From an uncultured Alphaproteobacteria bacterium (GTDB lineage: Bacteria > Pseudomonadota > Alphaproteobacteria > HIMB59 > GCA-002718135): 46,284 nt of DNA. Under the pieces are notes generated by a model, which worked only from the letters and a program-made list of their open reading frames with translations, was not told the origin of the DNA and searched no databases. The position numbers and the translations under genes were made by a program. Position 1 is the stretch's first letter. Each line of letters opens with the position of its first letter. The stretch lies in assembly GCA_902553945.1 (NCBI GenBank), contig CACDMT010000006.1:1-46284 (forward strand), given 5' to 3'. Of the stretch, positions 1 to 46,284 are shown piece by piece.

Positions 1-1
1 T

Positions 2-418
2 ACAATTGGCTCAACATTTGATTTACTTGAAACTTCTTCTGGAAGAGTAATATTAACTTTTCAATCGGAAAAAGAAAGACAGAGACGCTTATTAAGAAGA
101 AAAACTTTCTTATCTTTAGAAAAAAAAACAAACCTTCCAGCAAATAAAATTAAAGAGCTTGAAAAAAAATATTCAAAACAAACCATTCATAAAATTAAAA
201 AAGATGAATGTGAAATTGTAAAGAGTTTACAGATTTCTGGTATAACAAATATATCATTTCCAATATTTGATTATTCTGGATATGCAATTGCTGCATTAAC
301 ATCACCTTTTTTAAACAGATTACATGGTAATAAAGTAAACATAAAAAAAGCTAGTTCAATAATATCTAAATATTCTTCTAAATTATCTAGTGAACTTGGA
401 TATGAAATTAAGAAATAA
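2..418 (+). CDS. IclR-family transcriptional regulator, C-terminal part (5' end outside window)
   Basis: The reading frame is open from the window edge to a TAA at 416-418, giving 138 residues with no start in view. The visible part matches the C-terminal effector-binding (GAF-like) domain of IclR regulators: an opening TIGSTF segment, a Glu/Lys-rich helical middle, then CEIVKSLQISGITNISFPIF, the usual 'G...isaPifd..G..iaals' signature, and a C-terminal helix. The DNA-binding helix-turn-helix would lie upstream. IclR proteins sense small carboxylates or aromatics and often regulate adjacent catabolic genes. Here the following RraA-like gene starts 15 bp downstream on the same strand, so co-transcription is likely. 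The ligand cannot be told from sequence. Confidence 0.8.
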   Translation, partial: TIGSTFDLLETSSGRVILTFQSEKERQRRLLRRKTFLSLEKKTNLPANKIKELEKKYSKQTIHKIKKDECEIVKSLQISGITNISFPIFDYSGYAIAALTSPFLNRLHGNKVNIKKASSIISKYSSKLSSELGYEIKK

Positions 419-433
419 CTAATTTAAATTATT

Positions 434-1081
434 ATGAAAAATTTTACAGATAGATTATCAAAATGTTACACAGGAGTAGTTCATGATATTATGCGTGATA
501 TGGAATATAAAAATTTCACATTATCTCCTGATATTAAGCCGTGTAAACCAAATCATGTATTAGCTGGTCAAATTTTTACATTAGAAGGACAAGTAGATCA
601 AAATCAAACTCATCATGAGTCACTTTTAGCATGGACAGGATTTTTATCAAAAGCACCAAAAGATAAGGTTATAATATGTCAACCTAATACTAATGAAGTA
701 GCTTTGATGGGAGAGTTATCTGCAGAAACTTTACAACTGAGAGGGATAAGAGGTTATATAGTTGATGGGGGATCAAGAGATATGGATTTTATCTTGAAGA
801 TTGATTTTCCTGTTTGGAGCAAATTTTTTACACCAAGAGATGTTGTTAAGTATTGGAAGCCAACAAAGTTTGAGCAAAAAATTAATATTGGTAATGTTGA
901 AATAAATAATAATGATTATGTGTTGGCTGATATTGATGGAGTCGTTATAATTCCACAAAACAATATTGAACAAATTTTAATAAAATCTGAAGAAAAAATT
1001 AATTCTGAAAATTTAGTTAGAAAAGCTATTAAAGAAGGAGTAGATCCTCAAGAAGCTTATAAAAAGTATAGTGCTTTTTAA
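434..1081 (+). CDS. RraA-like / HMG-aldolase-family protein
   Basis: A 215-residue protein of the RraA-like (formerly 'dimethylmenaquinone methyltransferase') family. It shows the early TGVVHDIMRDM segment, the central GELSAETLQLRGIRGYIVDGG block and an SRDMD motif whose Arg-Asp pair is the substrate- and metal-binding signature of the family, followed by LADIDGVVIIP. Family members include 4-hydroxy-4-methyl-2-oxoglutarate aldolase and oxaloacetate decarboxylase-type enzymes, while true RraA inhibits RNase E. In a catabolic setting beside an IclR regulator, an aldolase or decarboxylase acting on a 2-oxo acid is more likely than RNase regulation. That function is inferred. No strong Shine-Dalgarno sequence is visible before the ATG. 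Confidence 0.75.
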   Translation: MKNFTDRLSKCYTGVVHDIMRDMEYKNFTLSPDIKPCKPNHVLAGQIFTLEGQVDQNQTHHESLLAWTGFLSKAPKDKVIICQPNTNEVALMGELSAETLQLRGIRGYIVDGGSRDMDFILKIDFPVWSKFFTPRDVVKYWKPTKFEQKINIGNVEINNNDYVLADIDGVVIIPQNNIEQILIKSEEKINSENLVRKAIKEGVDPQEAYKKYSAF

Positions 1082-1088
1082 ATTATTA

Positions 1089-1538
1089 TTATACTTTTTT
1101 TCTTTCAACCAAAAGAATGTGTTCTGAGTAGCTTACGCATTTATTATTTTGATTTTGAACATCACACGCTTCAACTACAATTCCAAATTTAGGTCTTTTT
1201 GGATCATCTTTTTTTTCTTTAATTGTTACGATTGTTGTAATTGTATCACCAATAAAAACTGGGTTAGGAAATCTTAATCTATCAAAGCCATATGTGAAAG
1301 CCCTTGGATTTATTTGCCCAGCAGTTAGAGCAATTCCTATTGAATGTGTAAGACTAAACTGTGCTACTCTTTTACCAAAAGGACCTTTTTTAGCAAATTC
1401 AGCATCTACATGATGAGGAAAAAAATCTCCTGAATGCATTGCGTGCATAACTATATCAGTTTCAGTAATCGTTCTTCCTGGAGTTGTTCTTTTATCTCCA
1501 ATATTGTAGTCTTCAAAATATTGTTCTACTTCTATCAT
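1089..1538 (-). CDS. MaoC-family (R)-hydratase, hot-dog fold (copy 1)
   Basis: A 149-residue MaoC-like protein of normal single-hot-dog length. It opens with the usual YFEDYNIGDKRTTPGRTITE strand-and-turn, followed by the hydratase motif DFFPHHVD (the D-x-x-P-x-H pattern with catalytic Asp and His both present) and ends with [14 protein letters not shown], the conserved 'r..f..PV..GDti' substrate-tunnel segment. Such enzymes hydrate 2-enoyl-CoA or related thioesters. It is convergent with the RraA-like gene (7 bp apart) and divergent from the PanB-like gene. The specific acyl-CoA is unknown. The second MaoC protein in this window differs at the catalytic His. Confidence 0.85.
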   Translation of the reverse strand: MIEVEQYFEDYNIGDKRTTPGRTITETDIVMHAMHSGDFFPHHVDAEFAKKGPFGKRVAQFSLTHSIGIALTAGQINPRAFTYGFDRLRFPNPVFIGDTITTIVTIKEKKDDPKRPKFGIVVEACDVQNQNNKCVSYSEHILLVERKKV

Positions 1539-1617
1539 AATTGGATTTTAATAATTCCATATCTTAATGTCTATCTTTCTAAATTAAAATAGGTATATTA
1601 ATTGTGAATATAATTTT

Positions 1618-2463
1618 ATGATGAATAAAAAGTATAAAAGAGTTTTTTCAATAAATCTTCAACCTGGACATAGGAACTATACAATAAAAGATTTACAAGA
1701 CATAAAAGGTAAAAAAAAATTAACTCAAATTCTTGTATCAGATGCTTTAGAGGCTAAGGCAGCAGAGGAGGCGGATATAGACTTAATTCTTGCTAAACCT
1801 GATGAAAATGTTCCTTTAATAAGGAAAGCAGCACCAAAAACATTTATGACTGTATCAATTCCTTTTATTAAATATTCATCTAAAGAAGACATTGTTAAAA
1901 AAGCATTAGAATTGATTGAATATGGCGCTGACTCTATACATTGTGGTTCTTGGAATTTAAATTTTATGAAATATCTTAACGAATTTAAAATTCCATTCCA
2001 AGGGCATGCTGGACTAGTGCCTAGAAGATCTACATGGATAGGTGGCGTAAGGGCGTTTGGAAAAACTGTTGATGAAGCCACTCAACTTTTAAAAGATATT
2101 AAAGAAATTGAAGAAACAGGTGCCTGGGGAGTTGAAGTTGAATGTGTCCCAGAAGATATTCTTGGAGAAATAACAAAAAAAACTAAACTTCTTACACTAT
2201 CTATCGGTGCTGGTAAAAAGAGTGACGTCCAGTTTTTATTTGCTGAGGATATTTTAGGCTGTAGTTCAATCGATACACCAAGACATGCAAAAATGTATGC
2301 AAATTTTAATAAAATCAATGCAAAAATTCAAAAAGAGAGAATTAATGCTTTTAAAAAATTTGCTGCAGAAGTGAGATCTGGGACGTTTCCATCAAAAAAA
2401 CATTCTATTTCTGTTGATAAAAAAGAATTAAATTTATTTAAAAAATTCTTACAAAAACAATAA
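1618..2463 (+). CDS. PanB-like (ketopantoate hydroxymethyltransferase superfamily) protein, copy 1
   Basis: A 281-residue TIM-barrel protein whose second half follows PanB closely: GHAGLVP, GGVRAFGKTVDEA, ECVP, SIGAG, a DILG segment and RHAKMYANF. Aligned by eye to E. coli PanB, the catalytic-region His136 and Glu181 equivalents are kept, but the three Mg ligands Asp45, Asp84 and Glu114 are replaced (Pro, Ser and Gly), as is Lys112. Ordinary ketopantoate synthesis is therefore unlikely. It lies 59 bp upstream of a membrane hydroxylase gene on the same strand, and two paralogues elsewhere in the window also sit beside membrane diiron enzymes. It has two in-frame ATGs, at 1618 and 1621. Family assignment is firm; function is unknown. 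Confidence 0.85.
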   Translation: MMNKKYKRVFSINLQPGHRNYTIKDLQDIKGKKKLTQILVSDALEAKAAEEADIDLILAKPDENVPLIRKAAPKTFMTVSIPFIKYSSKEDIVKKALELIEYGADSIHCGSWNLNFMKYLNEFKIPFQGHAGLVPRRSTWIGGVRAFGKTVDEATQLLKDIKEIEETGAWGVEVECVPEDILGEITKKTKLLTLSIGAGKKSDVQFLFAEDILGCSSIDTPRHAKMYANFNKINAKIQKERINAFKKFAAEVRSGTFPSKKHSISVDKKELNLFKKFLQKQ

Positions 2464-2522
2464 TGACAATATAATTTTCTAAAAATATTGTTATTTATAT
2501 ATAAAAGTACTATTTACATTGT

Positions 2523-3521
2523 ATGGATAAAGAAGAATTAGTTGACGCTCGTGGCGGTTGGACTCCAGGCAAATTAGAATATAAACCATTATTCGCATTT
2601 CCTCCAAAACCTATTGCTCTAATTAAGTGGCTTTTTAATTATCCAGATGGATTTATTTTTCCATGGGCTGCAATTCATTTCACAATTGCTTTGCTTTGTT
2701 ATTATTTTTTAGTTCCTTCATTTGAAGTTTTGTCAAATTTTAGTTTTAGCTGGATATCAATAATTTTTATTAAAAACTTTTTAGTTTTATTTGTATATAC
2801 AGGTTTATGGCATTTGCATTTACATACAAATAATTCTCAAGGAGACAAATTTCGATTTAACTTAAGGCCACTCTCAAAAGGTAAACAATGGTTTTTTGGA
2901 ACTCAAACAAGAGAGAATATGTTCTTTAGCTTATTTAGTGCAGTCCCTATATGGACTGCATACGAATGTTTAATGTTATGGTGTTTTGCTAATGACTACA
3001 TGCTATTTCCTATAAAGGATTGGCTTTCGAGTCCTTACGTAGCTATATATTGTGTTTTTTTATTTATATTTATACCAATAATCCAACACGTTCACTTTTA
3101 TTTTATTCATAGATTAATACATTGGAAGCCTCTCTACGATCATATACATTCTTTCCACCATAAAAATGTAAATGTAGGTCCTTGGTCAGGACTCTCTATG
3201 CACCCTGTTGAACACTTGCTATATATAAGTACAATTCTTGTACATTTTTTTATACCGTCAACACCTTTACATTTTGTTTATCAAGGATTGCATACATGTC
3301 TTGGAGCTCAAAAAGGACATACCGGTTATGAAAGACTTGTCATTGATCCTAAAACTGGCAAATCTATTCCATCAGCAGGATATTTTCACTACTTACATCA
3401 TAAATACTTTGAATGTAATTATGGTGAATTAACAAGCCCTCTTGATAAATGGTTTGGATCTTTTCATGATGGAACAAAGAAAACTCATGAAAAGTTATTT
3501 AAAAGTAATACTACTGCTTAA
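2523..3521 (+). CDS. Membrane fatty-acid hydroxylase / sterol desaturase superfamily enzyme, copy 1
   Basis: A 332-residue integral membrane protein with several hydrophobic segments (about 45-65, 75-98, 135-158 and 170-190). It has the full histidine set of the fatty acid hydroxylase superfamily: HFYFIHR at 191-197, HSFHH at 209-213, HPVEH at 227-231 and HYLHH at 289-293. These bind a non-haem diiron centre that activates oxygen to hydroxylate or desaturate a substrate. The protein is strongly similar to the gene at 41254-42246. It follows the first PanB-like gene and converges with the TRAP permease gene (4 bp apart). No sterol-pathway genes are nearby, so 'sterol' describes the family only. 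Confidence 0.85.
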   Translation: MDKEELVDARGGWTPGKLEYKPLFAFPPKPIALIKWLFNYPDGFIFPWAAIHFTIALLCYYFLVPSFEVLSNFSFSWISIIFIKNFLVLFVYTGLWHLHLHTNNSQGDKFRFNLRPLSKGKQWFFGTQTRENMFFSLFSAVPIWTAYECLMLWCFANDYMLFPIKDWLSSPYVAIYCVFLFIFIPIIQHVHFYFIHRLIHWKPLYDHIHSFHHKNVNVGPWSGLSMHPVEHLLYISTILVHFFIPSTPLHFVYQGLHTCLGAQKGHTGYERLVIDPKTGKSIPSAGYFHYLHHKYFECNYGELTSPLDKWFGSFHDGTKKTHEKLFKSNTTA

Positions 3522-3525
3522 TAGT

Positions 3526-4806
3526 TTACATTAACAAATTTGGAAGCAGCATACTTATTATGGGAAAATAAGTTATTAATAAAAGTGCTATTATTGTTGC
3601 AAGAATGAAAGGATAACCTTCTTTAATATAATCTTCAATTTTCACATTACTTATCGAACAAGTAGTAAACATTAAAGTTCCAACGGGTGGAGTCGCACCT
3701 GCAATAGATAAATTTAAAATTATTATTATTCCAAAGTGTACCGGATCAATTCCAAATGATTTAGCTATAGGTACTAATATTGGTGTAAGTAAAATAAGAG
3801 CAGCAGTACCTTCAACAAACATTCCTAATATAAGAAGAAAAATATTAATAATTAATAAAAGTATTATTGGATTGCTTGATATTTCAGTCATAAATTCTGC
3901 TAATATTATTGGTATTCTCTCCCATGTAAGATAGTAACCAAAAGATGATGCTGCGCAAATTATTAATAGAATTACGCTGGTAGCTATTACACTTTCATTA
4001 ATAACTATTGGAACTGATTTTAATTTCAATTCTTTATGAACAAAGAAACCAATAAATAATGAATATGCAACGGCAATTGCTCCAGCTTCTGTAGGAGTGA
4101 ATACTCCAAATCTAATACCTCCTACGATAATAATAGGTATTAATAATCCGAAGAAAGCTTCATAACTGGCTTTAATAATCTCTTTAGCACTAGCTTTTTT
4201 CATTCTGCTGGGTGCATATTTGTATTTTATGGACATAAATCTAACAGTTATCATTAATAGTAAACTTAAAAGTATACCTGGAATTATTCCTGCTAAAAAT
4301 AATTTACCAATAGATGTTCCACTAATGAACCCATATAAAACTAAAGCAATTCCAGGAGGTATTATTGCAGCGATAATTGCTGAACAAGCTGTTATTGATG
4401 CCGAAAATCCAGCTCCATAATTTCTTTTAGTCATTTCTGGAACAACAATTTTACTTTGCATTGCAGCATCTGCATTTGCTGAAGCAGACATACCACCCAT
4501 GAGTGTACTCATTAAAATATTAATTTGAGCAAAACCGCCAACTAGATGTCCAACTAATACATCAGCTAAATTCATTATTCTTCTTGTTATTCCAGAGTGA
4601 TTCATAATTACACCTGTCATGATGAAAAAAGGTACTGCAAGCAAAGGAAAAGATAAAGTTGGAGAAATTAACCTTTGTACAAATATGTAAGTTGGTATTC
4701 CACCATCTAATACAAAAAAACTCAAGGCACCTATCGCAATAGAGAATGCAACAGGAACTCTTATACATAGTAATATAAAAAAAATAATTATAGGTAAAAA
4801 TATCAT
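3526..4806 (-). CDS. dctM: TRAP transporter large permease (DctM)
   Basis: A 426-residue, highly hydrophobic protein with about twelve membrane segments, the normal length for DctM. Typical features are the N-terminal IRVPVAFSIAIGAL, the SASANADAAMQSKI motif, IPPGIALVLYGFISGTSIGKLFLAGI, and GATPPVGTLMFTTCSIS near the end. It is the Na+-coupled transport subunit of a tripartite carboxylate or sugar-acid importer in the inner membrane. Its start overlaps the stop of dctQ by 4 bp, so the two are translationally coupled. Confidence 0.95.
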   Translation of the reverse strand: MIFLPIIIFFILLCIRVPVAFSIAIGALSFFVLDGGIPTYIFVQRLISPTLSFPLLAVPFFIMTGVIMNHSGITRRIMNLADVLVGHLVGGFAQINILMSTLMGGMSASANADAAMQSKIVVPEMTKRNYGAGFSASITACSAIIAAIIPPGIALVLYGFISGTSIGKLFLAGIIPGILLSLLLMITVRFMSIKYKYAPSRMKKASAKEIIKASYEAFFGLLIPIIIVGGIRFGVFTPTEAGAIAVAYSLFIGFFVHKELKLKSVPIVINESVIATSVILLIICAASSFGYYLTWERIPIILAEFMTEISSNPIILLLIINIFLLILGMFVEGTAALILLTPILVPIAKSFGIDPVHFGIIIILNLSIAGATPPVGTLMFTTCSISNVKIEDYIKEGYPFILATIIALLLITYFPIISMLLPNLLM

Positions 4807-5243
4807 TTAAATACTTTTTGAATTGATCTTATAATTATGCTTGTAAAAAAAATTACCACAGGAAGATCTACGTAACTAAAAGGTATTCTTAATATAGCCG
4901 TAGGCTTATTATATGCAGTAATAGTAAATTGAATTGATAAATATAAAACAAAAAGAAAAAAAACTGCAAGAATTAAATTTTTCATAAAATCAGAGACAAC
5001 TTTAAGTTTATTTGGAAAAAAATTGTAAACCAAATCCAAATGAATATGCTTGTTATTTTTCCATGCAGCTGCAGCTCCTAAAAAAACTGTCCAAGTAAAT
5101 GAAATAGTTGCAATTTCATTTGACCAAGCTATTGGATTATTAAGAACATATCTACTTATTACTCCATAGAAAGCAGATAAAACAACAATTGTTATAGCAA
5201 TTGAAGCAAGCAGTTCTTCAAAATATTTAATTATAAATTTCAT
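4803..5243 (-). CDS. dctQ: TRAP transporter small permease (DctQ)
   Basis: A 146-residue protein with four predicted membrane helices and the family motif NPIAWSNEIATISFTWTVFLGAAAAWKNNKHIHLD, of which the W-x-x-E and the G-A-A-A-A segments are characteristic. It joins the large permease in the inner membrane. It is the middle gene of dctP-dctQ-dctM and is separated from dctP by a perfect hairpin at 5251-5279, which probably lowers permease expression relative to the binding protein. Confidence 0.93.
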   Translation of the reverse strand: MKFIIKYFEELLASIAITIVVLSAFYGVISRYVLNNPIAWSNEIATISFTWTVFLGAAAAWKNNKHIHLDLVYNFFPNKLKVVSDFMKNLILAVFFLFVLYLSIQFTITAYNKPTAILRIPFSYVDLPVVIFFTSIIIRSIQKVFK

Positions 5244-5250
5244 TATTAAT

Positions 5251-5279
5251 AAAGTTGCTGAAATTTATTCAGCAACTTT
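5251..5279 (-). terminator. Intercistronic hairpin between dctP and dctQ
   Basis: A perfect 12-bp inverted repeat (5251-5262 with 5268-5279, containing AGTTGCTGAA and TTCAGCAACT) closes a 5-nt loop. It lies entirely within the 48-bp gap between the dctP stop and the dctQ start. On the minus strand it is followed by only a short T-rich stretch, so it probably attenuates transcription or stabilises the 3' end of the dctP message rather than ending transcription fully. Confidence 0.75.
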
Positions 5280-5291
5280 TTTAAAAAAATA

Positions 5292-6278
5292 TTATTTAAG
5301 TATTGCAGATACTCTTTCGTGTAGTCCATCAGACCACTCGGGAAAAGCATTATAAGTTGGTGCAGTTGCATCTTGAAAAGCAGCCATATCTATATCACTA
5401 GCTCTAACAAAAGATACACCCTCTGATTGAAGTTGTTTAATTAAACCTTCTTCACCTTCAAGTGTTAATTTTGTTAAATATTTTCCTGCATTAATTGATT
5501 CTTCTAAAATAATATTTTGAAGATCACTTGGCATACCATCAAATATTTTAGCATTAATTATTGGAGCAACAAAAGCTTTAAAATGACCTGTCATTGAAAT
5601 AACTTTTCTTTGTTCATAGAGTTTTGCACCTATAATCGAGGCTATTGGTGCCTCAGCTGCATCAACTAATCCAGTTGATAAAGCTCCGTATACCTCAGCC
5701 CATGCAACTTGAGTGCCCTTAGCACCCATAGATTTGAAAGTTTCAACCCACATTACGTTAGGTGGAACTCTTATAGCTACATCTTTCATATCATCAGGAT
5801 GTCTAACTTCCTTATTGGTAATTATATGTCTTGCACCAAATAACCAATTGAAAGCTGTAACTTTCAAATCACTTGCTGCAGTTAAATTATCAATAGTTTC
5901 AGCATACCAATCTGACTTTAATATTTTATCAAAGTCATTAACATCTGCTAATAAATATGGGCCATTTAAGACACCTATATCAGGATAATAATCTGAAAGA
6001 TAACCTGCATCAGCAATTGTCATCACCATTGCACCATTTTTAACTTGTTCATAGACTTCTTTATTAGTTCCTAAAACAGCACCACCAAAAACATCTATTT
6101 CTATTCTTCCACCAGATCTATCTTCTATATTTTTTGCCATATATCTCATTGCATCTAGAAGTGGTTCAGTATCTGCACTTACAGTACCAAATTTAAAATT
6201 ATAATCTGCAGCAAGAATTGATTTTGTTGCTGTCAAAGAAATTACCAAAGAAACTATAAGCTTAATAAATAATTTCAT
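5292..6278 (-). CDS. dctP: TRAP transporter periplasmic solute-binding protein (DctP)
   Basis: A 328-residue secreted protein with an N-terminal signal peptide (about 1-23, ending SILAADY). The DctP fold is clear: FKFGTVSADTEPLLDAMRYMAKNIEDRSGGRIEIDVFGGAVLG, then IRVPPNVMWVETFKSMGA, whose Arg normally clamps the carboxylate of the ligand, then AEVYGALSTGLVDAAEAP. The preference for carboxylates is a family property. The operon diverges from the L-fuconate pathway operon across an 83-bp gap, so a sugar acid such as L-fuconate is a reasonable candidate substrate. A strong GGGAGG Shine-Dalgarno precedes the ATG on the minus strand. Confidence 0.93.
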   Translation of the reverse strand: MKLFIKLIVSLVISLTATKSILAADYNFKFGTVSADTEPLLDAMRYMAKNIEDRSGGRIEIDVFGGAVLGTNKEVYEQVKNGAMVMTIADAGYLSDYYPDIGVLNGPYLLADVNDFDKILKSDWYAETIDNLTAASDLKVTAFNWLFGARHIITNKEVRHPDDMKDVAIRVPPNVMWVETFKSMGAKGTQVAWAEVYGALSTGLVDAAEAPIASIIGAKLYEQRKVISMTGHFKAFVAPIINAKIFDGMPSDLQNIILEESINAGKYLTKLTLEGEEGLIKQLQSEGVSFVRASDIDMAAFQDATAPTYNAFPEWSDGLHERVSAILK

Positions 6279-6361
6279 TTTTCCTCCCTTTTTTTATCAT
6301 TCACTAACAAATATACATTGATAATGATGATTTGTAGTATTAGACTATCACGGATTTATAT
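6279..6361. promoter_or_regulatory. Divergent promoter region between dctPQM and the L-fuconate pathway operon
   Basis: This 83-bp gap separates two operons that diverge, so it must hold both promoters and probably a shared operator. The only clear signal is the GGGAGG ribosome binding site of dctP on the minus strand (about 6284-6289). I could not identify convincing -35/-10 pairs or a symmetric operator in it. Confidence 0.5.
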
Positions 6362-6928
6362 ATGAAGAAAGAATTTAAATATGAACCTACAGTTGGGATT
6401 GAGAGTACAAATCCTAAGGATATGCCAAAAGATCATTCAGATATTCCCGTTTGGAACGCTGAAAATTGGTTTTATGAAGACGTTATAATAGATCATAAAA
6501 TAAGATCTCTTAGAAGAACAATATCTGAAGGTGAAGCAATGCAATTTAATATGATGGTTGTTGATATGCATCCATATGTTGCAGATGAACACTTTGCTAC
6601 AAAAGAAGGTTTATTTAATAAAAGATTAGTTGCTGGAGCTATGGTATTTTCTTATGGGTTGGGTTTAGTTGCAACTAACTGTGTAAATTCATTTAGTTAT
6701 GGTTATGACAAGTTAAGATTTATAAAACCAGTTTTTATTGGAGATACTATATATTCTATAAGAACTAATATGGAAAAAAGACCAAAGTATCTCAAGATGG
6801 GTCTAGTTAGAACAAGTTATGAAGTTTTTAAAGGTGAAGGAGAATTAGTTTTATACTGCGAACATTTGCATTCTGTTAAATATAAAGATCCAGAAAAGTT
6901 TGCGGATAAAGCTGAGGTAAAAAAATAA
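6362..6928 (+). CDS. MaoC-like hot-dog protein (copy 2), catalytic His not conserved
   Basis: A 188-residue MaoC-like protein, longer than copy 1 by an N-terminal extension of about 40 residues. The C-terminal half has the usual [23 protein letters not shown] segment. At the hydratase motif it reads DMHPYVAD where active members read D-x-x-P-x-H, so the catalytic Asp is present but the His position is Val. This suggests either an altered mechanism or a thioesterase or binding role. It is the first gene of the operon and ends 2 bp before the solute-binding-like gene. Its occurrence with CaiB points to CoA-ester metabolism, by inference. Confidence 0.75.
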
Positions 6929-6930
6929 AA

Positions 6931-8076
6931 ATGCATCAACTCAAAGGAATAGCCTGGGACCACCCTCGGGGATTTGATCCAATGGTTGCAACAGCTAAAG
7001 CTTATCAAAAAAAAAATCCTGAAATTGAAATAATTTGGGAAAAAAGACCTCTTCAAGCTTTTGCTGATAGACCTATAGAAGAAATGGCATTTGATTATGA
7101 CTTAATGGTTATAGATCATCCTCATGTTGGAGAAGCTTCAAGAAAAAATTTAATTTATGAATTTAATAAGAATGAAAAATTTAATGAAACACTTAAAATT
7201 TTAGAAAAAAATAGTGTCGGACTTTCACATCAAAGTTACAATTTTAATAACAATCAATATGCTTTAGCTATTGACGCAGCTGCACCTGTAAGTGCTTATA
7301 GAAAAGATCTTATAGAAACCCCCCCTTTAACTTTTGAAGAAACAATTAAATTAGCAGAAAAATCAAAAGTTATTTGGCCTATTAAGCCAGTTGACTCAAT
7401 TTCTTGTTTTAACTCAATTGCTGCAAATTTGAATAATCCCATAAATAAAATTCCACAAAAATTTATTGAAATGGATTTAGCAAAAGAGATTTTAAAAATG
7501 ATGAAAAAATTATCAGAATTGGTTCCAAGAGAATGTCTTTCTATGAATCCTATCAATGTTTTAAATATTATGTGTAATTCTGATGATTTTAATTTTTGTC
7601 CTCAACTTTATGGTTATTCAAATTATTCTAGAAAAGGATTTGGTAAATCAATTGTAAATTTTGCAAATATGATTTCATTTGATGGAGATGAAAGTAATTG
7701 TAAAGGTTCGCAAATTGGAGGAACAGGTTTAGCAATTTCTAAAAGTACAAAAAATCTTGATATAGCTTTGGAATATTCTTTCTGGGTTGCTTCTCAAACT
7801 TGTCAATCTGATTTATACTACACTTCTGGAGGCCAACCAGGCCATTTAAAAGCTTGGCAAAATGAACAGATAAACAATGATTGTGAAGATTTTTTTAGCA
7901 ATACATTGAAGACACTTCAAAAAAGCTGGCTTAGACCTCGATATGATGGTTATATGTATTTTCAAGATAAAGGAGGAAGTTTAATTAATTCTTTTTTAAA
8001 AGATGAAAGCAATTTAGAGATGACTTTGGATAATTTATTAAAAGAATTTGAAAGGAGTTTTAGTGTCAACATCTAA
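6931..8076 (+). CDS. Solute-binding-protein-like protein lacking a signal peptide
   Basis: A 381-residue protein resembling family-1 extracellular solute-binding proteins: MHQLKGIAWDHPRGFDPMVATAKAY, then YDLMVIDHPHVGEA, a GGTGLAISK segment and YTSGGQPGHLKAW late in the protein. These are the order and motifs of ABC sugar-binding proteins. The N-terminus is hydrophilic and starts directly with the first beta strand, 2 bp after the upstream stop, so there is no room for a signal peptide and the protein should be cytoplasmic. No ABC permease or ATPase adjoins it. It overlaps the CaiB gene. A cytosolic role such as ligand sensing or a moonlighting enzyme is possible; the function is unknown. Confidence 0.65.
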   Translation: MHQLKGIAWDHPRGFDPMVATAKAYQKKNPEIEIIWEKRPLQAFADRPIEEMAFDYDLMVIDHPHVGEASRKNLIYEFNKNEKFNETLKILEKNSVGLSHQSYNFNNNQYALAIDAAAPVSAYRKDLIETPPLTFEETIKLAEKSKVIWPIKPVDSISCFNSIAANLNNPINKIPQKFIEMDLAKEILKMMKKLSELVPRECLSMNPINVLNIMCNSDDFNFCPQLYGYSNYSRKGFGKSIVNFANMISFDGDESNCKGSQIGGTGLAISKSTKNLDIALEYSFWVASQTCQSDLYYTSGGQPGHLKAWQNEQINNDCEDFFSNTLKTLQKSWLRPRYDGYMYFQDKGGSLINSFLKDESNLEMTLDNLLKEFERSFSVNI

Positions 8077-9217
8077 TAAACCTCTGGAAGGAATTACTGT
8101 TCTTGAGTTTAGTCAATTCTTATCAGGACCAGCTGCAGGATTAAGATTATCAGATCTTGGAGCTAAAGTAATTAAAATTGAAAGACCCGGAAGCGGTGAT
8201 TTATGTAGAACACTATATTTAAGTGACACTGATTTGGGCGGTGATAGCACACTATTTCACGCAATAAATAGAAATAAAAAAAGTTTTGCAGCAAATCTTA
8301 AAGACCCTAATGATATAGAAAAAATAAAAAAATTAATTTCTAAAGCTGATATAATTACTCAAAATTTCAGACCCGGTGTAATTGAGAGAATCGGTCTTGA
8401 TTATGAAAATGTTAGAAAAATTAATCCTAAAATTGTTTATGGCAGTATCAGTGGTTATGGAAATAAAGGACCTTGGAAAGATTTACCTGGGCAAGATTTA
8501 TTAGCTCAATCTAGATCTGGATTAGTTTGGTTAAATGGAAATGGAGGCGAAGCTCCAACACCAATGGGTTTAGCAGCAGCTGACATGTTGGCCGGACATT
8601 ATATGGTAGAAGGTATTTTAGCATCCTTGATAAAATCATTAAAAACTGGTGAAGGTAGTTTAGTTGAAACAAGTTTGATGGAGGCATTATTAGATTTTCA
8701 ATTTGAAGTTTTGACAACTTATTTAAATGATGGCAACAGAAAACCTGTTAGAAGTTCATATAATAATGCTCATGCTTATTTGTCAGCTCCATATGGAATA
8801 TATAAAACGAAAGATAGTTTTATTGCAATCGCAATGACACCTGTTCCTAACTTAGGAGAACTTTTAGGATTAGAATCAATTACTAATTTTACTGATCAAA
8901 AAGAATGGTTCACTAAAAGAGATGAAATAAAAAAACTCATAGGAGAATGGTTAATAAATGAAACTACTGACCATTGGTTAAGTATTTTACAACCTGCTGA
9001 TATTTGGTGTGCAGAAGTTTTAGAATGGGATAAAATGATAGAAAATGAAGGTTTTAAAATATTAGATATGTTCCAGAGAATTAAAAGATCAGACGGTTTA
9101 AATATTCAAACTTTAAGATGTCCAATTAGAATAAATAATGAAATTTTTAAATCAGATATAGCTGCGCCTCTAGTAGGTCAACATAATGATGAAATTATTA
9201 AGGAGTATCAACTCTGA
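8063..9217 (+). CDS. CaiB/BaiF-family (class III) CoA-transferase
   Basis: A 384-residue class III CoA-transferase. It shows the N-terminal GITVLEFSQFLSGPAAGLRLSDLGAKVIKIERPGSGD, then NKKSFAANLKDP, then GYGNKGPWKDLPGQDLLAQSRSGL, which carries the catalytic Asp, and a C-terminal EVLEWDKM region. These enzymes move CoA between carboxylic acids through an aspartyl-CoA intermediate. I chose the GTG at 8063 because AGGAG at 8053-8057 sits 5 nt upstream; a TTG at 8048 would place the ribosome site inside the gene. The start overlaps the previous gene by 14 bp. The acid substrate is not known. Confidence 0.88.
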   Translation: MSTSNKPLEGITVLEFSQFLSGPAAGLRLSDLGAKVIKIERPGSGDLCRTLYLSDTDLGGDSTLFHAINRNKKSFAANLKDPNDIEKIKKLISKADIITQNFRPGVIERIGLDYENVRKINPKIVYGSISGYGNKGPWKDLPGQDLLAQSRSGLVWLNGNGGEAPTPMGLAAADMLAGHYMVEGILASLIKSLKTGEGSLVETSLMEALLDFQFEVLTTYLNDGNRKPVRSSYNNAHAYLSAPYGIYKTKDSFIAIAMTPVPNLGELLGLESITNFTDQKEWFTKRDEIKKLIGEWLINETTDHWLSILQPADIWCAEVLEWDKMIENEGFKILDMFQRIKRSDGLNIQTLRCPIRINNEIFKSDIAAPLVGQHNDEIIKEYQL

Positions 9218-10320
9218 AAATAACTGATATTGAAATACGGATGTGTCGTCACAGTGAGCCAGTGATGAAAGACTCAGAAATGAGAGATGGAAATAAATCT
9301 GATTTAGAATTTTTAGTTATATCATTTAATACTGATGAAGGATTAACATCATCCTCTTTTGGTTTTGCTGGAAGAGGCGCTGAAATGGCAGGAGAAATAG
9401 CTAAAAGTATTTTTCGCCCTTTTTTTTTAGGAAAAGATCCTGACTTTCGAGAACTTCATTGGCATGAGTATAGGATGGCAGATAGATGGTGGAACCACGC
9501 GCCAATTTATAGCTATGGACCCTTTGATATAAATTGCTGGCTTTTATCATCAATGAAAGCAAATCAACCTCTATACAAATATATTGGCGCTTATCGAGAC
9601 AAAGTCCCAATTTATGGAAGTTCACTTGTACATAAAAATCCTGAAGATTATGCCAAAGAAGGTTTAGAATATAAGAAAAGAGGATTTAAAGGTTACAAAT
9701 TACACCCACCAGGTAAGTATGAATTTGATTTAGAAGCTCACAAGAAAACAAGGGAAGCTGTTGGACATAATTTTAATTTAATGAGTGATCCAGTTGCACC
9801 CTACACATTTGAACAAGCTTTGAGATTTGGGAGAGAGTTAGAAAAATTAAATTATTATTGGTATGAAGAGCCTTTATATGATGAAAATTTTCATAATTTA
9901 AGGGAGTTAACAAGAATTCTTGATATTCCTGTAATTGGAACTGAAGTAATTGCTAAACATCCTTATAGTGTTGCAGAATGCATTTCTACTAGAGTAGTTG
10001 ATATGGTTAGAGCAGATGTTTCATGGAGTGGGGGTATAACAGCTACATTAAAAACTGCTCATCTAGCAGAAAGTTTTGGAGTTCAATGTGAAATTCACAC
10101 AGCGATTTATCACCCACTAGAATTAGTTAATTTACACTGTTGTGCAGCAGTAAAAAATTCTGAATTTTTTGAAGTTTTAGTTCCATATGAATATTTTAAT
10201 TTTGGCTTGAAAGAGTCTATTAATGTAAAAGATGGATATGCTCATCTTCCAAATAAACCAGGCCTAGGTATTGAACTGGATTGGGATTTTATTGATAATA
10301 CAACATTTAAAAAATACTAA
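9214..10320 (+). CDS. Enolase-superfamily (mandelate racemase/muconate lactonizing-like) protein with CTG start
   Basis: A 368-residue mandelate-racemase-type protein. The apparent ATG at 9241 would cut off a conserved first strand: the frame continues upstream as KITDIEIR, the typical MR/MLE N-terminus, back to a CTG at 9214 whose last bases overlap the CaiB stop (CTGA). AAGGAG at 9200-9205 lies 8 nt upstream, and the only other codons before an in-frame TAA cannot start. Motifs in order are KLHPPG (usually K-x-K, here K-x-H), SDP, YEEPL, GTEV and CEIHTAIYHPLE. It is probably a sugar-acid dehydratase or racemase; its substrate is unclear. The next gene follows immediately. Confidence 0.8.
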   Translation: MKITDIEIRMCRHSEPVMKDSEMRDGNKSDLEFLVISFNTDEGLTSSSFGFAGRGAEMAGEIAKSIFRPFFLGKDPDFRELHWHEYRMADRWWNHAPIYSYGPFDINCWLLSSMKANQPLYKYIGAYRDKVPIYGSSLVHKNPEDYAKEGLEYKKRGFKGYKLHPPGKYEFDLEAHKKTREAVGHNFNLMSDPVAPYTFEQALRFGRELEKLNYYWYEEPLYDENFHNLRELTRILDIPVIGTEVIAKHPYSVAECISTRVVDMVRADVSWSGGITATLKTAHLAESFGVQCEIHTAIYHPLELVNLHCCAAVKNSEFFEVLVPYEYFNFGLKESINVKDGYAHLPNKPGLGIELDWDFIDNTTFKKY

Positions 10321-11622
10321 ATGACTAAAATTATAAATTTCACTGTAGAAGATGTGCGTTTTCCAACATCTAAAGATTTAACGGGTTCTGATGCAGTTCA
10401 TACTGATCCTGATTATTCTGCAACATATGTAACTGTTTATACATCTGATGAAAAATTAAAAGGTTACGGCATTGCTTTTACCATTGGTAAGGGCAACGAT
10501 ATAGTTGCTGAATGTATAAAGCATTTTTTTCCAACGTTTGTTGGAATGACAATTGATGAATTAGAAAATGAAATTGGAAATCTATGGTTTAAATGTGTTG
10601 ATCATAGTCAACTGAGATGGTTAGGGCCTGAAAAAGGTGTTGTTCATATGGCTGTTGCTGCAATTTTTAATTCTCTTTGGGATTTAATTTCTAAAAAAAA
10701 TAATAAACCACTTTGGAGATTTATTGTTGATAGTAAACCCGAAACAATAATGAAATGGTTAACTTTTAAAAATATTGAAGATGCCTTAACTAAGGATGAG
10801 GCTTATAAGATTTTAAGTGAAAGTCAAAATTATAAAGAAAATAGAATAAAAATTATTTTAGAAGAGGGCTATCCTTCATATACTACTGCCGCAGGTTGGC
10901 TGGGCTATTCTGACGAAAAAATAGTTAAATTGTGTGAAAAATATATTTCTATGGGTTGGAAACATTTTAAGATTAAAGTTGGTTTAGATTTAGAAGCTGA
11001 TGTTAGAAGATTAAAATTAATAAGAGAAACAGTTGGTAATGATTGCTATATAATGGTTGATGCAAATCAACAATGGAGTGTTGAACAATCTATTAAACAT
11101 ATAAACGCTTATAAAGAATTTAATTTATTATTTGTTGAGGAACCAATAAGTCCAGATGATATTTTAGGATTTGTTAAGATAAAGAAAGCTATAGGAAATA
11201 TAAATTTAGCCACTGGTGAAGCTTGTGGAGGTAGAGTAATGTTTAAGCAATTTTTGGAATCTGGAGCTATGAACATCTGTCAAATTGATAGTTGCCGATT
11301 AGGAAGCATAAATGAAATTTTAACAGTTTTATTAATGGCACATAAGTTTAACGTGCCCGTATTTCCTCATGCAGGTGGTGTGGGTTTATGTGAATATGTA
11401 CAGCATTTATGTATGATTGATTACGTATTAATTAATGGAAAAAAAGATACAAAGTTTGTTGAATATTCTGATCAATTGCATGAACATTTTATTTATCCAT
11501 GCAATATTTTTAATGGAAATTATATGCCCCCTCTTGATCATGGATATTCTATTGAAATGAGGGAAAACTCTGTTAATGAGTTCTCTTTCCCTAATGGAAA
11601 TTATTGGAAGAATAATAAATGA
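10321..11622 (+). CDS. fucD: L-fuconate dehydratase
   Basis: A 433-residue enolase-superfamily enzyme of the length expected for L-fuconate dehydratase, which converts L-fuconate to 2-keto-3-deoxy-L-fuconate. The family-specific N-terminus is present (VEDVRFPTSKDLTGSDAVHTDPDYSATYV, with LKGYGIAFTIGKGNDI). Active-site motifs are KHFKIKVG (K-x-K), MVDANQQW, FVEEPISPDD, TGEACGG, and PHAGGVGLCEYVQH with the catalytic His. It begins right after the previous stop, and the SDR gene starts within its final codons (ATGA). The downstream genes match the next steps of the pathway, which supports this substrate. Confidence 0.88.
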   Translation: MTKIINFTVEDVRFPTSKDLTGSDAVHTDPDYSATYVTVYTSDEKLKGYGIAFTIGKGNDIVAECIKHFFPTFVGMTIDELENEIGNLWFKCVDHSQLRWLGPEKGVVHMAVAAIFNSLWDLISKKNNKPLWRFIVDSKPETIMKWLTFKNIEDALTKDEAYKILSESQNYKENRIKIILEEGYPSYTTAAGWLGYSDEKIVKLCEKYISMGWKHFKIKVGLDLEADVRRLKLIRETVGNDCYIMVDANQQWSVEQSIKHINAYKEFNLLFVEEPISPDDILGFVKIKKAIGNINLATGEACGGRVMFKQFLESGAMNICQIDSCRLGSINEILTVLLMAHKFNVPVFPHAGGVGLCEYVQHLCMIDYVLINGKKDTKFVEYSDQLHEHFIYPCNIFNGNYMPPLDHGYSIEMRENSVNEFSFPNGNYWKNNK

Positions 11623-12356
11623 GACTAAAGGATAAAAAAATTATTGTAACAGCTGCTGCTCAGGGAATAGGTAGATCAACTGCATTAAGGTTCATTAATG
11701 AAGGTGCTAATGTAATAGCAACTGACATAAATGAAGAAAAACTAATAGACTTAAAAAAAGAAAATTCAGAAATAGAAATAAAAAAATTAGATGCAACAGA
11801 TAAAGACTCTGTTGGGTTATTCTGTTCTTCAATTACTGATATTGATATTTTATTTCATGCTGTAGGTTTTGTTCATCATGGAGCCTTACTAGATTGCGAT
11901 GATAAAGAGTTTTTTAGATCAATAAATGTTAATATTTACTCTGCATATTTAATGAGTTATAATTTACTTCCAAAAATGCTTAAAAAAGGCAAAGGTAACA
12001 TAATAATTGTTTCTTCTGCAGCCTCTAGTGTTAAAGGTGCTCCAAATAGATTTATATATGGTACAACCAAAGCTGCATTAAATGGATTTGTAAAAGCTTT
12101 GGCTATAGATTATGTTAAACAAGGCATAAGGTGCAATGGAATTTTACCAGGAACAGTTGAAACACCTTCTTGGCAAGGCAGAGTAAATATGGCAGATAAT
12201 CCAAAAAAGGCAAAAGAAGATTTTATTGCTAGACAAGCTATGGGTAGATTAGCACAACCAGAAGAAATTGCATCACTTGCAACCTATTTAGCTAGTGATG
12301 AATCAGATTTTGTTACAGGTACTTTAAATTTAATAGATGGAGGATGGACTTTATAA
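11619..12356 (+). CDS. SDR dehydrogenase, probable 2-keto-3-deoxy-L-fuconate 4-dehydrogenase
   Basis: A 245-residue classical short-chain dehydrogenase. It has the nucleotide-binding AAAQGIGRSTALRF motif, then ATDINE (an Asp after the second strand, indicating NAD preference), and the catalytic Ser-Tyr-Lys in IVSSAASSVKGAPNRFIYGTTKAALNGF. The TAAAQGIGR opening is shared with BDH2-like and L-fucose-pathway SDRs. Placed between fucD and an FAH hydrolase, it most likely oxidises 2-keto-3-deoxy-L-fuconate to 2,4-diketo-3-deoxy-L-fuconate. It overlaps fucD by 4 bp and the next gene by 1 bp. The substrate is inferred from context. Confidence 0.85.
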   Translation: MRLKDKKIIVTAAAQGIGRSTALRFINEGANVIATDINEEKLIDLKKENSEIEIKKLDATDKDSVGLFCSSITDIDILFHAVGFVHHGALLDCDDKEFFRSINVNIYSAYLMSYNLLPKMLKKGKGNIIIVSSAASSVKGAPNRFIYGTTKAALNGFVKALAIDYVKQGIRCNGILPGTVETPSWQGRVNMADNPKKAKEDFIARQAMGRLAQPEEIASLATYLASDESDFVTGTLNLIDGGWTL

Positions 12357-13204
12357 TGAAAACACTAAGATATAGAATTGGAAATGATGTTAAGCCAGGA
12401 ATTTTAGACAAAGATGGAAATATTCGTGATGTTTCTAGTTTAGTACCTGATTGGGATAACGAAAATGTTACAGTTGAAAAATTAAATGAAATTAAAAATG
12501 TTAATATTAATTCTTTACCTTTAGTTGAAAATAATGATGGTTTTGCACCTTGTGTTTGTAAAAAAAGTGTTGGTAAATTTATATGTATTGGATTGAACTA
12601 TTCTGATCATGCTGAAGAAACTGGACAAAAAGTTCCTCCAGAACCAATTATTTTTTCAAAAGCAACAAGTTCAATAATTGGCCCTAATGATAATATTGAA
12701 ATTCCTAGGAAATCAGTAAAGTCTGACTGGGAAGTAGAACTTGGAGTTGTTATAGGCAAAGAAGCAAAATATATTTCTGAAAATGATTCTCAATCTCACA
12801 TTGCTGGATATTGTGTAATAAATGATTTAAGTGAAAGAGAATTTCAAATTGAGCATTTTGGACAATGGGTTAAAGGTAAATCTTGTGACACTTTTGGACC
12901 CATTGGACCATATTTAGTAACAACAGATGAAATACCTGATCCGCAAAATTTAAAAATGTGGTTAGATGTAAATGGTAAAAGAATGCAAGATGGATCAACA
13001 AATACAATGATTTATGGAGTTAATTTTATCATTAGTTATTTAAGTCAATTTATGTCTTTACAACCAGGAGATATTATTTCTACTGGTACTCCTCCAGGTG
13101 TAGGAATGGGAATGAATCCCCAAGTTTTCTTAAAAGCAGGTGATGAAATACATCTAGGTATTGAAGGTTTAGGAGAGCAAAATCAAAAAACAGTTTCAGC
13201 TTAA
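12356..13204 (+). CDS. FAH-family hydrolase, probable 2,4-diketo-3-deoxy-L-fuconate hydrolase
   Basis: A 282-residue fumarylacetoacetate-hydrolase-family protein. The fold signature is IGLNYSDHAEETG, then FSKATSSIIGPND, KSDWEVELGVVIGKEAKYI (metal-binding Glu residues), INDLSERE, KGKSCDTFGPIGP and SYLSQFMSLQPGDIISTGTPPGVGMG. It should cleave the diketo acid to pyruvate and L-lactate. I placed the start at the ATG at 12356, which overlaps the SDR stop as TAATG and gives the usual MKTLRYRIG N-terminus; an ATG at 12344 lies directly against GGAGG at 12339-12343 and would leave no spacer. The downstream L-lactate dehydrogenase fits the predicted product. Confidence 0.87.
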   Translation: MKTLRYRIGNDVKPGILDKDGNIRDVSSLVPDWDNENVTVEKLNEIKNVNINSLPLVENNDGFAPCVCKKSVGKFICIGLNYSDHAEETGQKVPPEPIIFSKATSSIIGPNDNIEIPRKSVKSDWEVELGVVIGKEAKYISENDSQSHIAGYCVINDLSEREFQIEHFGQWVKGKSCDTFGPIGPYLVTTDEIPDPQNLKMWLDVNGKRMQDGSTNTMIYGVNFIISYLSQFMSLQPGDIISTGTPPGVGMGMNPQVFLKAGDEIHLGIEGLGEQNQKTVSA

Positions 13205-14358
13205 TGATTGGCAGTATAAATAATTGTCACAATGTTAAAGATTTTAGAAAATTAGCTAAAAGAAGATTACCTGGACCTATATTCCATTATATTGACGGCG
13301 CTGCTGATGATGAAATTACTTATCGTAGAAATACAGAAGCTTTTGACAAATGTGATTTAGTTCCAAATGTATTAAGTGGTGTTGATAAAGTTGATATGTC
13401 AACAACAGTCATGGGCCAAAAATTAGATATGCCTTTATATTGTGCACCTACTGCGCTTCAAAGATTATTTCATCATGAAGGTGAGCATGCTGTTGCAAAA
13501 GCAGCAGAAAAACATGGAACAATGTTTGGTATTTCTTCACTTGGAACAGCTGGTATAGAAGAAATTTCAAAACTTGTAAGTAGTCCTAAATTATTTCAGC
13601 TATATGTTCATAAAGATAAAGGATTAAATGCTGCATTAATTCAACAATGCAAGGAATCAAATTTTGAAGCAATGGCAGTAACAGTTGATACAGCTGTAGG
13701 CGGTAATCGTGAAAGAGATTTATATACTGGTTTTACAATACCTATGAAACTAAAATTAAATAGTATTTTTAGTTTTGCATTTCATCCAATGTGGGCATTA
13801 AATTATTTTATAAAACCTAAATGGGAATTAAGTAATTTAAAAGATCATATTAGTGAAGGAACTAAAGTTATGACTACTATTGGTGATTATTTTACAAAAA
13901 TGCTTGATAATTCAATGAGCTGGAAAGATGTTGAAAATATTAATAAGGAATGGGGAGGTCAATTCGCAATAAAAGGTGTTATGTCTGTAGAAGATGCAAA
14001 GAAAGCCGTAGATGTTGGAGCTACAGCTATAATGATTTCAAACCATGGAGGAAGACAACTAGATGGATCCAGATCTCCTTTTGATCAACTAGCTGAGATA
14101 GTTGATGCAGTTGGTGATAAAATAGATGTCATTTGTGAAGGGGGGATTAGAAGAGGTACACATGTTCTAAAGGCACTTTCTTTAGGAGCAAAAGCTTGCT
14201 CAGGCGGAAGAATGTATCTTTATGCTCTAGCTGCTGGTGGTCAAAAGGGAGTTGAAAGAAGTTTAACAAATTTAAGAAACGAAATTGAAAGAGATATGAA
14301 GCTAATGGGAGTTTCAAATATCCAAGAATTAACCAGAAAAAATCTAAGATTCAGATAA
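13204..14358 (+). CDS. lldD: FMN-dependent L-lactate dehydrogenase / alpha-hydroxyacid oxidase
   Basis: A 384-residue FMN enzyme. It shows FRKLAKRRLPGPIFHYIDGAADDEITYRRN, then LYCAPTALQRLFHHEGEHAVAKAAEKHGT, AMAVTVDTAVGGNRERDL, and near the end ISNHGGRQLDGSRSPFDQL (catalytic His and substrate Arg) and GGIRRGTHVLKALSLGAKAC. It oxidises L-lactate to pyruvate, passing electrons to the membrane chain. It starts by TAATG overlap with the FAH hydrolase, which yields L-lactate, so it completes the L-fuconate pathway to two pyruvates. A role on another 2-hydroxyacid cannot be excluded. Confidence 0.88.
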   Translation: MIGSINNCHNVKDFRKLAKRRLPGPIFHYIDGAADDEITYRRNTEAFDKCDLVPNVLSGVDKVDMSTTVMGQKLDMPLYCAPTALQRLFHHEGEHAVAKAAEKHGTMFGISSLGTAGIEEISKLVSSPKLFQLYVHKDKGLNAALIQQCKESNFEAMAVTVDTAVGGNRERDLYTGFTIPMKLKLNSIFSFAFHPMWALNYFIKPKWELSNLKDHISEGTKVMTTIGDYFTKMLDNSMSWKDVENINKEWGGQFAIKGVMSVEDAKKAVDVGATAIMISNHGGRQLDGSRSPFDQLAEIVDAVGDKIDVICEGGIRRGTHVLKALSLGAKACSGGRMYLYALAAGGQKGVERSLTNLRNEIERDMKLMGVSNIQELTRKNLRFR

Positions 14359-14419
14359 ATTAACAATTTTTTGAAAAAAATTATTTATTCTTATTAAATT
14401 TTATTTTAGAAATTTTGTT

Positions 14420-14740
14420 ATGAATGAAGAAATTGAACCAATCTTAATTGGCGAGGTAGATGATATTGAAGTGGGTTCAGTAGAAAATTTTGAATACGAA
14501 GATATCAATTATTCCATATTCAGACTTGAGTCTGGTTTTTTTGCCACACAAGGCAACTGCACTTGTGCTGAAAGAACTTTGTTAAGTGAAGCAGATGTTG
14601 AAGGTGAAGAGTTAGAATGCCCAAGTTGCGGAAATACTTTTAGTATAGTTTCAGGTGATCCAATTTCTGATTTGGAACAGAGTACATTAAGAATTTATGA
14701 AGTTACTGAAGAAGATGGAAATCTTTATCTAAATCTTTAA
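14420..14740 (+). CDS. Rieske-fold small ferredoxin-like protein with four cysteines in the ligand positions
   Basis: A 106-residue protein with the length and layout of a soluble Rieske ferredoxin: an acidic N-terminus, FRLESGFFATQGN, the first ligand loop, ECPSCGNTFSIVSGDP and a final beta strand. In a normal Rieske protein the ligands are C-x-H and C-x-x-H. Here they are C47-x-C49 and C67-x-x-C70, so both histidines are replaced by cysteine with near-normal spacing. This could make a 4-Cys [2Fe-2S] centre of low potential, or a zinc or mononuclear iron site. The canonical paralogue at 32673-32996 has C48-x-H50 and C67-x-x-H70. It follows lldD after 61 bp and overlaps the convergent gene by 4 bp. 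Confidence 0.75.
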   Translation: MNEEIEPILIGEVDDIEVGSVENFEYEDINYSIFRLESGFFATQGNCTCAERTLLSEADVEGEELECPSCGNTFSIVSGDPISDLEQSTLRIYEVTEEDGNLYLNL

Positions 14741-15705
14741 AAATTTAAATTACTAAGATTAACGATATTTTTTTTATTTAACTCTTTTATATTTTTTAAG
14801 TAATTAAAAACATTCATACATGATTCAATCGACATTCTTTTCCTGCATTCGAGAGTCAGAGCTGCATTATGAGGTGTTAAAATAATATTTTCTTGTTTAA
14901 ATAATGGATGATCTTTAATTGGTGGTTCAGTTTCAAAAACATCTAAACCTGCACTATTAATTTTATTATTTTTAAGAGCATCAAAAAGTGCTTTTTCGTT
15001 TACAATTCCTCCACGTGCTGTGTTAACTAAAATTAAGTTTTTTTTGAAAAGATTAAAATCATCAAAGTTTATAAAATTTCTAGTTGAGTCATTAAGAGGA
15101 AGATGTATGCTTATATAATCTGCTAATTCAAAACCTTCTTTCTTTTTAATTGGATTGCATTTTTTATTTTTTATAATATCATCTGATACATAAGGGTCGT
15201 GAATATAAACTTCCATGTCAAATCCTAAACATCTTTTTGCTAATTCTTGTCCAATTCTTCCAAATCCTAAAATTAAAATCTTTTTTTTATAAAGTTCAAA
15301 AAAATTAGGTAATTGCGATTTATTTTTGAAATTTCCAGATTTTACTAACCTATCAGATAAATGAATATTTTTTGTAAGGTATAAAAACATAGTCATAACA
15401 TGTTCTGCAACACTTACAGCATTAGAAGTCCCAGTTATTGCAAGAGCAATATTATTTTTCGATATATAATCTGAGTCAACATTATCATAACCAACACCAT
15501 GTCTTGAAACGATTTTTAGTTTTCTACATTTAGACAATATTTTTGATGTTAAATTTGCTGTTCGGATTACTATACCGTCGACATCAGAGAGATTTTTAAT
15601 TAGATAGGCTTCTTCAAAATTCTCTATTTCAAAATTTTCGATATTGTTTTTTTCAAAAATTGTAAGCCCATCGGGATGTATTTTGCCCATGATTGCTATT
15701 TTCAT
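14737..15705 (-). CDS. D-2-hydroxyacid dehydrogenase (SerA / hydroxypyruvate reductase-like)
   Basis: A 322-residue NAD-dependent D-2-hydroxyacid dehydrogenase. It shows SRHGVGYDNVD, the Rossmann motif ILGFGRIGQELAKRC followed by an Asp at the end of the next strand (YIHDPY), then VNTARGGIVNEKAL (catalytic Arg), DVFETEPP (Glu) and LTPHNAALTLE (His). Length and motifs are complete. The family includes phosphoglycerate dehydrogenase, glyoxylate/hydroxypyruvate reductase and D-lactate dehydrogenase; the exact substrate cannot be told. It is divergent from the iolD-like gene, with 100 bp between them, and convergent with the four-Cys Rieske-like gene. Confidence 0.85.
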   Translation of the reverse strand: MKIAIMGKIHPDGLTIFEKNNIENFEIENFEEAYLIKNLSDVDGIVIRTANLTSKILSKCRKLKIVSRHGVGYDNVDSDYISKNNIALAITGTSNAVSVAEHVMTMFLYLTKNIHLSDRLVKSGNFKNKSQLPNFFELYKKKILILGFGRIGQELAKRCLGFDMEVYIHDPYVSDDIIKNKKCNPIKKKEGFELADYISIHLPLNDSTRNFINFDDFNLFKKNLILVNTARGGIVNEKALFDALKNNKINSAGLDVFETEPPIKDHPLFKQENIILTPHNAALTLECRKRMSIESCMNVFNYLKNIKELNKKNIVNLSNLNF

Positions 15706-15805
15706 AAACTATTCCTATAATCTAAATAAAATAAAAAATAAATTGTTTAACTCTTTAAAATAATTCATATTGTAATAAGATCATATTTAATAAGATGGAG
15801 AAATA

Positions 15806-17650
15806 ATGAAAACTGTTCAATTGTCTTGCTCACATGCACTGATAAAATATTTGATAGCCCAAAAAACTATAATTAATGGCAAAAAAGAACCATTATTTCC
15901 AGGAGCTTTCGGTATTTACGGACATGGTAATGTTGCTTGTATTGGACAAGCAATGGAAGAATATCAAAAAGAAATCCCTGGATATAGAGGTCATCATGAA
16001 CAAAATATGGCCTTAACTGGAATTGCGTATTCTAGAGCAATGAGAAGAAAACAAATTTTTGTAGCTACATCCTCTGTTGGTCCTGGTGCTACAAATATGG
16101 TTACGGCAGCTGCAGTAGCATTAAGTAATAGACTTCCAATTTTATTACTTCCTGGTGACACTTTTTCAAGTCGCTTTCCAGATCCAGTATTGCAACAAGT
16201 AGAAAATTTTAATTCACCCTCAGAAACCCAAAACGACTCTTTTAAGGCAGTTTCTAAATATTTTGATCGTATAACACGACCAGAGCAAATATTATCATCA
16301 CTTCCACAAGCTATTAATACCATGCTAGATCCAGCAGATTGTGGTCCAGCAGTTATTTCTATGTCTCAGGATGTACAAGGTGAAGCATACGACTATCCGG
16401 AAATTTTTTTTGAAGAAAAAATCCATGAAATTAGAAGAATACACCCTGATCCAAATCAAATTAAACAAGCTGCAGAAAAATTAAAAAAATCCTTACAACC
16501 AATTATAATTTCTGGAGGAGGTGTTCTTTATTCTGAAGCAGAAAAAGAAATTTCAGATTTTGCTAAAAAACATAATATACCTGTTACGGCAACAGTTATG
16601 GGTATTGGTTGTATGAATAAAGAAGATCCTTATTATATTAGTGCAATAGGTTGTTTGGGTGAAGGATCATCAAATAATCTTGCAACTGATACAGATTTAG
16701 CTTTAGCAGTTGGAACTAAGTTGGGTGATTTTACAACAGGATCATGGACTAACTTTGAAAATGAAAATTTTCAACTTGTCTCAATTAATACTTCAAGGTT
16801 TGATACTACAAAACATAGAGCAACACCTGTTGTTAGTGATGCTAAGATTGGATTAATTGAATTATCTAAAGTTTTGGGTGATTGGAAAGCTCCAAACAGT
16901 TGGTATAAAAAAGCTGTTGATGAGAGAAACACTTGGGACTCTTATGTAGTAAAAGCAAGTGGACCAACAAATCAAGAATTACCTTCTTATGCACATGCAG
17001 TTGGAGCAGTTTATAGAAATTCAGATCCCTCTGATATTGTAGTCACTGCTGCCGGTGGTTTAGTTGGTGAAGTTGTTCAGATATGGAAGCCAAAACAACT
17101 AAATACATTTGAAACAGAATGGGGGTTTAGTTGTATGGGATATGAAATATCTGGAGCATTAGGCATTAAGATGGCTAAACCAGATCAAGACGTAATTGTA
17201 TTTGTTGGAGATGGATCTTATCTTTTACAGAATAGTGATATCTATAGTTCTGTTATTTATGATAAAAAACTTATTATAGTTGTATGTGATAATGGCGGTC
17301 ATATGGTTATTAATCGTTTGCAACTTGCAAAAGGTGGAAAAGAATATCTTTGTAATTTAAGAGCAGCAAGAGCATCAGATATTAAATTTGTAGATTTTGA
17401 AGCACATGCAAAAAGTATGGGTGCTAATGCAGAAACTGTAAAGTCAACCTCAGAGCTTGAAGCTGCATTTAAAAGAGCTAAGGAATCAGATAAAACCTAT
17501 GTTATTTCTATGCTTACACATGGATATGAATGGTTAGATGGCACAGCTTTTTGGGAGAGTCCAACACTTGAAATTCATTCAACTGAAGAAAACAAAACTG
17601 CTTATAAAGAATTTAAAGAAGGTAAAAATAAGCAACGAAAAGGTGTTTAA
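15806..17650 (+). CDS. iolD: IolD-like 3D-(3,5/4)-trihydroxycyclohexane-1,2-dione hydrolase (ThDP enzyme)
   Basis: A 614-residue thiamine diphosphate enzyme. IolD-specific stretches include FPGAFGIYGHGNVACIG, YRGHHEQNMALTGIAYSRAMRRKQ (with the ThDP-activating Glu at residue 65), SSVGPGATNMVTAAAVA and LPGDTFSSRFPDPVLQQVE. The ThDP-binding GDGS...N motif is VFVGDGSYLLQNSD with CDNGG. In myo-inositol breakdown it hydrolyses the cyclic dione to 5-deoxy-D-glucuronate. No iolB, iolC, iolE or obvious iolG adjoins it, so it may serve a cyclitol pathway whose other genes lie elsewhere, or act on a related dione. A GGAGA site precedes the ATG. The ABC transporter operon follows. Confidence 0.85.
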   Translation: MKTVQLSCSHALIKYLIAQKTIINGKKEPLFPGAFGIYGHGNVACIGQAMEEYQKEIPGYRGHHEQNMALTGIAYSRAMRRKQIFVATSSVGPGATNMVTAAAVALSNRLPILLLPGDTFSSRFPDPVLQQVENFNSPSETQNDSFKAVSKYFDRITRPEQILSSLPQAINTMLDPADCGPAVISMSQDVQGEAYDYPEIFFEEKIHEIRRIHPDPNQIKQAAEKLKKSLQPIIISGGGVLYSEAEKEISDFAKKHNIPVTATVMGIGCMNKEDPYYISAIGCLGEGSSNNLATDTDLALAVGTKLGDFTTGSWTNFENENFQLVSINTSRFDTTKHRATPVVSDAKIGLIELSKVLGDWKAPNSWYKKAVDERNTWDSYVVKASGPTNQELPSYAHAVGAVYRNSDPSDIVVTAAGGLVGEVVQIWKPKQLNTFETEWGFSCMGYEISGALGIKMAKPDQDVIVFVGDGSYLLQNSDIYSSVIYDKKLIIVVCDNGGHMVINRLQLAKGGKEYLCNLRAARASDIKFVDFEAHAKSMGANAETVKSTSELEAAFKRAKESDKTYVISMLTHGYEWLDGTAFWESPTLEIHSTEENKTAYKEFKEGKNKQRKGV

Positions 17651-17686
17651 ATTGTTTTTTGGATAGTTATAATAAAATTTCTAAAT

Positions 17687-18340
17687 ATGATAAAGAGACT
17701 CTTAATAAATAACTTAATTACTTTTTCAATTATTATAATTTCTATTGTTTTTTTCTTCTATTCTTATTTTTTTGCATCAGTAGTAAGAACAATTGCTGAA
17801 GATGAATTAATAAAAAAAGGTTTTGATCCAGTTTCATACGTAGAGGAAATTTGGTATTCAAAAATTATTCCAACTATTAGTAATGATAGTGAAGAAATTA
17901 CTTTTATATTAGATGAATTATTTTCAAATAAAGAATTAGCAGAAGAAAAATATGGTCATAGATCTGGAACAGGAAGTTATAGTTTTATGGTTAATGGAGA
18001 AGCGGAAATTATTTCTCTCAATAAAGAATCAAGAGTTGGTACTCTTGAATTAAAGCTTAGCAAAGAATATGATGCTCAAATTTTTATAACTATTGGCCCA
18101 GTTATAAAAAAAGATTCAGTTAGAGATGCTGTAAAATTTATCAAATTTAATGATTTTGTTAATCAATTGGATTTTGCCGGCGTTTCTAGAATCATTAAAA
18201 CTAGAGTTATGAATGAAATAATTGGACCTTTAAATCTCAACAATATTGTTGGAAAGCAAATTAGTTTTGAAGGAGCAATAACTTTTGATAGAAATGATAA
18301 AATTTTTATCACACCCACTATGCTTGATCTAGGTAATTAA
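17687..18340 (+). CDS. DUF2291 membrane-anchored protein associated with a sugar ABC transporter
   Basis: A 217-residue protein with one N-terminal membrane segment (about 9-30) and a periplasmic remainder. It matches the DUF2291 family: FDPVSYVEEIWYSKIIPTI, KYGHRSGTGSYSFMVNGEAEIISLN, SRVGTLELKL, ITIGPVIKKDSVRDAVKFIKFNDFVNQLDFAGVSR and a final DKIFITPTMLDLG. Genes of this family often sit beside ribose-type ABC transporters. Its molecular role is not known. It ends 3 bp before the ATPase gene, so it is part of the transporter operon. Confidence 0.85.
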   Translation: MIKRLLINNLITFSIIIISIVFFFYSYFFASVVRTIAEDELIKKGFDPVSYVEEIWYSKIIPTISNDSEEITFILDELFSNKELAEEKYGHRSGTGSYSFMVNGEAEIISLNKESRVGTLELKLSKEYDAQIFITIGPVIKKDSVRDAVKFIKFNDFVNQLDFAGVSRIIKTRVMNEIIGPLNLNNIVGKQISFEGAITFDRNDKIFITPTMLDLGN

Positions 18341-18343
18341 ATC

Positions 18344-19843
18344 ATGGAAAAGATTTTAGAGGCTAAAAATATAAGTAAACAATATCCAGGTGTCGTTGCA
18401 TTAGATGATGTAAGCTTTAATGTTTATAAAGGTAAAGTAAACGTTTTAGTTGGAGAAAATGGTGCTGGCAAATCTACATTAATGAAAATACTTTCTGGAG
18501 TTGAAAGACAATCTTCAGGTGAAATTTACCTAAATAATAAGAAGCTTAATATTTTTTCAACTAATGATGCAGAAAAAAATTCTATAGGAATTATTCATCA
18601 AGAATTAAATTTATTTCCTAATTTAACTGTCCATGAAAATATTTTTATGGGTCATGAAATATTGGATAGATATAAAACAATAGATACTAAGCAACAAATT
18701 AAAATTACAAATGAACTTTTATCAAAACTTAATCAAGACATAGATGCAAAAACATTAGTTGAAAGTTTAAGAATTGGACAACAACAAATTATTGAAATTG
18801 CAAAAGCATTGGCAAAAAAAACTAAAATTTTAATTATGGATGAGCCAAGTTCTGCATTAAGCAAAAAAGAAGTTTCTGTTTTATTTAATGTTATAGAAGA
18901 ATTAAAAAAACAAGAAGTAACAATTATTTATATTTCACACAAACTTGAAGAGATAATGCAAATTGGAGATGTAATAACAATTTTAAGAGATAGTAAATTT
19001 ATATGTGAAGAATTAATTAATAAAATTGATATACCTTGGATAACTGAAAATATGGTTGGTATGAAAAGCTTCGAAGCTGTTAATACACAAAAGGTTAAAA
19101 AAGGTCCAAAAATAATTGAATTAAAATCCATAAGTCTAAAGAAGAAGGAGTCTGAAGAATATATTTTAGATGATGTTAATTTTAATTCAAGTTCTGGCGA
19201 AATTTTGAGTATTTATGGCCTGATGGGAAGTGGCAGGACAGAATTATTGGAAATAATAATGGGATTAAACAAAGACTTTCAAGGAGAAATTTATCTTGAA
19301 GATAAAATATTAAAAGCTTCAAGTATTTCGGAAAGAATAAGTGATGGTATAGTTCTTGTTCCAGAGGATCGTCAAGGTCAAGGTTTAGTTCAATCACTGT
19401 CTATTTTATCCAACACACTATTATCAAAGATATCAAGAAGATTTAAAGATTTTTATCTTAATGCAAAGTCAGAAAAAAAAATAGTTACTAAAGCAATAGA
19501 GTATTTGGGAATCAAGGTCTCAAATTATAATAATGTTATTACTTCACTAAGCGGTGGGAATCAGCAAAAAGTCGTCATCGCAAAATCTTTAGAAACTGAA
19601 CCAAGATTGCTTATGTTAGATGAGCCAACTAGAGGTATAGATATTGGTGCAAAACAAGAAATTTTTTATATAATGAAAAAATTAGCTGAAAAAGGTTTAT
19701 CTATAATATTTGTTTCATCAGAAATAAAAGAAGTTTTAGCTGTTGCAGATAGGGTTATTGTTTTGGCAAAAGGAAAAATAAATAAAGAATTAATGGGTGG
19801 CGAAATTACTGAAGATAATTTAGTTAAATATTCACAGGGATAA
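18344..19843 (+). CDS. CUT2 sugar ABC transporter, double-domain ATPase (RbsA-like), transporter 1
   Basis: A 499-residue protein with two ATPase domains, as in RbsA, AraG and XylG. The N-terminal half has Walker A GENGAGKST and Walker B ILIMDEPSSALS with a reduced signature loop (LRIGQQQ). The C-terminal half has the degenerate Walker A YGLMGSGRTE usual for this family, LSGGNQQKVVIAKSL, and LLMLDEPTRGIDIGAKQEI. It powers import of a monosaccharide or polyol with the next two genes. It differs from transporters 2 and 3, whose ATPases have only one domain. Spacing of 3-4 bp on both sides indicates a single operon. Confidence 0.93.
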   Translation: MEKILEAKNISKQYPGVVALDDVSFNVYKGKVNVLVGENGAGKSTLMKILSGVERQSSGEIYLNNKKLNIFSTNDAEKNSIGIIHQELNLFPNLTVHENIFMGHEILDRYKTIDTKQQIKITNELLSKLNQDIDAKTLVESLRIGQQQIIEIAKALAKKTKILIMDEPSSALSKKEVSVLFNVIEELKKQEVTIIYISHKLEEIMQIGDVITILRDSKFICEELINKIDIPWITENMVGMKSFEAVNTQKVKKGPKIIELKSISLKKKESEEYILDDVNFNSSSGEILSIYGLMGSGRTELLEIIMGLNKDFQGEIYLEDKILKASSISERISDGIVLVPEDRQGQGLVQSLSILSNTLLSKISRRFKDFYLNAKSEKKIVTKAIEYLGIKVSNYNNVITSLSGGNQQKVVIAKSLETEPRLLMLDEPTRGIDIGAKQEIFYIMKKLAEKGLSIIFVSSEIKEVLAVADRVIVLAKGKINKELMGGEITEDNLVKYSQG

Positions 19844-19847
19844 TATT

Positions 19848-20852
19848 ATGAAGGGTATGACAATCAAAGCGGCTTTATTTAAATTAAGAGCATTTATAGC
19901 ATTAATTTTTATATTTTCTTTTTTTGCTTTTACAGCTGATGCGTTTTTATCATCAACAAATCTTATCATACTAACAAAACATGTTGCTATTAATGCAATT
20001 CTAGCAATTGGTATGACTTTTGTTATTTTAACATCGGGTATAGATCTTTCTGTTGGATCTATAGTTGGATTATGTGGAATGATAGCAGGGATGCTAATTG
20101 ATAAAGGGTTAGTAATACAATTTTTAAATGTAGTTATCTATTTTGAAATTTGGGTCATAGTTTTAATCAGTATATTTGTTGGTTTTTTATTTGGATGTGT
20201 AAATGGCTTTATTATTACCAGATTTAGCGTTGCTCCATTTATCGCAACATTGGGCATGCTTTATGTAGCAAGAGGTTTTGCACTTTTAATTAATGATGGA
20301 GCAACATTTCCAAACTTAATTGGAAAGGAAGAATTAAATAATACTGGCTTCCCCAACATTGGATCTGGTACGTTTTTATCTTTACCTTATACAATTTGGG
20401 TAATGTTGGCCCTTGCCCTAATTGCAGTTTTCTTAACAACAAAAACTAAATTTGGAAGACATATTTATGCAATTGGTGGTAACACGAAAGCTGCTCACCT
20501 ATCTGGAGTTAATGTTAATGCAGTAACATTACTTACTTATGGAATATCTGGATTGTGTGCTGGAGTTGTTGGAGTCATAGTTACTTCCCAATTAATTTCT
20601 TCACATCCTGCTACCGGAACAACGTGGGAGTTGAATGCAATAGCAGCAGTAGTTTTGGGTGGAACATCTTTGATGGGTGGAAGAGGATCAGTTGGAGGTA
20701 CAATTATTGGAGCATTTGTAATTGGTGTATTAAGTAATGGAATGATTTTGGAAGGTGTCAGTTCTTTCTGGCAAAGAGTAATAATGGGCACAATTATTGT
20801 TCTAGCGGTAATGATAGATCAGCTTCAAACAAGATTTATTTCAAAAGACTAA
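19848..20852 (+). CDS. CUT2 sugar ABC transporter permease (RbsC-like), transporter 1
   Basis: A 334-residue inner-membrane permease of standard length with about eight to ten helices. Family motifs are MTFVILTSGIDLSVGSIVGL, VNGFIITRFSVAPFIATLGMLYVARGFALLINDG, GRHIYAIGGNTKAAHLSGVNV, and NAIAAVVLGGTSLMGGRGSVGGTIIGAFVIGVLSNGM, the EAA-like coupling region. It follows the ATPase gene by 4 bp; the binding protein comes 115 bp later behind its own leader. A second in-frame ATG lies at 19857. Confidence 0.93.
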   Translation: MKGMTIKAALFKLRAFIALIFIFSFFAFTADAFLSSTNLIILTKHVAINAILAIGMTFVILTSGIDLSVGSIVGLCGMIAGMLIDKGLVIQFLNVVIYFEIWVIVLISIFVGFLFGCVNGFIITRFSVAPFIATLGMLYVARGFALLINDGATFPNLIGKEELNNTGFPNIGSGTFLSLPYTIWVMLALALIAVFLTTKTKFGRHIYAIGGNTKAAHLSGVNVNAVTLLTYGISGLCAGVVGVIVTSQLISSHPATGTTWELNAIAAVVLGGTSLMGGRGSVGGTIIGAFVIGVLSNGMILEGVSSFWQRVIMGTIIVLAVMIDQLQTRFISKD

Positions 20853-20931
20853 CAATTCTGCCATTTTTTTAAGTAAAAAATTATATTTTTTATTAAAAAT
20901 TGTTCTATATTTTTTTTTAGTTATCTATTAA

Positions 20932-21891
<960 letters not shown>

Positions 21892-21914
21892 TCAAGCTTA
21901 AACGAGACCCTTAT

Positions 21915-21946
21915 AAACAAGCGAATTTTTATTCGCTTGTTTTTTA
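21915..21946 (+). terminator. Rho-independent terminator after the transporter-1 binding protein
   Basis: A perfect 12-bp stem (21915-21926 with 21931-21942, core ACAAGCGAAT / ATTCGCTTGT) with a TTTT loop runs straight into a T-tract. It lies 23 bp after the stop codon and 30 bp before the transketolase gene. It would end or reduce transcription into the downstream enzymes. Confidence 0.9.
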
Positions 21947-21975
21947 AATTCGGATATCTTAAGTTCGAATAAATA

Positions 21976-22803
21976 ATGGATCATAAAGAATTAGAACTTA
22001 AGTCTATAGAATATAGAAAAACTATACTTGATATTATTTACAATGGAGGTGCCGGGCACACCTCTGGAAGTTTATCATGTATAGATATACTAAATGTACT
22101 ATATAATAATGTTCTTAAAATTAATCCCAATAATTTTAATTCTACAGATAGAAATAGATATGTTCAGAGCAAAGGTCACACTGTAGAGGCATTGTACACT
22201 GTACTTTGTGATCAAAATTTCTTTTCAAGAAAAGATTTGAATTCACTTAATAAATTTAACTCGCATTTTATAGGCCATCCAACAAGAAAAGTTCCAGGAA
22301 TTGAGCACAATACAGGTGCACTAGGTCATGGTTTATCTGTTGCAGTGGGTATGGCTATTGGATTCAAACTAGATAACAAACCATATAAAGTTTATACGCT
22401 CTTGGGAGATGGTGAATTAAGTGAGGGCTCTATTTGGGAAAGTTTACTTTCAGCAAATAAATACAATTTAGACAATTTGGTTATTATTATTGATAGAAAT
22501 GGATTACAAATTACAGGAAAAACTGAAGAAGTAAATCCCATTGAGCCTCTTCTAGATAAATTTCAATCATTTGGATTATGTGTAAAGCAAGTCAATGGTA
22601 ATTCTGTTAGTGAATTAGATCAAGTATTTAAAGAAATTCCCTTTGAGAATAATCAGCCAAATTTAATTATTGCTAATACTATAAAAGGAAAGGGTATAAG
22701 TTTTATTGAAAATCAAGTTGTTTGGCATCACAAACTTCCTTCAGAAGAAGAATATAATAAAGCTATTGAAGAATTAAATATACAATTAGAGAACTTCAAA
22801 TGA
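21976..22803 (+). CDS. Transketolase-like protein, N-terminal (ThDP pyrophosphate-binding) subunit
   Basis: A 275-residue protein equivalent to the first domain of transketolase. It has GGAGHTSGSLSCIDIL, SKGHTVEALY, NTGALGHGLSVAVGMAIG and the ThDP motif GDGELSEGSIWESLLSANKYNLDNLVIIIDRNG. Its stop overlaps the start of the C-terminal subunit by ATGA, so the two are made together as a split enzyme. Split transketolases of this kind occur in sugar clusters, for example with apulose-4-phosphate. The linked transporter and kinase support a dedicated catabolic, not housekeeping, role. Confidence 0.88.
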   Translation: MDHKELELKSIEYRKTILDIIYNGGAGHTSGSLSCIDILNVLYNNVLKINPNNFNSTDRNRYVQSKGHTVEALYTVLCDQNFFSRKDLNSLNKFNSHFIGHPTRKVPGIEHNTGALGHGLSVAVGMAIGFKLDNKPYKVYTLLGDGELSEGSIWESLLSANKYNLDNLVIIIDRNGLQITGKTEEVNPIEPLLDKFQSFGLCVKQVNGNSVSELDQVFKEIPFENNQPNLIIANTIKGKGISFIENQVVWHHKLPSEEEYNKAIEELNIQLENFK

Positions 22804-23732
22804 TTCAAAAAGCAAATTTAGAAATTTTTGCAGAAACTTTATTGAATTTAGCAAAAAAAGATAAACAAATTGTAGTTGTAACAAGTGATTCAAGGGGATC
22901 AGGCAAACTAACTCAATTTGGAAAAGAACTCCCTGATCAAATTATAGAAGTAGGTATAGCAGAACAAAATTTAGTTGGTATTTGTGCTGGTCTAGCAGCT
23001 GTTGGAAAAAAAGTTTTTGGAGTTTCGCCATCTAGTTTTTTAACAGCTAGATCATTGGAGCAAATTAAGAATGATATAGCTTACTCAAATCATCCTGTAA
23101 CTCTTGTAGGCATAAGTGCTGGCGTAAGTTATGGACAATTAGGATCAACACATCATTCCATTCATGACTTAGCTGTTTTAAGAACTATTAATAATATTAG
23201 TATAGTCGTCCCCTCAGATAATTTTGAAACAAGAGAGTCAATAAAAGAAGCTGTTAATTTTAAAAGTCCATTATTTATACGTTTTGGAAAAAAACCAATG
23301 CTTAAAATTCATAATGAGGATGATGATTTTAAAATTGGAAAGGGTGTAAAAATTAGAGAAGGTAGAGATGTAATGTTTGTCACAACTGGTGAAACAGCTC
23401 AGAGAGCTTTATTAGCCTCAGAAATTTTAAATAAAAAAAATTTTAGCTGTTTAATAATTAATATGCACACAATAAAACCTTTTGACGATGATCTTTTTAT
23501 AGATAGCTTATCAAAAGTTAAAGCAGTTATTACTGTTGAAGAACATAGTGAAAATGGTGGATTGGGTGAAAAATGTGCCAGCATAATTTCTCAATCTAAT
23601 ATTAAAATTCCATTCAAGATTGTAGGATTTCCTGATGAATATATGACTAATGGCTCCCAATCAGATGTCTTAGATCATTATAATATGTCACCAGAAAAAT
23701 TAGCAGAAATAGCTGAAGACATTTTAAAATAA
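22800..23732 (+). CDS. Transketolase-like protein, C-terminal subunit
   Basis: A 310-residue protein equivalent to the second and third domains of transketolase. It has the ThDP-activating Glu in QIIEVGIAEQNLVGICAGLAAVGKKVFG, then SAGVSYGQLGSTHHSIHDLAVLR and IVVPSDNFETRESIKEAV, and a C-terminal domain with VITVEEHSENGGLG. It should move a two-carbon ketol unit from a phosphorylated ketose to an aldose phosphate. It overlaps the N-terminal subunit by 4 bp and abuts the kinase start with no gap. Confidence 0.88.
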   Translation: MIQKANLEIFAETLLNLAKKDKQIVVVTSDSRGSGKLTQFGKELPDQIIEVGIAEQNLVGICAGLAAVGKKVFGVSPSSFLTARSLEQIKNDIAYSNHPVTLVGISAGVSYGQLGSTHHSIHDLAVLRTINNISIVVPSDNFETRESIKEAVNFKSPLFIRFGKKPMLKIHNEDDDFKIGKGVKIREGRDVMFVTTGETAQRALLASEILNKKNFSCLIINMHTIKPFDDDLFIDSLSKVKAVITVEEHSENGGLGEKCASIISQSNIKIPFKIVGFPDEYMTNGSQSDVLDHYNMSPEKLAEIAEDILK

Positions 23733-25199
23733 ATGTATATTTCAATAGATCAAAGTACTTCATCAACAACTGTTTTTTTATACAATAAAAATTTAAAGTT
23801 ACTCAATAAATTTTCTAAACCTCATAAACAAATTCAAAAAGTATCAGGTTATGTTGAGCATGATGCTAATGAAATTTATAAAAATATTCTTTTACTAATC
23901 AAAAAAATATCAAAAAAAATTAAATATGGTAACAATCTGTTTCTCAGCATTACTAATCAAAGAGAAACTTTTGTAATCTTTGATACAATAACTGGAAAGC
24001 CATTACATAATGCTATTGTTTGGCAATGCAGAAGAGGGCAAAATATTTGTAATAAAATTAATAAATCAACACTTAATAGAAATTTAATTAAAAAAAATAC
24101 AGGTTTAACTCTTGATACTTATTTTCCAGCCCCAAAACTGATTCAATTATTAAATTTAAATAATAATTTGAAGGAAAAATTAAAAAAAGGATCTGCTCTT
24201 TTTGGAACAATAGATACATATTTAATATATCGTCTTACAAAACAAAAATCTTATGTTACTGATTTTACAAATGCATCTAGAACTCTATTTTTTGATAATA
24301 ACTCGCTGAAATGGAGTAAAACGTTATTAAAATTATTTAGTTTGAATTTAAATAAACTTCCAGAAGTGAAGGAAAGCTCATCAATTTTTGGATACACAAA
24401 CGTAAATGGTATTTTAAAAGCAAATATTCCAATTTCTGGTGTTATGGGAGATTCACAAGCATCAATTTTTGCTAACCAATGTTTTAATAAAGGTAACACA
24501 AAAATTACTCTTGGTACTGGTGCTTCAATTTTAACAAATTTAGGTCAATCTTTTAAATATCAAAAAAATATTCTAACTACTCTCTCTTATGTTTATAAAA
24601 ATAAAGCTTCATATTCTTATGAATGTTTAATAAATTATGCTGGTGCTACAATTAGTTGGCTAAAAGATAATTTAAAAATATTGAATAATGCAAGAGAAAC
24701 AAATGAAATTTTAAAAAAAACTAAGAGTTCAGAGGAAGTAGTTTTTATCCCAGCATTTGTTGGCTTAAGTTCACCGCATTGGCTTCCTGATAGTAAAGCT
24801 ATTATATATGGATTAACACCTTCAATTAATAAAAATCATATTGTAAGATCTGCTCTTGAGTCTATAGCATTTCAGATAAAAGATTATTTGGATGATTTAG
24901 AAAAAAACAATAAAATCAAATATAATGATATTTATATTGATGGAGGTATTGTTTCAAATAAATCATTTATGCAATTACTTTGTAATACTTTACAAAAAAA
25001 AATTTACGTAACAAATTATAAAGATATGTCTTCATATGGAGCATTGATGATGGGATTGTTAGGAATGAATATTATAAAAAATTTTAAAGATATGAAAAAA
25101 CTAAAACAAAAATACTTAGTTTATTCTCCAGTTAAAAATCAGAAAATGGCTGATAGCTATAAACACTGGCAATATGTTCTAAAAAAATTTTATCTTTAA
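23733..25199 (+). CDS. FGGY-family carbohydrate kinase, glycerol-kinase-like
   Basis: A 488-residue FGGY kinase. The first domain has the phosphate-1 loop ISIDQSTSSTTVFLYN, SGYVEHDANEIY, SITNQRETFVIFD and IVWQCRRGQNIC; the second has GVMGDSQASIFANQC, ITLGTGASILTN, VFIPAFVGLSSPHWLPDSKAIIYGLT, ALESIAFQIKDYLDDL and DGGIVSNKSFMQLLCN. Motifs are closest to glycerol kinase, though IVWQCRR differs from the usual IVWQDRR. The position directly after a split transketolase suggests it phosphorylates a ketose or polyol, such as apulose, erythrulose or xylulose, for that enzyme. Genuine glycerol kinase is the main alternative. Confidence 0.8.
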   Translation: MYISIDQSTSSTTVFLYNKNLKLLNKFSKPHKQIQKVSGYVEHDANEIYKNILLLIKKISKKIKYGNNLFLSITNQRETFVIFDTITGKPLHNAIVWQCRRGQNICNKINKSTLNRNLIKKNTGLTLDTYFPAPKLIQLLNLNNNLKEKLKKGSALFGTIDTYLIYRLTKQKSYVTDFTNASRTLFFDNNSLKWSKTLLKLFSLNLNKLPEVKESSSIFGYTNVNGILKANIPISGVMGDSQASIFANQCFNKGNTKITLGTGASILTNLGQSFKYQKNILTTLSYVYKNKASYSYECLINYAGATISWLKDNLKILNNARETNEILKKTKSSEEVVFIPAFVGLSSPHWLPDSKAIIYGLTPSINKNHIVRSALESIAFQIKDYLDDLEKNNKIKYNDIYIDGGIVSNKSFMQLLCNTLQKKIYVTNYKDMSSYGALMMGLLGMNIIKNFKDMKKLKQKYLVYSPVKNQKMADSYKHWQYVLKKFYL

Positions 25200-25202
25200 T
25201 TT

Positions 25203-26180
25203 TTATAAAAATTTATAGAGGGATTTTTGCGCAATTTTTAGTGCTTTCATTGCATCATGATTTGATTGAGCTTCTTGAAGTGCTTTCATATCCAAATCAT
25301 CTAAAGCTTTCTCAATCGATTTTAAAAAATCTATTGCTTGGTTGGCCATCTGCACACTATCTTCTCTAAATGGAAATTGATCAAGTTGCCAAACTCCTTC
25401 CCAATTATTCTTTTTCAAAACATAAAAAAATTCAAAGATCTCAATTGGATGTAAACTCCCCGCAATTAAATCGTCATCCCAAGATCTATAATTATCATTG
25501 ACGTCCATTCCAAATAGACGTCCATAGTCAATTGCTAGTTGAGCTGAATCAGCAGCTGACTCTCCACCGTATATAGCATGTCCAAAATCAAGTAATATTC
25601 CGATATTTGGAAGTCCAATTTTTTCAATTCCAAGTAAAGTTCTAGAAACCGAGTCATAACTCATTTTAACCCTTGGCTCACGTGGTTTGTATTCTATTAC
25701 AAACTTTAGATCTGGGTTTTCACTTGCCAATCTTGCTACACCGTCCATTGAATTTTTCCATAATGTTCCATGATCTACTTGAAAAGGATAGTCCCAACCA
25801 TCTTGACCCGGCCAAAGTTTAACATAAGCTGCATCAAAAAATCTAACAGCTTCGCAAGCTTCAGAAATTAACTCATGTGCTCTATTCCGTATACCTGGGT
25901 CAGGATTAGTGAAAGCACCTTTTCTAAATTCTTTTGTGTAAATTTCTGGTGTAATACCAATTACTTCAAGATCAGCTTCATGAAGTTCATTTTTTATTTG
26001 TTGATTTGAAAACGAACCTCCAAAATATGGAAAATTTATATCAACAACTGATAAATCTTTGACTTGACCTGCTAATTGAATAGCATCGAGAACAGTTCTT
26101 GGTTCTCCATAGCCTTCAGTATTATATCTGTCTACATATGTAGCAAAGTGCCAAATTCCTGCTCCAAATTTTTGTACCAT
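25203..26180 (-). CDS. Xylose-isomerase-like TIM-barrel sugar isomerase/epimerase
   Basis: A 325-residue protein of the AP-endonuclease-2 / xylose-isomerase-like TIM-barrel family. Probable metal ligands are Glu163 ([11 protein letters not shown]), Asp198 and His201 (LLDFGHA), and the Asp residues in [14 protein letters not shown] (226-237), matching the E/D/H/D pattern of sugar isomerases. Family members include rhamnose isomerase, D-apiose isomerase and inosose or tagatose epimerases, and the rhizopine protein MocC is a distant relative. It is convergent with the kinase gene (3 bp apart) and divergent from transporter 2, so it could serve either pathway. The substrate is not known. Confidence 0.8.
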
Positions 26181-26328
26181 GAGTGATTATATAATACTTT
26201 TAAAATTAACAAAATCAAAATGATAAATTATTATTATGAATTAATTGAATATCTTTCTCTGTCTATATATAAATTATCAAATATTGAACCCTAAAACTTT
26301 ATAAATAATTTTTTTAGGAAATCTAATT

Positions 26329-26358
26329 TTGACCTTGATTTGAAATCTTGTCCATATT
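26329..26358 (+). promoter_or_regulatory. Candidate sigma-70 promoter for ABC transporter 2
   Basis: TTGACC at 26329-26334 (5 of 6 to TTGACA) and CATATT at 26353-26358 (4 of 6 to TATAAT) are separated by 18 bp. Transcription would start near 26365, about 28 bp before the binding-protein ATG. AT-rich DNA gives chance matches, so this is only a candidate. Confidence 0.4.
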
Positions 26359-26370
26359 AATTACCAGATT

Positions 26371-26388
26371 CTAATAATTATTAGGAGG
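26371..26388 (+). promoter_or_regulatory. Palindrome abutting the Shine-Dalgarno of the transporter-2 binding-protein gene
   Basis: CTAATAATTATTAG at 26371-26384 is a perfect 14-bp palindrome whose last two bases are the first two of the AGGAGG ribosome site (26383-26388) before the ATG at 26393. It may be an operator or a weak hairpin limiting ribosome access. It parallels the stronger structure before the transporter-1 binding-protein gene. Confidence 0.4.
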
Positions 26389-26392
26389 AAGA

Positions 26393-27301
26393 ATGAAAAA
26401 TATTCTAATGACAATCGTAGCAATCGTTTTTGCTACAAGTACTGCTTTTGCTGAGAGATACGTAATGGTAACTCACGGTGAAGGTAAAGACCCATTCTGG
26501 CCTGTCGTGCAAAAAGGTGGAGAAGATGCAGCTCGTGCAATCGGTGCTGACTTCGAATATATATACAATCCATCTGCAGATATGGCTGATATGGCGAGCT
26601 CAATTCAAGCTGCTGCTGCAACTCAACCTGATGGTATGGTAATTTCTTTACCTGATCCTGATGCGTTAGGCCCAGCTATTAAAGCTGCTGTTGCTGCTGG
26701 TGTTCCAGTTATAACAATGAATTCAGGTTTAGAAAGTTCTGCCGCTCTTGGTGCATTAATGCACGTTGGTCAGCCAGAATTTCTTGCTGGTCAAAAAGCT
26801 GGCGCAAGAGCTGCTTCTGAAGGAGCAACTAAAGCTCTTTGTATGATTCAAGAAGCTTATAATACTGCTCTAGTTGATAGATGTGAAGGTTATGGAGAAG
26901 CTGTTCCAATGGAATTTACAGATACTACTTCTGACCCAGCAACTATTGTAACTCGTGCAACTGCTGCATTACAAGCTAATCCAGATGTTGACGCTGTACT
27001 TTCTGTAGGACCTCATGTTTGTGAAGGTGTTGCAAAAGCAATGGATGATTTAGGTATGACTGGTATTCACCATTCTTGCTTCGATTTAAGTCCAGGTGTT
27101 ATGGATTTAATTGCTGCTGACAAAGTATCATTTACTATTGATCAACAACAAAGACTTCAGGGTTATATGCCTATCATAGTTCTTCACTTATACAATAACA
27201 GTGCAGGATTACTTCCAGGTGCAAATATTCCATCTGGACCTGGATTTGTTGACAAATCTAACGCAGCTTCTGTTTCAGCATTAGCTGGTATAGACAGATA
27301 G
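26393..27301 (+). CDS. CUT2 periplasmic sugar-binding protein, transporter 2
   Basis: A 302-residue type-1 periplasmic binding protein with a signal peptide of about 20 residues (ends AFAE). It shows YVMVTHGEGKDPFWPVVQKGGEDAARAIGADFEYIYNPSADMADMASSIQAAAATQPDGMVISLPDPDALGPAI, then GVPVITMNSGLESSAALGALMHVGQPEFLAGQKAG, and a C-terminal FTIDQQQRLQGYMPIIVLHLY. The style is that of fructose/inositol-type (FrcB-like) binding proteins, which pair with single-domain ATPases as here; the ligand is not known. An AGGAGG site precedes the ATG. A strong terminator separates it from the permease, favouring excess binding protein. Confidence 0.92.
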   Translation: MKNILMTIVAIVFATSTAFAERYVMVTHGEGKDPFWPVVQKGGEDAARAIGADFEYIYNPSADMADMASSIQAAAATQPDGMVISLPDPDALGPAIKAAVAAGVPVITMNSGLESSAALGALMHVGQPEFLAGQKAGARAASEGATKALCMIQEAYNTALVDRCEGYGEAVPMEFTDTTSDPATIVTRATAALQANPDVDAVLSVGPHVCEGVAKAMDDLGMTGIHHSCFDLSPGVMDLIAADKVSFTIDQQQRLQGYMPIIVLHLYNNSAGLLPGANIPSGPGFVDKSNAASVSALAGIDR

Positions 27302-27314
27302 TTAATATTTATTT

Positions 27315-27339
27315 AGCCGCCTTCGGGCGGCTTTTTTTT
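27315..27339 (+). terminator. Rho-independent terminator between binding protein and permease, transporter 2
   Basis: A GC-rich 7-bp stem, AGCCGCC / GGCGGCT (27315-27321 with 27326-27332), closes a stable TTCG tetraloop and is followed by a run of eight Ts. It lies 13 bp after the binding-protein stop. It should be a partial terminator giving more binding-protein than permease message. Confidence 0.92.
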
Positions 27340-27351
27340 AAATAAATATAT

Positions 27352-28944
27352 ATGAATTCATCCGCAGAAGTTAAAAGACAAGAGTCTGATAGATTAAAAC
27401 CAAAACGTTGGTATTCAGCTTTTTTTGCAAGACCAGAAGTAGGACCCTTAGGAGTTATGTTACTTCTTTTTGCGATGTTAGGTTATTTTTCCATTCCACA
27501 AGGAGAATTTTCTTTTAACCCTTTTGCAGGTGAAGGTTTTAATGCACTTGGTATAAGAAATAATTTTCGAGTTATATCGCAATTGGGAATAGTTGCTCTT
27601 GGTGCAGGGATGCTGATAATTGCTGGAGAGTTTGATCTTAGCGTTGGTTCAATGATTGGATTTGCTGGTGGTGCTATGGCTATGATTTTAAAATGGGGTT
27701 TCGCTGTTGTAATTCCATATATTTCTTTTGAAGGAGGTTTTCACTTTGAAGGATTAAAAATATTTGAAATTACAAATGTCTCACCTTTAACTGCATTATT
27801 AATAACATTAGTTATGACATTATCATTTGGTTGGTTTCAAGGTTTTATTATAGTTAAAAGTGGTATTGCGTCTTTCATTGTTACTTTAGGCGGGTTATTT
27901 TTTTTAAGAGGTTTAACAGAAGTTTGTTATCGAGCCTTCAATAAAGCTCCAGACCAAACAGCTGGATCAACTACAGTTACAGATCTTCCCGATATAAAAA
28001 GTATAATTAATGTCCCAGGACATGGTGAAATGGAGAGAGATGCTGCCAAAGCATTATCTAATGAAGAGCTATTAGAAATTTTAAAAACAGCTCCTGAGAA
28101 AACAATTAATAGATTAACGGAACAACTAACATACATTAACGAAAAGGTAGCAGTTACTAAGACTTTATTACAAAAGAAAAAAATGGTTGATACAATGCAG
28201 AATACTCTCAACAATGCAAAAGAGTCTGGAAATGAGTCAATGGTTGAAGCTATACAAAAAAAAATTGACGCTGGAATTCAAGTACCAGAAATTGCTGCAA
28301 AAAAAGTTTCAGAATTAGATTTAGCAAGAGCTTATATTGACTCCTTTATTACAGCGAGACCAGTTGCTAATTTTTTTGGAGGAGATATCTTAGAGCCGGT
28401 ATTTGACTGGTTATATTTTACTGCTGATTGGAATGTAAATATGTTTGGAAACAAATTTGCTCCAGGATTATACTCTTGTGTAATGATTTGGGTTTTAATT
28501 GCAATTATTTGTTACTTTGTTTTAAGTAAAACCCAAGTTGGTAATTGGATATATTCTACAGGGGGAAATTTATCAGCAGCACAAGCTAATGGTGTGCCTA
28601 CAAATAAAGTAAAGATTGGTTTATTTATGTTTACCGCTTTCTGTGCAACAATTTTTGCGGCTTGTCAGGTTTTTGAAGTTAACACAGCGGATACAGCAAA
28701 AGGTAACCTTAAAGAACTAGAGGCTATTGCCGCTGCTGTAATAGGGGGCGTTGTTCTAACTGGAGGTTTTGGAACAATATTAGGCATAATGTTAGGAGCT
28801 GTAATATTTGGAATTGCTAAAGAGGCATTCTTTTACATACCTGGTGTAGATGGATCTTTTTATAGAGTATTTTTAGGAGCTGTTTTAGTAACAGCCGCGC
28901 TAACAAATGAAAATATACGAAAAAGAATTATAGGAAGTATATAA
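27352..28944 (+). CDS. CUT2 sugar ABC transporter permease with a large hydrophilic insertion, transporter 2
   Basis: A 530-residue permease, about 200 residues longer than the usual 320-340. The core is normal: MLIIAGEFDLSVGSMIGFAGG (88-108), WFQGFIIVKSGIASFIVTLGGLFFLRGLTE (161-190), GNWIYSTGGNLSAAQANGV and LKELEAIAAAVIGGVVLTGGFGTILG. Between about residues 200 and 345 it carries a charged, helix-rich, coiled-coil-like insertion (around ALSNEELLEILKTAPEKTIN through VAVTKTLLQKKKMVD), in the loop that I place on the periplasmic side. It also has a hydrophilic N-terminal extension. It overlaps the ATPase gene by 1 bp (TAATG). Confidence 0.9.
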   Translation: MNSSAEVKRQESDRLKPKRWYSAFFARPEVGPLGVMLLLFAMLGYFSIPQGEFSFNPFAGEGFNALGIRNNFRVISQLGIVALGAGMLIIAGEFDLSVGSMIGFAGGAMAMILKWGFAVVIPYISFEGGFHFEGLKIFEITNVSPLTALLITLVMTLSFGWFQGFIIVKSGIASFIVTLGGLFFLRGLTEVCYRAFNKAPDQTAGSTTVTDLPDIKSIINVPGHGEMERDAAKALSNEELLEILKTAPEKTINRLTEQLTYINEKVAVTKTLLQKKKMVDTMQNTLNNAKESGNESMVEAIQKKIDAGIQVPEIAAKKVSELDLARAYIDSFITARPVANFFGGDILEPVFDWLYFTADWNVNMFGNKFAPGLYSCVMIWVLIAIICYFVLSKTQVGNWIYSTGGNLSAAQANGVPTNKVKIGLFMFTAFCATIFAACQVFEVNTADTAKGNLKELEAIAAAVIGGVVLTGGFGTILGIMLGAVIFGIAKEAFFYIPGVDGSFYRVFLGAVLVTAALTNENIRKRIIGSI

Positions 28945-29726
28945 TGGATAAAAAACCTTTAATTCAAATAAAAGATTTAGTTAAGAAGTTTGGAAGTTTC
29001 ACTGCACTTAACGGAGTATCATTAGATGTTTATCCTGGAGAAGTGCATGCTTTACTTGGTGATAATGGTGCTGGTAAATCAACTCTAATTAAAGTTTTAT
29101 CTGGAGTTCATCCTGCAACAAATGGTGAAATAAAAGTTGACAGTGAGATAGTAAATTTTTCATCACCAAAGCAAGCATCTGATGCTGGTATTGGTACTGT
29201 CTATCAAGATCTTGCTTTAAATAATTTGACTTCAGTTACATTAAATTTTTTCTTGGGTAGAGAGTTAAAAAAAGGACCTGGCCCTTTTGGTCTGATGCAA
29301 ATGGATAAAATGCATAAAATTACAATTGAAGAAATGTCAAAGATTGGAATTAATATTGCTGATCCAAATCAAAAGGTTGGAACAATGTCTGGCGGACAAA
29401 GGCAAACCCTAGCAATTGCAAGAGCAATATATTTTGGAGCAAAAATATTAATTTTGGATGAACCTACTTCTGCTCTTGGTCAAAAACAACAAATGGAAGT
29501 ATTAAAAACAATAAAAAAAGTTCAAAGACTTGGCAATATTGCCATTATATTAATTACTCACAATGAAATTCATGCAAGACTTATTGCTGATCGTTATACT
29601 TTCTTGAGTTTAGGTGAAGTAATTGGTAGTGGTTTAGCAAGTGAACTTGGTGGACAGGATGTTAAACGATTAATGGCAGGAGGAGCTGAAATTGGAGATC
29701 TTGCAAAAGAACTTGATCTTAAATAA
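28944..29726 (+). CDS. CUT2 sugar ABC transporter, single-domain ATPase (FrcA-like), transporter 2
   Basis: A 260-residue ATPase with one nucleotide-binding domain: Walker A GDNGAGKST, Q-loop in TVYQDLALNNL, signature MSGGQRQTLAIARA, Walker B ILILDEPTSALG and switch His in LITHNEIHARL. RbsA-type ATPases normally have two domains, whereas fructose-type FrcA has one and acts as a homodimer; this is the second type. It belongs with the permease by gene overlap. The PhyH gene follows 41 bp later on the same strand. Confidence 0.92.
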   Translation: MDKKPLIQIKDLVKKFGSFTALNGVSLDVYPGEVHALLGDNGAGKSTLIKVLSGVHPATNGEIKVDSEIVNFSSPKQASDAGIGTVYQDLALNNLTSVTLNFFLGRELKKGPGPFGLMQMDKMHKITIEEMSKIGINIADPNQKVGTMSGGQRQTLAIARAIYFGAKILILDEPTSALGQKQQMEVLKTIKKVQRLGNIAIILITHNEIHARLIADRYTFLSLGEVIGSGLASELGGQDVKRLMAGGAEIGDLAKELDLK

Positions 29727-29767
29727 ATTTATTTGACTATTTTTTTCTTTTTTGCTTAGATAGTATT

Positions 29768-30616
29768 ATGTTAACTGCTGATAAAGAAGACTATAACAAA
29801 CAAACATTAATTAATGAACTTTTATTAGGTAGCGGTGTAGTAGTTTTTAAAAATGTTTATGATTTAAATGATATAGGATTAGCAAGAGAATTAATTAACA
29901 AGCTTGCATCAAACCAAGAGCAAAAAGAATCTCATTTTAATGCTGAAGCAGAATCCTCGGGAAAAATTCATTTACAGCAACGAGTCTGGAATCTTTTTGG
30001 TAAATCAGATATTTTTAGCAAACTAATTTCAAATGATATTATTTTTGATCTAATGTCTTCCTTTCTTGGAACAGAATTTACATGTGGCTCTTACTGTGCA
30101 AGTCGTCTTTTACCTGGAGCGCCAGGACAAGAGTTACATATTGATTATCCATATTGGGATTTTTACAAATCAGAAACATTCCCAGTTGGACTTAATAGCT
30201 CTTTTCCTCAAAATTGCCAGGTCACCATTCCATTAGATGTTTGTTCAGAATTATCAGGAGCTACAGCTTATGTTCCAGGTTCGCAAAAAAAACTTCATTA
30301 TCCAAATAACAATGATGATTTTTCAAATCGAAAACAAATGGTTGCTGATCCTGGTGATTTAGTATTTTTTAATGGTAATTGTTGGCATGGCGCATCTTCA
30401 AATAACTCTGAAGAACAACGAGCAGCATTATTGATAGAATTTTTACCTAAATATGTAAAACCTGTTGAAGATTTAGTTACATATCTTAGTGATGATTTTA
30501 AAAATAATTGCTCTGAAAGAATAAAACAACTTTTAGGTTTAAATTATAAATATCCAAAAATTATGGATGTTAGTAAAACTTTAAATGATATTGGTTTGGG
30601 TTATAAAGCAAAGTAA
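29768..30616 (+). CDS. Phytanoyl-CoA dioxygenase (PhyH) family Fe(II)/2-oxoglutarate oxygenase, copy 1
   Basis: A 282-residue PhyH-family protein with the double-stranded beta-helix signature. Iron ligands are His124 and Asp126 (HIDYPYW) and His207 (CWHGASS), and Arg218 would bind 2-oxoglutarate. It also shows VTIPLDVCSELSGATAYVPGSQK and DPGDLVFFNGNCWH. Such enzymes hydroxylate, and sometimes O- or N-dealkylate, small molecules. It lies between transporter 2 and a Gfo/Idh/MocA dehydrogenase (5 bp downstream), all on the plus strand, so it likely acts on the imported compound. The substrate is not known. Confidence 0.85.
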   Translation: MLTADKEDYNKQTLINELLLGSGVVVFKNVYDLNDIGLARELINKLASNQEQKESHFNAEAESSGKIHLQQRVWNLFGKSDIFSKLISNDIIFDLMSSFLGTEFTCGSYCASRLLPGAPGQELHIDYPYWDFYKSETFPVGLNSSFPQNCQVTIPLDVCSELSGATAYVPGSQKKLHYPNNNDDFSNRKQMVADPGDLVFFNGNCWHGASSNNSEEQRAALLIEFLPKYVKPVEDLVTYLSDDFKNNCSERIKQLLGLNYKYPKIMDVSKTLNDIGLGYKAK

Positions 30617-30621
30617 AGTTT

Positions 30622-31767
30622 ATGAATGTTGGTATAATTGGATGTGGGCATATTTTTAGTACTTATATTAAAGCGCAAGAATACTTTAATAATATAAATT
30701 ATGTTGCATGTTCTGATATAGATATGGATTTAGCATTTAAAACTGCTGAAAAAAATAATTTGAAACCCAAAACTGTCGATGAACTTCTTAGTGATAATAA
30801 TATTGATATCATTCTTAATATCACTATTCCACAAGCACATTATGAAGTTACAAAAAAAATTTTGAACTCAGGAAAACACGTATATTGTGAAAAACCAATG
30901 AGTGTAAAATATGAACAAGCAAAAGAACTTTTAAAAATTGCGAAAGAAAAAAAATTGTATTTAGGTAATGCCCCTGATACTTTTCTTGGAGGAGGAGGGC
31001 AGTTGTCTAGACAAATTATTGATAATGGTGATTTAGGAAAAATATTAACAGGTAATTTTATTTTTGCTTTTCCAGGAGTACAAGACTTTCATCCAAATCC
31101 TGAGTCTTGGTTTCAAGAGGGAGGTGGACCTGTAATCGATATGGGTCCTTATTTTTTTACTGGATTGGTTAATTTATTAGGTCCTGCAAAAAATATAAGA
31201 AGTAGAGGAGTAAAATTTTTTGATAAAAGAGAATATAGAACTGGTCAAAAAAAAGGTCAGAATTTTAATGTTGATATTCCAACATCGTATATGTTTAATC
31301 TCGAATTTGAAAATGGATCAATTATTCAAGGTTTTTTATCTTTTGATGTTCAAAATCATAAAAGAAATCATATAGAATTATATGGATCACTTGGATCTAT
31401 TGTAGTTCCAGACCCAAATATGTTTGGAGGACCTGTCACAATATCAAAAGAATTAGGTTCCGAATGGGTAGATTTAAGTGTTGAAGAAAAACCTCTTGGT
31501 AAAACAAATATTATTAATGATAGAGGAAACACCAATGAAGCTCCAAGGCAAGCAAATTATAGAGGTATTGGATTGTCTGAAATGATTAATTCAATTGAAA
31601 ATAATACAGAGCATAGATGCAATGGTGAACTTGCATTACATGTTCTTGATATTATAGAATGTGCTAAAATATCTTCTGAAACCAAATCTGAAGTAAGTTT
31701 AAGATCAACTTGTGAGCGACCAAATTCTTTTAAAGATCAAGAAATTAAAAAACTATTAAAAAATTAA
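30622..31767 (+). CDS. Gfo/Idh/MocA-family NAD(P)-dependent oxidoreductase
   Basis: A 381-residue oxidoreductase. It has the Rossmann motif GIIGCGHIFSTYI with an Asp at the end of the second strand (CSDID), AHYEVTKKILNSGKHVYCEKPMSV with the family's E-K-P, and GGPVIDMGPYFFTGLVNLLG in the substrate domain. The family oxidises ring hydroxyls of inositols and sugars (IolG, MocA, glucose-fructose oxidoreductase). It follows the PhyH gene after 5 bp, downstream of transporter 2. A role oxidising a cyclitol or sugar is inferred; MocA-like function would fit the neighbouring mocDEF-like genes. Confidence 0.87.
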   Translation: MNVGIIGCGHIFSTYIKAQEYFNNINYVACSDIDMDLAFKTAEKNNLKPKTVDELLSDNNIDIILNITIPQAHYEVTKKILNSGKHVYCEKPMSVKYEQAKELLKIAKEKKLYLGNAPDTFLGGGGQLSRQIIDNGDLGKILTGNFIFAFPGVQDFHPNPESWFQEGGGPVIDMGPYFFTGLVNLLGPAKNIRSRGVKFFDKREYRTGQKKGQNFNVDIPTSYMFNLEFENGSIIQGFLSFDVQNHKRNHIELYGSLGSIVVPDPNMFGGPVTISKELGSEWVDLSVEEKPLGKTNIINDRGNTNEAPRQANYRGIGLSEMINSIENNTEHRCNGELALHVLDIIECAKISSETKSEVSLRSTCERPNSFKDQEIKKLLKN

Positions 31768-31775
31768 CAAAATCT

Positions 31776-32612
31776 TTATTCTTTTTCGACAAGTTCTAAA
31801 AATTTATTAAATTCATCATCTTTAATTGGAACAGTAATTTTAGGATCATCAAATTTCTTATTTACAGTATCTGAATGAAATTCCTTAAAGGCACTGATCC
31901 TTTCTTCTTGAAGACGTTCGTATTCTTTTTTAAAGTTTTTATAAACCCTAGCATGTCTAGGAGTATGTCCTCCTGTGTAACTAGTATAACCTAAAATATC
32001 ATTTGCAAATAAATATTGTCCATCACAACCTGAGCCACTACCCATAGACAATGTCATTATATCTACTTTCTTGGTTATAACTTCGGCGACTTTTGGAGGA
32101 ACCACCTCTAATTCAACTCCAATAGCACCAGCTTCTTGAAGTTCAATTGTGTGTTTTAGCACACCTAATGCTTCATCAGCTGTTTTTCCAATTGCTCGAA
32201 ACCCACCAATCCAAGTTGCTTTGCTAGGAACTAGACCAACGTGACTGTTAATTGGAATATTTTCTTCTCTTAATGCACGTATCCATTTGTAGCTCCAGTT
32301 GCCACCATAGATAACATCAGCTCCTATTTCCATGTAGCGATGACTAAGTTTCATTGCTTCGTACTCTGAAGCAATACTAACTGCACCTCCAGATTGCATA
32401 AAACAATTTGGAGCAGCTTCGCGTATTCTTTTCAATTCATCAAAGCTATTAAATATTCCATATTGTGGGGCATCATGTGATGTACAAATCATATCAATAC
32501 CAGCTTCTTCAGCTGCTCTTGCTTCATCAGCGCTGTGAACAAACAATACACTTAACTGTCTTTGACCTTTACATTTTAAATAATCATATACAGTGAGTTT
32601 TTTTCTTTTCAT
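31776..32612 (-). CDS. PanB-like (ketopantoate hydroxymethyltransferase superfamily) protein, copy 2
   Basis: A 278-residue TIM-barrel protein with PanB hallmarks: KLTVYDYLKCKG, HVGLVP at 124-129, GGFRAIGKTADEA, ELEVVP, MGSGSGCDGQYLFANDILG and HTPRHARVYKNF. His124 and Glu169 align with E. coli His136 and Glu181 at the same 45-residue spacing. The metal ligands Asp45, Asp84 and Glu114 align with His46, Gly75 and Gly104, so they are lost. It is the last gene of a minus-strand run with the Rieske ferredoxin and its reductase, which links it physically to an oxygenase electron-transfer chain. It is not expected to make pantothenate. Its reaction is unknown. Confidence 0.85.
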   Translation of the reverse strand: MKRKKLTVYDYLKCKGQRQLSVLFVHSADEARAAEEAGIDMICTSHDAPQYGIFNSFDELKRIREAAPNCFMQSGGAVSIASEYEAMKLSHRYMEIGADVIYGGNWSYKWIRALREENIPINSHVGLVPSKATWIGGFRAIGKTADEALGVLKHTIELQEAGAIGVELEVVPPKVAEVITKKVDIMTLSMGSGSGCDGQYLFANDILGYTSYTGGHTPRHARVYKNFKKEYERLQEERISAFKEFHSDTVNKKFDDPKITVPIKDDEFNKFLELVEKE

Positions 32613-32672
32613 AATATATCATATGAAATAACCACAAAATTATTTTTTATGAAACAGTCAATTTTGAAATAT

Positions 32673-32996
32673 TTAAGAAATTTGTATATAAATTTTATTA
32701 TCTTCAACTTTTACTGGATATGTTTTTAAATCATCACAAGCAGGTGGACTAAGTGCTTTACCAGATTTAATATTAAATATACCTTGGTGCATTGGACATT
32801 CAATTTCATCATCCATTACTAAACCATCTTCTAGATGAACTGCTTCATGAGTACATATTCCATCAGTAGCATAAAAACCATCTTGTAACTTATAGATACA
32901 GAAAGTTTTATCATCTAAATCAAATCTTATTATATCCTCATCTTCTATGCCATCAGAGTCCTGAACAAAATGCCAATTTAAATTTTCATTATTCAT
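32673..32996 (-). CDS. Rieske-type [2Fe-2S] ferredoxin (MocE-like)
   Basis: A 107-residue soluble Rieske ferredoxin with canonical ligands C48-x-H50 (GICTHEAVHL) and C67-x-x-H70 (ECPMHQGIF). It carries electrons from the adjacent FAD reductase to an oxygenase component. Gene order on the minus strand is reductase, ferredoxin, PanB-like, divergent from a MocD-like membrane diiron gene. This matches the ferredoxin, reductase and oxygenase set of rhizobial mocDEF, reported to be needed for demethylation of 3-O-methyl-scyllo-inosamine. It may serve all membrane diiron enzymes in the window. Confidence 0.92.
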   Translation of the reverse strand: MNNENLNWHFVQDSDGIEDEDIIRFDLDDKTFCIYKLQDGFYATDGICTHEAVHLEDGLVMDDEIECPMHQGIFNIKSGKALSPPACDDLKTYPVKVEDNKIYIQIS

Positions 32997-33068
32997 AATA
33001 TGTTAAATAATATTTAAATTTATAATTTAAAGCATTTTTTGAAAATTATATAATCTAATTTTTAAATT

Positions 33069-34313
33069 TTATACTTTTTTAAGCATCTTGCTCAGATTGA
33101 AGTTTTTATCTAAAATATTAGAAACGTTTATTTTTAATTTTTTTTCTAAAATTTTAGAGGCAAGCTTTATATCCCTACCTATCTTTCCTTTTACACCAAT
33201 TCCACATGCTCCTTTAATTTCTTTATCTTTAATAAAAAAATCTATTACACCCTCCTCAATATTCTCACCTCTTTGTAAAATTTCATCAAAATCGTCACAC
33301 AACCCAGTTAATTGAATATTAATATTTAATTGATCAGACCACATCCAAGGAATACTATTATATGCCTCCTTTATTCCTAAAATATTTTTAGCAGCACAGA
33401 TACCGTGATTTTGAGCATGTTGATATGACTCAAGCCTTATATATTTATTATAAAATGGATGAAAAAAATTTGAGACATCGCCGGCAGCATAAACATCTTT
33501 TTGAGAAGTTTCACAATATTCATTTGTAATAATTCCATTATCAATTTTTATATCTTTATTTTTAAACAATTCTGTATTTGCAATTGATCCAATGCCTAAA
33601 ATAACTAAGTCTACAAATATAATTTCTTCATTTGATAATTTAATTTCATATGAATTGTTATAGAAATTTATTTTTTTAATTGTTGTATTTAAATATATTT
33701 TATTACCATTTTCTTCATGAATTTTTTTACAAAGATTTGAAATTTTTTTTGGAATACTTCTACCCATTAATTGATCATTCATTTCAACAACATAGACTTC
33801 CTTATCCAGCTCATTTGCTGAAGACGCTATTTCTAATCCAATGAATCCTCCTCCAATTATTAATACTTTTTTGGATTCTTTAAGTTTGTTTTTTATATTG
33901 TCACTGTCTTCATTATTTCTTAATGATAAAAATTTATTATAATTATTTTTAATATTTGGATCAATTTTTCTATTTAGTGATCCAGTTGCAACTAATAATT
34001 TGTCATATAAAAACTGATTATTATTTTGCGAAAATAAAATCTTATTTTGAAAATCGATATTAATTATTTTAGTATTTTTTAAGTAGTTAATGTTATTTTT
34101 GGAGTAAAATTCAGAATTAAAAAAAATAAAATCATCTAATTTTTTTTTATTAGTTATATATTCTTTTGATAAAGGCGGTCTTTCATAAGCAAGAACATTT
34201 TCTTCACTTATAATTGTAATTTCAACTTTATTATCATAATTTCTAATTTCTTTAGCTGCATAAACAGCTGATTGACCTCCCCCCAAAATAACAATTTTTT
34301 CTTTTGAATTCAT
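33069..34313 (-). CDS. NAD(P)H-ferredoxin reductase, FAD-dependent (MocF-like)
   Basis: A 414-residue pyridine-nucleotide oxidoreductase of the BphA4/rubredoxin-reductase type. It has an FAD motif near the N-terminus (ILGGGQSAVYAAKEI), ERPPLSKEY, LLVATGS, the NAD motif LIIGGGFIGLEIASSA, the second FAD motif DVYAAGDVSNF, and the family's WMWSDQLNINIQLTG. It reduces the Rieske ferredoxin encoded 72 bp downstream on the same strand. The very high Asn, Lys and Ile content is in line with the AT-rich genome. No other reductase of this type is seen in the window. Confidence 0.92.
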   Translation of the reverse strand: MNSKEKIVILGGGQSAVYAAKEIRNYDNKVEITIISEENVLAYERPPLSKEYITNKKKLDDFIFFNSEFYSKNNINYLKNTKIINIDFQNKILFSQNNNQFLYDKLLVATGSLNRKIDPNIKNNYNKFLSLRNNEDSDNIKNKLKESKKVLIIGGGFIGLEIASSANELDKEVYVVEMNDQLMGRSIPKKISNLCKKIHEENGNKIYLNTTIKKINFYNNSYEIKLSNEEIIFVDLVILGIGSIANTELFKNKDIKIDNGIITNEYCETSQKDVYAAGDVSNFFHPFYNKYIRLESYQHAQNHGICAAKNILGIKEAYNSIPWMWSDQLNINIQLTGLCDDFDEILQRGENIEEGVIDFFIKDKEIKGACGIGVKGKIGRDIKLASKILEKKLKINVSNILDKNFNLSKMLKKV

Positions 34314-34443
34314 ATCTTCAATATAATTTACACCAAAAACAATGATAGAGTTTTTTTAAATTTTTCATTGATAATTAATTGGTTTTTTGTAAATTTTTAT
34401 TATAAATTATAGAAATAGTCGTAAAATCAACTAAATAATTTTT

Positions 34444-35442
34444 ATGAAACAACTTGATATTGATAATTGGTTTAAATGCAAAATAGATAAAAAAATTTAT
34501 AGAAAACTAACAAAACGCTCAGATTGGCAAGGATTAAAACATGTTTCAGTTTGGTTATTTTTTCTTTTTTTATCTGGATACCTTGCTTATATAAGTTGGG
34601 GAACTTGGTGGGCAGTTCCAGCATTCCTTGTTTATGGAAATATTTTTATGGCCTGTAATCCAGTTTGGCATGAATGTGGTCATCGAACCGCATTCAAAAC
34701 AAGGTGGTTAAATGAATTATTTTATCACATAGGTTCCTTTATGTATAATTTTGAACCTATAAGATGGAGATGGAGCCATTTTCATCATCACAGTTATACG
34801 TTGCACACCGATCCTTATGATTATGAAATTCAAGTAACCAAACCTACAGATCTTTTTTACGTATTTTTAATGCATTTACCTGGAGGTAATCTTTTATTGA
34901 TTTTTAAAGGAATTCTATCATTTCATTGGGAAACAATTAAACATGCTGTTGGTATTACAACACCTGTAATGAAAGATTGTATTCCAAAAAATGAAAGATC
35001 AAAATGTAGATTTTATTCTAGGTTGCATATTTCTATATGGATTTTAATTGTAGCTTATTCAATTTTTATATCTAGTTGGCTACCTGTAATGTTAATTCTC
35101 CTCCCTTTTATCTATGGAACAACCCTTAGAAACATGTTTGATTTTATACAACATGCTGGCTTGGCCAATGATGTAAATGATCATCGTTTATGTGTTAGAA
35201 CAGTAAAGCTAAATCCAATTTTTAGTTTTTTATATTGGCATATGGAATATCATCTAGAACATCATATGTTTCCAATGGTTCCATCTTATAATCTTAAAAA
35301 ACTTCATGAATTGATCAAAGATCAGCTTCCAAAGCCTAAAAATGGTTTAATTGACGCATATAGCGAGATTATTCCTGCTATTATTAAGCAGTCAAAAGAT
35401 CCAAATTATAAAATTCCCGTAAAAATACCACAAACTGTTTAA
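34444..35442 (+). CDS. Membrane diiron desaturase/hydroxylase family protein (MocD-like), copy 1
   Basis: A 332-residue membrane protein of the fatty acid desaturase superfamily. The three His boxes are HECGH at 76-80, HFHHH at 112-116 and EYHLEHH near 260, with hydrophobic segments around 35-70 and 195-225. These ligate a diiron centre. It diverges from the ferredoxin reductase gene across 130 bp and lies upstream of transporter 3. Among known systems the arrangement resembles MocD of rhizopine catabolism rather than lipid desaturases, since no lipid genes are nearby. O-demethylation or hydroxylation of an imported sugar or cyclitol is inferred. Confidence 0.82.
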   Translation: MKQLDIDNWFKCKIDKKIYRKLTKRSDWQGLKHVSVWLFFLFLSGYLAYISWGTWWAVPAFLVYGNIFMACNPVWHECGHRTAFKTRWLNELFYHIGSFMYNFEPIRWRWSHFHHHSYTLHTDPYDYEIQVTKPTDLFYVFLMHLPGGNLLLIFKGILSFHWETIKHAVGITTPVMKDCIPKNERSKCRFYSRLHISIWILIVAYSIFISSWLPVMLILLPFIYGTTLRNMFDFIQHAGLANDVNDHRLCVRTVKLNPIFSFLYWHMEYHLEHHMFPMVPSYNLKKLHELIKDQLPKPKNGLIDAYSEIIPAIIKQSKDPNYKIPVKIPQTV

Positions 35443-35541
35443 TTTTAACCCCATTACATTATTTTAAAAAATCACTAAAAACATTTTTAATTATTTTTTT
35501 TCATGATATCGTTAATTATATTAAATTTTAAGGGAGGAATT

Positions 35542-36516
35542 ATGAGATTAATATCTAGTTTATTAGTTGCTGGAATCCTTACTGTTTCAACAGCTGTAGT
35601 TTCAAAGCCTTTATACATGTTCATTACTCACGCATCAGTTGGTGCTGCAAGTAGTGTATTCTGGCAAGCAGTTAAAAACGGTATGGAAGATGCATGTGAG
35701 CTATATGAAGCAGATTGCCAAATGGTTTATCTTCAATCTGAAGATGGAAACATTGGAGAAGAAATTGCAAACTTCAATGCAGCAATAGCTGCAGGTGCTG
35801 ATGGTATTGCAACAACCATTTATGATGACATTACATGGGATGATCCAGTTGATGATGCATTAGCTCAAGGAATAAATGTAATTTCATTCAACATTGATGA
35901 TGAAAATACACCAAACAATAGACAAGCTTACATTGGGCAAAGTCTTAGAGTTGCTGGTTATGACCTTATGGTTGATCTTAATAAAAGATTTTTACCTCAA
36001 GAAGGACCAATGCATATCTTGATTGGTGTTAATGCACCTGGTCAGGTTTGGTCTGAAATGAGAACTAGTGGTGAAGAAGACTGGATTAAAGAGTTTGCTG
36101 CTGCAAACCCTGACAGAGACATTACTTATGAAAAACTTGATGTTGGATATGCCGAAGATGTTATGAACAGAGCTTCTGCTTATATTTTAGCTAATCCACA
36201 AACAAATGTTTACGTGTCTTCAGGACTATGGGGACCAGATCTAGCAATTGCACTAGAGGAAAACGGATACAATAAAGGCGATGTAATTATCGGCGGTTTT
36301 GACGTAGTTCCAAGTGTTGTTGAGTGTCTAAAATCTGGATGGTGTCATGCTACTGTTGACCAACAACCATACCTTCAGGGATATTTACCTGTAGTTCAAT
36401 TCTTTTTAAGAGATAAGTATGGTCTTGGTGACTGGAGTGTAAACACTGGTGCCTTAATGCTTCATAAAGAAGACATGGCTGCGTTAGAAGAATATTCTAA
36501 AGCAGGCGTTAGATAA
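35542..36516 (+). CDS. CUT2 periplasmic sugar-binding protein, transporter 3
   Basis: A 324-residue binding protein with a signal peptide of about 21 residues (MRLISSLLVAGILTVSTAVV). I chose the ATG at 35542 because AGGGAGG at 35531-35537 sits 4 nt upstream; an ATG at 35503 would put 13 odd residues before the signal peptide. Features include FITHASVGAASSVFWQAVKNGMEDACELYEADCQMVYL, GEEIANFNAAIAAGADGIATTIYDD, IGGFDVVPSVVECLKSGWCHATVDQQPYLQGYLPVVQ. The four cysteines may form disulfides. It pairs with a single-domain ATPase as in transporter 2. The ligand is unknown; a methylated or amino cyclitol or sugar would fit the flanking MocD-like genes. Confidence 0.92.
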   Translation: MRLISSLLVAGILTVSTAVVSKPLYMFITHASVGAASSVFWQAVKNGMEDACELYEADCQMVYLQSEDGNIGEEIANFNAAIAAGADGIATTIYDDITWDDPVDDALAQGINVISFNIDDENTPNNRQAYIGQSLRVAGYDLMVDLNKRFLPQEGPMHILIGVNAPGQVWSEMRTSGEEDWIKEFAAANPDRDITYEKLDVGYAEDVMNRASAYILANPQTNVYVSSGLWGPDLAIALEENGYNKGDVIIGGFDVVPSVVECLKSGWCHATVDQQPYLQGYLPVVQFFLRDKYGLGDWSVNTGALMLHKEDMAALEEYSKAGVR

Positions 36517-36539
36517 TTAACTTACTTTAATTTAAAAAT

Positions 36540-36566
36540 TCAGGGGCAATAACTTCTTGCCCCTGA
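36540..36566 (+). terminator. Hairpin between binding protein and permease, transporter 3
   Basis: A perfect 10-bp GC-rich stem (36540-36549 with 36557-36566, core CAGGGGCAA / TTGCCCCTG) closes a 7-nt loop. There is no T-tract after it, so it is more likely an mRNA-stabilising or processing hairpin than a full terminator. It takes the same place as the terminator in transporter 2. Confidence 0.7.
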
Positions 36567-36597
36567 TCTAAAAATACTTATATTTCAAAAAAGTTTT

Positions 36598-37578
36598 ATG
36601 AACATTAGAAAATATTTCAAGTACGTAGCATCAAGACCAGAGTTCGCAGCACTCACAATTTTTATAATTATTGCAATAACATTTTATGGTATCAATGAAA
36701 ATTTTTTAAATTTTAGAAATCTTAGAGTTCTATTCACAATTTCACCTGAAATAGCTTTAATAGCTATGGGGGCTACTATTTTAATGGTTTCAGGAGAATT
36801 CGACTTATCTGTTGGTTCTGTTTTTGCTTTAAGTGGTGTAGTTATGGTAGTTCTAACAAATGAAGGAGTCAATGCTCATCTAGCATTTACAATATCTCTA
36901 TTGATGTGTTTAGCTATTGGATTTATTAATGCTACAATTACAATTCGATTTGGAATACCATCTTTTATTGCTACTTTAGGAACTATGTTTATGGTTCGTA
37001 GTATTGCTATCGTAATTGTTAAAGCTGATTTTCCGACTTTCCCTATGGAAGAAATGTACTGGTTAAGAGCAATATTTGCCAACCCTATACCAGGTACAAT
37101 TTTTAGAATGTCATTTATATGGTTTATTTTAATAACATTATTATTAATATTTTATCTTCATAGATCTAATTATGGTAACTGGTCTTATTCTACAGGTGCT
37201 AACCAAGCAGCAGCTCAAGCGATGGGCGTTAATACAAATAATGTAAAAATTCGTAATTTTGTTCTTTGCTCATTTCTTGCTGGTTTAGCTGGAATATTTA
37301 TGGTTTTGAGAACAAGAGCAGCCTTCCCTTCAGTTGGAGTTGGTTATGAACTGCAAGCAATTGCCGCATCAGTTATTGGAGGTGCATCATTGTTTGGAGG
37401 CATTGGAACTGTATTTGGAGCTTTAGTTGGAGCATTTTTACTTAAGTTTTTAGATAATGGTCTTGTAATGGCAAGACTAGATGTAAATTGGTTTAGGTTT
37501 GCAGTTGGTACACTTTTAATTTTTGCTGTCATTTCAAATACAAATTTAAGAAGAATAGCAAATAAAATGAGGGAGTGA
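36598..37578 (+). CDS. CUT2 sugar ABC transporter permease, transporter 3
   Basis: A 326-residue permease of normal length with about eight to ten helices. It has ATILMVSGEFDLSVGSVFALSG, INATITIRFGIPSFIATLGTMFMVRSIAIVIV, GNWSYSTGANQAAAQAMGV, and ELQAIAASVIGGASLFGGIGTVFGALVGAFLLKFLDNG. It is related to the transporter-2 permease in the core but lacks the long insertion, and so shows what that insertion adds. It ends 9 bp before the ATPase gene. Confidence 0.93.
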   Translation: MNIRKYFKYVASRPEFAALTIFIIIAITFYGINENFLNFRNLRVLFTISPEIALIAMGATILMVSGEFDLSVGSVFALSGVVMVVLTNEGVNAHLAFTISLLMCLAIGFINATITIRFGIPSFIATLGTMFMVRSIAIVIVKADFPTFPMEEMYWLRAIFANPIPGTIFRMSFIWFILITLLLIFYLHRSNYGNWSYSTGANQAAAQAMGVNTNNVKIRNFVLCSFLAGLAGIFMVLRTRAAFPSVGVGYELQAIAASVIGGASLFGGIGTVFGALVGAFLLKFLDNGLVMARLDVNWFRFAVGTLLIFAVISNTNLRRIANKMRE

Positions 37579-37587
37579 CAATTTAAT

Positions 37588-38328
37588 ATGTCAGAATCAA
37601 TAATTAGATGTGAAGGATTAAATAAATGGTACGGTAGCATTCAAGCACTTAAAGATGTATCTATTGATATTAAAAAAGGTGAAGCTGTTGGACTGGTTGG
37701 TGATAATGGAGCGGGTAAATCTACATTTATAAAAATTTTATCTGGTGTTCATAAAGCAGATAGTGGAAATATTTACTTTGATGGAAATAAAGTAAAAATT
37801 AATAATGCAAGAGACTCAATGAAATTAGGAATTGAAACAATTTATCAAGATAGTGCTTTAGCTCCAACTTTAAGTATAGCCCGTAATCTATTTGTTGGAA
37901 GAGAACCTTTAACTTTTAAAATTGGCTCATTAGGATTGCTTGATAGAGAAAAAATGGCAAGAGAATCATTAGAAGCAATTAAAAGAGTAGAATTAGACTT
38001 AAGATCTGGAGATGAGGTAGTAGAAAATTTATCTGGCGGAGAGCGCCAAGGTGTTGTTATTGCTAGAGCTTTGTATTTTAGAACTAAAGTCTTAATAATG
38101 GATGAGCCTACAAACCATTTATCTGTAAAAGAAACTGAAAAAGTTTTACGATGGATTGAAAAACTTAAAGCTGAAGGTACTACCTGTATTTTTATTACAC
38201 ACAACCTTCATCATGTATATCCAGTTAGTGATAGGTTAGTTGTATTTGCAAGAGGCGAAAAAATTGCAGATGTACAAAAAAAAGACACTTCTATTGAAGA
38301 TCTAACTAAAATGATTGTACATGACTAA
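37588..38328 (+). CDS. CUT2 sugar ABC transporter, single-domain ATPase (FrcA-like), transporter 3
   Basis: A 246-residue ATPase with one nucleotide-binding domain: Walker A GDNGAGKST, TIYQDSALAPT (Q-loop), signature LSGGERQGVVIARALYF, Walker B VLIMDEPTNHLS and switch His in FITHNLHHVYP. Walker B runs into N-H-L rather than the usual S-A-L. It is close in length and layout to the transporter-2 ATPase. A second MocD-like gene begins 20 bp downstream, so the membrane diiron enzyme is probably co-transcribed with the transporter. Confidence 0.92.
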   Translation: MSESIIRCEGLNKWYGSIQALKDVSIDIKKGEAVGLVGDNGAGKSTFIKILSGVHKADSGNIYFDGNKVKINNARDSMKLGIETIYQDSALAPTLSIARNLFVGREPLTFKIGSLGLLDREKMARESLEAIKRVELDLRSGDEVVENLSGGERQGVVIARALYFRTKVLIMDEPTNHLSVKETEKVLRWIEKLKAEGTTCIFITHNLHHVYPVSDRLVVFARGEKIADVQKKDTSIEDLTKMIVHD

Positions 38329-38348
38329 AACTGAACTATATAAATATT

Positions 38349-39386
38349 ATGAGTCAAGTTAAAGTTGAAGATATTGATAAAATTGATTTAAGTAATAAAG
38401 ATTGGTGGCAACCAAAAATAGATAAAAAAGAATATAAAAAGCTATGTCAGAGAAGCGACTCTATAGCTTGGTTCCATACCATTTTATATTTTTCTATACT
38501 TATATTAACTGGCTATTTAGCTGTTCTTTCTTGGGGTACTTGGTATGCTATACCAGCATTTTTATTATACGGATCAGTGTATGCATGCAGCAATGCAAGA
38601 TGGCATGAATATGGGCATCGAACAGTTTTTAAAACTAGAAAGCTTAACGATTTTTTTTATTATATAAGTTCTTTTTTAGCTTTTTTTGAACCAATTTCAT
38701 GGAGATGGAGTCATGCTAATCATCACAGTAAAACTAGATATCTAGATTTAGATGTGGAGATAGCAGATCCTAGACCTACTAATTTACGAATACTTTTTTT
38801 TACAGAATTTTTTGGTTATTACAGAGTTAAAGGTGAATTACAAAAATTAATTAAATATAGTTTTAGAATATTTAAACCAGTTAAACAATTTAGTGAAAAA
38901 GAAGTTAAGATTACGGTAGCAGACTTAGTTCCTGAAAAAGAAATAGATAAAATGGTTTGGTCAAGTAGAATATTTTTGATTATTATTACTTTAACCATAG
39001 TTTTATCAATATTGCTCCAGAGCTTTATTCCTTTATTATTAATTGTTACTCCTCAAATTTATGGAGGCCCACTTTTATGGATACTTGCGTTTCCTCAACA
39101 TGCTGCTCTTAAATTTGATAGTAATGACCATAGAGAGACAACTAGAACTGTAATATTAGGCCCAATTCTTGGTACTTTTTTTTATGCAAATATGCAATAT
39201 CATATTGAACATCATGCAAGCCCACAAATACCATTTTACAATCTACCAAAGTTTCATGAAAAAATTAAAGATCAAATGCCTGATCCAAATGTAGGATTAC
39301 TTGATGCTTATAAAGAAATTATACCTGCGGTAATTAAGCAGTCAACTGATCCAAATTACGAAATTAAAAGAGTTATACCAGTTTAA
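38349..39386 (+). CDS. Membrane diiron desaturase/hydroxylase family protein (MocD-like), copy 2
   Basis: A 345-residue relative of copy 1, sharing the start pattern (DWWQPKIDKKEYKKLCQRSD) and the His boxes HEYGH, HANHH and QYHIEHH. The segment after the last box, ASPQIPFYNLPKF, differs from the MFPMVPSYNLKKL of copies 1 and 3, suggesting a different substrate. It is about a dozen residues longer, mainly in the loop before VPEKEIDKM. The gene lies 20 bp after the transporter-3 ATPase and converges on the third PanB-like gene (14 bp apart). Confidence 0.82.
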   Translation: MSQVKVEDIDKIDLSNKDWWQPKIDKKEYKKLCQRSDSIAWFHTILYFSILILTGYLAVLSWGTWYAIPAFLLYGSVYACSNARWHEYGHRTVFKTRKLNDFFYYISSFLAFFEPISWRWSHANHHSKTRYLDLDVEIADPRPTNLRILFFTEFFGYYRVKGELQKLIKYSFRIFKPVKQFSEKEVKITVADLVPEKEIDKMVWSSRIFLIIITLTIVLSILLQSFIPLLLIVTPQIYGGPLLWILAFPQHAALKFDSNDHRETTRTVILGPILGTFFYANMQYHIEHHASPQIPFYNLPKFHEKIKDQMPDPNVGLLDAYKEIIPAVIKQSTDPNYEIKRVIPV

Positions 39387-39400
39387 AAAATAATATTTTT

Positions 39401-40231
39401 TTATCTTTTTTCCAAATTGTTTAAAAAAATATCAAGCTCTTTTTCATCTATATTTAAAATATGTTTTTGTTCAGGAAAAGAACCAGATTTAACATCATCA
39501 TAAAATTCTTTAAATGCATTTTCTCTTTCAACTTGAAGCCTATTATATTCATCTTGAAAATTTCGATACATTTTTGCATGTCTCGGAATATGACCTTCTG
39601 TAGTTCCTAGAATATCACAACCAAATAAAAACTCAGCGTCACATCCTGGTCCGCTTCCCATTGAGACCACAATAGGTTCAACTTTTTTTGTAATTGCTTC
39701 AGCAACTTTAAATGGCACACATTCCATTTCTATTGCTACACCGCCTGCATCTTGTATTTTTAGACATTGTTCGAAAATATTAATAGCTTCTTTAGCACTC
39801 TTGCCTACTGCTTTAAAACCACCTGTCCAAGTTCTTCTACTTGGCACTAAACCAACATGACCTAAACCAGGAATACCTTGTTTATATAACCCTCTAATAA
39901 GTTCAAAATTATTGTTGCAATAAAACATATCAATACCATGTTCCAATGCTTTAAATGCAACTCTAGTTGCCTCTAAAATACCGCTATATAATGTATCTGC
40001 TGCTCCCCAATGCATAAAAGCATTTGGAGCTGCATTTCTTATGTTAATTATATCATTGAATTCTGGATGATTATCAGGATTTTTATACAAACCAGGAGAT
40101 CCAGTTGCTAACATCTCAAAACCTACTTTATTTGCTGCTTTCGCTTCTTCAACGTTTTTAACCAAGATACTGACTAGCTTTTTTTTTCCTTTTAATTCAT
40201 ATAAATCTTTAACAGTTAATTTTTTGCTCAT
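39401..40231 (-). CDS. PanB-like (ketopantoate hydroxymethyltransferase superfamily) protein, copy 3
   Basis: A 276-residue paralogue with KLTVKDLYELKGKKKL, GHVGLVPSRRTWTGGFKAVGKSAKEA, MECVP, SMGSGPGCDAEFLFGCDILG and HIPRHAKMYRNF. Equivalents of PanB His136 and Glu181 are present. Asp45, Asp84 and Glu114 fall on Ser, Gly and Asn, so no metal triad remains. It converges on the second MocD-like gene and diverges from the second PhyH gene (85 bp gap). The GPGCD motif matches copy 2 (GSGCD), while copy 1 has KKSDV there. Its function is unknown; see the findings for the pattern across copies. Confidence 0.85.
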   Translation of the reverse strand: MSKKLTVKDLYELKGKKKLVSILVKNVEEAKAANKVGFEMLATGSPGLYKNPDNHPEFNDIINIRNAAPNAFMHWGAADTLYSGILEATRVAFKALEHGIDMFYCNNNFELIRGLYKQGIPGLGHVGLVPSRRTWTGGFKAVGKSAKEAINIFEQCLKIQDAGGVAIEMECVPFKVAEAITKKVEPIVVSMGSGPGCDAEFLFGCDILGTTEGHIPRHAKMYRNFQDEYNRLQVERENAFKEFYDDVKSGSFPEQKHILNIDEKELDIFLNNLEKR

Positions 40232-40316
40232 TATTCTAACAAATTATCAAAAAAAATAAATTTTTTGGTTTTACATTTTTTAATTTCAATTATGATAAAC
40301 ATTATTAGGAGAAACT

Positions 40317-41252
40317 ATGATAAGTCAAGACCATATCGATCAATATAATGAAGAAGGATATACAATTGTTGAAAATGTATTTTCAAAAGAAGAATTACAA
40401 CCAGTCCTTAATGAATTTGAAGAAATTGTTGATGAGTATGCTGAAAAAGCTTTTAATGCTGGAAAAATATCTAATAAACACTCAGATAAAGATGTTTTTA
40501 AAAGATTGGCAGCGCTTGAAAACGATTTTAAGGGTTCATCAGTATTAATTCATACTAAAGGACAGCTAAGACCAGAGTTAGCAAATTTATGGGCTTCTCC
40601 AAAACTTTTGGATATTGTTGAAAATTGGGTGGGAAAAGATATTTCTGGACATCCTGTTTGGAACATTAGATCTAAAACCCCTCAAACTGCTAGAATGACA
40701 GTACCATGGCACCAAGATTCTGCTTATTTAAAAGAAGGTGCAGAAAAAACTACACAACCAGCTGCTTGGATTCCTTTTTTAGATGTAAATAAAAATAATG
40801 GATGTATGCAAGTTGTAAAGGGAGGCCATGATCCACAAAGAGTATTAAATCACAAACTTGAAAAAAAAGATGGTTCAGTAAAAGATTCTTGGTATCTATT
40901 TATTGAAGATAAAGATATTCCTGATCAAGATGTTGTAACCTGTGAAATGAAAGTTGGCTCTGTTTTATTTCTTCATCAACTCATCCCTCACAGATCTCTA
41001 GAAAATTTTTCAGAGGATGTTAGATGGAGTGTTGATTTAAGATTTCAAAATCCTAAAGATGAGGCAGGTTTTCATACAGGTCTTGTAGATCCAATTATAA
41101 TGAGAAAATCTGAAGATACTAATTATAGACCCGATTGGAAGACTTGGTTTAAGGGTGTTGAAGAAGATCACAAGAAATTTAGAGGCCTATCAGACAAAGA
41201 TGAATTTGACTCAACAGTTAACGGCTCTTGGCTAGACCGTTGGGATAAATAG
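40317..41252 (+). CDS. Phytanoyl-CoA dioxygenase (PhyH) family Fe(II)/2-oxoglutarate oxygenase, copy 2
   Basis: A 311-residue PhyH protein with the N-terminal QYNEEGYTIVENVFSKEEL typical of the family, iron ligands His132 and Asp134 (WHQDSAY) and His225 (LIPHRSLEN), and Arg236 as the likely 2-oxoglutarate anchor (VRWSVDLRFQNP). ILL-fitting only in detail, it is less similar to copy 1 than to soil and marine PhyH proteins acting on small polar molecules. TTAGGAG precedes the ATG. It is convergent with the second fatty-acid-hydroxylase-like gene, 1 bp apart. The substrate is not known. Confidence 0.85.
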   Translation: MISQDHIDQYNEEGYTIVENVFSKEELQPVLNEFEEIVDEYAEKAFNAGKISNKHSDKDVFKRLAALENDFKGSSVLIHTKGQLRPELANLWASPKLLDIVENWVGKDISGHPVWNIRSKTPQTARMTVPWHQDSAYLKEGAEKTTQPAAWIPFLDVNKNNGCMQVVKGGHDPQRVLNHKLEKKDGSVKDSWYLFIEDKDIPDQDVVTCEMKVGSVLFLHQLIPHRSLENFSEDVRWSVDLRFQNPKDEAGFHTGLVDPIIMRKSEDTNYRPDWKTWFKGVEEDHKKFRGLSDKDEFDSTVNGSWLDRWDK

Positions 41253-41253
41253 T

Positions 41254-42246
41254 TTATTTTTTAGCATTAAGTCTATTTAACATTTGTGTATGGGACTCAT
41301 CAGTACCGTCATGCAATGTGCTAAACCATTTGTCTAAATAATTTGAAGTATCTCCACTATAATTACATTCAAAATATTTGTGGTGAAGGTAGTGAAAATA
41401 GGTACCTGTATGTAAATGTATTTTATTTTTAAAAACAATTTTATCAAAACCACTATGACCTGCATGAGGCGCTATTCCTGCATGAAAAATATGCCATAGT
41501 GCTATTAGTGGGTGAGAAGGTATAATCCAATGAATTAGAATTCCAGAAAAATATAGCACATGTTCAATTGGATGCATTGCAAGACCAGACCAAGGCCCAG
41601 GATTTACATTATAGTGGTGTACTTTATGTGCTAATTTATAAAAAATTTTAGTATGCAAGAGTCTATGTGTTAAATAGAAATGAATATCTCTTATAATAGG
41701 TACCAAAAAAAATAATATCAAACAATAAATGGGATAAATTTCCCAAGAAATATAATATATTAAATTATTTGCAAAAGCCCATAATGTAAAATATTCGTAG
41801 ATTGTCCATATAGGAACAGCGCTACAAAAAACCCAAATGAGATTATCTTTTGTTTGATTACTAAAAAAAAATTTTTTATTTTTTTCTAAAAATTTTGGAT
41901 TATATTTAAAACTGTTATCTTGACTTTTATTTATATAAAAATGAAGATGAAAAAAACCAGCATAAAAAAAAACTAAAATACTATTTCTTAAAAAAATATA
42001 TATAAATGAAAATAAATTTAAATCTTTCATTTGATCAAATGAAGGGGTTAAAAAAAACCATACAAATATAGCAATTACTGCCCAAATAAATTGCATAGGA
42101 AATACGTAACCATTCCAACCAAAAATCCATTTAAATAATTTTATTGGTTTAAATGGAATTATATATCTTGGCATCGGAATGATTTTTTCAAATGGTTTCC
42201 AATTACCTTTTTTGTCACGACTCCCAAAATCTGTATCTTTAATCAT
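41254..42246 (-). CDS. Membrane fatty-acid hydroxylase / sterol desaturase superfamily enzyme, copy 2
   Basis: A 330-residue membrane enzyme closely matching the gene at 2523-3521. Shared stretches include SAVPIWTIYEYFTLWAFANN, IHFYLTHRLLH, the HKVHH box, NVNPGPWSGLAMHPIEHVLYFSGIL and TYFHYLHHKYFECNY. All His boxes needed for a diiron site are present. The similarity of the two copies about 39 kb apart suggests they act on related substrates. It diverges from the third MocD-like gene across 63 bp. Confidence 0.85.
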   Translation of the reverse strand: MIKDTDFGSRDKKGNWKPFEKIIPMPRYIIPFKPIKLFKWIFGWNGYVFPMQFIWAVIAIFVWFFLTPSFDQMKDLNLFSFIYIFLRNSILVFFYAGFFHLHFYINKSQDNSFKYNPKFLEKNKKFFFSNQTKDNLIWVFCSAVPIWTIYEYFTLWAFANNLIYYISWEIYPIYCLILFFLVPIIRDIHFYLTHRLLHTKIFYKLAHKVHHYNVNPGPWSGLAMHPIEHVLYFSGILIHWIIPSHPLIALWHIFHAGIAPHAGHSGFDKIVFKNKIHLHTGTYFHYLHHKYFECNYSGDTSNYLDKWFSTLHDGTDESHTQMLNRLNAKK

Positions 42247-42309
42247 TTAATTTATATTATAAATAATAATAAATATTGAAATAGTAAAATAAATGAATAT
42301 TTTATTATT

Positions 42310-43296
42310 ATGCATGTTGATCTTGAAAATTGGTATAAACCTTCTTTAGACAAAAAAAAATTAAAAGAATTAAGTAGAAGAAGGGATTTGCCTGGATTAA
42401 TTCATTTTTTTTTATATTTTTTATCTTTGTTTGTATCTGGTTATTTAGCTTACATAACCTGGGGGACAGTTTGGACTTTTTTTTTCTTTTTCATTTATGG
42501 AACAATATATGCATTTAGTGTGGCAAATTGGCATGAAACGGTTCATCGTACTGCCTTTAAAACAAGATGGATAAATGAATTTTTTTATCATATCAGTTCT
42601 TTTATGTGTGACTTCGAGGGATTTAGATGGCGATGGAGTCATACATTTCATCACACTAAAACATTACAAACAGAAGATGATTATGACCATGAAATTCAAG
42701 TTTCTAGACCAACTGAGTTAATTGCATTCTTTCTAAATTTTATTCCATTAACAGATTTGTTATTCCCTCATAAATTAATTAAATATGAGGTTATAAAACA
42801 CTCATTTGGTATATTATCTCCTGTAGTTAAAATATCAGCTCCTGAAAATCAAAAGAAAAAAATTATTTGGAATTCAAGATTATACGTTTTTATTTGGCTA
42901 TCTATAATTACTTGGTCAATATATATATGGTCAATTTTACCAATACTATTTATTATTCTTCCAACGTATATTGGTAAACCCATTTGGTTTGCTGTTAATG
43001 TTACTCAACATTTAGCAGCAAAAATAGATACAAAAGATCATCGCTTAAGTACATATTCTGTTAGAATAAATCCAATATTAAGTTTCTTGTATTGGCACAT
43101 GGAATATCATCTTGAACATCACATGTTTCCAATGGTACCTTCCTACAATTTAAAAAAATTAAGAGCTGAAGTTGATGATCAGTTGCCTACACCATTCAAA
43201 AGTCTTTATGATTTTTATAAATCAGTTCTTCCATCTGTAATAGCCTTAGCTTATAATCAAAATAGTTATTATAAAGTTAATTTAAAAACAAAATAA
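42310..43296 (+). CDS. Membrane diiron desaturase/hydroxylase family protein (MocD-like), copy 3
   Basis: A 328-residue protein close to copy 1 (34444-35442): LENWYKPSLDKKKLKELSRRRDLPGL, HETVH, HTFHH, and LYWHMEYHLEHHMFPMVPSYNLKKL are shared almost in full. The first His box reads HETVH instead of HECGH. Spacing of the boxes is unchanged. It lies between the second fatty-acid-hydroxylase-like gene (divergent) and a glyoxalase (convergent, 6 bp), with no ferredoxin or reductase of its own, so it probably shares those at 32673-34313. Confidence 0.82.
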   Translation: MHVDLENWYKPSLDKKKLKELSRRRDLPGLIHFFLYFLSLFVSGYLAYITWGTVWTFFFFFIYGTIYAFSVANWHETVHRTAFKTRWINEFFYHISSFMCDFEGFRWRWSHTFHHTKTLQTEDDYDHEIQVSRPTELIAFFLNFIPLTDLLFPHKLIKYEVIKHSFGILSPVVKISAPENQKKKIIWNSRLYVFIWLSIITWSIYIWSILPILFIILPTYIGKPIWFAVNVTQHLAAKIDTKDHRLSTYSVRINPILSFLYWHMEYHLEHHMFPMVPSYNLKKLRAEVDDQLPTPFKSLYDFYKSVLPSVIALAYNQNSYYKVNLKTK

Positions 43297-43302
43297 TTTA
43301 AT

Positions 43303-43728
43303 TTACCAAGATCCAGAATTTTCCATTGACTCCCAAGGTTCAGATATAGGCAAAGGGTCACCTTCTTGAAGAAGTTCTATTGATATTCCATCAGGAGACC
43401 TAATAAAAGCCATATGACCATCTCTTGGAGGTCTGTTAATTGTAACACCATTTTCCATTAGTTTTTTACAAATTTCATAAATATTTTTAACATTATATGC
43501 TAAATGCCCAAAGTTTCTTCCACCAGTATATTCCTCAGGATCCCAATTATAAGTAAGTTCCAGCAAACCTGTTTTTTCATCACTATTTTCTGCAGCTAAA
43601 AAAATTAATGTAAATCTACCTTTTTCACTTTCTCTTCTTCTTACTTCCTTTAAACCTAATAGATTGCAATAAAAGTTTAAAGATTTTTCAATATTTTCAA
43701 CTCTAACCATTGTGTGTAAATATTTCAT
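43303..43728 (-). CDS. gloA: Glyoxalase I (lactoylglutathione lyase), VOC fold
   Basis: A 141-residue VOC-superfamily protein with the GloA pattern: [56 protein letters not shown] and [15 protein letters not shown]. Metal ligands would be His5, the Glu in LLELTYNW, the His in FGHLAY and the Glu in SIELLQ. It isomerises the methylglyoxal-glutathione hemithioacetal to lactoylglutathione. It lies divergent from xylA, so detoxification of methylglyoxal arising from sugar breakdown is plausible. Confidence 0.88.
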
Positions 43729-43799
43729 ATTAGAATTTATTATATTTAATTTATAGTTAAACTACAATTATAATATTATTAAATTTTGAGGGAGGTGAA

Positions 43800-45113
43800 A
43801 TGCAAGATTATTTTAAAAATATACCTGAAATAAAATTTGAAGGTAAAAATAGCGATAACCCACTAGCTTTTAAATTTTATGATGAAGACAAAATTATTTT
43901 AGGAAAATCGATGAAAGAGCATTTTCGTTTTGCAACTTGTTATTGGCACACATTTACATGGCCAGGTTTGGACCCTTTTGGAGGTCAGACATTTGAAAGA
44001 CCCTGGATGAAAAGTGGAGATCCAATAAAAATGGCAGAAGAAAAATTACATTCTGCATTTGATTTTTTTACAAAGATTAAAACTCCTTTTTTCTGTTTTC
44101 ATGATAGAGATATTGCCCCAGAAGGATCAAATTACAAAGAGACACAAAAAAACTTTATGCATATCATTGATTTGATGGAAAAGAAAATTGAAGAAACAGG
44201 TATGAAATTATTATGGGGCACTGCTAATGCATTTTCCCATAAAAGATATATGAGTGGGGCTTCAACAAATCCAGACCCAGAAGTTTTTGCATACAAAGCA
44301 GCTCAAGTTAAGGATTGTATGGATGCAACTCTAAGACTTGGTGGACAAAATTATGTTTTGTGGGGCGGTAGAGAAGGTTATGAAACTATTTTAAACACTA
44401 ATATGTCTAAAGAAATGGATAATTTAAAAAGATTTCTAGAATTAGTGGTTAATTATAAATATAAGATTGGTTTTAAGGGTCAAATATTAATTGAACCAAA
44501 ACCTCATGAACCGACAAAACACCAATATGATTTTGATTCAGCTGCTTGTCTTGCTTTTATAAGAAAGGCTGGACTTGAAGGTGAAATCAAACTTAATATT
44601 GAAGCAAATCATGCAACATTATCTGGACATAATTATGAACATGAAATTGCATATGCTATTGCTAATAATTCATTGGGCAGTTTAGATATTAATAGAGGTG
44701 ATACATTAGTTGGGTGGGATACAGACCAGTTTCCAAATAATCCAGCTGATTTAATTATGGCTTTTTATTTTATTTTTACTAATGGAGGTCTTGGTAATGG
44801 AGGTTTAAACTTTGATGCAAAAATTAGGAGACAATCAATAGATGCAGAAGATTTATTTTATGCTCATATTGGTGGAATGGATGTTTGTGCTAAAACCTTA
44901 ATTGCAGTTGAGAAATTGATAGAAGATAATATTATTCCAAAATTTATTAAAGATCGATATTCTGATTGGGAGGGTGAATTAGGCAAATTTATCCATAATA
45001 AAGATACCTCTTTGGCGTCAATTCACCAAAAAGTTATTGATAATAGTATCGAACCAAAAACACGATCTGGAAGACAGGAATTTTTGGAAAATATTATAAA
45101 TAAATATTTATAG
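43800..45113 (+). CDS. xylA: Xylose isomerase
   Basis: A 437-residue xylose isomerase of full length. It shows RFATCYWHTFTWPGLDPFGGQTFERPW, the catalytic His in CFHDRDIAPEG, WGGREGYE, the metal ligands in IEPKPHEPTKHQYDFD, NIEANHATLSGH, and SLDINRGDTLVGWDTDQFP. It converts D-xylose to D-xylulose in the cytoplasm. A strong GAGGGAGG site precedes the ATG. No xylulokinase adjoins it, although the FGGY kinase at 23733-25199 is one candidate. Transporters 1-3 are possible xylose importers, but nothing in the sequence links them firmly. Confidence 0.95.
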   Translation: MQDYFKNIPEIKFEGKNSDNPLAFKFYDEDKIILGKSMKEHFRFATCYWHTFTWPGLDPFGGQTFERPWMKSGDPIKMAEEKLHSAFDFFTKIKTPFFCFHDRDIAPEGSNYKETQKNFMHIIDLMEKKIEETGMKLLWGTANAFSHKRYMSGASTNPDPEVFAYKAAQVKDCMDATLRLGGQNYVLWGGREGYETILNTNMSKEMDNLKRFLELVVNYKYKIGFKGQILIEPKPHEPTKHQYDFDSAACLAFIRKAGLEGEIKLNIEANHATLSGHNYEHEIAYAIANNSLGSLDINRGDTLVGWDTDQFPNNPADLIMAFYFIFTNGGLGNGGLNFDAKIRRQSIDAEDLFYAHIGGMDVCAKTLIAVEKLIEDNIIPKFIKDRYSDWEGELGKFIHNKDTSLASIHQKVIDNSIEPKTRSGRQEFLENIINKYL

Positions 45114-45161
45114 TTCTTATTTAAGAAGTCAGATATTATAAGGTATTGGTTAATTAATAAC

Positions 45162-46091
45162 GTGAAGTATTTTGAATTAGATACACAATCTTATTTTGAA
45201 GAAAAAAACCTATGTTTAGCAATAGGTAATTTCGATGGTTTTCATCAAGGCCATATTGCGATTCTTAATTCTTTGAAAAAAATTTCTAATGAAAAAAACC
45301 AACCAGCAGCAATAATGAGTTTTAATCCACATCCTAGAAAATTTTTTGATAAAAAAATTGAAAATTTTAATATTTATTCAAAATTAGATAAAATTGATTT
45401 TCTTAAAAAATTTGGCATAAATATTTATATTGAATTTACTTTTGATAAAATTCTTTCAGAGTTATCTGCTAATCAATTTGTAGAAAATATTTTAATAAAT
45501 AAACTAAACATAAAAAGTGTAATAGTTGGTAAAGACTTTAAATTTGGAAAAGATCGATCTGGAGATTTTAAAATATTAGAAAATTATTCTAAGAAAAATT
45601 ATTTAAATCTCCATTTGGTAAAGTCAATAATGCTTAATGATGGATCTGCTAAACACTCTTCTTCAATAATAAGAGAGAATATAAAAAATGGTCAAATGGA
45701 AAAGGTAAATTCTGCATTAGGACGTTGTTGGCATATGACAGGCAAAATTATTGAGGGTGATAAAAGAGCAAGGAAGATAAATTTTCCTACTGCAAATGTA
45801 ATACCAGGTAAACACATTCACCCAAGAAAAGGAGTCTATTGTGTTCATGCATATATTAATAATGAAAAATATTTAGGAATTTCAAATTTTGGTGAAAGAC
45901 CTACTGTTGATGGTTCTAAATTGCTCTTAGAGACTCATATTTTTAAATTTAATAAAGAAATATACGGTAATGATTTGACTGTTCAATTCCTTACATTTAT
46001 TAGACCTGAACAAAAATTTGCTAATTTTGATGAATTAGCTAAACAAATAAAAAAAGATATAGAAACAGCAAAAAAATATCATAATATTTAA
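45162..46091 (+). CDS. ribF: Bifunctional riboflavin kinase / FAD synthetase
   Basis: A 309-residue RibF with a GTG start. The N-terminal FAD synthetase domain has [17 protein letters not shown] (nucleotidyltransferase motif), FNPHPRKFF and [15 protein letters not shown]; the C-terminal flavokinase domain has [49 protein letters not shown] and LETHIF. It makes FMN and FAD from riboflavin. It overlaps the ileS start by 1 bp (TAATG), the common ribF-ileS arrangement. This marks the return to housekeeping genes at the right edge. Confidence 0.96.
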
Positions 46092-46284
46092 TGGAATATA
46101 AAGATACAATTTTTTTACCTAAAACATCTTTTGAAATGAGAGCAAATCTTCCATCAAAAGAACCTAAAATTTTAGAAGATTGGGATAAAGAACAAATATT
46201 TAAAAAATTAAGATCAAAATCTAAGGGTAGAGAAAAGTTTGTACTTCACGATGGGCCTCCTTATGCAAATGGACATATTCATAT
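46091..46284 (+). CDS. ileS: Isoleucyl-tRNA synthetase, N-terminal fragment (3' end outside window)
   Basis: The first 64 codons are visible and open to the window edge. They read [30 protein letters not shown], then the class I synthetase N-terminal motif [15 protein letters not shown], which contains the HIGH-type signature. It charges tRNA-Ile with isoleucine. The ATG overlaps the ribF stop as TAATG, so translation is coupled. Confidence 0.95.

Follow-up and report, generated by a model that had tools for sequence, protein, structure and literature searches.

Three proteins encoded by an uncultured alphaproteobacterium carry the annotation of a vitamin B5 enzyme, PanB (EC 2.1.2.11), yet form a separate and widespread family. 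We designate this clade, which lacks the metal ligands of PanB, PBL. Its genes are located beside oxygenases thought to demethylate sugars or inositols, and for this reason PBL is probably a loader of one-carbon (C1) units onto folate. In the function that we propose from genomic context, with a probability of about 0.58, PBL would load the methyl carbon of oxidative O-demethylation, in the form of formaldehyde or a hemiacetal, onto tetrahydrofolate (THF).

Three PanB-like genes in one genomic region

The window, i.e., the whole 46 kb stretch of DNA that was analyzed (~30% G+C), contains three intact ORFs that match PanB:

1618..2463, + strand: PBL1 (copy 1), 281 aa; PF02548 147.5 bits, TIGR00222 120.9 bits
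31776..32612, - strand: PBL2 (copy 2), 278 aa; PF02548 128.2 bits, TIGR00222 100.9 bits
39401..40231, - strand: PBL3 (copy 3), 276 aa; PF02548 122.1 bits, TIGR00222 103.6 bits

All three are homologs of PanB by PF02548 (122-147 bits, cut-off 28.7 bits), and none reached the cut-off of TIGR00222, the NCBIfam panB equivalog (101-121 vs 207.55 bits). When the entire assembly (63% complete) was searched with PF02548, these three genes were the only matches. Copy 1 shares 42% identity with copy 2 and 40% with copy 3. The copies fall in different starred groups of the family tree and are therefore not recent duplicates. The following genes accompany them in the window:

2523..3521, + strand: FA_hydroxylase-family membrane di-iron oxygenase (PF04116, 64.5 bits), ~60 bp downstream of PBL1
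15806..17650, + strand: IolD, inositol ring-opening hydrolase (TIGR04377, 761.8 bits, cut-off 715)
26393..29726, + strand: sugar-type ABC importer (binding protein, permease, ATPase; Peripla_BP_4, BPD_transp_2, ABC_tran)
29768..30616, + strand: PhyH-type oxygenase (PF05721, 69.4 bits, cut-off 22)
32673..32996, - strand: MocE-like Rieske 2Fe-2S ferredoxin (PF00355, 60.2 bits), directly upstream of PBL2
33069..34313, - strand: MocF-like FAD ferredoxin reductase (Pyr_redox_2, Reductase_C), adjoining the MocE-like gene
34444..35442, + strand: MocD-like FA_desaturase-family oxygenase (PF00487, 122.1 bits), divergent from the mocFE-PBL2 unit
35503..38328, + strand: second sugar-type ABC importer (Peripla_BP_4, BPD_transp_2, ABC_tran), between PBL2 and PBL3
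38349..39386, + strand: second MocD-like FA_desaturase-family oxygenase (PF00487, 121.6 bits), convergent with PBL3
40317..41252, + strand: PhyH-type Fe/2-oxoglutarate oxygenase (PF05721, 93.8 bits, cut-off 22), divergent from PBL3
41254..42246, - strand: second FA_hydroxylase-family oxygenase (PF04116, 62.9 bits)
42310..43296, + strand: third MocD-like FA_desaturase-family oxygenase (PF00487, 109.1 bits)
43303-43728: glyoxalase-I-like gene (115.7 bits, cut-off 120)

A complete set of MocD-like, MocE-like and MocF-like genes is thus present at 32673-35442. The MocE-like ferredoxin is 57% identical to a rhizobial MocE-family protein (TIGR02377, 127.6 bits, below the cut-off of 136.15), the MocF-like reductase is 32% identical over 409 positions to a rhizobial FAD oxidoreductase encoded beside MocE, and the MocD-like protein at 34444..35442 is 40% identical to the rhizobial protein in the MocD position. 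The binding protein of the first importer resembles the rhizopine binding protein (NF052284, 240 bits, under the 420 cut-off), and that of the second scored 102 bits with the same model, also under the cut-off. PBL3 is convergent or divergent to its oxygenase neighbors and shares no operon with them. RraA/aldolase-like and MaoC-like genes were found just upstream of PBL1 (434-1538) and occur beside PBL1 in another locus (L005) as well. An ORF of 106 aa at 14420-14740, with a weak match to the Rieske ferredoxin HMM (61 bits) and no NCBIfam family, is possibly a second ferredoxin.

PanB fold without the PanB metal site

Copies 1 and 2 were modeled with AlphaFold2 from a 21-row alignment, with pLDDT values of 90.0 and 88.9, respectively. 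With the copy 1 model, six PanB crystal entries topped the PDB list (Z 22.1-24.3; next family 16.0), and PanB crystals also topped the list obtained with copy 2 (Z 21.4-28.2; next family 16.8). No non-PanB chain above Z 17 was among the matches listed by Foldseek/VIA, and a profile search of PDB sequences was in agreement (1m3u, E 1.7e-32). Both predicted structures show the fold of PanB, with Z scores of 21-28 to its crystals; the preliminary description of this DNA had proposed, as a check, predictions of all three proteins overlaid on PanB.

In PanB, the beta-2 to beta-4 part of the barrel is the holder of the metal and the keto acid, and it is the metal ligands and Lys112 that hold the keto acid. 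When the proteins are aligned to E. coli PanB by MAFFT, positions 45, 84, 112 and 114 are P/S/H/G in copy 1, H/G/Y/G in copy 2 and S/G/Y/N in copy 3. The Mg ligand replacements that had been read by eye (Pro/Ser/Gly, His/Gly/Gly and Ser/Gly/Asn) were reproduced exactly, as was the loss of Lys112 (H/Y/Y). His136 and Glu181, said in the same description to be kept, are present in all three copies with the 45-residue spacing of E. coli PanB.

The same pattern was observed in the 95 PBL and 23 PanB sequences whose collection is described below. Asp45, Asp84, Lys112 and Glu114 were kept in 0/95 PBL proteins; in PanB they were found in 23, 22, 23 and 22 of the 23 sequences, respectively. His136 was retained in all 94 scorable PBL proteins and Glu181 in all 95. 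A new residue, Glu179, was detected in 95/95 PBL vs 1/23 PanB; it precedes Glu181 by two residues, so that both probably point to the same side of beta-6. Other marks of the family, in copy 1 numbering, are E45 (93 of 95), W140 (91), R222 (92) and the invariant E173, F208 and H223 (95 each), and most members have a shorter loop after beta-2 (gaps in the Gly53 column in 71/95). The expectation of an empty PanB-type metal site accompanied by conserved new residues thus holds family-wide.

According to the copy 1 model and the alignment, the lost ligands map on or just past beta-2 to beta-4; in this model H130 is on strand 127-131 (beta-5) and E175 on strand 171-175 (beta-6). No acidic residue was aligned at the former beta-2, beta-3 and beta-4 ligand positions of PBL1-3, which disfavors metal ligands kept at shifted positions. 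PBL may have a different, new metal site, formed for example by E173, E175, H130 and H223.

A distinct and widespread family

Sequences were collected using HMMs for both types, and each was labeled by its better-scoring HMM and not by its metal residues. The set draws on loci W, L004-L020, L052-L084, L115-L159 and L166-L176, each row having an HMM score >100 for PBL or PanB. It does not include L021, the loci with short flanks (L001-L003, L022-L051 and L085-L114) and those of E. coli (L160-L165). The 95 PBL rows include near-copies, and identity-reduced counts are given alongside; neighborhood counts omit E. coli PanB itself and refer to 22, not 23, PanB loci.

In a maximum-likelihood tree of 65 rows (<75% identity, at least 200 residues), 43 PBL and 22 PanB sequences were on opposite sides of one branch with a support of 100/100, and no PBL grouped with PanB. 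PBL is therefore a distinct clade, as had been expected of the three copies; judged from the sequences, it arose from PanB or as the sister of PanB.

A profile match was present in 41/41 genomes (that of the window and 40 relatives), and several of them (L072-L074, L083) carry genuine PanB as a separate gene. Single relatives were detected in Pelagibacteraceae, other marine Alphaproteobacteria, Woeseiaceae, Verrucomicrobia and one Planctomycetaceae. In a draw of 398 genomes from the phylum of the window, 17 besides the window's own scored >250 bits and are clearly PBL; most of the 144 matches in this draw were genuine PanB at 107-130 bits. One family, rhizobial by inference, had 44 PBL genes in 34/151 genomes. 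PBL also occurs on plasmids of Rhizobium, Sinorhizobium and others: tblastn with copy 2 matched 646 plasmid records, with PBL and genuine PanB counted together, and the best 30 plasmid matches (Rhizobium, Sinorhizobium, Marivivens and others) showed 44-47% identity.

Association with oxygenases

A gene for an FA_desaturase, FA_hydroxylase or PhyH protein was located within 5 kb of 81/95 PBL vs 0/22 PanB genes; one of the 81 loci (L168) rests on a 54-bit fragment. After identity reduction the association was seen in 40/49 loci at 80% and 19/22 at 60%. As the neighbor HMMs were partly trained on PBL neighbors, the 24 PBL loci fetched later were counted separately, and 18 of these had an FA_desaturase or FA_hydroxylase within 5 kb. 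Rieske ferredoxins were found at this distance in 42/95 PBL vs 0/22 PanB loci. By BLAST, panC or panD was within 5 kb of 0/95 PBL vs 8/22 PanB genes; the lack of these genes near the window copies, pointed out previously, is therefore a property of the whole set.

Neither an oxygenase nor a Rieske ferredoxin was present within 5 kb of 12/95 PBL genes, examples being a locus with housekeeping genes (L062) and one with iolG (L174). Settings without a desaturase include PhyH with a GH38 alpha-mannosidase (L009) and GH92 with a sulfatase (L014), and both glycosidase settings are consistent with methylated glycans. In three loci (L059-L061), PBL occurs as tandem pairs near 8.5-10.5 kb, and the flanking genes encode PhyH-like proteins, a class IV aminotransferase, a protein with BNR repeats and an MFS transporter. 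In three others (L062-L064), PBL adjoins rpoD, dnaG, a carbamoyl-phosphate synthase gene and a metallo-beta-lactamase-fold gene; L064 adds a GH4 glycosidase, a PhyH-like gene is two genes off in L063 and L064, and no PhyH-like match was found in the fetched stretch of L062.

PBL in moc-type operons and its link to purU and folD

MocDEF takes the O-methyl group off rhizopine, and mocDEF was reportedly called a 'ferredoxin oxygenase complex' by Bahar in 1998. The order desaturase, MocE-family (or Rieske) ferredoxin, FAD oxidoreductase, PBL was observed in 9/13 annotated plasmid regions, among them R. etli p42e; these regions were hand-picked from match lists, partly for diversity, and 9/13 is therefore not the result of a random sample. 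Two of the remaining regions (Aestuarium, Marivivens) lack the reductase only, and in two (R. lentis, S. alkalisoli) no desaturase is annotated next to PBL. In three unannotated plasmid regions searched with our own HMMs, two (L167, L172) have desaturase-Rieske-reductase-PBL and one (L176) an FA_hydroxylase set.

In several rhizobial regions this arrangement continues into folate C1 genes. Phyllobacterium (L170) has mocDEF-PBL-purU-folD and S. meliloti pSymA (L172) mocDEF-PBL-purU. In two related rhizobial plasmids, of R. indicum and R. leguminosarum A1, mocDEF-PBL-purU is followed by a folD in two fragments, the gene being intact in Phyllobacterium:

L169:10838-11544: fragmented folD after purU
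L173:11844-12550: fragmented folD after purU

In R. hidalgonense (L176), purU-folD is ~2.6 kb past the PBL of the FA_hydroxylase locus.

Among the 151 genomes of the family taken to be rhizobial, 8/44 PBL genes, spread over 7 genera, had purU within 2 kb; the two genes shared a strand in every case, with purU downstream of PBL in 7 and upstream in 1. The expected number was 0.05 (Poisson P 6e-16, with relatedness ignored). For the other 36/44 PBL genes purU was >2 kb away or absent, and in 12/34 PBL-bearing genomes of this set no purU match was found at the limit used. In the pooled loci the signal was weak, purU or folD being within 5 kb of 7/95 PBL vs 1/22 PanB genes. PurU was over the cut-off in 0/41 genomes of the window's group (weaker matches in 39), and the purU argument therefore rests on rhizobia.

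Previous studies place mocDEF in the catabolism of rhizopine, 3-O-methyl-scyllo-inosamine (PMC10107442, PMC5132102, PMC3538637). S. meliloti 1021, whose pSymB carries mocDEF-PBL (L167, ~607-611 kb of the record), was reported to be unable to degrade rhizopine (PMC8343143), and the substrate may therefore be another O-methyl inositol. In the open-licence part of PubMed Central we found no report describing PBL, purU or folD as moc or demethylation genes, and none that contains both '3-methyl-2-oxobutanoate hydroxymethyltransferase' and 'rhizopine'; the searched text of a study on HIMB59/AEGEAN-169, the group to which the window probably belongs, had no match for panB, inositol or Rieske (PMC10308909). 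PBL is apparently an undescribed part of a moc-type O-demethylation system.

Data on one probable member of the family exist. A second panB of R. etli, RHE_PE00443 on p42e, was described as a 270 aa protein in which 5/12 active-site residues are present and a metal-binding domain could not be detected, and a clone expressing it failed to complement a panB mutant (mentioned as 'data not shown'; PMC3082293). Between 470 and 505 kb of p42e, the sole gene annotated as panB is the PBL that follows mocDEF (488817-489632, 271 aa), and from position and length RHE_PE00443 is very probably this gene. Complementation of a panB mutant, which the preliminary description had named as an observation that would speak against its reading, was thus negative for a very probable PBL.

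A proposed role in one-carbon transfer to folate

A single PBL family occurs with different oxygenases and different importers, which suggests a product shared by these loci, the C1 unit of an oxidized O-methyl group. The His136/Glu181 side of the active site is kept and the metal/keto-acid side is dropped; C1 transfer to or from folate without a keto acid is therefore the economical reading. In the pathway that we envisage, an importer would bring in a methylated inositol or sugar, and its O-methyl group would be hydroxylated either by a PhyH oxygenase or by a di-iron oxygenase of the membrane. The latter, MocD-like or of the FA_hydroxylase type, would be supplied by the MocE-like ferredoxin and the MocF-like reductase. 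PBL would then pass the C1 unit, either formaldehyde or the unstable R-O-CH2OH, to THF, yielding 5,10-methylene-THF. This would be the C1 half of the PanB reaction, minus the keto acid, with the Glu pair 173/175 and His130 as possible acid/base groups. FolD, followed by PurU or formate-THF ligase, would oxidize the carbon or return it to use, and sugar or inositol catabolism would take up the demethylated polyol. Where they are encoded next door, FolD and PurU are the enzymes that would carry methylene-THF on to formate.

A more specific proposal is that PBL is the missing THF-dependent formaldehyde-activating enzyme, derived from PanB, through which rhizobia and marine plankton using O-methylated inositols and sugars would bring C1 units directly from a membrane O-demethylase into 5,10-methylene-THF. 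We regard this as a real but tentative possibility, at somewhat under even odds.

The condensation of formaldehyde with THF has been taken as spontaneous; dedicated enzymes are described for other carriers, Fae for tetrahydromethanopterin (H4MPT) and Gfa for glutathione. The spontaneous reaction with THF was, however, estimated to be far too slow for growth, and the same study considered PanB as a candidate catalyst and raised the possibility of a Fae-like enzyme for THF (PMC7073904). Formaldehyde-dependent growth of E. coli was unchanged when panB was deleted (with ltaE), and therefore PanB itself shows no such side activity there (PMC7073904). PanB moves C1 between folate and a keto acid using a metal ion (PMC7770189). 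In the 41 genomes of the window's group, glutathione-dependent formaldehyde dehydrogenase (FrmA, TIGR02818) was over the cut-off in none (weaker matches in 39, the best at 149 bits), which argues against an FrmA-type enzyme as an alternative formaldehyde sink. Formate-THF ligase was over the cut-off in 36/41, the ligase of the window's own 63%-complete assembly being a contig-edge fragment under the cut-off. These two results leave a folate route open.

Alternative functions of PBL

An isomerase, epimerase or lyase acting on the skeleton of the demethylated polyol or sugar would suit the many loci that contain IolD, IolG, TIM-barrel epimerases, dehydratases, gluconolactonase, GH38, GH92 or GH4, as well as S. 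alkalisoli, in which PBL is paired with iolG and mocDEF is not nearby. However, one conserved active site spans loci that differ in importers, glycosidases and downstream enzymes, for which C1 is the simplest common product, and a skeleton enzyme leaves the adjacent purU and folD unexplained; we consider it unlikely. The C1 unit might also be handled without folate, by capture of formaldehyde or splitting of the hemiacetal, with spontaneous release, glutathione or another carrier. For this, an oxygenase partner that yields formaldehyde suffices, and the glyoxalase-I-like gene of the window, just below its cut-off, would fit. The proximity of purU (8/44) and folD points instead to folate, and a glutathione route through an FrmA-type dehydrogenase is not favored, this enzyme being over the cut-off in 0/41 genomes of the window's group; a folate-free PBL appears distinctly unlikely.

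The preliminary description proposed that the three proteins have a new, selected activity other than pantothenate synthesis, and that this might be aldol or retro-aldol chemistry on 2-oxo acids. Its first part stands. PBL as decaying, functionless copies of PanB would agree with the loss of catalytic residues and with the judgment that the R. etli copy was not functional under the conditions used (PMC3082293). Against this, E173, F208 and H223 are invariant in 95/95 sequences (W140 and R222 nearly so), the family has a wide phylogenetic spread, and relatives encode genuine PanB separately; with new residues invariant family-wide, we reject decay as hardly credible. The second part, the kind of activity, is probably wrong. 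A metal-free or re-metallated 2-oxo-acid aldolase or retro-aldolase would account for the PanB fold and the retained Glu181 and His136, but the metal ligands and Lys112, which in PanB hold the keto acid, are gone in 95/95 sequences. The part lost, beta-2 to beta-4, is where PanB holds metal and keto acid, and the context of oxygenases, PurU and FolD points to folate C1 transfer. The probable ortholog in R. etli also showed no PanB activity in vivo (PMC3082293), and an aldolase of this kind seems improbable.

Relation to known systems

If C1 loading onto folate is the function of PBL, the family would be the THF counterpart of Fae and Gfa; these likewise place formaldehyde on a C1 carrier, and PBL would differ in its carrier, THF, and in its PanB fold. 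PBL offers a concrete candidate for THF formaldehyde activation: a common, misannotated family located by presumed O-demethylases and folate C1 genes. It would also mean that the rhizopine operon reaches past mocF. The likeness to mocDEF extends to all three proteins (a MocD-like oxygenase, MocE-like ferredoxin and MocF-like reductase), with PBL as the next gene in 9/13 plasmid regions; a difference is that the MocE of the window is just under the TIGR02377 cut-off. Marine Flavobacteriia, in which a P450 demethylates 6-O-methyl-galactose, offer a case of oxidative O-demethylation of algal methoxy sugars that is comparable to the reaction proposed here, except that di-iron or PhyH oxygenases take the place of the P450 beside PBL. 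The alcohol dehydrogenase encoded beside that P450 was shown not to detoxify formaldehyde (PMC10033563). By the folate route, some small-genome marine bacteria may draw C1 units from methylated polyols or sugars.

PBL and PanB have in common the fold (Z 21-28), His136, Glu181, Gly203, Asp209 and Asp217, and presumably a hydroxymethyl or one-carbon theme. PBL differs in the absence of the Mg ligands and Lys112, in the shorter beta-2 loop of most members, in the extra Glu179, in PRH where PanB has PKF, and in scores under the NCBIfam cut-off. Annotators should be aware that many 'panB' copies are not panB and that predictions of vitamin auxotrophy are affected. One protein on the PanB side of the tree (L143:8478-9347) has Glu179 together with Cys84 and Gln114 and is encoded near a 2301-codon ORF; from its sequence it looks like another PanB variant with an altered metal site.
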